DNA of 64,000 nt. Origin: Membranipora membranacea (Eukaryota > Bryozoa > Gymnolaemata > Cheilostomatida > Membraniporidae). The notes under the pieces are model-generated. The model saw only the letters and a program-made list of their open reading frames with translations, made no database searches and was not told the DNA's origin. Both the position numbers and the translations under genes were made by a program. The DNA is taken from the NCBI GenBank assembly GCA_914767715.1, contig OU612065.1:36146001-36210000 (forward strand), written 5' to 3'. Positions 1-64,000 of the stretch are shown here, one piece after another (position 1 is the stretch's first letter; every line of letters begins with the position of its first letter).

Positions 1-340
1 CTTGTCCGGAATATAAGTAACAAAATTCATAAAAATTGTAAGCAGTATTTTCAATCCTATTACACACCAAAAATTCAGCATAACAAAGTAGGAAGCAGGT
101 TCTGTCTATTAACCTGGTTAAAACAGTAAAACCTTGTTTTTTGTTTTTTGTTTTATTTTTTTCTTTAGTTCTTTTTTATTATTTAATTTCTTTGCCGTGA
201 AACTCTTAGGATTACTTACAAATTTAGCAGGAGGAAACCAAATAATAGACACTTCAGATTATATATACTTGTAAACTTATATTTGTGTATAAGAGAGCAT
301 AAAACATCTTAACCTCACCTAGTTATTCTACTTGTTGCAG
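1..340 (+). other. Intron module ending in an LRR-exon splice acceptor
   Basis: This is intron sequence of the LRR array. Bases 1-100 match the stretch that follows other LRR exons (for example near 25430-25540). From about 206 it is the pre-exon module found before most LRR exons: a conserved block, a branch-point-like TCTTAACCTCAC, then a pyrimidine-rich TTGTTGCAG acceptor ending at 340. The exon that should follow is almost entirely missing (see 341-344). Confidence 0.6.
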
Positions 341-344
341 TATG
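341..344 (+). pseudogene. LRR exon reduced to its first 4 bases
   Basis: Directly after the intact acceptor ending at 340 only TATG of the LRR exon remains. The sequence then runs straight into the loop and right arm of the hairpin element seen complete at 5624-5757. An LRR exon has been lost through insertion plus deletion. Confidence 0.55.
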
Positions 345-1030
345 TATCAACCCGCTTGTTTTTTGGGGTGGTTGATACTGGGCATTGGCAAAATAAGGCA
401 TGTAAGTCCCAGGGGCCCATGGCTTAGCTAGTAGAGACTACCTGGAGTAAGTAGATTTTTTTAAATTCAGTATTGTGATCTACAGGCATCGACACACAGA
501 CATCAATTTATTCTATTAGTCATGTTGTGATCACATGATCTGTAGACCATAGAATAAAATCGGACAACTCTTATTCTATTCCGAATTCACAACTATTGCA
601 ATTTATTTTTGAGTTGTCCTCTTTTTCCAAATGGATTTACCCTGGCTGTCCCCCCTCCCCATCCACCCATCCCCAACAGCCTGCCAAGGCTTCCCTTTGT
701 GGATCAGAAAGATTATGGGAAAGTAATTTCTAACTCTTATTGGACTGGATTATTATATGTTAACAAAAATTAAATGTTTTAAATCTCCAGCATGTTCATA
801 ACGAGGGATCAGTTCTCAACTACAGTAGTGTATAAAACAGTATTTTAGTTCAGTAAAACCTCATTTGATGTAAATCATGTAATAATCTGTGGGCTGAACA
901 ATTTGTTTTGGTTATAACTAATTCTGATACCACCACAATATAGAAAACATAGCTTATATTCTGGACAGGTTCCCGGGAGATTATGACTTAAAAATCATCT
1001 ATCAATCATCATTCTATCTCCTTGTTACAG
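345..1030. repeat. Hairpin element with tail, copy 1 (left arm missing), plus intron
   Basis: Bases 345-840 are nearly identical to about 5675-6180. They consist of the hairpin loop and right arm, then a tail with a long interrupted C tract and a GATCAGTTCTCAACTACAG block. The later part (about 800-930) recurs at 11020-11160 and 15680-15820. From about 930 the sequence matches the pre-exon module of the second LRR exon class (before 12298 and 16955), ending with a TTGTTACAG acceptor. Confidence 0.6.
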
Positions 1031-1171
1031 TATGAGAACACTAACCAGTATAGAGGAAGTGAGCATATCCTGGAATAGGAATCTGAAATCCTTACCAGAC
1101 CGGATTGGAGAACTCACAAGTCTTACGAAGCTATATGTGTCTGGTTGTGACCTCACTCACCTACCTAACAG
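1031..1171 (+). CDS. LRR cassette exon (class B)
   Basis: A 141-nt exon, acceptor TTACAG, donor GTATGT, phase 2 at both ends, 47 residues making two LRRs. It starts S-MRTLTSIEEV and ends CDLTHLPNR. Variable residues at the predicted beta-strand surface are SISWNRN in repeat 1 and YVSGCD in repeat 2. It has the unusual DRIGE where most copies have DWIGE. Same acceptor type as 12298 and 16955. Confidence 0.75.
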
Positions 1172-4100
1172 GTATGTGAACACTATGATTCCATTATTCT
1201 CAATAATAGTTTTTACTTCAGTGTCTTTATTAGTGACTCTAAATGCAATTTTATATCACTGATCTTGTACTTTTAATACAATATTGGCTTCAATTAGCAT
1301 GCCTGAAACCCAGCAACAATATGATAATAGGATATGATATTAACTCATGACTTCTTGAGCGTGGAGAATTTTACAAATATACATTGATTAATGTTATATA
1401 GCTACATAATATTTGCAGTCTTCGTTTCTGCTGGGTAGTATTCATCAGTGGCAGCAGTTGATTTTTTTTTTAAATTTGGATATAAATTAAAAAGTCACGA
1501 ACATAACAGAAGCAACATTGTTGCAAATAAATAGTCTGGTTGCAGTGTACTTGAAAAATAACAAGCTTTATTAAATACACCCAAAATTGATTTGAGAAAC
1601 TAAGAGACACTTTGTGATCAAGATACACTGATATCATAAACTGGTAATATTCACAAGTCGAGAGAACTTAACAAATAAGTATTAAGTGTGCGATAGTGTC
1701 GCAACATATATCTCAATGATGTTAACCTCTTTTTGGCTGTTGTGCCTTGTAAGTATATCATTTGATCCCAGAGGTTTATCCCTGAAATTGTTTGTGATGC
1801 AGAATAGGCATAATAGTCATAGTCATAGTCATAATAGTCTGAACTCTGTCAACTTTAAGTATGAGCAAGGATTCAAACTGTTCCCACAGACAAGGTTTCC
1901 ATTTTCAATGCTGTATCTTAGTTTTAATCCATGAGAAATTCTGCTTCAGTTATAATGAGTAAGAAGCAACTTGTATGCCCACTTTTAAAAGACCCAGTGA
2001 GGGGGCTTGGGGATGCAAGTTAACATCTAGAGATTGAGTCCACCACATTTGAGAACATAGTTATTCACTTATAAGCCAGGCAAGGCAGTAGAATAATGTG
2101 TAGTCGATTTCATTGCTCAGAAATATCTATCCCCTTGAGTTAATCCTGCCAATCCATCGTAGGTTGCCGATGGTCTTATGCATAAATCTTCTTTCTGGTC
2201 GAAACTACCAGTTGTGTTGTTCTTTGGGACGGGTGTTAGCATAAATTAATTTTTTTGTGTGCTTTTACCCCAGTTGGAAACTATAACAAAAAAAATTATC
2301 CTTTAATAATCAATTGCACTCAGAAATGATGTTGGTGAAATATTCACCTCAAAATAGACTAAAAATGAATGCAGTCAACATCAATTAACACGGAACTTGA
2401 TGTATTAGATATAAATTTTTGTTCTACAAAATTTCCCAAAATTGATATTTCTTATAATTAAGATTACTTACAAATTTAGCAGTAGGAAACCAGATAATAT
2501 ACACATCGGATCATATATTATACTTATAATCTTATATTTGTGTATTAAAGAGCATTAACCATCTTATCCTCACCTATTTACTCTCCTTGTTGCAGTATGA
2601 GAACACCAACCAGTATACACTGTAAAAACTAAAGGTACTATAAGGGTACAAGAAAGGTACAATTTTATACAGGGTACATTATAGTGGCGTAGAGGGTACC
2701 TAGACGGTACATGCCATCTTGATAGGGGTACATATTAGAAGAAATGGTACAATCATGTACCTTCTTCTGGAATTGTACCAAGTAACCCTCTGAAAGGGTA
2801 CAAATATGGTCCATAAATGTGTTATAAAGGGTACAAGTTAGAAAAAGGTACAAAAATGGCCATGACGGTCCAGGAAAGGTACAACCGTGGTACACGTCTC
2901 ATGAGTACATTAATGGGACAAAAAAGGGTCAGGGGCTTGAAACTTGCAGGCAATCACTTTATATTGCTGCCCGATCATATTTAGTGCGCGATACATTGCT
3001 GTCAAACGAATGTTCATTTAGAATTAAAGGAAATTTTTGTGCACCGCTTGATAAGGAATTTTGGATACCTGTAATAAACGCTTTACGTAATAGTCACACT
3101 GGTAGACAACAGTCACAGTCAAGCATGATTTGTCATATTACTTATGAATAGGCTTTCCAGGACCTTTATGGCTCTATTAAAAAATCTAGCATTAAATTAC
3201 CAGTAGGTATTCGGTAGACTGTGTTTTCATCAGATAGTTTGAGATTTTTCTGTGAATATTTTGTTGTTCAGCAATGAATCAGTCAACATGATGGTTGGGT
3301 AGGACCGAAATATGACAAACATCCTCTGTCGAAGTAATTATATTGTAGGTTAACTGTAAGTGAGGAAGCAGATGAAGTGAATATATCTGGGAATAATGAT
3401 CTGATATCCTTACCAGACGGGATTGGAGAACTCACGAGTCTTAAGAAGCTAGATGTGTCTTTTTGTGGCCTCACTCACCTGCCTTACAGGTAAGTAATTA
3501 TTATGATTTCATTTTTCTCAATAATAATTCTTACATCAGTGTCTTCATCAGTGATAAAATGACTCTTCATGTGATTTTAGATCTGTCAAAGGTAGTTTTT
3601 ACTTCAGTGTCTTTATTAGTGATCAGATCACTCTAAATGTGATTTCAGATCTGTCAAAGGTAGTTTACAATATGTTTATAATATCATTTAAAACTTTGAT
3701 ACTGGTAGGTATAAAACTATGTAAGAACCTTAATATTTGGCATCCTGTATTTTCCGATAAAAGAGTTGCACTGGTTAAGAATATAAATATCAAAATTGAG
3801 AAAATTGTAAGCAGTATTTTCATTCCTATTACACACCAAAAATTTGGCATAAAAGAGTAGGAAGCAGTTTCTCTCTATTAACCTGGGTGAATCAGCGAAA
3901 CCTTGTCCTGATCTTTCACAATTAAAAGGAAACAGAGGAGGACTTTCGTCTTTTGATTCTTTTATTATTTAATTTCTATGCTGGTGAACATTTGCCTGAT
4001 CAGTTGTCTTCAGGACACCTACTTTTATCATATATTTGCTGTTTCTCTTTTTTTGTTTTGAAATCCTTTTTTTTTTCTGGCACTGAGTGAAAAACATTTC

Positions 4101-7100
4101 AAATTAGATGACTTTGGTTGCCAATAAAAGTATATATATCTCATCAGAAACCAATGAGATAACAGTGTCCTTGCCAAACAAAGCTTGTCAGTACAGGTTA
4201 GAGTTGATGTAAAATATAATTTGAATTTGTATGCCTGATTTTAAAAGACCCAGTGAGGCGGCTTGGGGGCAAGGGGTAACCTCTAGAGATTGAATCCACT
4301 TCATTTGGAAACACAGGTATTCACTTATAAGTCAGGCAAGGTAGTAGAGTAATGTGTAGTTGTGTGTTCATGTCATTGCTCGAGAAGTATCTATCCCCCC
4401 GAGTTAATGCTGCCAATCCAAGGGTGCGGATGTTCTTATGCTTAAATTTTCTTTCTGGTGGAAACTACCAGTTGTGTTGGTCTTTAGGACGGGGCGTTAG
4501 CATAAAATTATGTTTTTGTGTGCTTTTATTCCAGTTTGAAACTGTAACAACTGTTACAAAATAATTATCCTTTAATAATCAATTGCACTCAGAAATGATG
4601 GTGGTGAAATATTCACCACAAAATAGACAAAAAATGAACGCAGTCAACATCAAATAACTCGTAACTTAATGTATTAGATATGAATTATAATTTTTTTTAC
4701 AAAATTTCCCAAAATTGATACTTCTTATAATTGAGATTACTTACAAATTTAGCAGTAGGAAACCAGATAATATACACATCGGATCATATATACTTATAAA
4801 CTTACATTTGTGTATAAGGGAGCATAAACCATCTTAACCTCACTAAGTTATTCTCCCTGTTGCAGTATGAGAACACTTACCAGTATAGAGGAAGTGATTA
4901 TATCCTGGAATAGGAATCTGAAATACTTACCATACTGGATTGGAGAACTAACGAGTCTTAAGAAGATAGATGTGTCTAGATGTGGCCTCACTCACCTGCC
5001 TAACAGGTACATAAACATTATGATTTCATGATTCCCAATAATAATTCTTACATCAATGTCTTCATTAGTGATCAAATCACTCTAAATGTGATTTCAGATC
5101 TGACAAAAAGGTAGTTTACAATATGTTTATAATATCATTTAAAACTTTGATACTGGTAGGTATAAAACTATGTAAAAACCTTTCTGTCTTAATACTTGGC
5201 ATCCTGTATGAGTTTCCGATAAAAGAGTTGCACTGGTTCAGAATATGAGTATCATATTCTGATAAAATTGTAAGCAGTATTTTCATTCCTATAACACATT
5301 AAAAATTTGGCATAGGAAAAGTAGGAAGCAGTTTCTCTATATATCTCTGGGTAAAGCAGTATAACCTTGTCCTGAGCCTTCCATAGATATAATGAGTGTT
5401 CTAATGCCACTATAGGTCGCAGCTAAAATATGTACGTAAATTCTCATAATGCTCCACTAAACGAGATAAACCTGACAGTCCAACTCTAGAATTAAATGGT
5501 GTGGAAATAGATTGTTGTGACAATGTTAGATATTTGAGAGTACTTGATTCTTCCTTCTTATTCCTTGTGATTCCCTTATCATTTGGCATGTCATACTGTT
5601 TGAAAAACTACTTCTTTCTCACTCTTAGCTCATGGGCACCTGGGACTTACATGCCTTACTTTACCAATGTCCAGTATCAACCGCGTGTTTTTTGGGGTGG
5701 TTGATACTGGACATTGGCAAAATAAGGCATGTAAGTCCAAGGGGCCCATGGCTTAGCTAGTAGAGACTACCTGGAGTTAGTAGATTTTTTTAAATTCAGT
5801 ATTGTGATCTACAGGCATCGACACACAGACATCAATTTATTCTATTAGTCATGTTGTGATCACATGATCTGTAGACCATAGAATAAAATCGGACAACTCT
5901 TATTCTATTCCGAATTCACAACTATTGCAATTTATTTTTGAGTTGTCCTCTTTTTCCAAATGGATTTACCCTGGCTGTCCCCCCTCCCCATCCGTCCACC
6001 CCCAACAGCCTGCCAAGGCTTCCCTTTGTGGATCAGAAAGATTATAGGAGAGTAATTTCTAACTTTTATTGGACTGGATTATTACATTTTAACAATAATT
6101 AAATGTTTTAAATCTCCAGTATGTTCGTAACGGGGGATCAGTTCTCAACTACAGTAGTATATAAAACAGTATTTTAGTTCTAGTTCAGTGGCAGCCTACC
6201 AAAAATGTGTCTAGAAATGCAACTTCATTTACGAAATTGGATGGATAAATTCTAAGAGTAGATTCTAGTGTAGTTCTTTGAGGCGCAATGGTTATGATGT
6301 ACATTACACAAAGTTGCACCATAGGCAGCAAATTGCCAAAAATGCTGCCGAAAATGGCCAAAATTGCTGTTTTTTTGAGATTTCAAAGGCCTGTCTCGTG
6401 CTCACCTTATAAGTTGGGCTACTCAAACTCTGCAATCAGATTCATACATACCTTGGTCAGTTTTAGTAGGTATAATATCAGCATGATATCTCAAATATTG
6501 AGTGAATGACCAACCTTATAAAAAGTGACAAACTGAAAAACGCTGCCAACAAAAGGGAAAGTGATGAAAAAATGATGATATAGTTTCAAAACATCCAAAA
6601 TCTGAAAGAGCATGTCATAATTAGTGGATCTACAAGTTTACATGGGTCTGCCATCATAAATAGCCGAGATGTGGCCAACAACGGTTGCAATACCCCCATA
6701 TATCACCTGTATATAAACTATCGTTGAAACGACACTACTTTTTCAATTTTGCAGACGCCTCGAAAACTGACTTCAAATGTTCGTATTGATCTGATTTTTT
6801 CATGGTGGTTTTGTATTGACTCCATCAATGAGCAAAAAAAAATTTTTTCAGCATGACGCACCTTTCTGATGGTACTTGAAGGAGTTAACTTTTGCTTTAC
6901 ACGCTATATAACCTTATAAAGACGATTTTTATGATACTATAAAGGAAACCTAAGAATACGCGCTTTTTGAAAAACGACACACTCAGAGCATTACAAACTG
7001 GTGTTATGCGATGAGAGGGTCAATACACAGTCACCATAAAAAAATCAGATCAATGAACATTCGAAACCTGTTTTTTAGGCAGCAGCATGATTGAAAAAGT

Positions 7101-10100
7101 AGTTTCGCTTTAATGATAGTTATACACAGGTGATAAAAGGGGTATTGCAACCATTGTTGGCCACATCTCAGCTTTTTATAACAGCAGACCCATGTAAAGT
7201 TGTAGATCCACTAACTATGACATGATCTTTAAGATTTTTTGACTTTTTGAAACCATATCATCATTTTTTGATCACTTTCCCTTTTACCGGTCAGCGTTTT
7301 TGGCAATTAGCGGCCCATTGTGCAACTTAGTGTAAGGTACATTGTTACCATTGCGATCAGCGCAAAAAATCTGTACCAGAAACACCTGACAAACCTTATC
7401 CATCCAAAAGTGCAAATGGAAGTGACAAGATAGGCAGGGGCTGCCACCGGACTATAATGGCCTGCATTCATAAATTGTCCGAACTCTGTCATATTCAAAT
7501 ATGAGCATACTGTTCCCACAGAGCAGATTTCCAATTTCAATGTTGTATTTTGGTTTCAATCTGTGAGAAATTCTGCTGAACTGATGATGAGTCGGAAACA
7601 ACTTGTATGCCCACTTTTAAAAGACCCAGTGAGGCGGGGGTGCGGGATGACCTCTTAGAGATTGAATCCACTTAATTATGGAACATAGTTAGTCACTTAT
7701 AAGTCAGGCAAGGCAGTAGAGTAATGTGTAGTTGTGTGTTGATTTAATTGCTCGAGAAATATCTTTCCCCTTGAGTTAATCCTGCCAATCCGAGGGTGCG
7801 GATGATCATATGCTTAAATTTTCTTTCTGGGGGAAATTACCAGTTGTGTTGGTCTTGAGGACGGGGCGTTAGCATAAATTTATGTTTTTGTGTGCTTATA
7901 CCTCAGTTTGAAACTGTAACAAACTTTTACAAAATTAACCATAATTGATATTTCTTATAATTGAGATTACTTACAAATTTAGCAGGAGGAAACCAAATAA
8001 TAGACACATCGGATTATATATACTTATAAACTCATATTTGTGTATAAGAGAGCATAAAACATCTTAACCTCACCTAGTTATTCTCCTTGTTACAGTATGA
8101 GAGCACTAACCAGCATAGAGGAAATGGATATATCCCGGAATATGGAACTGAAATCCTTACCAGACTGGATTGGAGAACTCACCAGTCTTAAGAAGCTAGA
8201 TGTGTCTGAATGTGGCCTCACTCACCTGCCTGACAGGTATGTAAATATTATGATTTCATTTTTCTCAATAATAATTCTTACATCAGCGCCTTCATCAGTG
8301 ATAAAATGACTCTTCATGAGATTTTAGATCTGTCAAAGGTAGTTTACAACGTGTTTATAATATCATATCAGTTAAATATTTGATACTGGTAGGTATAAAA
8401 CGATATAAAATAATTTCTGTCTTAATATTTGGCATCCTGTATTTTCCGATAAAAGAGTTGCACTGGTTCAGAATATAGGTATCAAAATTGAGAAAATTGT
8501 AAGCAGTATTTTCATTCCTATGACACACCAAAAATTCGGCATAAAAAAGTAGGAAGCAGTTTCCCTCTATTGACCTGGGTAAATCAGTGAAACCTTATCC
8601 TGATCTTTCACAATTAAAAAGAAACGAAGGAAGAGGATTTTTGTCGTTTGATTTTTTTTATTATTTAATTTCTTTGCTGGTGAAAATTTGCCTGATCAGT
8701 TGTCTTCAGGACACCTACTTTTATCATATATTTGCTTGTTACCATATTATTCAAAGAATTTAGAAATTGTCAATTAGTTGGAAAGGGATTTTTTCTCTAT
8801 TACTATTACTATCAATTATTACTATCAATCATTCTATCATACTATCATTCTATCAATCATTACTATCATCAATCATTACTATCAATCATCTTGATTAATC
8901 TGGACACCTCAGTTTTTGGTACAGTTTTGTTGACATCAGGTGGCTGCTCCATTGTTACCATCTTGTTCCCTTTGGCATTTAAACTTGTGTCGTTCATTCT
9001 GTGACATGATCACAGAGCAACGATTTCATTAAACATTTAATCTTTCAGTGTGCGTGCTAATGCAATATCATCTCATCATCATCATCATCTCTTTACCGTT
9101 ACATTCGAGATCTAAAGTTCAGTTCAGTTCATTCAAAACTTTACTATTCAACCATATATTATCGACTTGACCAACATCATTGATAATATTATTTCCTTCC
9201 TGTTTCTCTTTTTTTGTTTTAAAATCTTTTTTTCTGGCACTGAGTGCAAAACATTTCGAATGAGATGACTTTGGTTGCCAATAAAAAGTAGATATATCTC
9301 ATCAGAAACCAATGAGACAACAGTGTCCTTACCAAACAAAGCTTGTCAATACAGGCTAGAGTTGATGTAAAACATAATTTGAATTTGTATGTCTGCTTTT
9401 AAAAGACCCAGTGAGGCGGCTTGGGGGCATGGGGTAACCTTTAGAGATTGAATCCACTTCATTTAGAAACATAGGTATTCACTTATGAGTCAGGCAAGGT
9501 AGTAGAGTAAAATGTAGTTGTGTGTTGATTTCATTGCTCGAGAAGTATCTATCCCCTTGAGTTAATCCTGCCAATCCGAGGGTGCGGATGGTCTTATGCT
9601 TAAATATTTTCTTTCTGGTGGAAACTACCAGTTGTGTTGGTCTTTGGGACGGGGCGTTAGCATAAATTTATGTTTTTGTGTGCTTTTACCCCAGTTTGAA
9701 ACTGTAACAACTGTTCCAAAAAAATTATCCTGTAATGATCAATTGCACTCAGAAATGATGATGGTGAAATATTCACCTCAAAGTAGACAAAATGAACGCA
9801 GTCAACATCAAATAACTCGTAACTTAATGTATTAGATATGAATTATAATTTACATTTTTTACAAAATTTCCCAAAATTGATACTTCTTATAATTGAGATG
9901 ACTTACAAATTTAGCAGTAGGAAACCAGATAATATAAACATCGGATCATATATACTTATAAGCTCGTATTTGTGTATAAGAGAGCATAAAACATCTTCAT
10001 CTCACCTAGATATTCTCCTTGTTGCAGTATGAGAACACTAACCAGTATGGAGGAAGTGAATTTACATGGGAATGAGAATCTGATACCCTTACCAGACTGG

Positions 10101-13100
10101 ATTGGAGTACTCACGAGTCTTAAGAAGCTAAATGTGTCTGATTGTGGCCTCACTCACCTGCCTGTCAGGTATGTAAATATTATGATTTAATTTTTCTCAA
10201 TAATAATTCTTACATCAGTGCCTTCATCTGTGATAAAATGACTCTTTATGTGATTTTAGATCTGTCAAAGGTAGTTTACAAGTTATGTTTATAATATCAT
10301 ATCAGTTAAAACTTTGATACTGGTAGGTATAAAATGATGTAAAAAAAAGTATGTCTTAATATTTGGTATCCTGTATGAGTTTCTGGTAAAAGGGTTGCAC
10401 TGGATCAGAATATGAGTATGAATATAGAGAAAATAGTAAGCAGTATTTTCACTCCTATGACACACCAAAAATTCGGCATAAAAAAGTAGGAAGCAGTTTC
10501 TCTCTATTAACCTGGGTAAATCAGTGAAACCTTATCCTGATCTTTCACAATTAAATGAAACGAAGGAAGAGGATTTTTGTCTTTTGATTTTTTTTTATTT
10601 AATTTCTTTGCTGGTGAACATTTGCCTGATCAGTTGTCTTCAGGACACCTACTTTTATCATATATTTGCTTGTTACCATATTATTCAAAGAATTTAGAAA
10701 TTGTCACTTAGTTATGAAAGGGATTTTTTCTCGTATATCTTTCAGTGTGCGTGCTAATGCAATACCCAGACAAATCTCCTAAACTCCTTGCACTGACTCC
10801 GATCAACGCAAACATCATCTCTTTACGTTACATTTGAGATCTAAAGAGAAGTTCAGTTCATTCGAAACGTTACTATTCAACCATATATTATCGACTTGAC
10901 CAACATCATTGATATTATTTCCTTTCCGTTTCTCTTTTTTTTTGTTTTAAAATTGTTTTTATCTGGCACTGAGTGCAAAACATTTCGAATGAGATGACTT
11001 ATAATGTTGCCAATAATGTTCATAACGAGGGTTCAGTTCTCAACTACAGTAGTGTATAAACAGGATTTTAGTTCAGTAAAACCTCATTTGATGTAGATCA
11101 TACAATAATCCGTGGGCTGAACAATTTTGTTTTGGTTTTAACTAATTCTTATTGGACAGCATTACAACTCTGATAAATTCGGAGATTATGACATTAGAGA
11201 ATCACAGGGGACTAGAGACATTACCTGATGGTATCGGAGGGGGGGGGGGGTGGACTCAAGGGTCTCAGAGAGTTATCTATAGTTGAGTGTCCTATCAGAC
11301 ACCTACCTGAGAGGTAATTATATACTGAATCACTCGAGACTATGATGACTGTATGTGGATATTCTTAGTTCAGATCGGCATACTTTTCTACACACAAATC
11401 CCTGACTTTGTAATCTGATAGAGGTTTATGTTGAGGCTGAGCAACATCCAGGTTAATAGAAGTTACCAATTGCTGTTCAAATACTGACTAGTCAAAATAA
11501 GTTGGAAGTATATTTAATTACAATATTGATTGCACTGATTGTTAGATTTTGGCAAAATTTTAAATCTAAGCTTATCTGGAAGATTTCAAGAATCAAAACT
11601 TGGTAATTTTTCAATCCCAGAAAAATCGAACATGCCTCTTCCGCACCCTCCCATGTGCCAAGCACTTGCTGCCCTAAATAACTGCCAAGTCGTCTAGAAC
11701 CCCAACAAAATCTAGTATATATCGACAAAAATAGTTATACAGGATTAGTGCATTTCACATCCATGACACAATAACCATATAAAACCAAGGAGTCCTTTCT
11801 CCTTTTCCCTATTACCCGCATTTCGTTGTCGAGCTTCCCTTCACTTAATCCTACTTTGCGAGTTCATTATGTTCAGACTGTGGAGCAACTAAAAACTAAT
11901 TGTGTCAATACTTGGATTTTAACAAGTAACCTGCTAAACATTAACTATTACTTTATATGGGCATTCATATTAATAATACTATTTTTAACCCTGTTTTTGC
12001 ATGCAAGGCAACTTCATTATTTTTAGCAGAGTACGTGTACCAGCAATCTTTTTCTCACAACTTTTACAGTTAGTGATAGATACCAATCAGTCAATAAAAA
12101 CTCCATGCTACAACCAGTTGTGGAATGAATAGATGAAGAATAAATAGTATTGAAAATAGAATATTAATTAATTTGATGAGGAGTGTTGATACCACCACAA
12201 TATAGCATAAACAAAGCCTTTATTCTGGACAGACAGGTTTCTTGGAGATTATGACTTAAAAACATCTATCAATCATCATTCTATCCCCTTGTTACAGTAT
12301 GAGAGCACTAACCAGCATAGAGGAAATGGATATATCCCGGAATATAGAACTGAAATCCTTACCAGACTGGATTGGAGAACTCAAGAGTCTTAAGAAGCTA
12401 GATGTGTCTCTGTGTGACCTCACTCACCTACCTAACAGGTATGTGAACACTATGAATCCATTATTCTCTATAAAACTTTTTACTTCAGTGTCTTTATTAG
12501 TGACTCTAAATGCAATTTTAGATCATTCATCTTGTACTTGGATTATCAAAGCCTCGCGCAATGGTAAAGCGCCAGGAATTGATGAGCTACCTGCAGAGTT
12601 TTTACGCTGTAACAGTAGCTCATGCGCAGCAGAACTCGAGACATTGTTCTCGGGTATATGGAGAGAAGAAGACATCCCACAAGACTGGAGGCGCGGCGTG
12701 ATCATCAAACTGCCCAAGAAAGGAGACCTGAGTAAGACAACAAATTGGAGGGGTATTACTCTACTACCGTATATCAGTAAAATATTTCTGAAGATTTTAC
12801 ATCACCGAATTGCCGGAGCCCTAGAGGAGAACAGAAGTCTAGATGAAGAGCAAGCAGGTTTTCGCAGCGGAAGAAGTTGTACAGACCACATATTTACACT
12901 GAGGAACATCATAGAACAGTGTGAAGAATGGAGGATGCCCCTGTACGTCAATTTTATTGATTTCAGGAAAGCTTTTGACAGCATTCATCGGGAGAGCATG
13001 TGGAAAGTGATGAAGTTTTATGGTATCCCTGATAAACTCATCACTCTGACACGGGCGTTCTACACCGGGTATGCGTGTAAAATGCAGGGCGGAGCAGAGG

Positions 13101-16100
13101 ACGATTACTTCGAAGTAAAATCAGGAGTTAGACAGGGCTGCGTAATCTCACCTCTGTTATTTATCATGGCTACAGACTACATAATGAAGCAAGTACAAGC
13201 GACACATCGAACTGGACTCCGATGGAATCTTACAACCAAGCTGAATTATCTAGCTTATGCAGACGATGTCGCGCTATTTTCAACAACACATGGAGGGATG
13301 CAAACAGTTACAGACAAGCTCATAACAACAGCGAGTAAAGCGGGATTGCACATCAATGAACAAAAGACGAAAGTTTTGAGGATTCATCGAGATGGAATGG
13401 GCCCTGCATCTAACAACAATTTCACAGGCAGCAACAAGTCACTCGAGTTTGTAGAAAACTTTTTGTATCTTGGTGCGAAAATTGATGCGTCTGGTGGTGC
13501 AGCAGCAGATGTCAAGAACCGCGTCAACTCTGCAACTACAGCCTTTTACAGACTGAACAAGGTGTGGAGATCAAGAAGTATGAGCAACCATCTCAAGTTC
13601 AAACTCTACAACTCGAACGTGGTGTCTGTGCTCCTCTATGGATGTGAAACATGGCGAATGACGAAAGTGGATATGGACAAACTGGAGGTATTTCACATGA
13701 ACTGCTGCCGTCGGATATTGAAAATATATTGGTAGTCCAAAACTTCCAACTTGGAAGTTTGTGAACGCAGCAAGCAGAAACCAGTCTCTCAGCACATTGG
13801 AGTTAGAAGATGGAGATACCTAGGACACAGCCTAAGGAGGAAGGAATCTCTCCCTCACACCAGTCTCGGATGGGCCCCTGTTTCTGTTTTTTTTTGTTTT
13901 AAAATCTTTTTTTTTTCTGGCACAGAAAACATTTCGGATGGATGACTTTGGTTAGTAATAAAAAGTATATATATCTCATCAGAAACCAATGAGATAACAG
14001 TGTCCTTACCAAACAAAGCTTGTCAATACAGGCTAGAGTTGATGTAAAACATAATTTGATTTTGCATGCCTGCTTTTAAAAGACCCATTGAGGCGGCCTG
14101 GGGACAAGGGGTAACCTTTAGAGATTGAATCCACTTCATTTGGAAACATAGGTATTCACTTATAGGTCAGACAAGGTAGTAGAGTAATGTGTAGTTGTGT
14201 GTTGATTTCATTGCTCGTGAAGTATCTATCCCCTTGAGTTAATCCTGCCAATCCGAGGGTTCGGATGGTCTTATGCTTAAATTTTCTTTCTGGTGGAAAC
14301 TACCAGTTGTGTTGGTCTTTGGGACGGGGCGTTAGCATAAATTTATGTTTTTGTGTGCTTTTACCCCAGTTTGAAACTAACAACTGTTACAAATATATTA
14401 TCCTTTAACAATCAATTGCACTCAGAAATGATGGTGGTGAAATATTCACCTCAAAATAGACAAAAAATGAACGCAGTCACCATCAAATAACTCGTAACTT
14501 AATGTATTAGAAATGAATTATAATTTTTTTTTACAAAATTTCCCAAAATTGATACTTCTTATAATGGAGATAACTTACAAATTTAGCAGTAGGAAACCAG
14601 ATACTATACACATCGGATCATATATCCTTATAAACTTATATTTGTGTATAAGAGAGCAACCATCTTAACCTCAATTAGTTATTCTACTTGTTACAGTATG
14701 AGAACACTAACCAGTATAGAGGAAATGGATATATATGGGAATGAGGAACTGATATCCTTACCAGACTGGATTGTGGAACTCACGAGTCTTAAGAAGCTAT
14801 ATGTGGGGAATTGTTGCCTCACTCACCTGCCTGACAGGTAAATAAATATTATGATTTCATTTTTCTCAACAATAATTCTTACATCAGTGTCTTCATCAGT
14901 GAAAAAATGACTCTTCATGTGATTTCAGATCTGTCAAAGGTAGTTTACAATGTGTTTATAATATCATATCAGTTAAAACTTTGATACTGGTAGGTATAAA
15001 ACGATGTAAAAAAATGTATGTCTTAATGTTTGACATCCTGTATGAGTTTCTGATAAAAGAGTTGCACTGGTTCAGAATATGAGTATGAATATTGAGAAAA
15101 TTATGAGCAGTATTTTCATTCCTATTACACACCAAAAATTCGGCATAAAAAAGTAGGAAGCAGTTACCTGGGTAAATCAGTGAAATCTTATCCAGATCTT
15201 TCACAATTAAAAAGAAACAAAGGAGGAGGATTTTTGTCTTTTGTTGTTTTATTATTTAATTTCTTTGCTGGTGAACATTTGCCTGATCAGTTGTCTTCAG
15301 GACACCTACTTTTATCATATGTTTGCTTGTTACCATACAAATCAAAGAATTTAGAAATTGTCAATTAGTTGGAAAGGGATTTTTTCTCGTATATCTTTCA
15401 GTGTGCGTGCTAATGCAATATCAAGACAAATATCCTAAACTCCTTGCACTGACTCTGATCAACGCAAACATCATCTCTTTACCGTCATATTCGAGATCTA
15501 AAGAGAAGTTCAGTTCATTCAAAACTTTACTATTCAACCATTTATTATCGACGTGACCAGCATAATTGATGATATTATTTCCTTTCTGTTTCTCTTTTTT
15601 TTTGTTTTAAAATTGTTTTTATATGGCACTGAGTGCAAAACATTTCGAATGAGATGACTTATAATGTTGCCAATAATGTTCATAACGAGGGATCAGTTCT
15701 CAACTACAGTAGTGTATAAACAGGATTTTAGTTCAGTAAAACCTCATTTGATGTAGATCATACAATAATCCGTGGGCTGAACAATTTTGTTTTGGTTTTA
15801 ACTAATTCTTATTGGACAGCATTACAACTCTGATAAATTCGGAGATTATGACATTAGAGAATCACAGGGGACTAGAGACATTACCTGATGGTATCGGGGG
15901 GGGGGGGGGGTGGACTCAAGGGTCTCCGAGAGTTATCTATAGTTGAGTGTCCTATCAGACACCTACCTGAGAGGTAATTATATACTGAATCACTCGGACT
16001 ATGATGACTGTATGTGGATATTCTTAGTTCAGATCAGCATACTTTTCTACACACAAATCCCTGACTTTGTAATCTGATAGAGGTTTATGTTGAGGCTGAG

Positions 16101-19100
16101 CAACATCCAGGTTAATAGAAGTTACCAATTGCTGTTCAAATACTGACTAGTCAAAATAAGTTGGAAGTATATTTAATTACAATATTGATTGCACTGATTG
16201 TTTGATTTTGGCAAAATTTTAAATCTAAGCTTATCTGGAAGATTTCAAGAATCAAAACTTGGTAATTTTTCAATCCCAGAAAAATCGAACATGCCTCTTC
16301 CGCACCCTCCCAAGTGCCAAGCACTTGCTGCCCTAAATAACTGCCAAGTCGTCTAGAACCCCAACAAAATCTAGTATATATCGACAAAGATAGTTATACA
16401 GGATTAGTGCATTTCACATCCATGACACAATAACCATATAAAACCAAGGAGTCCTTTCTCCTTTTCCCTATTACCCGCATTTCGTTGTCGAGCTTCCCTT
16501 CACTTAATCCTACTTTGCGAGTTCATTATGTTCAGACTGTGGAGCAACTAAAAACAAATTGTGTCACTACTTGGATTTTAACAAGTAACCTGCTAAACAT
16601 TAACTATTACTTTATATGGGCATTCATATTAATAATACCATTTTTAATCCTGTTTTTGCATGCAAGGCAACTTCATTATTTTTAGCAGAGTACATGTACC
16701 AGCAACCTTTTTCTCTCAACTTTTACAGTTAGTGATAGATACCAATCAGTCAATCAAAACTCCATGCTACAACCAGTTGTGGAATGAATAGATGAAGAAT
16801 AAATAGTATTGAAAATAGAATATTAATTAATTTGATGAGGAGTGTTGATACCACCACAATATAGAAAACATAGCCTTTATTCTGGACAGACAGGTTTCTG
16901 GGAGATTATGACTTAAAAACATCTATCAATCATCATTCTATCTCCTTGTTACAGTATGAGAGCACTAACCAGCATAGAGGAAGTGGATATAGCCCAGAAT
17001 GATGAACTGACATCCTTACCAGACTGGATTGGAGAACTCAAGAGTCTTAAGAAGCTAAATGTGTATCAGTGTTGCCTCACTAACCTACCTAACAGGTATG
17101 TGAACACTATGATTCCATTATTCTCTATAAAACTTTTTACTTCAGTGTCTTTATTAGTGACTCTAAATGCAATTTTAGATCACTGATCTTGTACTTTTAA
17201 TACAATATTGGCTTCAATTAGCATACCTGAAACCCAGCCACAATATGATAATAGGATATGATATTAACTAATGACTTCTTGAGTGTGGAGAATTTTACAG
17301 ATATACATTGATTAATGTAATATAGCTACATATTATTTGCGGTTTTCGTTTCTGCTGGGTAGTATTCATCAGCTGTAGCAGTTGATTTTTTTTTAAATTT
17401 TGATATAAATTAAAAAGTCACTAACATAACAGAAGCAACATTGTTGCAAATAAATAGTCTGATTGCAGTGTACTGGGAAAATAACAAGCTTTATTAAATA
17501 CACCCAAAATTGATTTGAGAAACTAAGAGACACTTCGTGATCAAGATACACTGATATCATAAACTGGTAATATTCACAAGTCGAGAGAACATAACAAATA
17601 ACTATTAAGTGTGCGATAGTGTCACAACATATATCTCAAACATGTTAACCTCTTTTCGGCCGTAGTGCCTTGTAAGTATATCATTTGATCCCAGAGGTTT
17701 ATCCCTGAAATTGTTTGTGATGCGTTCATAATAGTCATAATATAATAGTCATAGTCATAATAGTCTGAACTCTGTCAACTTTAAGTATGAGCAAGGATTC
17801 AAACTGTCCCCACAGACAAGATTTCCATTTTCAATGCTGTATCTTAATTTCAATCTGTGAGAAATTCAGCTTCAGTTATAATGAGTTAGAAGCAATTTGT
17901 ATGCCCACTTTTAAAAGACCCAGTGAGGGGGCTTGGGGATGCAAGTTAACATCTAGAGATCGAGTCCACCACATTTGAGAACATAGTTATTTACTTATAA
18001 GTCAGGCAAGGCAGTAGAGTAATGTGTGGTCGATTTCATTGCTCAGAACTTATCTATCCCCTTGAGTTAAACCTGCCAATCCATCCTAGGTTGCCGATGG
18101 TCTTATGCTTAAATTTGCTTTCTGGGGGATACTACCAGTTGTGTTGTTCTTTGGGACGGGGCGTTAGCATAAGTTTTTTTTTTTGTGCTTTTACCCCAGT
18201 TTGAAACTGTAAGAAAAAATTATCCTTTAATAATCAATTGCACTCAGAAATGATGGTGGTGAAATATTCACCTCAAAATAGACTAAAAATGAATGCAGTG
18301 AACATCAAATAACTCGGAACTTGATGTATTAGATATGAATTTTTGTTCTACAAAATTTCCCAAAATTGATATTTCATATAATTGAGATTACTTACAAATT
18401 TAGCAGTAGGAAACCAGATCATATACACATCGGATCATATATTATACTTATAATCTTATATTTTTGTATAAGAGAGCATAAACCATCTTAACCTCACTTA
18501 GTTATTCTACTTGTTGCAGCATGAGAACACTAACCAGTATAGAGGAAGTGAATATATCCTGGACTAAGGAACTGATATCCTTACCAGACTGGATTGGAGA
18601 ACTCACGAGTCTTAAGAAGCTAGATGTGTCTAAGTGTGGCCTCACTCACCTACCTAACAGGTATGTGAACACTATGATTCCATCATTCTCAATAATAGTT
18701 TTTACTTCAGTGTCTTTTGGATATAAATTAGAAAGTCACTAACATAACAGAAGCAACATTGTTGCAAATAAATAGCCTGGTTGCAGTGTACTGGGAAAAT
18801 AACAAGCTTTATTAAATACACCCAAAATTGATTTGAGAAACTAAGAGACACTTTGTGATCAAGATACACTGATATCATAAACTGGTAATATTCACAAGTC
18901 GAGAGAACATAACAAATAACTATTAAGTGTGCGATAGTGTCACAACATATATCTCAAACATGTTAACCTCTTTTCGGCCGTAGTGCCTTGTAAGTATATC
19001 ATTTGATCCCAGAGGTTTATCCCTGAAATTGTTTGTGATGCATTCATAATTGTCATAATAGTCATAGTCATAGTCTTAATAGTCTGAACTCTGTCAACTT

Positions 19101-22100
19101 TAAGTATGAGCAAGGATTCAAACTGTTCCCACAGACAAGATTTCCAATTTCAATGCTGTATCTTAGTTTTAATCTGTGAGAAATTCTGCTTCAGTTATAA
19201 TGAGTAAGAAGCAACTTGTATGCCCACTTTTAAAAGACCCAGTGAGGGGGCGTGGGGATGCAAGCTAACATCTAGAGATTGAGTCCACCACATTTGAGCA
19301 AACCCAAAAAATTGATATGTTTGTGTCGCTCCTCTCAGTGTATGAAAAACCCTGAAAGAGCATTTTCCTTCCACCAGGCTTGTGGCATGGCAAAAGCCTC
19401 AACTGAGATGCCATTTTTTTATTTTGTTAGATAGGAAAAGACAAACTACTTTGATAGAACTATCAAAGCAAGTGCAGATAAATTTTCATGCCATGGTGCA
19501 CATCCAGACTTCTGTATATGACATTATGTCATGAACACTTGATAATGTCACTATATAAAGCATAGTTAAATGAGTGATCATTGTACAGTTTGGTCAACTG
19601 ATTCATTTGAGGAGTTAACCTCCACTGTCAGGTAAATGGACAACTCCTTTTCTTAGAGATTGGTGCATAGTATGCATATCCACCATGACAGAATAATGAG
19701 TGAGCAAAGTGGTAATGGCATGAAGATGGAATGATTAGTATAGAAGGCACTTCACAATCTCTGTGTCGCAATGTATTATATATTGATCCACTATAATCGA
19801 ATGATAGAATTTTTCACATGGTGTGAGGTTTGCAGAGAGATAGGTGTAGACGGCACAGCAGTAAACTTTGTCATTTATCACATACCAGGTACCAAATAAA
19901 TTGCACATAAGAACTATATACTTCTCACACATAAATGCTGTGAAAAAAACTGATATTGATCTTCCACCTTCATTTAGACCTGCAAAGATGCAAATTTTTG
20001 GAGCTTTGCTTACCGCAAATATCAACTAAAGGCATGTTTGTGAACCATCCGTCTGCTGTGTTGGTGGTGCAATGATTTTGTCTTGCTATGTTATATAAAT
20101 AGCAAAGAGTATGTGCAGCAAAAGAGAAAATGGGGTCAGAGGGTAGTGATACGCATGAAGTGTAACTTACAAATTTATTCAAAAATATAACAAACCACAT
20201 ATACAGACCAACCCTACCTGAGTACAAAATAATCTTTGCATTGTTGTAGCAGAGAAAATAGGCTCAAATAAAACTTAAGTTCTTCAATGAGGCATTACAC
20301 GCGCAAATGGTGAGTCTTGACGAGATGTGTGCGCTGTGCTCGCTGTCTACCGACACCCTTGGGCTCTTTGGCAGCCTTTTGGAGGATTTAGCTCCCCACG
20401 AACTGACTTATTGTTGGTGACATCAACATTGATTTGAATCCCGAAAAAACTTTTGACTTAGCTTCAAAAGACTAAAGCAAGTTGAGTTGAAGCCAATATT
20501 TTTATATTCTTATTAGATCCCGAACCAGAATTTGTGAAACCAAAATAATTATGTTATATTATCTATTTCTATTATTAAATCCGAACATAAAAATGTGCAC
20601 CTTAGATTTAAACATTTCAGATCAACAATTCCTTACGGATGAACACAACTAAAATAAATTAATGTGGTATTATAAGAAATTATACAATAACAAAATTGTT
20701 ACAGAAATATCTGACACCAACTTTCAATGGAAAACCATGCTCATGCATTGATAATGCCAGCAACAAAATTGGTGCCAGAAAGCATCAACGTCCTACTATC
20801 AAGAAACCTTGGATGACTAAGCAGTTATTTACACCCACCCAAGAGGGTACTAAACTTCACAAAATAAGCAAAAAGCATTCAAAAACCATAGAGGAAATTT
20901 AAAGATAACAAATTTGGCATTAGATGGGCGCAGTACAACTGACACTATCAATATTATAATGGAACAACTTTACGGCCATTTTATTGATGGAAGAATCACC
21001 CAGGGTTTAACTTTATATCGTTCAAAAGCTTTTGATACAATAAATCACAGCGTTCTAATAAGTAAACAGATATTTTTTTCAGATATTATCCCCCTCATAG
21101 CGACTGTTAGAAAATTGTCTTTTTAATAGAAAACAGTTTGTATTGGTAAATGAATTAAGTCGGTTTACTGCCTGTCATGATCGGTGCTCCCCAGGGTTCA
21201 GTTCTCGGCCAGCACTATTTATAATTTATAATGTTGACCTTTTAAATGTATCACCTGATCTAAATTGAAATTTTTTTGCTGACAATACTGGCGTTTTGTA
21301 CAACTGGTATTTTGGCATTGGTATATTGTGCAGTGGTGTTTTCACCTATGGCATTATGGCCATGGCATTATGGCCATGGCATTATGGCCATGGCATTATG
21401 ACCATGGCATTATGGCAATGGCATTTTGTCCCAATGGCATTTTGGCCATGGCATTATGGCCGGGTACCAGAAATGATGGTGATGAAATATTCACCTCAAA
21501 ATAGACTAAAAATGAATGCAGGCAACATCAAATAACTCTTAACTTGATGTATTAGATATGAATTTTATTTTATACAAAATTTCCCAAAATTGATATTTCT
21601 TATAATTGAGATTACTTACAAATTTAGCAGTAGGAAACCAGATAATATACACATCGAATCATATATTATACTTATAATCTTATACTTGGGTATTAAAGAG
21701 CATAAACCATCTTAACCTCACTTATTTACTCTCCTTGTTGCATTATGAGAACACTAATCAGCATAGAGGAAATGAATATATCCTGGAATATTGAACTGAA
21801 ATCCTTACCAGACTGGATTGGAGAACTCACAAGTCTTAAGAATCTAAATGTGTCTAAATGTTGCCTCACTCACCTGCCTAACAGGTACATAAACATTATG
21901 ATTTCATGATTCCCAATATTAGTTCTTACATCAATGTCTTCATTAGTGATCAAATCACTCTAAATGTGATTTCAGATCTGTCAAAGGTAGTTTACAATAT
22001 GTTTATAATATCATTTAAAACTTTGATACTAGTAGGTATAAAACTATGTAAAAACCTTTCTGTCTCAATATTTGGCATCCTGTATGAGTTTCCGATAAAA

Positions 22101-25100
22101 GAGTAGCACTCGTTCAGAATATGAGTATCATATTGTGATAAAAGAGTCTCAGAGAGTTATCTATAGTTGAGTGTCCTATCAGACACCTACCTGAGAGGTA
22201 ATTATATACTGAGTCACTCGGGACTAAGATGACTGTATGTGGATATCAGATCAGCATACTTTTCTACACACAAGTCCCTGACTTTGTATTCTGATAGAGG
22301 CTTATGCTGAGGCTGGGCAACATCGAAAGATATTTTTACCTCAATCCAAATACCACTAAGATTTCGCATTGAAATGGTGAACAAAATACCCGCTGCCTGA
22401 ATAAACTTCTAGATAAGTTGACAATTCATAAGGTCAATAGAATTTAATTTTTATTTTTATTTACTCTCCTTGTTGCAGCATGAGAACACTCACCAGCATA
22501 GAGGAAATGGATATATCCTCGAATATGGAACTGAAATCCTTACCAGACTGGATTGGAGAACTCAGGAGTCTTAAGAAGCTAAATGTGTCTAAATGTTGCC
22601 TCACTCACCTGCCTAACAGGTACATAAACATTATGATTTCATGATTCCCAATATTAGTTCTTACATCAATATCTTCATTAGTGATCAAATCACTCTAAAT
22701 GTGATTTCAGATCTGTCAAAGGTAGTTTACAATTTTGGTAGGTATAAAACTATGTAAAAACCTTTCTGTCTTAATACTTGGCATCCTGTTTGAGTTTCTG
22801 ATAAAAGAGTAGCACTGGTTCAGAATAGGAGTATCATATTCCGATAGAATTGTAAGCAGTATTTTCATTCCTATTACACATTAAAAATTTGGCATAGGAA
22901 AAGTAGGAAGCAGCTTCTCTATATTACTCTGGGAAAAGCAGTATAACCTTGTTCTGAGCCTTCTATAGATATAATGAGTGTTCTAATGCCACTATGGGTT
23001 GTAGCTAAAATATGTACGTAAATACTCAAAATGCTCCACTAAACGAGATAAACCTGACAGCCCAACTCTAGAATTAAATGGTGTGGAAATAGATTGTTGT
23101 GACAATGTTAAATATTTGGGAGTACTCTTTGATAACAAACTACGTTTCAAAAATCATGTCAATAATGTCAATTTTTTTTTTTAATTGGATATAAATTAAA
23201 AAGTCACTAAAATAACAGAAGCAACATTGTTGCAAATAAATAGTCTGGTTGCAGTGTACTTGGAAAATAACAAGCTTTATTAAATACACCCAAAATTGAT
23301 TTGAGAAACTAAGAGACACTTTGTGATCAAGATACTCTGATATCATAAACTGGTAGTATTCACAAGTCGAGAGAACATAACAAATAACTATTAAGTGTGC
23401 GATAGTGTCACAACATATATCTCAAACATGTTAACCTCTTTTTGGCCGTAGTGCCTTGTAAGTATATCATTTGATCCCAGAGGTTTATCCCTGAAATTGT
23501 TTGTGATGCATTCATAATAGTCATAATAGTCATAGTCATAGTCATAATAGTCTGAACTCTGCCAACTTTAAGTATGAGCAAGGATTCAAACTGTTCCCAC
23601 AGACAAGATTTCCATTTTCAATGCTGTATCTTAGTTTCAATCTGTGAGAAATTCAGCTTCAGTTATAATGAGTAGGAAGCAATTTGTATGCCCACTTTTA
23701 AAAGACCCAGCGAGGGGGCGTGGGGATGCAAGTTAACATCCAGAGATCGAGTCCACTACATTTGAGAACATAGTTATTCTCTTATAAGTCAGGCAAGGCA
23801 GTAGAGTAATGTGTGGTCGATTTCATTGCTCAGAAATTATCTATCCCCTTGAGTTAAACCTGCCAATCCATCCTAGGTTGCCGATGGTCTTATGCATAAA
23901 TTTTCTATTTATCCCCTTGAGTTAATCCTGCCAATCCGAGGGTGAGGGTGTGGATGCTCTTAAGCCATGGCTACATGAGCCGATTTTTACATCGATTTGG
24001 GGTCACGAGTGGTTAATCGGGGGATCTGCACGAGTGATTACTGGTGTCAAGTGGACATCGAACTTGTTGGTCTTTTGCCAGAGTGATCTGGACGATCCTC
24101 TATGCTGATTGGTTGTTGATTGCTTGCTTCAATAATTACGCGGTTAAACACGTCCTCGATCAAATCGTGACAGGCTATCAAAAATGGAGGAGTTGATAAT
24201 ATCTGTAGTAAAATCACATCCTCCTATTTATGATAAAAAAGACCATAACTACAAAGATAGGAGTGGTGCTGTAGTGAAAATATGGAAGGTAATAGCTGTA
24301 TCACTTGGAAATGGAAGCTGTCCTGACATGACATCCATAGTATAGCATAGGAAAATCAATTTTACAGAAGACTGACATTTTATTTGTTGAAGATTCAAAG
24401 TGACAAAGACCCGGATTTAATATGACATCTATATCCCGTCATTTGTTAACACGCCCATTAAATATCATTGGTCAATCGATTGAACTGAGGGAGTTCATTG
24501 GTCAATCTAGGCACCTGATTTATTACCCCTCTATGACTCACTAGACCATCATGTACTAACTCATAGGCCTGTGTAGCAGTGTGAGATCGGCTGAGCATGT
24601 CTAGACATGCCATCGGCCTGTGATTACATCGTCACGTGGAGCTACAGCTTTATGCTTAAATTTTCTTTCTGGTGGAAACTACCAGTTGTGTTGGTCTTTG
24701 GGACGGGGCGTTAGCATAAATCTATGTTTTTGTGTGCTTTTACCCCAGTTTGAAACTGTAACAGTTTTTACAAAAAAATTATCCTTTGATAATCAATTGC
24801 ACTCAGAAATGATGGTGGTGAAATATTCACCTCAAAATAGACAAAAAATGAACGCAGTCAACATCAAATAACTCGTAACTTAATGTATTAGATTTGAATT
24901 ATAATTTTTTTTTTTACAAAATTTCCCAAAATTGATACTTCTTATAATTGAGATTACTTACAAATTTAGCAGTAGGAAACCAGATAATATACAAATCGGA
25001 TTATATATACTTATAAGCTCGTATTTGTGTATTAGAGAGCATAAAACATCTTAATCTCACCTAGTTATTATCCTTGTTGCAGTATGAGAACACTAACCAG

Positions 25101-28100
25101 TATAGAGGAAGTGAATATATCTGGGAATAATGATCTGATATCCTTACCAGACTGGATTGGAGAACTCACGAGTCTTAAGAAGCTAAATGTGTCTGCATGT
25201 GGCCTCACTCACCTGCCTAACAGGTAAGTAAATATTATGATTTCATTTTTCTCAATAATAATTCTTACATCAGTGTCTTCATCAGTGATAAAATGACTCT
25301 TCATGTGATTTTAGATATGTCAAAGGTAGTTTACAATATGTTTATAATATCATTTAAAACTTTGATACTGGTAGGTATAAAACGATGTAAAAAAATTTCT
25401 GTCTTAATATATGGCATCCTGTATGAGTTTCTGATCAAAGGGTTGCACTTGTCCAGAATACAAGTATCAAAAATCATAAAAGTTGTAAGCAGTATTTTCA
25501 ATCCTATTACACACCAAAGATTTGGCATAACAAAGTAGGAAGCAGAAAAAAACCATCAAAGTTCCTTCGAAGGAAAAATTGCTTAGTTAAGGGTAGAAAT
25601 TATTTTGTTTCTTCTAAATATTGATGCTAGTCATCGGATATTTACAGGCAATATCTGCCTGGTACACATATTATGTGCTGTTTTACTGACCAATGCATAA
25701 TTATGAAAAGTGACGCATGGGACAAAATGCAATAATGTCACATTTAATGAGACAAAATGTTTTATTGTCCAGTAAACACTACCGATATCCCACAACAGGC
25801 CTAATCCCATCACAAAATATATTTGAAAAGAGTTTGTTTGCTCCCTTCAGACTTGGATGTGAGATCTAATGAAAAAAAAACGGGGTGTTTTATTAGGCTT
25901 AAAATTGTTGCCATAAAGCTACTATCAAATTTATTTAATTTTGTTCAATTTCCATAATTTGTCGCAAAGAATATGGTAGAACTCTCAACCAGTCAAAAAT
26001 AGATATGATTTTCTAGTTTTATTTTTGTATTTATCAGTATGACAAATATAATGAGAACGTGATTTACTGTTCTGTTCCGCGTCCTGCGCGTCACAGCTGG
26101 CAGATCGATAGTGTGATATATTACGATAAACACAACAAGATTAGATAAATGTGTGTTACACCACATTATTCTATACATCCACATCATTTGAAATAAAAAA
26201 ATATCGATCTCACTGTACCTTAAGTTCAGTAGTAATAATACAAAGTCAGCATTTTTTGTGAGATTTCTGTCCCGTGTGTCACAATATAATTTCACTTTAG
26301 CCATAATCCTAAATTTTGTGACAAATATTCTGTTAGAAGTTGTTTCCAATGCATAACAGCTTAGATACCTGTATTAGCCTAATGTTTCCTTTCAGTTTTA
26401 CGATTTTAAACAGAACCAAACTTTCTTTCCCAAGCGTCACGTCCCAGGCGTCACAGGTTGGAGGCAACTTTCACGGCTAATCATGGCTATCACAAAATGA
26501 TGCGGAATTCTTTTGTTGTAGCGTTTTCACTTCCTCATTAGAATGAATCAAAGGTTTTTCTTTTAACAGCATCTCTATTTCAGAAGAGACCATAATTATG
26601 CAAAGTATCACCATATTTTATGAGTTTTCTGGTCCTGGTCCATCACAACACTGAAAAGGCTCTGTAAACTTAAAGTTGTTCTTGAGTATGTATATGGGTG
26701 GAACAGATGTAGCAAACTAACGCTTTCCTCATTATACATATACTAAACATACAACATTGACCTGATGTTGCGAATGTGCTGTCCGTCACACCCCCTTAAA
26801 ATTGGCCTGGCCCATTTTAGATAATTCAAAGATAGTTTACAATTATTCAAAAGGCTATATGTTTATAATATCATATCATTTAAAACTTTTATACTGGTAG
26901 GTATAAAACTATCTAAAAATGTTTCTGTCCTAAAATTTGGCATCCTGTGTGAGTTTCTAATAAAAGAGTAAAGACTAAAATTGTAAGCAGTATTTTCAAT
27001 CCTATTACACACCAAAAATTCGCCATAAAAAGTAGGAAGCAGTTTCTCTCTATTACTCTGGGTAAAGCAGTAAAACCTTGTCCTGAGCTTTCTATAGATA
27101 TAATGAGTGTTCTAATGCCACTATAGGTCGTAGCTAAAATATGTACCTTAATAATTAAAATGCTTCACTTTCTCAATAGGTTGGCTTTTTATAAAAAAAG
27201 ATAATCATAAATAGCATATGTTCTGCTATAAAGATCAGCACCATCTCCCTTGTTATCTAAGCATTGATTGTTAACTGATCTGCACTGGTCTGAAAATTGT
27301 TTGGCTACATCAAAATAAAATTCTTCATATTTTTTTAAGTCTCACAATAGCCCTGTCATCAGATAATACAAAAATTTGACATTGTCATGTCCTGAGCAAA
27401 TTAAATCTGTGTATATAAAAAAAGCACTTGTGATAAAACACACCCTTGAGGGTACCCTATATTAAAAGATTAAACATCAGGTTTACTGTCACCAACTGGA
27501 ACATGTTGTTGCCTATCGTCAAGAAAGCCCAAACCCCAAACGGTTAGTTAGAGATAATATATATTTGCACATTACGGTCTCTTAGGTTATCTCATATAAT
27601 ATTTGGCACAATAGTAGTAAAAGCTGATATGAAATAAATATACATGAAACACTTTAGCATATGAACTTGGATTCTCTAAATGTGATCCTATATGGAGTGC
27701 AAAGAAATACAAGCATCCGTAGTGCTGCTGTCTTTCCTATATACAAATTGATTATTATCCAAAGATAAGATGTGTTAAGAAGTGTTGGATCTCAGCTAGA
27801 TTTTAAAGGCACCTGATTGGTCAACCTCAACATAATATGTCATCACTAATGGTGGATGGCTGGAGAAGAAGATACTCCTTACATTTTGAGAGCTCATATA
27901 ACTCCATTCAAAGCTACTGGCTAGATGTTTTGATGCCACAACTCTCTATTTAAATTTTTGACTGGTGGCACTGCTGGGCAAGGCCCAGCTGTGTCAGCAG
28001 TGGTTTAAGGGCAATTGGACAGAAATATATCGATTATACCTAATGTTTACGGTTATCGCTTCTGGTCGGTAGTGGCAGCAATTGATTTTTGTTATTTTGG

Positions 28101-31100
28101 GATATATATCATTTCTAAAAATACTGAATCACAATTTGAAATAATTCTCAGAGTCAGTCAGTCAGATTCAGTCTATGTGAGACCGCCTCTAAAATCAGTA
28201 ACATAATAGAAGCAGCTTTGTTATCCAGATACAGTCTAGTGGAAGATTACTGGAGAAAATCTGTCTTCTAATATACTTTTTTGACCTATTTAGCTGGAGT
28301 TTGAATGCCATTTAAGGCCAACAAAGGCCATTCTCTAAGACAAAACACAATGGAAAAGAAACAAAGGAGGAGAATTTTTTGTTTAATTTTTTTTAATTAA
28401 TTTCTTTGCTGGTGAATATTTGCCTGTTCAGCTGTCTTCAGGACACCTTTTTTATCATTTACCTTATATCGGCTTGTTTCCATAATAATCAAGGAATTTG
28501 AAAATTGTCAATTAGTTGGAAAGGGCTTTAATCTCGTTCAACTATCAGTGTGCTAATGCAACATCAAGACAAATATCCTAAACGCCTTGCACTGACTTCG
28601 ATCAGCGCAAACATCATCTGCATCAGAAACCAATGAGATAACAGTGTCCTCTTAATAAAGAGAGGAAGCCTGTTGAGAGCCAGAATACAACAATATAATA
28701 TTGATTTATCTCATTGCCTTTTTTATATGGATTGTTACGATTCACACCATTCTTGCGGCCAACTTCTTATTTGTCTAGAAAGTAAGATCACTACTTAGGA
28801 ACTTATTAAATTATGTCTGAAAATTCTTAATCATGATTGGAATTAATTCTCATCCAATTTTAGTCAGATATATGTCTATGTCTGTTAGTCTATGCGATAC
28901 TGCCTTTAGAAGTCTTTTTGGCGATTAGAGAAAAATATCACAGGCTACATAAAATATACCCAATAGTGATTCGGGTACACTGATATCACGAATTGGTAAT
29001 ATTCATTAGTTGAGAGGATATAACAAATAACATGCAAATGAATAAAATCTGGTGAAATTGCCCTCTGTGCCACCCTTCTCCTAATTGTTCAACTGGTTCT
29101 ACTGATAATAATTGTGTAAACACTGTGTTAAGTCTGAAATATTGGCGATTTATAGAGGATTCAACAACAAAAATGATGAATGAGCTCCTTAAAACATCAA
29201 ATATTGGAATCATGAGCAGTTAACAATTCAAGATGACAAATGCTCTGGTGAAACAATAATATGATACATCTGTTTGAGATGTCCTGTTACCTAATACCTA
29301 ATACAGTGTGACATGACTGCTTGTGAAAGTCTGATACATGTTTACCTATTTGTTGGCCGTAGTGCCTTGTAAGTATATCATTGACAAACCTCTGCGGAGG
29401 TTTGTCCCTGAAATGGTTCCAGGTTCGCCCTGGTCGGTAGTTGATCATAAGCTGCACCAACCAAAAGGCTGGTACTTTGTGGCTCCATCGACCAAATTTC
29501 TGTCCATTCGATTGGTATATTATTCCTCCAATCTAATACAAGATAATCAAGACTGGTATCTGAACTTATTTCTCTTTTGTAGCATGTCAAAACTGGTAAA
29601 TTTGGAGAAACTTGATCTCAGAGGTAACCCCTCTCTCCTCTCAATCCCTGCTGGTGTCTGTCAACTCAGTAAACTGAAGAAAATAGACTGTGATGAATGT
29701 AACGCACTGACGAGTCCTCCATATGCTGTCTATACACAGGGGCTTGCTGCAATGAGAAAATACTTTACAGATCTGGAAGAAAATAGGGAGACGAACATAA
29801 AGTTTGTTCCAGTCACTGTTTTTGGTCAAACCATGGCCGGAAAAAGCAGTCTTGTTCGGTCAATGCAGAAAAATGAACGTGTTTTGACTTTGCGATGTGA
29901 CAATAGCAAGCTAGATGAGGCTACCAAAGTGTTCAAGGTGTGCGAGGCAGAGGTCGATGACAAATACAAATTAGTATTCCATGACTTTGGTGGGCAGGCG
30001 ATTTATCAGTTTGCCTACCAATTGTCAGATAGATCCCAGTACGTTCCCATGCTCGTCATAGACATTGCTGAATTTGACCGTCTGGTAACTGAACAGGGAG
30101 AAGAAGTTGCCTGTGAAACAGTTTGTTTTCAATGGCTCTCCCACCTCTACCTTGCAAGCCCCAAGGCAGGCCCGCCATTTGTAGTGTTGACCCACTGTGA
30201 TGTTATCGATAGCCAAATCTGCGAAACTAGGCTGAGATTGCTGATAGAAGTATCAGAACGCTTACGATCAATATTATTAAAGGAGGAGAAAGCCATGGTA
30301 CCAGAGAAAAGCCCAATTTTGATCATGAAAAGTTTCCAGGATACATCCCAGCCCCTTCTCACTCATCACACACCACGCTTCTTTTACAAAGATTCTGCCA
30401 CTGAAGTAATTTGTGATCTGAAAACCTTCCTCGTGTCTATTGGATTATCGCTGCTCACAGAAATACCAGGTAGCTGGTATGTTCTGATGGAACTGTTTGC
30501 AAACAACAAGCAGCCATACCTGACGCTAAAAGAGCTAGACAAGCTATTTCCTGGTGACAAAGACCGCGTAATTCTTCAATACCTAAATGAAATAGGAACA
30601 ATCAAGTGGTACAGTAATAGAGAAAACCTATCCAATATAGTGTTCCATCGAATCGAGCTGCTCACACGCCTGATCGAGTTGCTCTACGACCATTCCAGAA
30701 AGGATACCTGGGATCAGCGGATAAAGAGTTTCCAAGCTTTTGAGGATGTGAGTCAGAATGTGAGAATAAACAAAAGGAAATACAACGACATGATTAGATC
30801 CTTCCTAGACACTGGGGTCATAAGGGATATTCTGCTACATCATCTAATCAGCCAAGAGTCTGAGGTTAGACCGGAGGTGGCAATAGAAGTATTGAAGGTG
30901 TTCCATCTGATCTGCGGTCCAGTACAGAAGGGTAGTGAGAGTCACTATGTCATCCCATACTTCAGTCCGAGAGTAATCACAGTAGAGGAATCTGGGAAAT
31001 ACATCCCTTTGAAAGTTGACATTTGTTTCAATGGATTGGCACTTCCAAGCTATGCATATGATCTGCTTACAGCAATATTTGTCAACCTCCATATCACACC

Positions 31101-34100
31101 TTCCAATCACATTGATGTCGGCTGCAACGGTGCTTGTGTTAGTGAAAACAACCGCACAATCAAGTATTTATTTCACGACCGTATTGAGAAAACCGTTACA
31201 CTTATCATACTATCACCAACAGAAGAAGTACCCACATCCTGGGACAGCCTGCTGAAGACTTTGCAACATTTGGCATCACAGCTAGAAGAAGTGTGGAAGG
31301 GAGCTCACTGGGAGGCAGTGTTTTACTGCTCACACTGTCTGCTTACCAAACAGGAAGACCCAACAACTCAGATCGATCCTGAATGGCAAAATAGAGCAGA
31401 GCGACAGTATACAGGGAAAGAAGTTTGTGTCTGCCAAACAGCTGGAGGTCGATCATCGGTTCCTCATCCATTCCTCTATCCATGTAAGTTCATCTCACAA
31501 CTTTTGTAATCTAGATCATCTGTTACTTATGATCAAAACCACTAGAATATACTATTTTTGTGCCGATTTCTACTTTAATAACTTATTCTCTTGTAACATA
31601 TTCATTTATTAGGTAGCAGCATCACAGAGGAGGGGATACATACTTTAGATGAATATATGTCAGGCCTTGAAGCGGAGAAGAGACAACTAGGTCAGTCATT
31701 TATATTCCTTATTATAACATATCAGTATCATAAACCGGTGATGAACTTTGTTAATGTAAGACGGATCACTCTGTGCATGGTTGACTATTTATACCATTTC
31801 CATTTCTTAGTGTGCCTTGATGAATGATTGAAATTCAAGATTCTTCTAAAATTAACAATCTTGATAAAAATGAATATGTTTGGCTGAATCAAGTTTTTGA
31901 ATGGTTATTTAAATTTAATGGTTAGTCAACCTGCTACTATCCACAACGCTACAGGTGTTGGAGGCATCTCCAAAGTCTCCGCAAAAGCCTTACAATCCAT
32001 TATAAGCTTTACATCTTCTTTCCAGCTACAGCCTCATCACCATCTACCCCTCCTGATGTACCACCTCCGGCTGATCTACAGACAGCACAGATAGATGAGA
32101 TTGTGGGTATGGTGAACTCAGATACAGCATTGATAACCCTGGACCCAACAACAGCCGATCCATCCGGTCCTCACTTTGCTACTCAGGTAAGAGTTGTACA
32201 CGAGAATATAACAGTTTGTTGAAACCTATCCCTCACAGAGAAAATAGAAATGAAAATGCATAACACTGGAAGCAGCAAGCCAATCAGATCTTTGAAATTC
32301 TGCAGAAGTCAGCATACTATATCATTATCTGTACAAGTGTTTATGTAATTTGCAGAGGGTTTACGAAATGTCTGAAACTCGTGGAAGAGCTCTGATTTTA
32401 TCAAACTCATACAACAACACGAGAGAAGGGTCAGCTCAAGATTATATGAATATTAAACAAATGCTTGACAAGTTCGGATTCATTACTGTAGGAGGTCACA
32501 AAACCTACACTGCACAGGTAATCGATCTGCATTGCTACTCTGTAACATCATATCATGCACAGCTCTTTATCTCCAAACCCATCACCATTCCAAATTGATT
32601 TTAGAGTCTCAATGTACCATATTTGTCCTCTCTAAATTTAACACACACAACATATATATTTTATATTTAGAACTGTTTTGAATCAGTATTGGCGTCATTG
32701 ATAATTTATAGGGACAAGGTTATTCAAGTAATTAGGTATTTGAAAGCTGATTGATCTCAATTTATGCGACACAATCACTGAAAAGTTCTTAAAAATTTGG
32801 CAACAAAACAGGCAGACATCAATATAAATAACCATCCGAAATCATAATTTTTTTCCCAACCTACGCCCCACGATCTATCTCAAAAGCGGCGTTCAGGAAA
32901 GGCAGTTTATGATTGATGGTTGAGGTTTATGATTTATGATTTCCCTATATACCGCTGTCAATATTGAAATTCACTGTTGCAATAAAATCCTATGATCTTG
33001 AAGTGTGATGAGTCAACACATGGAATTCCATTCAATTACATAGAAAAGAGAGTTTTCTGAGCTCGAATTGGAGTTGTCCTCTCTCAATTTGGGTACTGTA
33101 CCGTCTGCTTTGTATTATATCTCTACAGCTTTAGAATCATTAAAAACCTAGAATGGCATGCTTTTTCAAATCATTAAGGGTTTAAGAGCTGATAAATCTC
33201 GGGTTCAGTGACAAAAACTGCGAATAATTCCAGAGAATTTGTCAACAAAATGAGCAGAAATTGATATAAACAGACAGTCAATACCAAAAAGAATTTCCCA
33301 AGCCATGTCCCCATGAAATTTCAATGGGGAAGATGCTGATTCAGAAAGATTTTTTTCTCTTTGATTAGGTTTTTTAAAGATATTCCCATTTCTGCTCCCA
33401 TTTATGCTGCATGGGGAGAACACGACTCGGAAAATAGGCTCAGATTCGAGCTGGTAAACTGTCTACTGCATTACATCATTTCAACCACTCTCTCACTCCC
33501 ACCCCCCCCCCCCCCCCACACTCACTCACTCTTTCTATTACCGTTTGTTTAGAGGATCGTCGCGGATATCAATTCAGAAACACAGCTCACAGATGGAGAC
33601 ACAGGAGAATCATTACATAAACATCTCAACTCATTTGTGCTAGTCATTACAAGTCACGGTCTTGAAGGGTCTGTATCTGGTTATGATGGTAAACATCTCA
33701 AAATCACAGAAATATTGGGACTTCTCTCACCCAAGAACTTTCCTGCTATGAAAGGGAAGCCCAAGCTTGTGATTATACAGGCTTGCGCTGGTAGTAAGTA
33801 TATTTATTTAATATTAGTTTTACCATTTTGATATATTTCTGATAAAATCAACAAAGAGACTAACTTGTTTTTAGATGTGTGAGGGGCGAAAACACACGAC
33901 CCTCGTATTGAACGTCAATTACAAGAGCAATAGGTTCCGTCCTGCACACTTCTTGTGTTTACTATATGAACGTATGATTTAAGTACTAATATTATTATAG
34001 TTGTTTTATAGTTGTTCTCTATGGTGTAATAGTATAACTGTGCAATGGTAAAATAATGTAATGGTTAGCACTTCTAAACAAAGGACTTGAATGCAACTTT

Positions 34101-37100
34101 GCAAATGTTACTCCTTGCTAATAGTACGGGACACCCCTTGCTCATAGCTCAAACAAATTAAATATCAATTAGATCTATAAACCAGACAAGATTAGCCAAG
34201 TTACAATTAAACAAGGAGTAACAGGAGTAACAGTCCCCTGTTACTCCTTGCTATTAGAGATTATGAATGCTACTATTTATGAATAACAGTAGAGAGTGAA
34301 AATCCAGTATTAATATGGCTGGACTAAAGCGCGAAATATAACAAGCGCAAAGATTAACAGTATAGCTAGCCACGACACTTACCACGAAAATGCCAATAGA
34401 ATTGCTTCTCTCAGAAATCAGGTTCAAGATATATTTGATCCGCCGCGGGAAGGTTGCAAGTGGCTGTTTTGCAATATCAAATGGACCCTCAACAACGTTT
34501 TCGACGATCAGTCGAAAGAACCAAGGACTTTTTCTTGCCTTGAACTGGAGCTTTATCAATAATTAATTGGAAGGGTTTCAACCTCGAATATTGCCTTGAA
34601 ATAAAAATTAAGATTTTTCAACAATGTGATAAACTTACCTCGCCATCAAATGAAGGTCTGCTCCTTGCTCCCTTCAGCCGGAATTCGATATACGTGATTT
34701 GAACTAGTTCAATAATTTCACCAAGTTGTTGGTTTATGTTCTTTCTTTATTTTGTGATTCAAATTAATTTGATAATTTCAACAAGTAGTTTGTTTGTGCT
34801 CTATCTTCATTGAGGGTCTCAGTTTGAAAATTAGTACTCTGTCAGAGGGAATCAAAAGTGTACTACTCCTTAGCTATCCCTAAGATGAGCTGCCGCTTGC
34901 GTTTTCTGCAGTTCTTTATAAAGTCATATTATTTGTTGAGTTATTCTTTCTTCAGCAAGCATCACTTGACAATCAAATACTTGGATAACTGAAAATCTAA
35001 AAATTCTGAAAATCTAAAATAATCTCATCTAGTAAATTATAAAATTATTGTCGGTTGAAAGTAGAAATAAAAATCTAAAATTATGAAAATCTAAAATAAT
35101 CTCATCTAATAAATTATAAAAGTATTGTCAGTTGAAAGTAGTAACTAAAATCTAAAATTATGAAAGTAGTAAACATTGATTATATATTATGATTTCATAA
35201 AAATGTACGCGTTAACAAATATTTCCATTTAATAAAATGTAGGCTTCTATTCCGAATGATTGTACTAGTTGTAATAATTATAATAATTTATGTGTCTATA
35301 GTGAGGTGTAGTGTGGTGTATTGTAGTGTAGTGTGGTGTATTGTATTGTAGCGTAGTGTGGTGTATTGTTGCGTTGCGCAGCGGATGCTTTCGGTATCGT
35401 TTTCGTCATCGTCTCCTTCGTTTCTAGACAAAGATATACACATCCGGATTACCATGTGGAGCCGCACTTGATATTATATTGTTCAGGGGTTATGATTACT
35501 ATTTTTTGGTTATCAGTTTTACACATGGTGTTGATGCCATTTCGCATACCTACAGATGCCATACTTATAATTTTTATTACACCTCATCATCACTGATAAG
35601 CCACACCTTTACTATAGACTGTTGATGATGGGAAAACATGTTATTGGGCATAGCGGAAAATACTCTTTAGTGTTATTAACCTCGATAAACTGTTGAAGCC
35701 TATGAAAATAGATGATCAGGTCGAACTTATTTAATTCATCTTGATTTGTCACTTGGTAGGTAGAAGAGAAATGTTTCTCACAGATACGCCCTCGCCTCAA
35801 GTAACACTCAATCAAAGTCCACCTACGGTAGAGACCCTCAATCAGCCTTCTGTCTCATGTGATGAGGACAATGATGAGGAAAGCGCTGACCACATCGATG
35901 AATCACCTACTGCTGTCGCTCATAATATCTCTACAGCCGACTTTATTATCATGCAGTCAAGCTTTGATTGTAAGTTTTCAGAGAGTTGTATATGTTATGT
36001 TATGTTATATTATATATTAAATAATCAATAGAAATCCCATTCTCATGGCGAAATCCAACTGAATCCAACTTGAGTTCAAGTTGTCTCCCTATTACCAATC
36101 AGGAGATAATTCTAAGTTTTATAGATACCAAGGGCGCGAATTTACCTATTATTACCATGTTCAATAAGAGATTGATTTAGTAAGCAATTCCTGGCCAGTC
36201 ACCAAGTTTAATCCATGGTGTCATTCTGTAGGGTATTCCACTACATAGCATAAGTAGAATAATATACACAAATGAAAAAGAGTCAGATCAAAGATCTTAC
36301 TATGTGATAGATCAGCAAAGATAACACAATCATGATATGTCATGCAGTAGGAAATCAATATGTTGTGTATGTGTTAAACTGACAAGCTGACAAAACTGAC
36401 AATCTGAAACTTCATTTACATTTTTCAGCGTTTATGTCATTTCGGAGAGTTGCAGTCGGTTCAGTATTTATTCGTAGCCTGGTATCAACATTCTATAGAT
36501 ACGCTGCTACACATCACCTTGAGGAACTGGCAGCAATTGTAAGTTTTAGAGAATAGACACTACTGCTATGTTTATTAATACCCAATGCATTGGAGAAGTT
36601 TTGCCACAGACAAATAGTGTTTAATACCCACTTTGTCTGATTACGTTAACTCTTTGGTTTCGTCAAGAATGTTAAATTGCCATGCCCAAGTTTCTGAACA
36701 TGCCCCACAAGTGAAATATCTCCCTTAGGTGAACTCTGCTTGAGCTATGATATACGGTGTGTTCGCATAACACATAAATATACCGTAACTCAATGACATT
36801 TAGAAATCCATTTTTATCCTCAATAGTATCTCAGTTCAGTATTTCACATTGAGATACCGATTTTGCTAGATCAAACTCTTCAATTTATCCAAGAAGAGTC
36901 ATGTATTGGCTGGCTGGCATCCCAGGCATTTGGTCTCATAAACTAAGCAAGAAATAAGTTTGTTCATAAACAACTAAATCAACGCTTAATAACGCTAAAA
37001 TTATTTTCAAGAAAATAACAAGTTGGTTGATTTCAGGTCTCAAAACCTTTTTTTAGGAAAAGACCAGTACTAGTTCGTACCTCACACTTATATATATGTG

Positions 37101-38143
37101 GTTATTTACAAAATTCTACAACTATGATTGAATTAACAGGTCAGAGAGGTAGTGGCTAAGGCTGGGACTAAGAGAACAGAATATCTACTGAGGACCCGGA
37201 CGAATCCAAGGAGCATTGTGAAGGCTCATCGTGCCTCAATGCCGCAGACTAGGTGTACTTTCCTGGGTAATAAGTTCTATCTGCAGCCTGGTATCAATAT
37301 GAGAACAGAGGACCACCCAGAATTCCTGAGACATCCTGTGCTACCCAATCCTACTTCTACGAGGATTAAAGAACTACCAGGTAAATACAAACAGCTGCAT
37401 CATAGAGGAGAATCTGATGATGTTCACGCATCAAATCCTCACCCCTGGTTTCCTGGTCTACTGGCGATTCAGAAAACTCTTCTCATGTCCTCATGCCCCC
37501 CAAATCAATTATCCTCCTTGCGTTGTAACTATTGCCCCTTCATCCCACAAAATTTGGTCAACTTCTGGGGAAATACGTCCAAAATTAGAGCAAATTTTAT
37601 CAGCATAGTATGGCATAGTTGAATTATTAAATATAAGATTCTTGTAAGTCATCACAAATTGATGTAGTTTGTAAAGAGATGGCTTCTTTTTCTTGGCAAG
37701 GGTCTAGCCATTGTTAACTGCACTGACCTGATTTGGGGTATTGGACTTCTACAGCTTCTCTGTACGCCCAAAATTGTGAACTAATGTTAACTGAACTAAA
37801 ACATGATTCCAAACTGGAAGTTGAACAACAACAAAATCACCTCGGCTCCAATAAACAACATATTACTTGGGCACTGTGTTTTGGTGTTTAACACTGGAGA
37901 TGTACATACCCTAATTATATAGGTAAGAAAAGCTTCAGAGAACTCTTTTCAGAGTCCTAAATACTCCAAAACAGAGCTATATAGGGCATTTCCCATACAT
38001 CAAAATAAGCTATCAATTCCATATCCTAAACAATATATACCATCTGATTTCTTTCTTTAGACAAGATACAATCAGTCACAACTGGAGGGAAGGTGGAGAC
38101 AACAACTTATTACCAGTGGTTAGTTGAGAAGAACACACAATGA
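1031..38143 (+). CDS. Multi-exon gene: LRR array - Roc - COR - caspase fusion (gene model)
   Basis: Model joining the intact LRR exons (1031-1171, 4866-5006, 8096-8236, 10028-10168, 12298-12438, 14697-14837, 16955-17095, 18520-18660, 22479-22619, 25083-25223) to the nine 3' exons (29583-31483, 31613-31690, 32026-32186, 32356-32517, 33553-33793, 35760-35969, 36429-36538, 37140-37380, 38061-38143). Every junction is GT-AG and every phase agrees. The LRR exons are phase 2/2 and the Roc exon begins in phase 2, so all LRR exons can splice to it in frame. The domain order suggests a ligand-sensing LRR, a Roco GTPase switch and a caspase effector; this role is inference. No first exon, signal peptide or promoter is visible, so the 5' end probably lies upstream. 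How many LRR exons are used, or whether their use varies, needs transcript data. Alternatively, part of the array belongs to neighbouring truncated paralogues. Joining of the nine 3' exons is much more secure than joining to the array. Confidence 0.7.
1172..2594 (+). other. Intron of repeated modules
   Basis: No gene seen. It contains modules shared with other LRR introns: about 1400-1700 (recurs near 17340-17620, 18720-18940, 23160-23400), a CATAGT microsatellite at about 1808-1843, and a block of about 480 bp at 1970-2440 that recurs near 4230, 7600, 9385, 14065 and 17895. It ends with the usual class A pre-exon module and a TTGTTGCAG acceptor. Confidence 0.6.
2595..3489 (+). pseudogene. 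LRR exon split by an insertion
   Basis: An LRR exon begins normally at 2595 (MRTPTSI) and breaks off at about 2616. Coding sequence resumes at about 3372 with DEVNISGNNDL and runs to a normal donor after 3489 (CGLTHLPYR). About 755 bp of foreign sequence lies between. The residues after the break are otherwise good LRR sequence, so the damage looks recent. I cannot exclude that the halves come from two different cassettes. Confidence 0.6.
2617..3371. mobile_element. Insertion with irregular GGTAC repeats
   Basis: The insert starts CACTGTAAAAAC, a terminus-like sequence. For about 300 bp it contains many GGTAC or GGTACA motifs at irregular 10-30 base spacing, some in inverted pairs (for example around 2745-2785). 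The remaining 430 bp shows no repeat and no convincing ORF. No clear terminal inverted repeat or target duplication was found. It is probably a non-autonomous DNA transposon. Confidence 0.45.
3490..4865 (+). other. Intron of repeated modules
   Basis: Typical LRR-array intron with no gene seen. A short internal duplication lies at about 3590-3665, where the TTTACTTCAGTGTC block meets the usual CTGTCAAAGGTAGTTT block. It ends with the class A pre-exon module. Confidence 0.5.
4866..5006 (+). CDS. LRR cassette exon (class A)
   Basis: A 141-nt phase 2/2 exon; acceptor TTGCAG, donor GTACAT (weaker than the GTATGT of other copies). Starts S-MRTLTSIEEV and ends CGLTHLPNR. Variable surface residues are IISWNRN and DVSRCG. 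It has KYLPYWIGE where most copies have SLPDWIGE. Confidence 0.7.
5395..5545 (+). mobile_element. LINE fragment (reverse transcriptase C-terminal side)
   Basis: The frame reads SPTLELNGVEIDCCDNV then RYLRVL, matching the conserved stretch after the RT catalytic core in CR1/jockey-like LINEs. A longer, better version lies at 22980-23165. The start of the shared block (TATAATGAGTGTTCTAATGCC) also occurs near 27105. Too short to be functional. Confidence 0.5.
5624..5757. repeat. Near-perfect hairpin (inverted repeat)
   Basis: Left arm 5624-5682 and right arm 5699-5757 are nearly reverse complementary over about 59 bases. The loop is 16 bases (GCGTGTTTTTTGGGGT). Arm core: GGACTTACATGCC against GGCATGTAAGTCC. 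It belongs to a longer repeat (to about 6185) also present at 345-840 and is probably a MITE-type element. Confidence 0.75.
6186..7449. mobile_element. 1.26-kb imperfect palindrome (foldback element)
   Basis: The ends are CAGTGGCAGCC and its near complement GGCTGCCACCG. Inverted similarity continues inward through both arms, for example GCAATGGTTATGATGTACAT at 6286 against its counterpart near 7330-7352, and GTGGATCTACAAGTTTACAT at 6624 against 7190-7212. The arms converge on an unpaired centre at about 6830-7010. The left arm holds about 180 extra bases (6361-6540). The termini resemble hAT-type ends, but I found no 8-bp target duplication. No transposase ORF. Confidence 0.65.
8096..8236 (+). 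CDS. LRR cassette exon (class A)
   Basis: A 141-nt phase 2/2 exon, donor GTATGT. Starts S-MRALTSIEEM and ends CGLTHLPDR. Variable surface residues are DISRNME and DVSECG. The N-terminal half is almost identical to the 12298 exon, which suggests exchange between the two exon classes. Confidence 0.75.
8237..10027 (+). other. Intron of repeated modules with simple repeats
   Basis: No gene seen. Low-complexity ATC/ATTACT repeats at about 8799-8900 interrupt the module. From about 9205 the sequence is the left end of a 3.3-kb block duplicated at about 13880-17192. A block at 9385-9850 is the common 480-bp intron module. Confidence 0.55.
8799..8900. repeat. ATC-rich simple repeat
   Basis: Irregular tandem units based on TACTATCAATCATT and TTCTATCAATC. 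Present only in this intron copy, and absent from the equivalent positions near 10720 and 15390. Confidence 0.7.
10028..10168 (+). CDS. LRR cassette exon (class A)
   Basis: A 141-nt phase 2/2 exon; acceptor TTGCAG, donor GTATGT. Starts S-MRTLTSMEEV and ends CGLTHLPVR. Variable surface residues are NLHGNEN and NVSDCG. It has IPLPDWIGVL instead of the usual SLPDWIGEL. First exon of a three-exon block (A, poly-G class, B) that is duplicated at 14697-17095. Confidence 0.72.
10169..11159 (+). other. Intron of repeated modules
   Basis: No gene seen. Shares over 90% of its content by eye with 14838-15819, as part of the 3.3-kb tandem duplication. It ends at the acceptor of the poly-G class exon. 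Confidence 0.5.
11160..11313 (+). pseudogene. LRR exon with frameshifting poly-G tract, copy 1
   Basis: The acceptor (TTGGACAG) is intact and the exon starts in the array's phase: S-ITTLINSEIMTLEN, then LETLPDGIG. A G tract (G's with one A) follows, and the other half, LKGLRELSIVECPIRHLPER, ends in a normal GTAATT donor. The exon is 154 nt, 13 longer than 141, so as written the second half is out of frame and a TGA is reached soon after. Homopolymer length is error-prone in sequencing and in replication, so the frame could vary. Confidence 0.6.
11314..12297 (+). other. Intron between poly-G class and class B LRR exons
   Basis: No convincing gene. Open frames at 11492-11728 (-) and 11826-12026 (+) recur at 16151-16387 and 16485-16685 only because this intron is duplicated; neither resembles a known family. 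It ends with the class B acceptor TTGTTACAG. Confidence 0.5.
12298..12438 (+). CDS. LRR cassette exon (class B)
   Basis: A 141-nt phase 2/2 exon; acceptor TTACAG, donor GTATGT. Starts S-MRALTSIEEM and ends CDLTHLPNR. Variable surface residues are DISRNIE and DVSLCD. The frame happens to stay open through the donor into the downstream LINE, giving a spurious 478-residue ORF; the exon ends at 12438. Confidence 0.75.
12538..13880 (+). mobile_element. Truncated LINE: reverse transcriptase domain
   Basis: Open to the stop at 13735, this reads as a non-LTR RT. In order it has NGKAPGIDELPAEF, LPKKGDLSKTTNWRGITLL, EEQAGFRSGRSCTDHIFTL, FIDFRKAFDSIHRESMWK (motif A), GVRQGCVISPLLF (motif B), YLAYADDVALFS (catalytic YADD, motif C) and LLYGCETWRMT. 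After 13735 the C-terminal tail continues out of frame (RRWRYLGHSLRRKE) and stops at about 13880. The endonuclease and the true 3' end are both missing, so it cannot move. The style is RTE/CR1-like; I do not assign a clade. The ends abut array intron sequence with no poly-A tail. Confidence 0.85.
14697..14837 (+). CDS. LRR cassette exon (class A)
   Basis: A 141-nt phase 2/2 exon; acceptor TTACAG, donor GTAAAT. Starts S-MRTLTSIEEM and ends CCLTHLPDR. Variable surface residues are DIYGNEE and YVGNCC. It has DWIVEL where others have DWIGEL. Duplicate partner of the 10028 exon, from which it differs at most surface positions. Confidence 0.73.
14838..15819 (+). other. Intron of repeated modules
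   Basis: No gene seen. Duplicate of 10169-11159. Ends at the intact TTGGACAG acceptor of the poly-G exon. Confidence 0.5.
15820..15973 (+). pseudogene. LRR exon with frameshifting poly-G tract, copy 2
   Basis: Same structure and same 154-nt length as the 11160 exon, but the tract here is an uninterrupted run of G. Acceptor, donor and both flanking LRR halves are preserved. The 13 extra bases again put the second half out of frame. Confidence 0.6.
15974..16954 (+). other. Intron between poly-G class and class B LRR exons
   Basis: Duplicate of 11314-12297. No gene seen. Confidence 0.5.
16955..17095 (+). CDS. LRR cassette exon (class B)
   Basis: A 141-nt phase 2/2 exon; acceptor TTACAG, donor GTATGT. 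Starts S-MRALTSIEEV and ends CCLTNLPNR. Variable surface residues are DIAQNDE and NVYQCC. Duplicate partner of the 12298 exon, and it differs from it mainly at the surface positions. Confidence 0.75.
17096..18519 (+). other. Intron of repeated modules
   Basis: Collinear with 1172-2594. Contains a short ATAGTCAT repeat at about 17730-17770 and the 480-bp module from 17895. Ends with the class A pre-exon module. No gene seen. Confidence 0.5.
18520..18660 (+). CDS. LRR cassette exon (class A)
   Basis: A 141-nt phase 2/2 exon; acceptor TTGCAG, donor GTATGT. Begins with C instead of T, still completing a Ser codon. Starts MRTLTSIEEV and ends CGLTHLPNR. Variable surface residues are NISWTKE and DVSKCG; the usual Asn of the LRR is Thr here. 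Confidence 0.75.
19272..19414 (-). pseudogene. FLYWCH-like zinc-finger fragment
   Basis: Read on the minus strand from ATG at 19414: CHKPGGRKMLFQGFSY, then TERSDTNISIFWVCS. This fits the FLYWCH pattern, with hydrophobic-Leu-Phe, Gly-Phe-x-Tyr, and Trp-x-Cys after about 13 residues. The second Cys/His part is missing because the frame runs into array intron sequence at about 19297. FLYWCH domains occur in MULE-type transposons and in some DNA-binding proteins. Assignment rests on the motif only. Confidence 0.4.
19738..20227 (-). pseudogene. Possible minus-strand two-exon coding fragment, unknown
   Basis: Two overlapping minus-strand frames (upper 20227-20020, lower to 19738) join in frame if a 34-nt GTAAGC...TTTGCAG segment at about 19979-20012 is removed: WFTNMPLVDICG, then GLNEGGRSISVFFTAFM. 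The joined frame is Cys- and Tyr-rich. I do not recognise it. A 34-nt intron would be extremely short, so a frameshift in an old transposon ORF is the main alternative. Confidence 0.22.
20395..21310 (+). mobile_element. Decayed LINE (endonuclease end plus reverse transcriptase)
   Basis: Several frames carry LINE motifs in the right order. IVGDINIDLNPEK at about 20412 matches the end of an APE endonuclease. LDLNISDQQFL at about 20602 matches its SDH region. KKPWMTKQLF at about 20800 matches the linker before the RT. SKAFDTINHSVLISK at about 21031 is RT motif A, and FFADNTG at about 21275 is the YADD box changed to FADN. Many stops and frameshifts are present. CR1/jockey-like, and clearly dead. 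Confidence 0.7.
21348..21461. repeat. Minisatellite of about 14-bp units
   Basis: Tandem copies of GGCATTATGGCCAT with variants (GGCATTTTGGCCAT, GGCATTTTGTCCCAAT). The repeat begins inside the LINE remnant and ends at array intron sequence. Each unit contains the palindrome ATGGCCAT. Confidence 0.85.
21744..21884 (+). pseudogene. LRR exon with destroyed splice acceptor
   Basis: The 141-nt exon frame is fully open (MRTLISIEEM to CCLTHLPNR; surface residues NISWNIE, NVSKCC). The acceptor reads TTGCAT instead of TTGCAG, so the AG is lost. Unless another AG is used the exon would be skipped; the 2/2 phase makes skipping harmless to the frame. Confidence 0.65.
21885..22478 (+). other. Short LRR intron with remnant of a poly-G class exon
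   Basis: Contains the 3' half of a poly-G class LRR exon at about 22146-22198 (LRELSIVECPIRHLPER with its GTAATT donor). The 5' half, including the G tract, is gone. The pre-exon module is also shortened: only TTTACTCTCCTTGTTGCAG precedes the next exon. Confidence 0.55.
22479..22619 (+). CDS. LRR cassette exon
   Basis: A 141-nt phase 2/2 exon; acceptor TTGCAG, donor GTACAT. Starts MRTLTSIEEM and ends CCLTHLPNR. Variable surface residues are DISSNME and NVSKCC. Close relative of the defective 21744 exon, which lies only about 600 bp upstream, so the pair looks like a recent duplication. Confidence 0.72.
22980..23165 (+). mobile_element. LINE fragment (RT C-terminal side)
   Basis: Frame reads LELNGVEIDCCDNVKYLGVL, then FDNKLRFKNHVNNV, typical of the region after the RT palm in CR1/jockey-like LINEs. 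Same family as 5395-5545 but less damaged. Ends at a T tract where array intron resumes. Confidence 0.6.
23963..24649 (+). mobile_element. 687-bp Harbinger-like element flanked by TTA
   Basis: The element interrupts an array module whose uninterrupted form reads GGTCTTATGCTTAAA. It is flanked by TTA on both sides (23960-23962 and 24650-24652), the 3-bp target duplication typical of PIF/Harbinger. The ends AGCCATGGCTACATGAGCCG and AGCTGTAGCTCCACGTGACG (the right end on the reverse strand) match at 15 of the first 22 positions. It carries a MADF ORF but no DDE transposase, so it is non-autonomous. Confidence 0.65.
24184..24345 (+). CDS. MADF-domain fragment inside the Harbinger-like element
   Basis: Short ORF of 53 residues: MEELIISVVKSHPPIYDKK, then DHNYKDRSGAVVKIWKVIAV. 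It fits the first half of a MADF (Myb/SANT-like, Adf-1 type) DNA-binding domain, with LI..V..HP.IYD, YKDR and W..IA. PIF/Harbinger elements usually encode a Myb/MADF-like protein alongside the transposase. Only the N-terminal half is present; a GTAATA sequence after IWK could be a splice donor. Probably a remnant, not a host gene. Confidence 0.6.
   Translation: MEELIISVVKSHPPIYDKKDHNYKDRSGAVVKIWKVIAVSLGNGSCPDMTSIV
25083..25223 (+). CDS. Last LRR cassette exon before the Roc-COR exon
   Basis: A 141-nt phase 2/2 exon; acceptor TTGCAG, donor GTAAGT (best donor in the array). Starts S-MRTLTSIEEV and ends CGLTHLPNR. Variable surface residues are NISGNND and NVSACG. Closest to the split exon at 2595-3489. 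It splices in frame to 29583 across a 4.36-kb intron. Confidence 0.75.
25224..29582 (+). other. 4.36-kb intron between LRR array and Roc-COR exon
   Basis: 25224-25545 and 26830-27160 are array modules. About 25546-26825 is unlike the array and shows no convincing coding sequence; the 118-residue minus-strand frame at 25993-26349 is not recognisable. 27190-27545 is a minus-strand LINE remnant. 28010-28260 and 28930-29420 are strongly diverged copies of array modules, so the Roc exon once sat downstream of an ordinary LRR unit. No further LRR exon was found. Confidence 0.5.
27190..27545 (-). mobile_element. Decayed LINE reverse transcriptase fragment
   Basis: Minus-strand frames give FLDDRQQHVPVGDS, then NIGYPQGCVLSQVLFLY (RT motif B, PQGCVLSP type). 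Further on a SDDRAIV stretch stands at the position of the catalytic ADD box. Stops and frame changes are frequent. Opposite in orientation to the other LINE remains. Confidence 0.5.
29583..31483 (+). CDS. Large exon: last LRRs, Roc GTPase domain, COR domain
   Basis: Acceptor TTTTGTAG, donor GTAAGT. Starts in phase 2 as S-MSKLVNLEKLDLRGN and codes about 633 residues. Residues 1-50 are two LRRs. The Roc domain (about 75-280) has a P-loop GQTMAGKSS at 29824, switch II DFGGQ at 29983-29997, and THCD at 30190-30201 in the place of NKxD, as is usual in Roco proteins. COR follows: a winged-helix part (PGSWYVLMELF, VFHRIELLTRLIELL) and a C-terminal half (LPSYAYDLLTAIF to YCSHCLLTKQEDP). No kinase domain follows, unlike LRRK. 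The open frame extends upstream to 29338, but that part is homologous to array intron, so I start at the acceptor. The nearest known families are LRR-Roco proteins of the MFHAS1/MASL1 type. Confidence 0.88.
31613..31690 (+). CDS. Linker exon after COR
   Basis: Joins T|GT to give Cys, then SSITEEGIHTLDEYMSGLEA and EKRQL. Acceptor TTATTAG, donor GTCAGT. Charged and probably helical; it could be a short coiled linker. No recognised domain. Phases (1 in, 1 out) fit both neighbours. Confidence 0.65.
31691..32025 (+). other. Intron
   Basis: 335-bp intron, no feature seen; ends in the pyrimidine-rich TTCTTTCCAG acceptor. Confidence 0.6.
32026..32186 (+). CDS. Proline-rich linker exon
   Basis: Codes ATASSPSTPPDVPPPADL, then QTAQIDEIVGMVNSD, and ends PSGPHFATQ at a GTAAGA donor in phase 0. 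A Ser/Pro-rich hinge followed by a helix, in the position of a caspase prodomain linker. No death domain, CARD or DED is visible here or elsewhere in the gene. Confidence 0.7.
32356..32517 (+). CDS. Caspase p20, first exon
   Basis: 54 residues, phase 0 at both ends. RVYEMSETRGRALILSNSY is the first strand of a caspase fold. TREGSAQDYMNIKQML carries the Arg (codon 32422-32424) aligned with S1-pocket Arg64 of caspase-3 in the RxGTxxDxxNL context. FGFITVGGHKTYTAQ is the second strand and loop. Confidence 0.85.
32518..33552 (+). other. Intron within caspase p20
   Basis: 1035-bp intron. Two diverged direct copies of about 135 bp lie at about 32735-32875 and 33170-33310 (AGCTGAT..ATCTC to AATTTCCCAAG-like ends). 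A 17-C homopolymer followed by CACTCACTCACT lies near 33500. No gene seen. Confidence 0.5.
33553..33793 (+). CDS. Caspase p20, catalytic exon (His and Cys)
   Basis: 80 residues. Contains FVLVITSHGLEG with catalytic His at 33655-33657, then KPKLVIIQACAG with catalytic Cys at 33784-33786. The spacing of 43 residues is close to caspase-3 (His121, Cys163). The pentapeptide QACAG differs from the common QACRG only at the fourth residue. The Gln that lines the S1 pocket is kept. Donor GTAAGT directly after the active site. Confidence 0.9.
34314..34562 (+). pseudogene. Unrecognised ORF fragment inside an intron
   Basis: 82 codons without an in-frame start: ITSAKINSIASHDTYHENAN, then FDPPREGCKWLFCNIKW and FDDQSKEPRTFSCLELELYQ, then stop. 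The residue composition looks like real protein. An ATG at 34315 lies in another frame, so a one-base shift near the start would give a complete small ORF. Possible pseudogene or transposon ORF; I do not recognise the family. Confidence 0.25.
35295..35370. repeat. GTGTAGTGTGGTGTATT repeat
   Basis: Irregular tandem 15-20 base units built from GTAGTGTGGTGTATT. Lies in an intron; no coding content. Confidence 0.8.
35760..35969 (+). CDS. Caspase inter-subunit linker and start of p10
   Basis: 70 residues. A Pro/Thr-rich start (FLTDTPSPQVTLNQSPPTVE) leads into an acidic stretch, CDEDNDEESADHIDESP, with several Asp residues that could serve as processing sites between large and small subunits. STADFIIMQSSFD then matches the start of p10 (ADFLYAYS type). 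The linker is longer than in many caspases. Phases 1/1 fit both neighbours. Confidence 0.8.
35970..36428 (+). other. Intron
   Basis: 459-bp intron; nothing recognised. Confidence 0.5.
36429..36538 (+). CDS. Caspase p10, S1-pocket exon
   Basis: 37 residues: FMSFRRVAVGSVFIRSLVST, then FYRYAATHHLEELAAI. FMSFRR..GSVFI aligns with the YSWRN..GSWFI motif; the Arg at 36443-36445 matches caspase-3 Arg207, which binds the substrate P1 Asp. Donor GTAAGT in phase 0. Confidence 0.85.
36539..37139 (+). other. Intron
   Basis: 601-bp intron; nothing recognised. Confidence 0.5.
37140..37380 (+). CDS. Caspase p10, C-terminal exon
   Basis: 80 residues. VREVVAKAGTKRTEYLL continues the p10 helix. HRASMPQTRCTFLGNKFYLQ aligns with the KKQIPCIVSMLTKELYF end of caspases. 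An extra tail follows, GINMRTEDHPEFLRHPVL onward, beyond the usual caspase end. Confidence 0.8.
37381..38060 (+). other. Last intron
   Basis: 680-bp intron. Open frames run on past the donor to about 37620, and one of them (37417-37608) looks mildly protein-like, so an alternative 3' end by intron retention is possible but unsupported. Confidence 0.4.
38061..38143 (+). CDS. Terminal exon
   Basis: Acceptor CTTTCTTTAG. Codes D-KIQSVTTGGKVETTTYYQW, then LVEKNTQ and TGA at 38141-38143. The phase fits the previous exon (G|AC). No known domain. This short tail closes the protein. Confidence 0.7.
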
Positions 38144-38822
38144 GATCCTCCTTCCTCTCGTCACCTGACGGCTCTGCACCTACTTATAAACATCTTTCAT
38201 ATCATGATGCTGATGATAATCTGAGTGTATTTAATCTGGTACAAACTAATATGGAGGTGAAGTGATCAATTAACGACCATTTGCGTTAAATATTCGATCT
38301 GTACATCTAATTGATTTTCTCAGCCATTTTAAATGTATGCACAACACAGAATTGACTCACCATTGCACACAGAAGAATGGACTGGCCAATGAGACTTCAG
38401 TTTTATTTTAGGATTCTGGGACAAGTTGTAATTATGTAGAATATGTGAGGTTGTGTGTTATTTTCTTTTAATTTTGAAGAGTTCTTTTTCACAGCGCTTT
38501 TTTCATCGTGTATATACTGAATTATATTATTATAATTTTTCTACAGAACAGTTCATAACTGGGAAATGATGTAACAAATAAATATCAGGAAATTTTTAGC
38601 AGGCTTGAGATTGCGGATAAGAATATTCTTAGTTAAATGTTACCATAAGGAATTCTCCGTTCTCAAATCTGGAAACTGGATTGAGTTGAATTGGGTTAGC
38701 TTTATTAACTGTTGACTGATCTGCATTGTGATCATTTATACTAAATGACTTATTGTAGAAAGTGGTTTGCGATATATGCCCATTTTATTGATATAATATG
38801 ACATGATAATATTAATTTATCT
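38144..38822 (+). other. 3' untranslated region and spacer to the 5S array
   Basis: AT-rich, no ORF of note. The Roco-caspase transcript probably ends soon after the AATAAA at 38577. 5S array homology begins abruptly at about 38823. Confidence 0.6.
38577..38582 (+). terminator. Poly(A) signal AATAAA
   Basis: Canonical hexamer about 434 bp after the stop codon of the LRR-Roco-caspase gene. It is the most plausible signal before the 5S array. Confidence 0.55.
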
Positions 38823-39338
38823 ACCAGCCATTATCAGGATTACTGCCTAAAAGTCATAATTTGTGTTGTCAATAACAAAAGCCTATAATGGCTGCTGCAA
38901 TTTTCCAATTTCGCTAGCTTTCCTACTGGTTATCATTTCTGGAGTATTGTCCAAAAGTGATAGCAATGCAGCACCGGTCTAGCATCTTTTCCGGCATCCT
39001 CTTCTTGGCATGGGGACAAACCTCTGATAGTACCAGCGATCCCCTACGCTGAGCTTCTCAAGGATCGCTGCTGCCAAATTAAATTGGGGATTGACACAAA
39101 ACGCAGGATTTTCCTGAATTTATCTTCTCAAAAATTGCACTTTTCGTCTTCTTTTTCATCGCAATACACAAGCTTGCATATGCTGCCGTTTAGGAATAAT
39201 TGGGGATGGGTGGGGTGAAGAAGGGGGGGGGGGTGCTGAGCTGACCCCCAAAAATTCACTTCACGCAGCTCATATTGATGGTAGAGCAAAGAATATAACA
39301 TGTTGTTTTTAGGTTGTAAAAGTGGAAAATAATCAAAA

Positions 39339-39456
39339 GTCTACAGCACCCAGTATTCCTAGGCGGTCACCCATCCAAGTACGAACTGGGCTCGACGTTG
39401 CTTAGCTTCAGTGATCGGACGAGAACTGGCGTTTTCAACGTGATATGGCCGTAGAC
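39339..39456 (-). rRNA. 5S rRNA, copy 1
   Basis: 118 nt from GTCTACGGCC to GTAGAC, with complementary ends (helix I), the internal promoter box A (AAGCTAAGCAACG), TTGGATGGGTGACCGCC, and a TTTT terminator. Edge copy: it differs from the array consensus at A74C and G97A. Confidence 0.95.
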
Positions 39457-40693
39457 AATTATGGTGATTAATTTTAGCAGTTTTATGCGTGGATGCAGGA
39501 ATAACTGAACAAGGGCATGCAACTCTTGCTTTTATTTGCATGTTTATAGTCTTATTCCTAGACATTTTAACGTGTTTCTCTATATGACAACAGAATCATA
39601 CTTCTCCTTCTTCATTATATCTTTCATCTATTATAGAACATATATTTTTCTTCCATAACATTGTTAGTATGCAACTTACCTTTTTGATTTTATTTGAGGA
39701 GGGACTGGTTGGTTTGGCTGCCAGGTTTCAACCAAGCTGCCGGGTTTGATGGCTCATACAATCATCTTTTAACGACATTGGACTTTTTGCGGAGAATTTG
39801 TAGCATGCTATGAACTCTATGGCAACAATAATCTTGACGCGACATCAGGCTTAGCTCCATTGTTTAACATTCTGTCGGACTAAACAAACGCCGTACTCAC
39901 AGCGCAGGATTAAAAGCGCAAGTTATAAGCTGGCAGCAAGTAGCGGGCTCTGGTAAGTTACTCTTTTGTTTGATTGTGACAGTACCAGCAGTGATCTAAG
40001 CACTAGACTGGACTGTAGGCCAAGGGAATTACAATGCAACACTCATGTGTGATCCATCGTACAGCCACAGATATTCTGATTTTATGAAATCTATACCTAT
40101 TTAATTAGCAAAATCTGTTGTCTGCGGCTGGATATTGGTAATTTTGTGCACATCGACACACTTAACCTAACTAGTGAACACCAGCCATTATCAGGATTAC
40201 CGCCTAAAAGTCATAATTTGTATTGTCAATAACAAAAGCCTATAATGGCTGCTGCAATTTTCCAATTTCGCTAGCTTTCCTACTGGTTATCATTTCTGGA
40301 GTATTGTCAAAAAGTGATAGCAATGCAGCACCGGTCTAGCATCTTTTCCGGCATCCTCTTCTTGGCATGGGGACAAACCTCTGATAGTACCAGCGATCCC
40401 CTACGCTGAGCTTCTCAAGGATCGCTGCTGCTAAATTAAAATGGGGATTGACACAAAACACAGGATTTTCCTGAATTTATCTTCTCAAAAATTGCACTTT
40501 TCGTCTTCTTTTTCATCGCAATACACAAGCTTGCATATGCTGCCGTTTAGGAATAATTGGGGATGGGTGGGGTGAAGAAGGGGGGGGGTGCTGAGCTGAC
40601 CCCCAAAAATTCACTTCACGCAGCTCATATTGATGGTAGAGCAAAGAATATAACATGTTGTTTTTAGGTTGTAAAAGTGGAAAATAATCAAAA

Positions 40694-40811
40694 GTCTACA
40701 GCACCCAGTATTCCCAGGCGGTCACCCATCCAAGTACGAACTGGGCTCGACGTTGCTTAGCTTCAGTGATCGGACGAGAACTGGCGTTTTCAACGTGATA
40801 TGGCCGTAGAC
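40694..40811 (-). rRNA. 5S rRNA, copy 2
   Basis: 118 nt. Shares A74C with copy 1 only; otherwise consensus. Its unit also shares spacer variants with copy 1. Confidence 0.96.
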
Positions 40812-42049
40812 AATTATGGTGATTAATTTTAGCAGTTTTATGCGTGGATGCAGGAATAACTGAACAAGGGCATGCAACTCTTGCTTTTATTTGCATGTTT
40901 ATAGTCTTATTCCTAGACATTTTAACGTGTTTCTCTATATGACAACAGAATCATCCTTCTCCTTCTTCATTATATCTTTCATCTATTATAGAACATATAT
41001 TTTTCTTCCATAACATTGTTAGTATGCAACTTACCTTTTTGATTTTATTTGAGGAGGGACTGGTTGGTTTGGCTGCCAGGTTTCAACCAAGCTGCCGGGT
41101 TTGATGGCTCATACAATCATCTTTTAACGACATTGGACTTTTTGCGGAGAATTTGTAGCATGCTATGAACTCTATGGCAACAATAATCTTGACGCGACAT
41201 CAGGCTTAGCTCCATTGTTTAACATTCTGTCGGACTAAACAAACGCCGTACTCACAGCGCAGGATTAAAAGCGCAAGTTATAAGCTGGCAGCAAGTAGCG
41301 GGCTCTGGTAAGTTACTCTTTTGTTTGATTGTGACAGTACCAGCAGTGATCTAAGCACTAGACTGGACTGTAGGCCAAGGGAATTACAATGCAACACTCA
41401 TGTGTGATCCATCGTACAGCCACAGATATTCTGATTTTATGAAATCTATACCTATTTAATTAGCAAAATCTGTTGTCTGCGGCTGGATATTGGTAATTAT
41501 GTGCACATCGACACACTTAACCTAACTAGTGAACACCAGCCATTATCAGGATTACCGCCTAAAAGTCATAATTTGTATTGTCAATAACAAAAGCCTATAA
41601 TGGCTGCTGCAATTTTCCAATTTCGCTAGCTTTCCTACTGGTTATCATTTCTGGAGTATTGTCCAAAAGTGATAGCAATGCAGCACCGGTCTAGCATCTT
41701 TTCCGGCATCCTCTTCTTGGCATGGGGACAAACCTCTGATAGTACCAGCGATCCCCTACGCTGAGCTTCTCAAGGATCGCTGCTGCTAAATTAAAATGGG
41801 GATTGACACAAAACACAGGATTTTCCTGAATTTATCTTCTCAAAAATTGCACTTTTCGTCTTCTTTTTCATCGCAATACACAAGCTTGCATATGCTGCCG
41901 TCTAGGAGTAATTGGGGGGGGGGGGGGGGTGAAGAAGGGGTGGTGCCGAGCTGACCCTTAAAAAATTCATTTCATGTAGCTCATATTGAGTGTAGAGCAA
42001 ATAATATAACATGTTGTTTTTAGGTTTAAAAAATGGAAAATTGTCAAAA

Positions 42050-42167
42050 GTCTACAGCACCCAGTATTCCCAGGCGGTCACCCATCCAAGTACTAACTGG
42101 GCTCGACGTTGCTTAGCTTCAGTGATCGGACGAGAACTGGCGTTTTCAACGTGATATGGCCGTAGAC
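42050..42167 (-). rRNA. 5S rRNA, copy 3
   Basis: Consensus 5S sequence. The spacer to its left is copy-1-like and the spacer to its right is of the main-array type, so this unit is the junction. Confidence 0.97.
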
Positions 42168-43404
42168 AATTATGGTGATTAATTTTAGCATTTTTATGCT
42201 TGGATGCAGGAGTAACTAAACAAGGGCATGCAACTCTTGTTTTGATTTGCATGTTTATAGTCTTATTCCTAGACATTTTAACTTGTTTCTCTATATGACA
42301 ACAGAATCATCCTTCTCCTTCTTCATTATATCTTTCATCCATTATAGAACATACATTTCTCTTCCATAATATTGTTAGTATGCAATTTACCTTTACGATT
42401 TTATTTGAGGAGGGAATGGTTGGTTTGGCTGCCAGGTTTCAACCAAGCTGCCGGGTTTGATGGCTCATACAAACATCTTTTAACGGCATTGGACTTTTTG
42501 CGGAGAATCTGTAGCATGCTATGAAATGAACTCTGTGGCAACGATCGTCTTGACGCGATATCACGCTTAGCTCCATTGTGTAACATTCTGTCGGACTAAA
42601 CGCCGCACTCACCGCGCAGGATTAAAAGCGCAAGTTATAAGCTGGCAGCAAGTAGCGGACTCTGGTAAGTTACTCTTTTGTTTGATTGTGACAGTACCAG
42701 CAGTGATCTAAGCACTAGTCTGGACTGTAGGCCAAGGGAATTACAATGTGACACTCGTGTGTGATCCATCGTACAGCCACAGATATTCTGATTTTATGAA
42801 ATCTATACCTGTTTAGTTAGCAAAATCTGATGTCAGCGGCTGGATTTTGGTAATCATGTGCACATCGACACACTTAACCTAACTAGTGAACACCAGCCAT
42901 TATCAGGATTACCGCCTACAAGTCATAATTTCTGTTGTCAATAACAATAGCCTATAATGGCTGCTGCAATTTATCAATTTCGCTAGCTTTCCTACTGGTT
43001 ATCATTTCTGGAGTATTGTCCAAAAGTGATAGCAAAGCAGCACCGGTCAAACATCTTTTCCGGCATCTTCTTCTTGGCATGGGGGACAAACCTCTGATAG
43101 TACCAGTGATCCCCTACGCTGAGCTTGTCAAATATCGCTGCTGCCGAATTCAAATGGGGATTGACACATAATGCAGGATTTTCTTGAATTTAACTTCTCA
43201 AAAATTGCACTTTTCGTCTTCTTTTTCGTCGCAATACACATGCTTGCTTAGCTGCCGTCTAGGAGTAATTGGGGGGGGGGGGGGTGAAGAAGGGGTGGTG
43301 CCGAGCTGACCCTTAAAAAATTCACTTCATGTAGCTCATATTGAGTGTAGAGCAAATATTATAACATGTTGTTTTTAGGTTTTAAAAATGGAAAATTGTC
43401 AAAA

Positions 43405-43522
43405 GTCTACAGCACCCAGTATTCCCAGGCGGTCACCCATCCAAGTACTAACTGGGCTCGACGTTGCTTAGCTTCAGTGATCGGACGAGAACTGGCGTTT
43501 TCAACGTGATATAGCCGTAGAC
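43405..43522 (-). rRNA. 5S rRNA, copy 4
   Basis: One change from consensus, C10T, at the helix I/loop A junction. Confidence 0.96.
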
Positions 43523-44759
43523 AATTATGGTGATTAATTTTAGCAGTTTTATGCTTGGATGCAAGAGTAACTAAACAAGGGCATGCAACTCTTGTTTTGA
43601 TTTGCATGTTTATAGTCTTATTCCTAGACATTTTAACTTGTTTCTCTATATGACAACAGAATCATCCTTCTCCTTCTTCATTATATCTTTCATCCATTAT
43701 AGAACATACATTTCTCTTCCATAATATTGTTAGTATGCAATTTACCTTTTCGATTTTATTTGAGGAGGGACTGGTTGGTTTGGCTGCCAGGTTTCAACCC
43801 AGCTGCCGGGTTTGATGGCTCATACAAACATCTTTTAACGGCATTGGACTTTTTGCGGAGAATTTGTAGCATGCTATGAAATGAACTCTGTGGCAACAAT
43901 CGTCTTGACGCGACATCACGCTTAGCTCCATTGTGTAACATTCTGTCGGACTAAACGCCGCACTCACCGCGCAGGATTAAAAGCGCAAGTTATAAGCTGG
44001 CAGCAAGTAGCGGACTCTGGTAAGTTACTCTTTTGTTTGATTGTGACAGTACCAGCAGTGATCTAAGCACTAGTCTGGACTGTAGGCCAAGGGAATTACA
44101 ATGTGACACTCGTGTGTGATCCATCGTACAGCCACAGATATTCTGATTTTATGAAATCTATACCTGTTTAGTTAGCAAAATCTGATGTCAGCGGCTGGAT
44201 TTTGGTAATCATGTGCACATCGACACACTTAACCTAACTAGTGAACACCAGCCATTATCAGGATTACCGCCTACAAGTCATAATTTCTGTTGTCAATAAC
44301 AATAGCCTATAATGGCTGCTGCAATTTATCAATTTCGCTAGCTTTCCTACTGGTTATCATTTCTGGAGTATTGTCCAAAAGTGATAGCAAAGCAGCACCG
44401 GTCAAACATCTTTTCCGGCATCTTCTTCTTGGCATGGGGGACAAACCTCTGATAGTACCAGTGATCCCCTACGCTGAGCTTGTCAAATATCGCTGCTGCC
44501 GAATTCAAATGGGGATTGACACATAATGCAGGATTTTCTTGAATTTAACTTCTCAAAAATTGCACTTTTCGTCTTCTTTTTCGTCGCAATACACATGCTT
44601 GCTTAGCTGCCGTCTAGGAGTAATTGGGGGGGGGGGGGGTGAAGAAGGGGTGGTGCCGAGCTGACCCTTAAAAAATTCACTTCATGTAGCTCATATTGAG
44701 TGTAGAGCAAATAATATAACATGTTGTTTTTAGGTTTTAAAAATGGAAAATTGTCAAAA

Positions 44760-44877
44760 GTCTACAGCACCCAGTATTCCCAGGCGGTCACCCATCCAAG
44801 TACTAACTGGGCTCGACGTTGCTTAGCTTCAGTGATCGGACGAGAACTGGCGTTTTCAACGTGATATGGCCGTAGAC
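44760..44877 (-). rRNA. 5S rRNA, copy 5
   Basis: Consensus sequence. Confidence 0.97.
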
Positions 44878-46117
44878 AATTATGGTGATTAATTTTAGCA
44901 GTTTTATGCTTGGATGCAAGAGTAACTAAACAAGGGCATGCAACTCTTGTTTTGATTTGCATGTTTATAGTCTTATTCCTAGACATTTTAACTTGTTTCT
45001 CTATATGACAACAGAATCATCCTTCTCCTTCTTCATTATATCTTTCATCCATTATAGAACATACGTTTCTCTTCCATAATATTGTTAGTATGCAATTTAC
45101 CTTTTCGATTTTATTTGAGGAGGGACTGGTTGGTTTGGCTGCCAGGTTTCAACCAAGCTGCCGGGTTTGATGGCTCATACAAACATCTTTTAACGGCATT
45201 GGACTTTTTGCGGAGAATCTGTAGCATGCTATGAAATGAACTCTGTGGCAACGATCGTCTTGACGCGATATCACGCTTAGCTCCATTGTGTAACATTCTG
45301 TCGGACTAAACGCCGCACTCACCGCGCAGGATTAAAAGCGCAAGTTATAAGCTGGCAGCAAGTAGCGGACTCTGGCAAGTTACTCTTTTGTTTGATTGTG
45401 ACAGTACCAGCAGTGATCTAAGCACTAGTCTGGACTGTAGGCCAAGGCAATTACAATGTGACACTCGTGTGTGATCCATCGTACAGCCACAGATATTCTG
45501 ATTTTATGAAATCTATACCTGTTTAGTTAGCAAAATCTGATGTCAGTGGCTGGATTTTGGTAATCATGTGCACATCGACACACTTAACCTAACTAGTGAA
45601 CACCAGCCATTATCAGGATTACCGCCTACAAGTCATCATTTCTGTTGTCAATAACAATAGCCTATAATGGCTGCTGCAATTTATCAATTTCGCTAGCTTT
45701 CCTACTGGTTATCATTTCTGGAGTATTGTCCAAAAGTGATAGCAAAGCAGCACCGGTCAAACATCTTTTCCGGCATCTTCTTCTTGGCATGGGGGACAAA
45801 CCTCTGATAGTACCAGTGATCCCCTACGCTGAGCTTGTCAAATATCGCTGCTGCCGAATTCAAATGGGGATTGACACATAATGCAGGATTTTCTTGAATT
45901 TAACTTCTCAAAAATTGCACTTTTCGTCTTCTTTTTCGTCGCAATACACATGCTTGCTTAGCTGCCGTCTAGGAGTAATTGGGGGGGGGGGGGGGGGTAA
46001 AGAAGGGGTGGTGCCGAGCTTACCCTTAAAAAATTCACTTCATGTAGCTCATATTGAGTGTAGAGCAAATAATATAACATGTTGTTTTTAGGTTTTAAAA
46101 ATGGAAAATTGTCAAAA

Positions 46118-46235
46118 GTCTACAGCACCCAGTATTCCCAGGCGGTCACCCATCCAAGTACTAACTGGGCTCGACGTTGCTTAGCTTCAGTGATCGGACG
46201 AGAACTGGCGTTTTCAACGTGATATGGCCGTAGAC
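46118..46235 (-). rRNA. 5S rRNA, copy 6
   Basis: Consensus sequence. The G tract in its downstream spacer (about 45981) is among the longest. Confidence 0.97.
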
Positions 46236-47471
46236 AATTATGGTGATTAATTTTAGCAGTTTTATGCTTGGATGCAAGAGTAACTAAACAAGGGCATGCA
46301 ACTCTTGTTTTGATTTGCATGTTTATAGTCTTATTCCTAGACATTTTAACTTGTTTCTCTATATGACAACAGAATCATCCTTCTCCTTCTTCATTATATC
46401 TTTCATCCATTATAGAACATACATTTCTCTTCCATAATATTGTTAGTATGCAATTTACCTTTTCGATTTTATTTGAGGAGGGACTGGTTGGTTTGGCTGC
46501 CAGGTTTCAACCCAGCTGCCGGGTTTGATGGCTCATACAAACATCTTTTAACGGCATTGGACTTTTTGCGGAGAATTTGTAGCATGCTATGAAATGAACT
46601 CTGTGGCAACAATCGTCTTGACGCGACATCACGCTTAGCTCCATTGTGTAACATTCTGTCGGACTAAACGCCGCACTCACCGCGCAGGATTAAAAGCGCA
46701 AGTTATAAGCTGGCAGCAAGTAGCGGACTCTGGCAAGTTACTCTTTTGTTTGATTGTGACAGTACCAGCAGTGATCTAAGCACTAGTCTGGACTGTAGGC
46801 CAAGGGATTTACAATGTGACACTCGTGTGTGATCCATCGTACAGCCACAGATATTCTGATTTTATGAAATCTATACCTGTTTAGTTAGCAAAATCTGATG
46901 TCAGCGGCTGGATTTTGGTAATCATGTGCACATCGACACACTTAACGTAACTAGTGAACACCAGCCATTATCAGGATTACCGCCTACAAGTCATAATTTC
47001 TGTTGTCAATAACAATAGCCTATAATGGCTGCTGCAATTTATCAATTTCGCTAGCTTTCCTACTGGTTATCATTTCTGGAGTATTGTCCAAAAGTGATAG
47101 CAAAGCAGCACCGGTCAAACATCTTTTCCGGCATCTTCTTCTTGGCATGGGGGACAAACCTCTGATAGTACCAGTGATCCCCTACGCTGAGCTTGTCAAA
47201 TATCGCTGCTGCCGAATTCAAATGGGGATTGACACATAATGCAGGATTTTCTTGAATTTAACTTCTCAAAAATTGCACTTTTCGTCTTCTTTTTCGTCGC
47301 AATACACATGCTTGCTTAGCTGCCGTCTAGGAGTAATTGGGGGGGGGGGGGTGAAGAAGGGGTGGTGCCGAGCTGACCCTTAAAAAATTCACTTCATGTA
47401 GCTCATATTGAGTGTAGAGCAAATAATATAACATGTTGTTTTTAGGTTTTAAAAATGGAAAATTGTCAAAA

Positions 47472-47589
47472 GTCTACAGCACCCAGTATTCCCAGGCGGT
47501 CACCCATCCAAGTACTAACTGGGCTCGACGTTGCTTAGCTTCAGTGATCGGACGAGAACTGGCGTTTTCAACGTGATATGGCCGTAGAC
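47472..47589 (-). rRNA. 5S rRNA, copy 7
   Basis: Consensus sequence. The distance to the next copy is short (1346 bp). Confidence 0.97.
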
Positions 47590-48817
47590 AATTATGGTGA
47601 TTAATTTTAGCAGTTTTATGCTTGGATGCAGGAATAACTAAACAAGGGCATGCAACTCTTGTTTTGATTTGCATGTTTATAGTCTTATTCCTAGACATTT
47701 TAACTTGTTTCTCTATATGACAACAGAATCATCCTTCTTTCTTCATTATATCTTTCATCTATTAAAGAACATACATTTCTCTTCCATAACATTGTTAGTA
47801 TGCAATTTACCTTTTCGATTTTATTTGAGGAGGGACTGGTTGGTTTGGCTGCCAGGTTTCAACCCAGCTGCCGGGTTTGATGGCTCATACAAACATCTTT
47901 TAACGGCATTGGACTTTTTGCGGAGAATTTGTAGCATGCTATGAAATGAACTCTGTGGCAACAATCGTCTTGACGCGACATCACGCTTAGCTCCATTGTG
48001 TAACATTCTGTCGGACTAAGCGCCGCACTCACCGCGCAGGATTAAAAGCGCAAGTTATAAGCTGGCAGCAAGTAGCGGACTCTGGTAAGTTACTCTTTTG
48101 TTTGATGTTGACAGTACCAGCAGTGATCTAAGCACTAGTCTGGACTGTAGGCCAAGGGAATTACAATGTGACACTCGTGTGTGATCCATCGTACAGCCAC
48201 AGATATTCTGATTTTATGAAATCTATACCTGTTTAGTTAGCAAAATCTGATGTCCGCGGCTGGATTTTGGTAATCATGTGCACATCGACACACTTAACCT
48301 AACTAGTGAACACCAGCCATTATCTGGATTACCGCCTACAAGTCATAATTTCTGTTGTCAATAACAATAGCCTATAATGGCTGCTGCAATCTTCCAATTT
48401 CGCTAGCTTTCCTTCTGGTTATCATTTCTGGAGTATCGTCCAAAAGTGATGGCAAAGCAGCACCGGTCAAACATCTTTTCCGGCATCCTCTTCTTGGCAT
48501 GGGGGACAAACCTCTGATAGTACCAGCGATCCCCTACGCTGAGCTTGTCAAATATCGCTGCTGCCAAATTCAAATGGGGATTGACACATAATTTTTTTTT
48601 TCTTCAATCTTCTCAAAAATTGCACTTTTCGTCTTCTTTTTCGTCGCAATACACACGCTTGCTTAGCTGCCGTTTAGGAATAATTGGGGGGGGGGGGTGA
48701 AGAAGGGGTGGTGCTGAGCTGACCCTTAAAAAATTCACTTCATGCAGCTCATATTGAGTGTAGAGCAAATAATATAACATGTTGTTTTTAGGTTTTAAAA
48801 ATGGAAAATTATCAAAA

Positions 48818-48935
48818 GTCTACAGCACCCAGTATTCCCAGGCGGTCACCCATCCAAGTACTAACTGGGCTCGACGTTGCTTAGCTTCAGTGATCGGACG
48901 AGAACTGGCGTTTTCAACGTGATATGGCCGTAGAC
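48818..48935 (-). rRNA. 5S rRNA, copy 8
   Basis: Consensus sequence. The spacer on its downstream side has a unique T run at about 48592-48602 in place of TGCAGGATTTT. Confidence 0.97.
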
Positions 48936-50171
48936 AATTATGGTGATTAATTTTAGCAGTTTTATGCTTGGATGCAGGAATAACTAAACAAGGGCATGCA
49001 ACTCTTGTTTTGATTTGCATGTTTATAGTCTTGTTCCTAGACATTTTAACTTGTTTCTCTATATGACAACAGAATCATCCTTCTCCTTCTTCATTATATC
49101 TTTCATCTATTATAGAACATACATTTCTCTTCCATAACATTGTTAGTATGCAATTTACCTTTTCGATTTTATTTGAGGAGGGACTGGTTGGTTTGGCTGC
49201 CAGGTTTCAACCCAGCTGCCGGGTTTTGATGGCTCATACAAACATCTTTTAACGGCATTGGACTTTTTGGGGAGAATTTGTAGCATGCTATGAAATGAAC
49301 TCTGTGGCAACAATCGTCTTGACGCGACATCACGCTTAGCTCCATTGTGTAACATTCGGTCGGACTAAGCGCCGCACTCACCGCGCAGGATTAAAAGCGC
49401 AAGTTATAAGCTGGCAGCAAGTAGCGGACTCTGGTAAGTTACTCTTTTGTTTGATTGTGACAGTACCAGCAGTTATCTAAGCACTAGTCTGGACTGTAGG
49501 CCAAGGGAATTACAATGTGACACTCGTGTGTGATCCATCGTACAGCCACAGATATTCTGATTTTATGAAATCTATACCTGTTTAGTTAGCAAAATCTGAT
49601 GTCCGCGGCTGGATTTTGGTAATCATGTGCACATCGACACACTTAACCTAACTAGTGAACACCAGCCATTATCTGGATTACCGCCTACAAGTCATAATTT
49701 CTGTTGTCAATAACAATAGCCTATAATGGCTGCTGCAATCTTCCAATTTCGCTAGCTTTCCTTCTGGTTATCATTTCTGGAGTATCGTCCAAAAGTGATG
49801 GCAAAGCAGCACCGGTCAAACATCTTTTCCGGCATCCTCTTCTTGGCATGGGGACAAACCTCTGATAGTACCAGCGATCCCCTACGCTGAGCTTCTCAAG
49901 GATCGCTGCTGCCAAATTAAAATGGGGTTTGACACAAAACGCAGGATTTTCCTGAATTTATCTTCTCAAAAATTGCACTCTTTGTCTTCTTTTTCGTCGC
50001 AATACACAAGCTTGCTTAGCTGCCGTTTAGGAATAATTGGGGGGGGGGGGGTGAAGAAGGGGTGGTGCTGAGCTGACCCTTAAAAAATTCACTTCATGCA
50101 GCTCATATTGAGTGTAGAGCAAATAATATAACATGTTGTTTTTAGGTTTTAAAAATGGAAAATTATCAAAA

Positions 50172-50289
50172 GTCTACAGCACCCAGTATTCCCAGGCGGT
50201 CACCCATCCAAGTACTAACTGGGCTCGACGTTGCTTAGCTTCAGTGATCGGACGAGAACTGGCGTTTTCAACGTGATATGGCCGTAGAC
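50172..50289 (-). rRNA. 5S rRNA, copy 9
   Basis: Consensus sequence, in a unit whose left spacer is the second subtype (TTCTCAAGGATCGC) amid neighbours of the first. Confidence 0.97.
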
Positions 50290-51523
50290 AATTATGGTGA
50301 TTAATTTTAGCAGTTTTATGCTTGGATGCAGGAATAACTAAACAAGGGCATGCAACTCTTGTTTTGATTTGCATGTTTATAGTCTTGTTCCTAGACATTT
50401 TAACTTGTTTCTCTATATGACAACAGAATCATCCTTCTCCTTCTTCATTATATCTTTCATCTATTATAGAACATACATTTCTCTTCCATAACATTGTTAG
50501 TATGCAATTTACCTTTTCGATTTTATTTGAGGAGGGACTGGTTGGTTTGGCTGCCAGGTTTCAACCCAGCTGCCGGGTTTTGATGGCTCATACAAACATC
50601 TTTTAACGGCATTGGACTTTTTGGGGAGAATTTGTAGCATGCTATGAAATGAACTCTGTGGCAACAATCGTCTTGACGCGACATCACGCTTAGCTCCATT
50701 GTGTAACATTCGGTCGGACTAAGCGCCGCACTCACCGCGCAGGATTAAAAGCGCAAGTTATAAGCTGGCAGCAAGTAGCGGACTCTGGTAAGTTACTCTT
50801 TTGTTTGATTGTGACAGTACCAGCAGTGATCTAAGCACTAGTCTGGACTGTAGGCCAAGGCAATTACAATGTGACACTCGTGTGTGATCCATCGTACAGC
50901 CACAGATATTCTGATTTTATGAAATCTATACCTGTTTAGTTAGCAAAATCTGATGTCCGCGGCTGGATTTTGGTAATCATGTGCACATCGACACACTTAA
51001 CCTAACTAGTGAACACCAGCCATTATCTGGATTACCGCCTACAAGTCATAATTTCTGTTGTCAATAACAATAGCCTATAATGGCTGCTGCAATCTTCCAA
51101 TTTCGCTAGCGTTCCTTCTGGTTATCATTTCTGGAGTATCGTCCAAAAGTGATGGCAAAGCAGCACCGGTCAAACATCTTTTCCAGCATCCTCTTCTTGG
51201 CATGGGGGACAAACCTCTGATAGTACCAGCGATCCCCTACGCTGAGCTTGTCAAATATCGCTGCTGCCAAATTCAAATGGGGATTGACACATAATGCAGG
51301 ATTTTCTTGAATCTTCTCAAAAATTGCACTTTTCGGCTTCTTTTTCGTCGCAATACACACGCTTGCTTAGCTGCCGTTTAGGAATAATTGGGGGGGGGGG
51401 GGGTGAAGAAGGGGTGGTGCTGAGCTGACCCTTAAAAAATTCACTTCATGCAGCTCATATTGAGTGTAGAGCAAATAATATAACATGTTGTTTTTAGGTT
51501 TTAAAAATGGAAAATTATCAAAA

Positions 51524-51641
51524 GTCTACAGCACCCGGTGTTCCCAGGCGGTCACCCATCCAAGTACTAACCGGGCCCAACGTTGCTTAACTTCAGTGAT
51601 CGGACGAGAACTGGTGTTTTCAACGTGGTGTGGCCGTAGAC
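51524..51641 (-). rRNA. 5S rRNA, copy 10 (divergent variant)
   Basis: 118 nt with nine transitions from consensus: T12C, T14C, G27A, C52T, C63T, A65G, A70G, T102C, T105C. In the standard 5S fold 14/65, 27/52 and 70/105 are base pairs, so six changes form three compensated pairs (U-A to C-G, G-C to A-U, A-U to G-C). The other three fall in loop or bulge positions. Ends, length and terminator are intact. The surrounding spacer is ordinary array sequence. Confidence 0.95.
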
Positions 51642-52875
51642 AATTATGGTGATTAATTTTAGCAGTTTTATGCTTGGATGCAGGAATAACTAAACAAGGG
51701 CATGCAACTCTTGTTTTGATTTGCATGTTTATAGTCTTATTCCTAGACATTTTAACTTGTTTCTCTATATGACAACAGAATCATCCTTCTCCTTCTTCAT
51801 TATATCTTTCATCTATTATAGAACATACATTTCTCTTCCATAACATTGTTAGTATGCAATTTACCTTTTCGATTTTATTTGAGGAGGGACTGGTTGGTTT
51901 GGCTGCCAGGTTTCAACCCAGCTGCCGGGTTTGATGGCTCATACAAAAAACATCTTTTAACGGCATTGGACTTTTTGCGGAGAATTTGTAGCATGCTATG
52001 AAATGAACTCTGTGGCAACAATCGTCTTGACGCGACATCACGCTTAGCTCCATTGTGTAACATTCGGTCGGACTAAGCGCCGCACTCACCGCGCAGGATT
52101 AAAAGCGCAAGTTATGAGCTGGCAGCAAGTAGCGGACTCTGGTAAGTTACTCTTTTGTTTGATTGTGACAGTACCAGCAGTGATCTAAGCACTAGTCTGG
52201 ACTGTAGGCCAAGGGAATTACAATGTGACACTCGTGTGTGATCCATCGTACAGCCACAGATATTCTGATTTTATGAAATCTATACCTGTTTAGTTAGCAA
52301 AATCTGATGTCCGCGGCTGGATTTTGGTAATCATGTGCACATCGACACACTTAAACTAACTAGTGAACACCAGCCATTATCTGGATTACCGCCTACAAGT
52401 CATAATTTCTGTTGTCAATAACAATAGCCTATAATGGCTGCTGCAATCTTCCAATTTCGCTAGCTTTCCTTCTGGTTATCATTTCTGGAGTATCGTCCAA
52501 AAGTGATGGCAAAGCAGCACCGGTCAAACATCTTTTCCGGCATCCTCTTCTTGGCATGGGGGACAAACCTCTGATAGTACCAGCGATCCCCTACGCTGAG
52601 CTTGTCTAATATCGCTGCTGCCAAATTCAAATGGGGATTCACACATAATGCAGGATTTTCTTGAATCTTCTTAAAAATTGCACTTTTCGTCTTCTTTTTC
52701 GTCGCAATACACACGCTTGCTTAGCTGCCGTTTAGGAATAATTGGGGGGGGGGGGTGAAGAAGGGGTGGTGCTGAGCTGACCCTTAAAAAATTCACTTCA
52801 TGCAGCTCATATTGAGTGTAGAGCAAATAATATAACATGTTGTTTTTAGGTTTTAAAAATGGAAAATTATCAAAA

Positions 52876-52993
52876 GTCTACAGCACCCAGTATTCCCAGG
52901 CGGTCACCCATCCAAGTACTAACTGGGCTCGACGTTGCTTAGCTTCAGTGATCGGACGAGAACTGGCGTTTTCAACGTGATATGGCCGTAGAC
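52876..52993 (-). rRNA. 5S rRNA, copy 11
   Basis: Consensus sequence. Confidence 0.97.
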
Positions 52994-54219
52994 AATTATG
53001 GTGATTAATTTTAGCAGTTTTATGCTTGGATGCAGGAATAACTAAACAAGGGCATGCAACTCTTGTTTTGATTTGCATGTTTATAGTCTTGTTCCTAGAC
53101 ATTTTAACTTGTTTCTCTATATGACAACAGAATCATCCTTCTCCTTCTTCATTATATCTTTCATCTATTATAGAACATACATTTCTCTTCCATAACATTG
53201 TTAGTATGCAATTTACCTTTTCGATTTTATTTGAGGAGGGACTGGTTGGTTTGGCTGCCAGGTTTCAACCCAGCTGCCGGGTTTGATGGCTCATACAAAC
53301 ATCTTTTAACGGCATTGGACTTTTTGCGGAGAATTTGTAGCATGCTATGAAATGAACTCTGTGGCAACAATCGTCTTGACGCGACATCACGCTTAGCTCC
53401 ATTGTGTAACATTCGGTCGGACTAAGCGCCGCACTCACCGCGCAGGATTAAAAGCGCAAGTTATAAGCTGGCAGCAAGTAGCGGACTCTGGTAAGTTACT
53501 CTTTTGTTTGATTGTGACAGTACCAGCAGTGATCTAAGCACTAGTCTGGACTGTAGGCCAAGGGAATTACAATGTGACACTCGTGTGTGATCCATCGTAC
53601 AGCCACAGATATTCTGATTTTATGAAATCTATACCTGTGTAGTTAGCAAAATCTGATGTCCGCGGCTGGATTTTGGTAATCATGTGCACATCGACACACT
53701 TAACCTAACTAGTGAACACCAGCCATTATCTGGATTACCGCCTACAAGTCATAATTTCTGTTGTCAATAACAATAGCCTATAATGGCTGCTGCAATCTTC
53801 CAATTTCGCTAGCTTTCCTTCTGGTTATCATTTCTGGAGTATCGTCCAAAAGTGATGGCAAAGCAGCACCGGTCAAACATCTTTTCCGGCATCCTCTTCT
53901 TGGCATGGGGGACAAACCTCTGATAGTACCAGCGATCCCCTACGCTGAGCTTGTCAAATATCGCTGCTGCCAAATTCAAATGGGGATTGACACATAATGC
54001 AGGATTTTCTTGAATCTTCTCAAAAATTGCACTTTTCGTCTTCTTTTTCGTCGCAATACACACGCTTGCTTAGCTGCCGTTTAGGAATAATTGGGGGGGG
54101 GGGTGAAGAAGGGGTGGTGCTGAGCTGACCCTTAAAAAATTCACTTCATGCAGCTCATATTGAGTGTAGAGCAAATAATATAACATGTTGTAGGTTTTAA
54201 AAATGGAAAATTATCAAAA

Positions 54220-54337
54220 GTCTACAGCACCCAGTATTCCCAGGCGGTCACCCATCCAAGTACTAACTGGGCTCGACGTTGCTTAGCTTCAGTGATCGGA
54301 CGAGAACTGGCGTTTTCAACGTGATATGGCCGTAGAC
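54220..54337 (-). rRNA. 5S rRNA, copy 12
   Basis: Consensus sequence. A TTTTT run is deleted about 30 bases beyond the 3' end, contributing to the short 1344-bp spacing; the immediate TTTT terminator stays. Confidence 0.97.
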
Positions 54338-55571
54338 AATTATGGTGATTAATTTTAGCAGTTTTATGCTTGGATGCAGGAATAACTAAACAAGGGCATG
54401 CAACTCTTGTTTTGATTTGCATGTTTATAGTCTTGTTCCTAGACATTTTAACTTGTTTCTCTATATGACAACAGAATCATCCTTCTCCTTCTTCATTATA
54501 TCTTTCATCTATTATAGAACATACATTTCTCTTCCATAACATTGTTAGTATGCAATTTACCTTTTCGATTTTATTTGAGGAGGGACTGGTTGGTTTGGCT
54601 GCCAGGTTTCAACCCAGCTGCCGGGTTTGATGGCTCATACAAACATCTTTTAACGGCATTGGACTTTTTGCGGAGAATTTGTAGCATGCTATGAAATGAA
54701 CTCTGTGGCAACAATCGTCTTGACGCGACATCACGCTTAGCTCCATTGTGTAACATTCGGTCGGACTAAGCGCCGCACTCACCGCGCAGGATTAAAAGCG
54801 CAAGTTATAAGCTGGCAGCAAGTAGCGGACTCTGGTAAGTTACTCTTTTGTTTGATTGTGACAGTACCAGCAGTGATCTAAGCACTAGTCTGGACTGTAG
54901 GCCAAGGGAATTACAATGTGACACTCGTGTGTGATCCATCGTACAGCCACAGATATTCTGATTTTATGAAATCTATACCTGTTTAGTTAGCAAAATCTGA
55001 TGTCCGCGGCTGGATTTTGGTAATCATGTGCACATCGACACACTTAACCTAACTAGTGAACACCAGCCATTATCTGGATTACCGCCTACAAGTCATAATT
55101 TCTGTTGTCAATAACAATAGCCTATAATGGCTGCTGCAATCTTCCAATTTCGCTAGCTTTCCTTCTGGTTATCATTTCTGGAGTATCGTCCAAAAGTGAT
55201 GGCAAAGCAGCACCGGTCAAACATCTTTTCCGGCATCCTCTTCTTGGCATGGGGGACAAACCTCTGATAGTACCAGCGATCCCCTACGCTGAGCTTGTCA
55301 AATATCGCTGCTGCCAAATTCAAATGGGGATTGACACATAATGCAGGATTTTCTTGAATCTTCTCAAAAATTGCACTTTTCGGCTTCTTTTTCGTCGCAA
55401 TACACACGCTTGCTTAGCTGCCGTTTAGGAATAATTGGGGGGGGGGGGGGGTGAAGAAGGGGTGGTGCTGAGCTGACCCTTAAAAAATTCACTTCATGCA
55501 GCTCATATTGAGTGTAGAGCAAATAATATAACATGTTGTTTTTAGGTTTTAAAAATGGAAAATTATCAAAA

Positions 55572-55689
55572 GTCTACAGCACCCAGTATTCCCAGGCGGT
55601 CACCCATCCAAGTACTAACTGGGCTCGACGTTGCTTAGCTTCAGTGATCGGACGAGAACTAGCGTTTTCAACGTGATATGGCCGTAGAC
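55572..55689 (-). rRNA. 5S rRNA, copy 13
   Basis: One change, C29T, in helix III, giving a G-U pair in place of G-C. Confidence 0.96.
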
Positions 55690-56921
55690 AATTATGGTGA
55701 TTAATTTTAGCAGTTTTATGCTTGGATGCAGGAATAACTAAACAAGGGCATGCAACTCTTGTTTTGATTTGCATGTTTATAGTCTTGTTCCTAGACATTT
55801 TAACTTGTTTCTCTATATGACAACAGAATCATCCTTCTCCTTCTTCATTATATCTTTCATCTATTATAGAACATACATTTCTCTTCCATAACATTGTTAG
55901 TATGCAATTTACCTTTTCGATTTTATTTGAGGAGGGACTGGTTGGTTTGGCTGCCAGGTTTCAACCCAGCTGCCGGGTTTTGATGGCTCATACAAACATC
56001 TTTTAACGGCATTGGACTTTTTGGGGAGAATTTGTAGCATGCTATGAAATGAACTCTGTGGCAACAATCGTCTTGACGCGACATCACGCTTAGCTCCATT
56101 GTGTAACATTCGGTCGGACTAAGCGCCGCACTCACCGCGCAGGATTAAAAGCGCAAGTTATAAGCTGGCAGCAAGTAGCGGACTCTGGTAAGTTACTCTT
56201 TTGTTTGATTGTGACAGTACCAGCAGTTATCTAAGCACTAGTATGGACTGTAGGCCAAGGGAATTACAATGTGACACTCGTGTGTGATCCATCGTACAGC
56301 CACAGATATTCTGATTTTATGAAATCTATACCTGTTTAGTTAGCAAAATCTGATGTCCGCGGCTGGATTTTGGTAATCATGTGCACATCGACACACTTAA
56401 CCTAACTAGTGAACACCAGCCATTATCTGGATTACCGCCTACAAGTCATAATTTCTGTTGTCAATAACAATAGCCTATAATGGCTGCTGCAATCTTCCAA
56501 TTTCGCTAGCTTTCCTTCTGGTTATCATTTCTGGAGTATCGTCCAAAAGTGATGGCAAAGCAGCACCGGTCAAACATCTTTTCCGGCATCCTCTTCTTGG
56601 CATGGGGGACAAACCTCTGATAGTACCAGCGATCCCCTACGCTGAGCTTGTCAAATATCGCTGCTGCCAAATTCAAATGGGGATTGACACATAATGCAGG
56701 ATTTTCTTGAATCTTCTCAAAAATTGCACTTTCCGTCTTCTTTTTCGTCGCAATACACACGCTTGCTTAGCTGCCGCTTAGGAATAATTGGGGGGGGGGG
56801 GTGAAGAAGGGGTGGTGCTGAGCTGACCCTTAAAAAATTCACTTCATGCAGCTCATATTGAGTGTAGAGCAAATAATATAACATGTTGTTTTTAGGTTTT
56901 AAAAATGGAAAATTATCAAAA

Positions 56922-57039
56922 GTCTACAGCACCCAGTATTCCCAGGCGGTCACCCATCCAAGTACTAACTGGGCTCGACGTTGCTTAGCTTCAGTGATCG
57001 GACGAGAACTGGCGTTTTCAACGTGATATGGCCGTAGAC
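56922..57039 (-). rRNA. 5S rRNA, copy 14
   Basis: Consensus sequence. Confidence 0.97.
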
Positions 57040-58274
57040 AATTATGGTGATTAATTTTAGCAGTTTTATGCTTGGATGCAGGAATAACTAAACAAGGGCA
57101 TGCAACTCTTGTTTTGATTTGCATGTTTATAGTCTTGTTCCTAGACATTTTAACTTGTTTCTCTATATGACAACAGAATCATCCTTCTCCTTCTTCATTA
57201 TATCTTTCATCTATTATAGAACATTCATTTCTCTTCCATAACATTGTTAGTATGCAATTTACCTTTTCGATTTTATTTGAGGAGGGACTGGTTGGTTTGG
57301 CTGCCAGGTTTCAACCCAGCTGCCGGGTTTTGATGGCTCATACAAACATCTTTTAACGGCATTGGACTTTTTGGGGAGAATTTGTAGCATGCTATGAAAT
57401 GAACTCTGTGGCAACAATCGTCTTGACGCGACATCACGCTTAGCTCCATTGTGTAACATTCGGTCGGACTAAGCGCCGCACTCACCGCGCAGGATTAAAA
57501 GCGCAAGTTATAAGCTGGCAGCAAGTAGCGGACTCTGGTAAGTTACTCTTTTGTTTGATTGTGACAGTACCAGCAGTGATCTAAGCACTAGTCTGGACTG
57601 TAGGCCAAGGGAATTACAATGTGACACTCGTGTGTGATCCATCGTACAGCCACAGATATTCTGATTTTATGAAATCTATACCTGTTTAGTTAGCAAAATC
57701 TGATGTCCGCGGCTGGATTTTGGTAATCATGTGCACATCGACACACTTAACCTAACTAGTGAACACCAGCCATTATCTGGATTACCGCCTACAAGTCATA
57801 ATTTCTGTTGTCAATAACAATAGCCTATAATGGCTGCTGCAATCTTCCAATTTCGCTAGCTTTCCTTCTGGTTATCATTTCTGGAGTATCGTCCAAAAGT
57901 GATGGCAAAGCAGCACCGGTCAAACATCTTTTCCGGCATCCTCTTCTTGGCATGGGGACAAACCTCTGATAGTACCAGCGATCCCCTACGCTGAGCTTCT
58001 CAAGGATCGCTGCTGCCAAATTAAAATGGGGATTGACACAAAACGCAGGATTTTCTTGAATTTATCTTCTCAAAAATTGCACTCTTTGTCTTCTTTTTCG
58101 TCGCAATACACAAGCTTGCTTAGCTGCCGTTTAGGAATAATTGGGGGGGGGGGGTGAAGAAGGGGTGGTGCTGAGCTGACCCTTAAAAAATTCACTTCAT
58201 GCAGCTCATATTGAGTGTAGAGCAAATAATATAACATGTTGTTTTTAGGTTTTAAAAATGGAAAATTATCAAAA

Positions 58275-58392
58275 GTCTACAGCACCCAGTATTCCCAGGC
58301 GGTCACCCATCCAAGTACTAACTGGGCTCGACGTTGCTTAGCTTCAGTGATCGGACGAGAACTGGCGTTTTCAACGTGATATGGCCGTAGAC
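58275..58392 (-). rRNA. 5S rRNA, copy 15
   Basis: Consensus sequence; first of a run of second-subtype units to the right end. Confidence 0.97.
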
Positions 58393-59628
58393 AATTATGG
58401 TGATTAATTTTAGCAGTTTTATGCTTGGATGCAGGAATAACTAAACAAGGGCATGCAACTCTTGTTTTGATTTGCATGTTTATAGTCTTGTTCCTAGACA
58501 TTTTAACTTGTTTCTCTATATGACAACAGAATCATCCTTCTCCTTCTTCATTATATCTTTCATCTATTATAGAACATACATTTCTCTTCCATAACATTGT
58601 TAGTATGCAATTTACCTTTTCGATTTTATTTGAGGAGGGACTGGTTGGTTTGGCTGCCAGGTTTCAACCCAGCTGCCGGGTTTTGATGGCTCATACAAAC
58701 ATCTTTTAACGGCATTGGACTTTTTGGGGAGAATTTGTAGCATGCTATGAAATGAACTCTGTGGCAACAATCGTCTTGACGCGACATCACGCTTAGCTCC
58801 ATTGTGTAACATTCGGTCGGACTAAGCGCCGCACTCACCGCGCAGGATTAAAAGCGCAAGTTATAAGCTGGCAGCAAGTAGCGGACTCTGGTAAGTTACT
58901 CTTTTGTTTGATTGTGACAGTACCAGCAGTGATCTAAGCACTAGTCTGGACTGTAGGCCAAGGCAATTACAATGTGACACTCGTGTGTGATCCATCGTAC
59001 AGCCACAGATATTCTGATTTTATGAAATCTATACCTGTTTAGTTAGCAAAATCTGATGTCCGCGGCTGGATTTTGGTAATCATGTGCACATCGACACACT
59101 TAACCTAACTAGTGAACACCAGCCATTATCTGGATTACCGCCTACAAGTCATAATTTCTGTTGTCAATAACAATAGCCTATAATGGCTGCTGCAATCTTC
59201 CAATTTCGCTAGCTTTCCTTCTGGTTATCATTTCTGGAGTATCTTCCAAAAGTGATGGCAAAGCAGCACCGGTCAAACATCTTTTCCGGCATCCTCTTCT
59301 TGGCATGGGGACAAACCTCTGATAGTACCAGCGATCCCCTACGCTGAGCTTCTCAAGGATCGCTGCTGCCAAATTAAAATGGGGATTGACACAAAACGCA
59401 GGATTTTCCTGAATTTATCTTCTCAAAAATTGCACTCTTTGTCTTCTTTTTCGTCGCAATACACAAGCTTGCTTAGCTGCCGTTTAGGAATAATTGGGGG
59501 GGGGGGGGTGAAGAAGGGGTGGTGCTGAGCTGACCCTTAAAAAATTCACTTCATGCAGCTCATATTGAGTGTAGAGCAAATAATATAACATGTTGTTTTT
59601 AGGTTTTAAAAATGGAAAATTATCAAAA

Positions 59629-59746
59629 GTCTACAGCACCCAGTATTCCCAGGCGGTCACCCATCCAAGTACTAACTGGGCTCGACGTTGCTTAGCTTCA
59701 GTGATCGGACGAGAACTGGCGTTTTCAACGTGATATGGCCGTAGAC
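59629..59746 (-). rRNA. 5S rRNA, copy 16
   Basis: Consensus sequence. Confidence 0.97.
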
Positions 59747-60982
59747 AATTATGGTGATTAATTTTAGCAGTTTTATGCTTGGATGCAGGAATAACTAAAC
59801 AAGGGCATGCAACTCTTGTTTTGATTTGCATGTTTATAGTCTTGTTCCTAGACATTTTAACTTGTTTCTCTATATGACAACAGAATCATCCTTCTCCTTC
59901 TTCATTATATCTTTCATCTATTATAGAACATACATTTCTCTTCCATAACATTGTTAGTATGCAATTTACCTTTTCGATTTTATTTGAGGAGGGACTGGTT
60001 GGTTTGGCTGCCAGGTTTCAACCCAGCTGCCGGGTTTTGATGGCTCATACAAACATCTTTTAACGGCATTGGACTTTTTGGGGAGAATTTGTAGCATGCT
60101 ATGAAATGAACTCTGTGGCAACAATCGTCTTGACGCGACATCACGCTTAGCTCCATTGTGTAACATTCGGTCGGACTAAGCGCCGCACTCACCGCGCAGG
60201 ATTAAAAGCGCAAGTTATAAGCTGGCAGCAAGTAGCGGACTCTGGTAAGTTACTCTTTTGTTTGATTGTGACAGTACCAGCAGTGATCTAAGCACTAGTC
60301 TGGACTGTAGGCCAAGGGAATTACAATGTGACACTCGTGTGTGATCCATCGTACAGCCACAGATATTCTGATTTTATGAAATCTATACCTGTTTAGTTAG
60401 CAAAATCTGATGTCCGCGGCTGGATTTTGGTAATCATGTGCACATCGACACACTTAACCTAACTAGTGAACACCAGCCATTATCTGGATTACCGCCTACA
60501 AGTCATAATTTCTGTTGTCAATAACAATAGCCTATAATGGCTGCTGCAATCTTCCAATTTCGCTAGCTTTCCTTCTGGTTATCATTTCTGGAGTATCGTC
60601 CAAAGGTGATGGCAAAGCAGCACCGGTCAAACATCTTTTCCGGCATCCTCTTCTTGGCATGGGGACAAACCTCTGATAGTACCAGCGATCCCCTACGCTG
60701 AGCTTCTCAAGGATCGCTGCTGCCAAATTAAAATGGGGATTGACACAAAACGCAGGATTTTCCTGAATTTATCTTCTCAAAAATTGCACTCTTTGTCTTC
60801 TTTTTCGTCGCAATACACAAGCTTGCTTAGCTGCCGTTTAGGAATAATTGGGGGGGGGGGGGTGAAGAAGGGGTGGTGCTGAGCTGACCCTTAAAAAATT
60901 CACTTCATGCAGCTCATATTGAGTGTAGAGCAAATAATATAACATGTTGTTTTTAGGTTTTAAAAATGGAAAATTATCAAAA

Positions 60983-61100
60983 GTCTACAGCACCCAGTAG
61001 TCCCAGGCGGTCACCCATCCAAGTACTAACTGGGCTCGACGTTGCTTAGCTTCAGTGATCGGACGAGAACTGGCGTTTTCAACGTGATATGGCCGTAGAC
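60983..61100 (-). rRNA. 5S rRNA, copy 17
   Basis: One change, A101C, in the loop E/helix V region, a site that is normally conserved. Confidence 0.96.
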
Positions 61101-62338
61101 AATTATGGTGATTAATTTTAGCAGTTTTATGCTTGGATGCAGGAATAACTAAACAAGGGCATGCAACTCTTGTTTTGATTTGCATGTTTATAGTCTTGTT
61201 CCTAGACATTTTAACTTGTTTCTCTATATGACAACAGAATCATCCTTCTCCTTCTTCATTATATCTTTCATCTATTATAGAACATACATTTCTCTTCCAT
61301 AACATTGTTAGTATGCAATTTACCTTTTCGATTTTATTTGAGGAGGGACTGGTTGGTTTGGCTGCCAGGTTTCAACCCAGCTGCCGGGTTTTGATGGCTC
61401 ATACAAACATCTTTTAACGGCATTGGACTTTTTGGGGAGAATTTGTAGCATGCTATGAAATGAACTCTGTGGCAACAATCGTCTTGACGCGACATCACGC
61501 TTAGCTCCATTGTGTAACATTCGGTCGGACTAAGCGCCGCACTCACCGCGCAGGATTAAAAGCGCAAGTTATAAGCTGGCAGCAAGTAGCGGACTCTGGT
61601 AAGTTACTCTTTTGTTTGATTGTGACAGTACCAGCAGTGATCTAAGCACTAGTCTGGACTGTAGGCCAAGGCAATTACAATGTGACACTCGTGTGTGATC
61701 CATCGTACAGCCACAGATATTCTGATTTTATGAAATCTATACCTGTTTAGTTAGCAAAATCTGATGTCCGCGGCTGGATTTTGGTAATCATGTGCACATC
61801 GACACACTTAACCTAACTAGTGAACACCAGCCATTATCTGGATTACCGCCTACAAGTCATAATTTCTGTTGTCAATAACAATAGCCTATAATGGCTGCTG
61901 CAATCTTCCAATTTCGCTAGCTTTCCTTCTGGTTATCATTTCTGGAGTATCGTCCAAAAGTGATGGCAAAGCAGCACCGGTCAAACATCTTTTCCGGCAT
62001 CCTCTTCTTGGCATGGGGACAAACCTCTGATAGTACCAGCGATCCCCTACGCTGAGGTTCTCAAGGATCGCTGCTGCCAAATTAAAATGGGGATTGACAC
62101 AAAACGCAGGATTTTCCTGAATTTATCTTCTCAAAAATTGCACTCTTTGTCTTCTTTTTCGTCGCAATACACAAGCTTGCTTAGCTGCCGTTTAGGAATA
62201 ATTGGGGGGGGGGGGGGGTGAAGAAGGGGTGGTGCTGAGCTGACCCTTAAAAAATTCACTTCATGCAGCTCATATTGAGTGTAGAGCAAATAATATAACA
62301 TGTTGTTTTTAGGTTTTAAAAATGGAAAATTATCAAAA

Positions 62339-62456
62339 GTCTACAGCACCCAGTATTCCCAGGCGGTCACCCATCCAAGTACTAACTGGGCTCGACGTTG
62401 CTTAGCTTCAGTGATCGGACGAGAACTGGCGTTTTCAACGTGATATGGCCGTAGAC
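62339..62456 (-). rRNA. 5S rRNA, copy 18
   Basis: Consensus sequence. Confidence 0.97.
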
Positions 62457-63694
62457 AATTATGGTGATTAATTTTAGCAGTTTTATGCTTGGATGCAGGA
62501 ATAACTAAACAAGGGCATGCAACTCTTGTTTTGATTTGCATGTTTATAGTCTTGTTCCTAGACATTTTAACTCGTTTCTCTATATGACAACAGAATCATC
62601 CTTCTCCTTCTTCATTATATCTTTCATCTATTATAGAACATACATTTCTCTTCCATAACATTGTTAGTATGCAATTTACCTTTTCGATTTTATTTGAGGA
62701 GGGACTGGTTGGTTTGGCTGCCAGGTTTCAACCCAGCTGCCGGGTTTTGATGGCTCATACAAACATCTTTTAACGGCATTGGACTTTTTGGGGAGAATTT
62801 GTAGCATGCTATGAAATGAACTCTGTGGCAACAATCGTCTTGACGCGACATCACGCTTAGCTCCATTGTGTAACATTCGGTCGGACTAAGCGCCGCACTC
62901 ACCGCGCAGGATTAAAAGCGCAAGTTATAAGCTGGCAGCAAGTAGCGGACTCTGGTAAGTTACTCTTTTGTTTGATTGTGATAGTACCAGCAGTGATCTA
63001 AGCACTAGTCTGGACTGTAGGCCAAGGCAATTACAATGTGACACTCGTGTGTGATCCATCGTACAGCCACAGATATTCTGATTTTATGAAATCTATACCT
63101 GTTTAGTTAGCAAAATCTGATGTCCGCGGCTGGATTTTGGTAATCATGTGCACATCGACACACTTAACCTAACTAGTGAACACCAGCCATTATCTGGATT
63201 ACCGCCTACAAGTCATAATTTCTGTTGTCAATAACAATAGCCTATAATGGCTGCTGCAATCTTCCAATTTCGCTAGCTTTCCTTCTGGTTATCATTTCTG
63301 GAGTATCGTCCAAAAGTGATGGCAAAGCAGCACCGGTCAAACATCTTTTCCGGCATCCTCTTCTTGGCATGGGGACAAACCTCTGATAGTACCAGCGATC
63401 CCCTACGCTGAGCTTCTCAAGGATCGCTGCTGCCAAATTAAAATGGGGATTGACACAAAACGCAGGATTTTCCTGAATTTATCTTCTCAAAAATTGCACT
63501 CTTTGTCTTCTTTTTCGTCGCAATACACAAGCTTGCTTAGCTGCCGTTTAGGAATAATTGGAGGGGGGGGGGGGTGAAGAAGGGGTGGTGCTGAGCTGAC
63601 CCTTAAAAAATTCACTTCATGCAGCTCATATTGAGTGTAGAGCAAATAATATAACATGTTGTTTTTAGGTTTTAAAAATGGAAAATTATCAAAA

Positions 63695-63812
63695 GTCTAC
63701 AGCACCCAGTATTCCCAGGCGGTCACCCATCCAAGTACTAACTGGGCTCGACGTTGCTTAGCTTCAGTGATCGGACGAGAACTGGCGTTTTCAACGTGAT
63801 ATGGCCGTAGAC
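63695..63812 (-). rRNA. 5S rRNA, copy 19
   Basis: Consensus sequence. The unit is cut by the window edge at 64000. The G tract here is interrupted by one A (GGAGGG). Confidence 0.97.
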
Positions 63813-64000
63813 AATTATGGTGATTAATTTTAGCAGTTTTATGCTTGGATGCAGGAATAACTAAACAAGGGCATGCAACTCTTGTTTTGATTTGCATGTT
63901 TATAGTCTTGTTCCTAGACATTTTAACTTGTTTCTCTATATGACAACAGAATCATCCTTCTCCTTCTTCATTATATCTTTCATCTATTATAGAACATACA

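Follow-up and report, generated by a model that had tools for sequence, protein, structure and literature searches.

A bryozoan Roco gene family whose members appear to join leucine-rich repeats, a Roc-COR switch and a caspase in one predicted protein

Described Roco Proteins and Caspase-Activating Platforms

Caspase activation in animals is known as a multi-part process involving a sensor, an adaptor and a protease, in which initiator caspases become active once they are drawn close to one another. The apoptosome (Apaf-1/caspase-9) and the NLR inflammasomes combine sensor repeats, a nucleotide switch and a caspase effector. These complexes use a STAND ATPase as their switch, and their caspase resides in a separate chain engaged via death folds, whereas the bryozoan protein described here is predicted to be a Roco protein comprising all parts in one chain. 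It belongs to the Roco proteins by membership and may be apoptosome-like, by analogy, only in how it works.

The same order of N-terminal leucine-rich repeats (LRRs), AP-GTPase (Roc)-COR and C-terminal effector is found in prokaryotic LRR-AP-GTPase-COR conflict proteins. The parts of PMC8195603 (eLife 2021) drawn on here describe at least 24 C-terminal domains for these proteins, including caspase, TIR, trypsin and others, and paralogues with different effectors in one genome. In contrast, the caspase of the bryozoan gene is of the animal type, the gene possesses introns as well as LRR exon cassettes, and no C-terminal effector other than caspase was seen in the bryozoan family. Furthermore, brown-algal LRR-ROCO genes, representing candidate immune receptors, share with the bryozoan gene the LRR-Roc-COR core, tandem phase-2 LRR exons and variation at concave sites. 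As described in the available sections of PMC11378527, the LRR exons of the algal genes measure 72 nt, splicing is alternative, concave sites are under selection, and the proteins end in Roc-COR with no further domains. The algal exons encode one LRR each, whereas the bryozoan cassettes comprise 141 nt and two LRRs each.

Among animals, the LRR-Roc-COR core of the bryozoan gene is shared with MFHAS1, LRRK1/2, DAPK1 and the Trichoplax Rocos. MFHAS1 ends after Roc-COR, and LRRK and DAPK proteins carry kinases, whereas the bryozoan gene carries a caspase. In Trichoplax, at least 17 Rocos are reported in the consulted portion of PMC4104024, and CARD and death domains occur in this set; the preliminary description of the present locus, which allowed only a kinase, a death domain or nothing after COR, therefore gave too short a list of animal Roco partners. 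That description had also regarded the architecture as unknown, which does not hold as such, since bacterial proteins with a C-terminal caspase are published (PMC8195603, in the parts cited above). Its narrower claim, that no animal Roco-caspase had been described, was upheld as far as the papers listed are concerned, but annotated Watersipora subatra proteins already carry this architecture. No description of an animal Roco-caspase was found in titles and abstracts among the matches listed, which covered few subscription journals. The word caspase is absent from PMC6337361 and appears in PMC4104024 only within the term caspase recruitment domain, and the bryozoan genome paper PMC13326412 contains none of the words caspase, apopto-, immun-, GTPase or leucine. 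Judged from the papers listed, the animal version, i.e., a gene family in two bryozoans, appears to be new, with the layout itself known from bacteria.

Gene Model, Domains and Single-Gene Evidence

Direct reading of the window, i.e., the analyzed 64,000-nucleotide stretch of the Membranipora membranacea genome, identified nine plus-strand exons within 29583..38143, all bounded by GT/AG splice sites. Exon phases agree over all eight introns, giving an in-frame join without stop and a spliced product of 1,061 residues in the order LRR, Roc, COR, linker and caspase with His and Cys. The nine in-phase exons proposed previously were thus borne out, with boundaries matching the junctions 31483/31613, 32186/32356 and 35969/36429. 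The large exon (29583..31483) encodes the last LRRs, the Roc GTPase (P-loop GQTMAGKSS, DFGGQ, THCD) and COR. It is internal, as a splice acceptor precedes base 29583 and the ATG is located inside the exon, not at its start. Two linker exons follow, the first (31613..31690) aligning in its first part with Watersipora sequences (PC..[LI]T..) and the second (32026..32186) being poorly conserved, with VNSD common to the window gene and a neighbouring copy. The caspase begins with the start of the large subunit (32356..32517; TRGRALI, TREGS), followed by the exon with the catalytic residues (33553..33793), in which the His codon (SHG) occupies 33655-33657 and the Cys codon (QACAG) 33784-33786. An acidic and variable inter-subunit linker exon (35760..35969), two small-subunit exons (36429..36538, with SFRR..GSVFI, and 37140..37380) and the last coding exon containing the stop (38061..38143) complete this series, all on the plus strand.

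Pfam searches of the spliced translation, as proposed in the preliminary description, yielded a strong result for one of the domains only. Peptidase_C14 was matched over its full profile (positions 1-233 of 233; E=3.9e-31), whereas the matches to Roc (E=0.0015 for the fused protein and 6e-4 for the large exon by itself), COR-A (E=0.024 and 0.01) and LRR_4 (E=0.0018 and 7.5e-4) were all below the Pfam curated cut-offs. The Roc and COR calls are nevertheless safe because of matches to solved structures. A Roc-COR profile compiled from 13 aligned sequences (the window exon and P0001-P0012, 43-58% identical), in which the P-loop, DxGG and THxD motif residues are invariant or almost so, matched the Chlorobium tepidum and Methanosarcina Roco Roc-COR structures in the PDB (E 2.7e-15 to 6e-14). 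Moreover, an AlphaFold2 model of the large exon (pLDDT 69.9, moderate confidence) gave CtRoco, LRRK1 and LRRK2 as best Foldseek matches (E 7.8e-15 to 3.9e-10), with low TM-scores on the query (0.32-0.45 for the seven best matches). In comparison with 6hlu, 3dpu and 8e05, COR directly follows Roc in the window exon.

Roc motifs and an adjoining COR, as in the Roco family, are thus present in the sequence and in the predicted model, and the sequence also contains a complete caspase-family (C14A) domain with catalytic His and Cys, which confirmed the earlier Roc, COR and caspase calls. By sequence, the closest solved relatives of the caspase are caspase-1, CED-3, caspase-4, -2 and -9. The caspase follows COR in frame, in contrast to an MFHAS1-type ending, and the intron-bearing gene lies on an animal chromosome, not in a bacterial conflict locus, with the architecture being the same. 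Neither in the 1,061-residue model nor in 11 Watersipora members was a death-fold or STAND ATPase domain found above the Pfam cut-off.

Watersipora subatra and M. membranacea are both cheilostome bryozoans. With the linker-caspase part as query, restricted to proteins of similar total length, five proteins were obtained among 3,422 candidates, the two best being from W. subatra; the other three were nematode and shrimp caspases with no Roc among their listed domains. When P0015 was used as query, ten Watersipora proteins (P0015 included) and no match from any other organism were obtained among 7,978 scored candidates. The database search suggested by the preliminary description therefore located the architecture in annotated W. 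subatra proteins, all of them database predictions, under names such as 'MFHAS1 homolog' (given to several members by NCBI) or 'uncharacterized'. Among viral contigs and other genome contigs, 131 and 55 pattern matches, respectively, encoded no relative.

Alignment of the fused model with P0015 comprised 914 columns at 33% identity in one HSP through the COR-caspase junction, with the small subunit in a second HSP, and alignment with P0016 comprised 885 columns at 29% identity in a single HSP. These HSPs reach from the last LRR, via COR and linker, into the caspase, and conservation crosses both the Roc-COR/linker exon junction and the linker/caspase junction. Eleven Watersipora members (P0015, P0016 and P0020-P0028) were scanned with Pfam, and nine of them featured Peptidase_C14 above the cut-off. 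Eight of these nine also possess LRRs and a Roc match, at or mostly below the cut-off; the remaining one, P0020, begins inside the P-loop, without LRRs. Both P0016 and P0020 stop before the small subunit. The other two members, P0021 and P0027, contain LRRs and Roc without a caspase, P0021 ending at the linker end and P0027 shortly past COR.

Searching the whole genome (339,339,785 bases, 18 contigs, GC 38%) with Pfam gave at least 145 Peptidase_C14 rows, nine of which are located on the window's contig (C1) between 36.0 and 36.75 Mb. The next downstream copy, on the same strand, contains an N-terminal exon, LRR cassettes (eight by filter, ten by tblastn), a Roc-COR exon, linker and caspase exons, which splice into an uninterrupted model of 1,096 aa. 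At all six further loci between 36.31 and 36.71 Mb, the Roc-COR exon ends approximately 1 kb before the first caspase exon, as determined by a search run without the second linker exon; for L031 and L032, the final exons gave no match or were not covered by the examined stretches, and the Roc exon of L030 is broken. Accordingly, Roc-COR was found just upstream of the caspase at 8/8 array loci examined for both parts; at the ninth (36.006 Mb), the stretch examined covers the linker and caspase exons. Outside this array survey, a Roc-COR exon end upstream of the caspase on the same strand was detected at three of eight loci, on C3 and C10, and none was present within the short flanks of the other five. 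The Roco-caspase genes counted in this way represent a minimum. The array copies are interleaved with 5S rDNA (61 copies in 264 kb); the 19 of these that fall in the window are minus-strand copies.

Gene prediction can merge adjacent genes, and P0021 and P0027, ending without a caspase at the linker end or soon past COR, would suit an arrangement of two adjoining genes, one for LRR-Roc-COR and one for a caspase, joined by gene prediction alone. This reading is extremely improbable, as conserved sequence spans both junctions in a second genus, frames and phases agree over eight introns, and the order is kept at all eight array loci and at three loci on other chromosomes; it is rejected because of the colinear Watersipora homologues. 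On the basis of sequence comparison, the Roc-COR and caspase parts belong to one gene, as had been proposed.

LRR Cassettes and Mosaic Array Copies

The span of nine exons, originally listed as the gene, is not the whole of it, since an N-terminal exon and 18 LRR cassettes are located upstream of the Roc exon. Twelve tandem two-LRR exon cassettes of exactly 141 nt each were identified in the window on the plus strand, all of them in phase 2-2, which is also the phase of the Roc exon acceptor. They occupy positions 1031..1171, 3349..3489 (with a diverged 5' third, the same length and the same phase), 4866..5006, 8096..8236, 10028..10168, 12298..12438 (its frame staying open into a reverse transcriptase frame), 14697..14837, 16955..17095, 18520..18660, 21744..21884, 22479..22619 and 25083..25223, the last before the Roc exon. 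AG and GT ends were observed for 11 of the 12; the acceptor of the cassette at 21744 reads AT, and this cassette is probably not spliced in. With 200 kb flanks added to the window, the cassettes ahead of the Roc exon number 18, not counting partial and B-type ones, and one of the six outside the window comprises 138 nt. The N-terminal exon (C1:36135430-36135658) precedes the cassettes, ends in cassette phase and matches Watersipora N-termini (E 1e-6 and 1e-7); it has no Pfam match. Three Watersipora proteins start with MG...S, as an N-myristoylated protein would, and a script filter that was maybe too strict or faulty retrieved 0 and 0 candidates for a first exon of this type ahead of the window gene and of the neighbouring copy.

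Joining the N-terminal exon, 17 spliceable cassettes and the nine exons results in 1,936 residues without a stop. This all-cassette model aligns near end-to-end with Watersipora P0024 (98-1883 vs 44-1835, 29.9% identity), a match helped by the repetitiveness of the LRRs. In Watersipora P0023, the LRRs alternate between 24 and 23 residues, corresponding to a 47-residue unit, which suggests that consecutive cassette units are retained in the predicted protein.

Variability between cassettes is concentrated at the eight x sites of the LRR consensus LxLxxNx. In 11 window cassettes, i.e., without the one with the diverged start (3349), these sites show a mean of 4.75 residue types vs 1.63 elsewhere, a value that none of 100,000 random draws of eight sites attained; since the sites were named after the variability table had been viewed, this is a description rather than a blind test. 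In the same set, pN/pS was 1.54 at the eight sites vs 0.83 elsewhere. A second set comprised 22 full-length cassettes from both genes, namely 26 minus three 138-nt ones and the one with the diverged start. Here, pN at the eight sites amounted to 3.43 times the cassette-wide pS (bootstrap 2.93-4.00) and 0.62 times elsewhere, and pN/pS within the eight sites was 1.07, equal to that of the other 38 sites. These sequences clearly show hypervariability at the predicted binding face, whereas positive selection on the cassettes is not firm, because pN/pS fell from 1.54 in the set of 11 cassettes to 1.07 in the set of 22. In this respect the bryozoan gene differs from the algal genes, for which alternative splicing and positive selection are reported in the same sections of PMC11378527.

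Comparison of the array copies revealed a mosaic pattern. When the window gene is compared with the next copy downstream, codons 1-560 feature 15 synonymous differences at approximately 371 synonymous sites (pS ~0.04); past codon ~560, pS jumps within 40 codons to 0.41 and ranges from 0.31 to 0.74 to the end. Protein identity is 92.1% (583/633) for exon 1, 48.7% (38/78) for the linker and 63.9% (221/346) for the caspase. Moreover, the two copies flanking the window gene agree in their linker-caspase block at 98.6% over 3.5 kb, whereas the block of the window gene itself is different. Among eight array loci, four encode the caspase type of the window gene and four the other, so that neighbouring copies combine near-identical Roc-COR parts with two old, diverged caspase types. 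The simplest reading of these sequences is that recombination or conversion moved either the effector block or the sensor-switch block from copy to copy. For the two array types compared, dN/dS was 0.29 for the caspase (346 codons), 0.42 for Roc and 0.44 for COR, indicating that the caspase and Roc-COR parts are both under constraint; the first 46 codons (LRR end) gave 2.51, on very few changes.

These values also bear on whether the caspase domain acts as a protease or as a tethered regulator or adaptor, as FLIP-like or pseudo-caspases do. In the usual caspase motif, R or Q follows the catalytic Cys. The residue at this position differs in the bryozoan sequences (QACAG, QACSG, QACLG), and divergence at the exon level is high, both in favor of a non-protease role. 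Such a role is very unlikely, however, in view of the constraint on the caspase and of the catalytic HG and QACxG, which are intact at 12/12 Membranipora loci examined (nine in the array, three elsewhere) and in 9/9 caspase-bearing Watersipora members. Furthermore, Arg residues in two places of the window caspase align with those of caspase-1, which we take to serve the S1 pocket.

A combination of both modes of diversification is also conceivable, in which LRR cassettes, exchangeable because of their common phase, would be spliced in varying sets onto the Roc-COR switch and the caspase block would be exchanged near codon 560 by recombination. Sensor and executioner could then diversify separately, and the family would represent an animal counterpart of brown-algal LRR-ROCO genes equipped with a death protease, possibly serving defence or colony self-recognition; this extended reading is rather doubtful.

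Proposed Mechanism and Biological Role

Based on genome interpretation, a Membranipora membranacea gene appears to encode a single predicted protein in which a sensor made of repeats, a switch driven by GTP and a protease for cell death are united. This member of a tandem-arrayed bryozoan Roco family is quite likely to represent a single-chain receptor-executioner. The LRR tract, variable at the usual ligand face, would recognize a microbial, cellular or self/non-self signal. Over the GTP cycle, Roc-COR would then pass from one dimeric or oligomeric state to another, as reported for CtRoco and LRRK2, and this change would bring the tethered caspase domains together. The caspases may cut themselves in the acidic inter-subunit linker, perhaps also in the COR-caspase linker, and the active caspase would kill the cell or mature a signal. 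One chain would thereby do the job of Apaf-1 and caspase-9, or of NLR, ASC and caspase-1.

That the state of Roc-COR sets caspase proximity is proposed by analogy. As stated in the sections of PMC6337361 consulted, Rocos dimerize via COR and Roc with nucleotide-dependent changes. Nucleotide-free CtRoco crystallized as a dimer and a GDP-bound dimer was proposed for LRRK2, so that more than one nucleotide state could be the active one. Since the model, the N-terminal exon and the Watersipora members contain no death-fold domain above the Pfam cut-off, recruitment would rest on Roc-COR alone. A tether is consistent with the structure model of Watersipora P0022 (pLDDT 68.0), in which the COR-caspase linker (835-900) is below pLDDT 50 and thus predicted to be disordered. 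Foldseek searches with this model returned LRRK1 and CtRoco as best matches, with caspase-8, -3 and -9 among the best 50 listed; the caspase fold was predicted for P0022 only, and overall TM-scores were low here, too. Furthermore, a [DE]x[ST]D motif precedes the caspase in 10/10 Watersipora members scanned (P0027, devoid of that part, left out), with the stretch taken for P0016, P0026 and P0028 being wider than the linker. Self-cleavage or phosphorylation by a kinase could take place at this motif, which is only a lead, because the linkers are acidic.

Bryozoans periodically degenerate their polypides, and the fused protein could be real with programmed regression of body parts, rather than defence or recognition, as its main role. 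The fused proteins were found only in a bryozoan among the scored database candidates, and a caspase effector suits developmental death as well as immunity. The many copies, the adjacent occurrence of two diverged effector types and the concentration of LRR variation on the binding face are however more like recognition genes, so that regression is an unlikely main role.

If the single-chain receptor-executioner holds true, a Roco GTPase would replace the STAND ATPase, and induced proximity would be testable in one polypeptide. Moreover, Roco proteins (LRRK2 family) would gain a clear enzymatic output by which to follow GTP cycling and dimerization, and an animal would share the effector layout that has been reported for bacterial conflict systems. 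Finally, the cassette array raises the question of whether some invertebrates diversify intracellular receptors through exon choice.

Surroundings of the Roco-caspase genes

The Roco-caspase genes are separated by tandem 5S rDNA arrays, which were located at C1:36018976-36076581 and C1:36185338-36212403 (C1 being contig OU612065.1) and, within the window, at 39338-63812 on the minus strand. Their repeat units comprise approximately 1,355 and 1,370 bases, with 19 5S rDNA copies in the window and 61 across 264 kb of C1.

Upstream LRR cassettes

In the B-type LRR cassettes (window approximately 11160-11313 and 15820-15973), the coding part contains long G runs, and matches fall in two frames. Such a cassette may represent a decayed exon, a homopolymer assembly error or a length-variable switch. 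Furthermore, a stop-free frame continues from an LRR cassette into a reverse transcriptase frame (window 12260-13735; RVT_1, E 4e-36), the latter being located upstream of the following LRR cassette.

Variation among array copies

The caspase inter-subunit linker exon of the neighbour, i.e., the next array copy downstream (C1:36262218-36262520), contains a tandem GEDS repeat and has counterparts in loci L029, L030 and L033. Its matched length varies from approximately 276 to 420 nt among array copies. In one copy, L030 (C1:36412501-36420500), the Roc exon is disrupted; its caspase part otherwise matches.

Motifs in Watersipora family proteins

The COR-caspase linker of all Watersipora subatra members scanned (10/10; P0027, lacking this part, was left out, and a stretch wider than the linker was taken for P0016, P0026 and P0028) carries the acidic motif [DE]x[ST]D, a candidate self-cleavage site. 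Moreover, the N-termini of P0015, P0023 and P0027 start with MG...S, a possible N-myristoylation signal, which would tether the receptor to a membrane.
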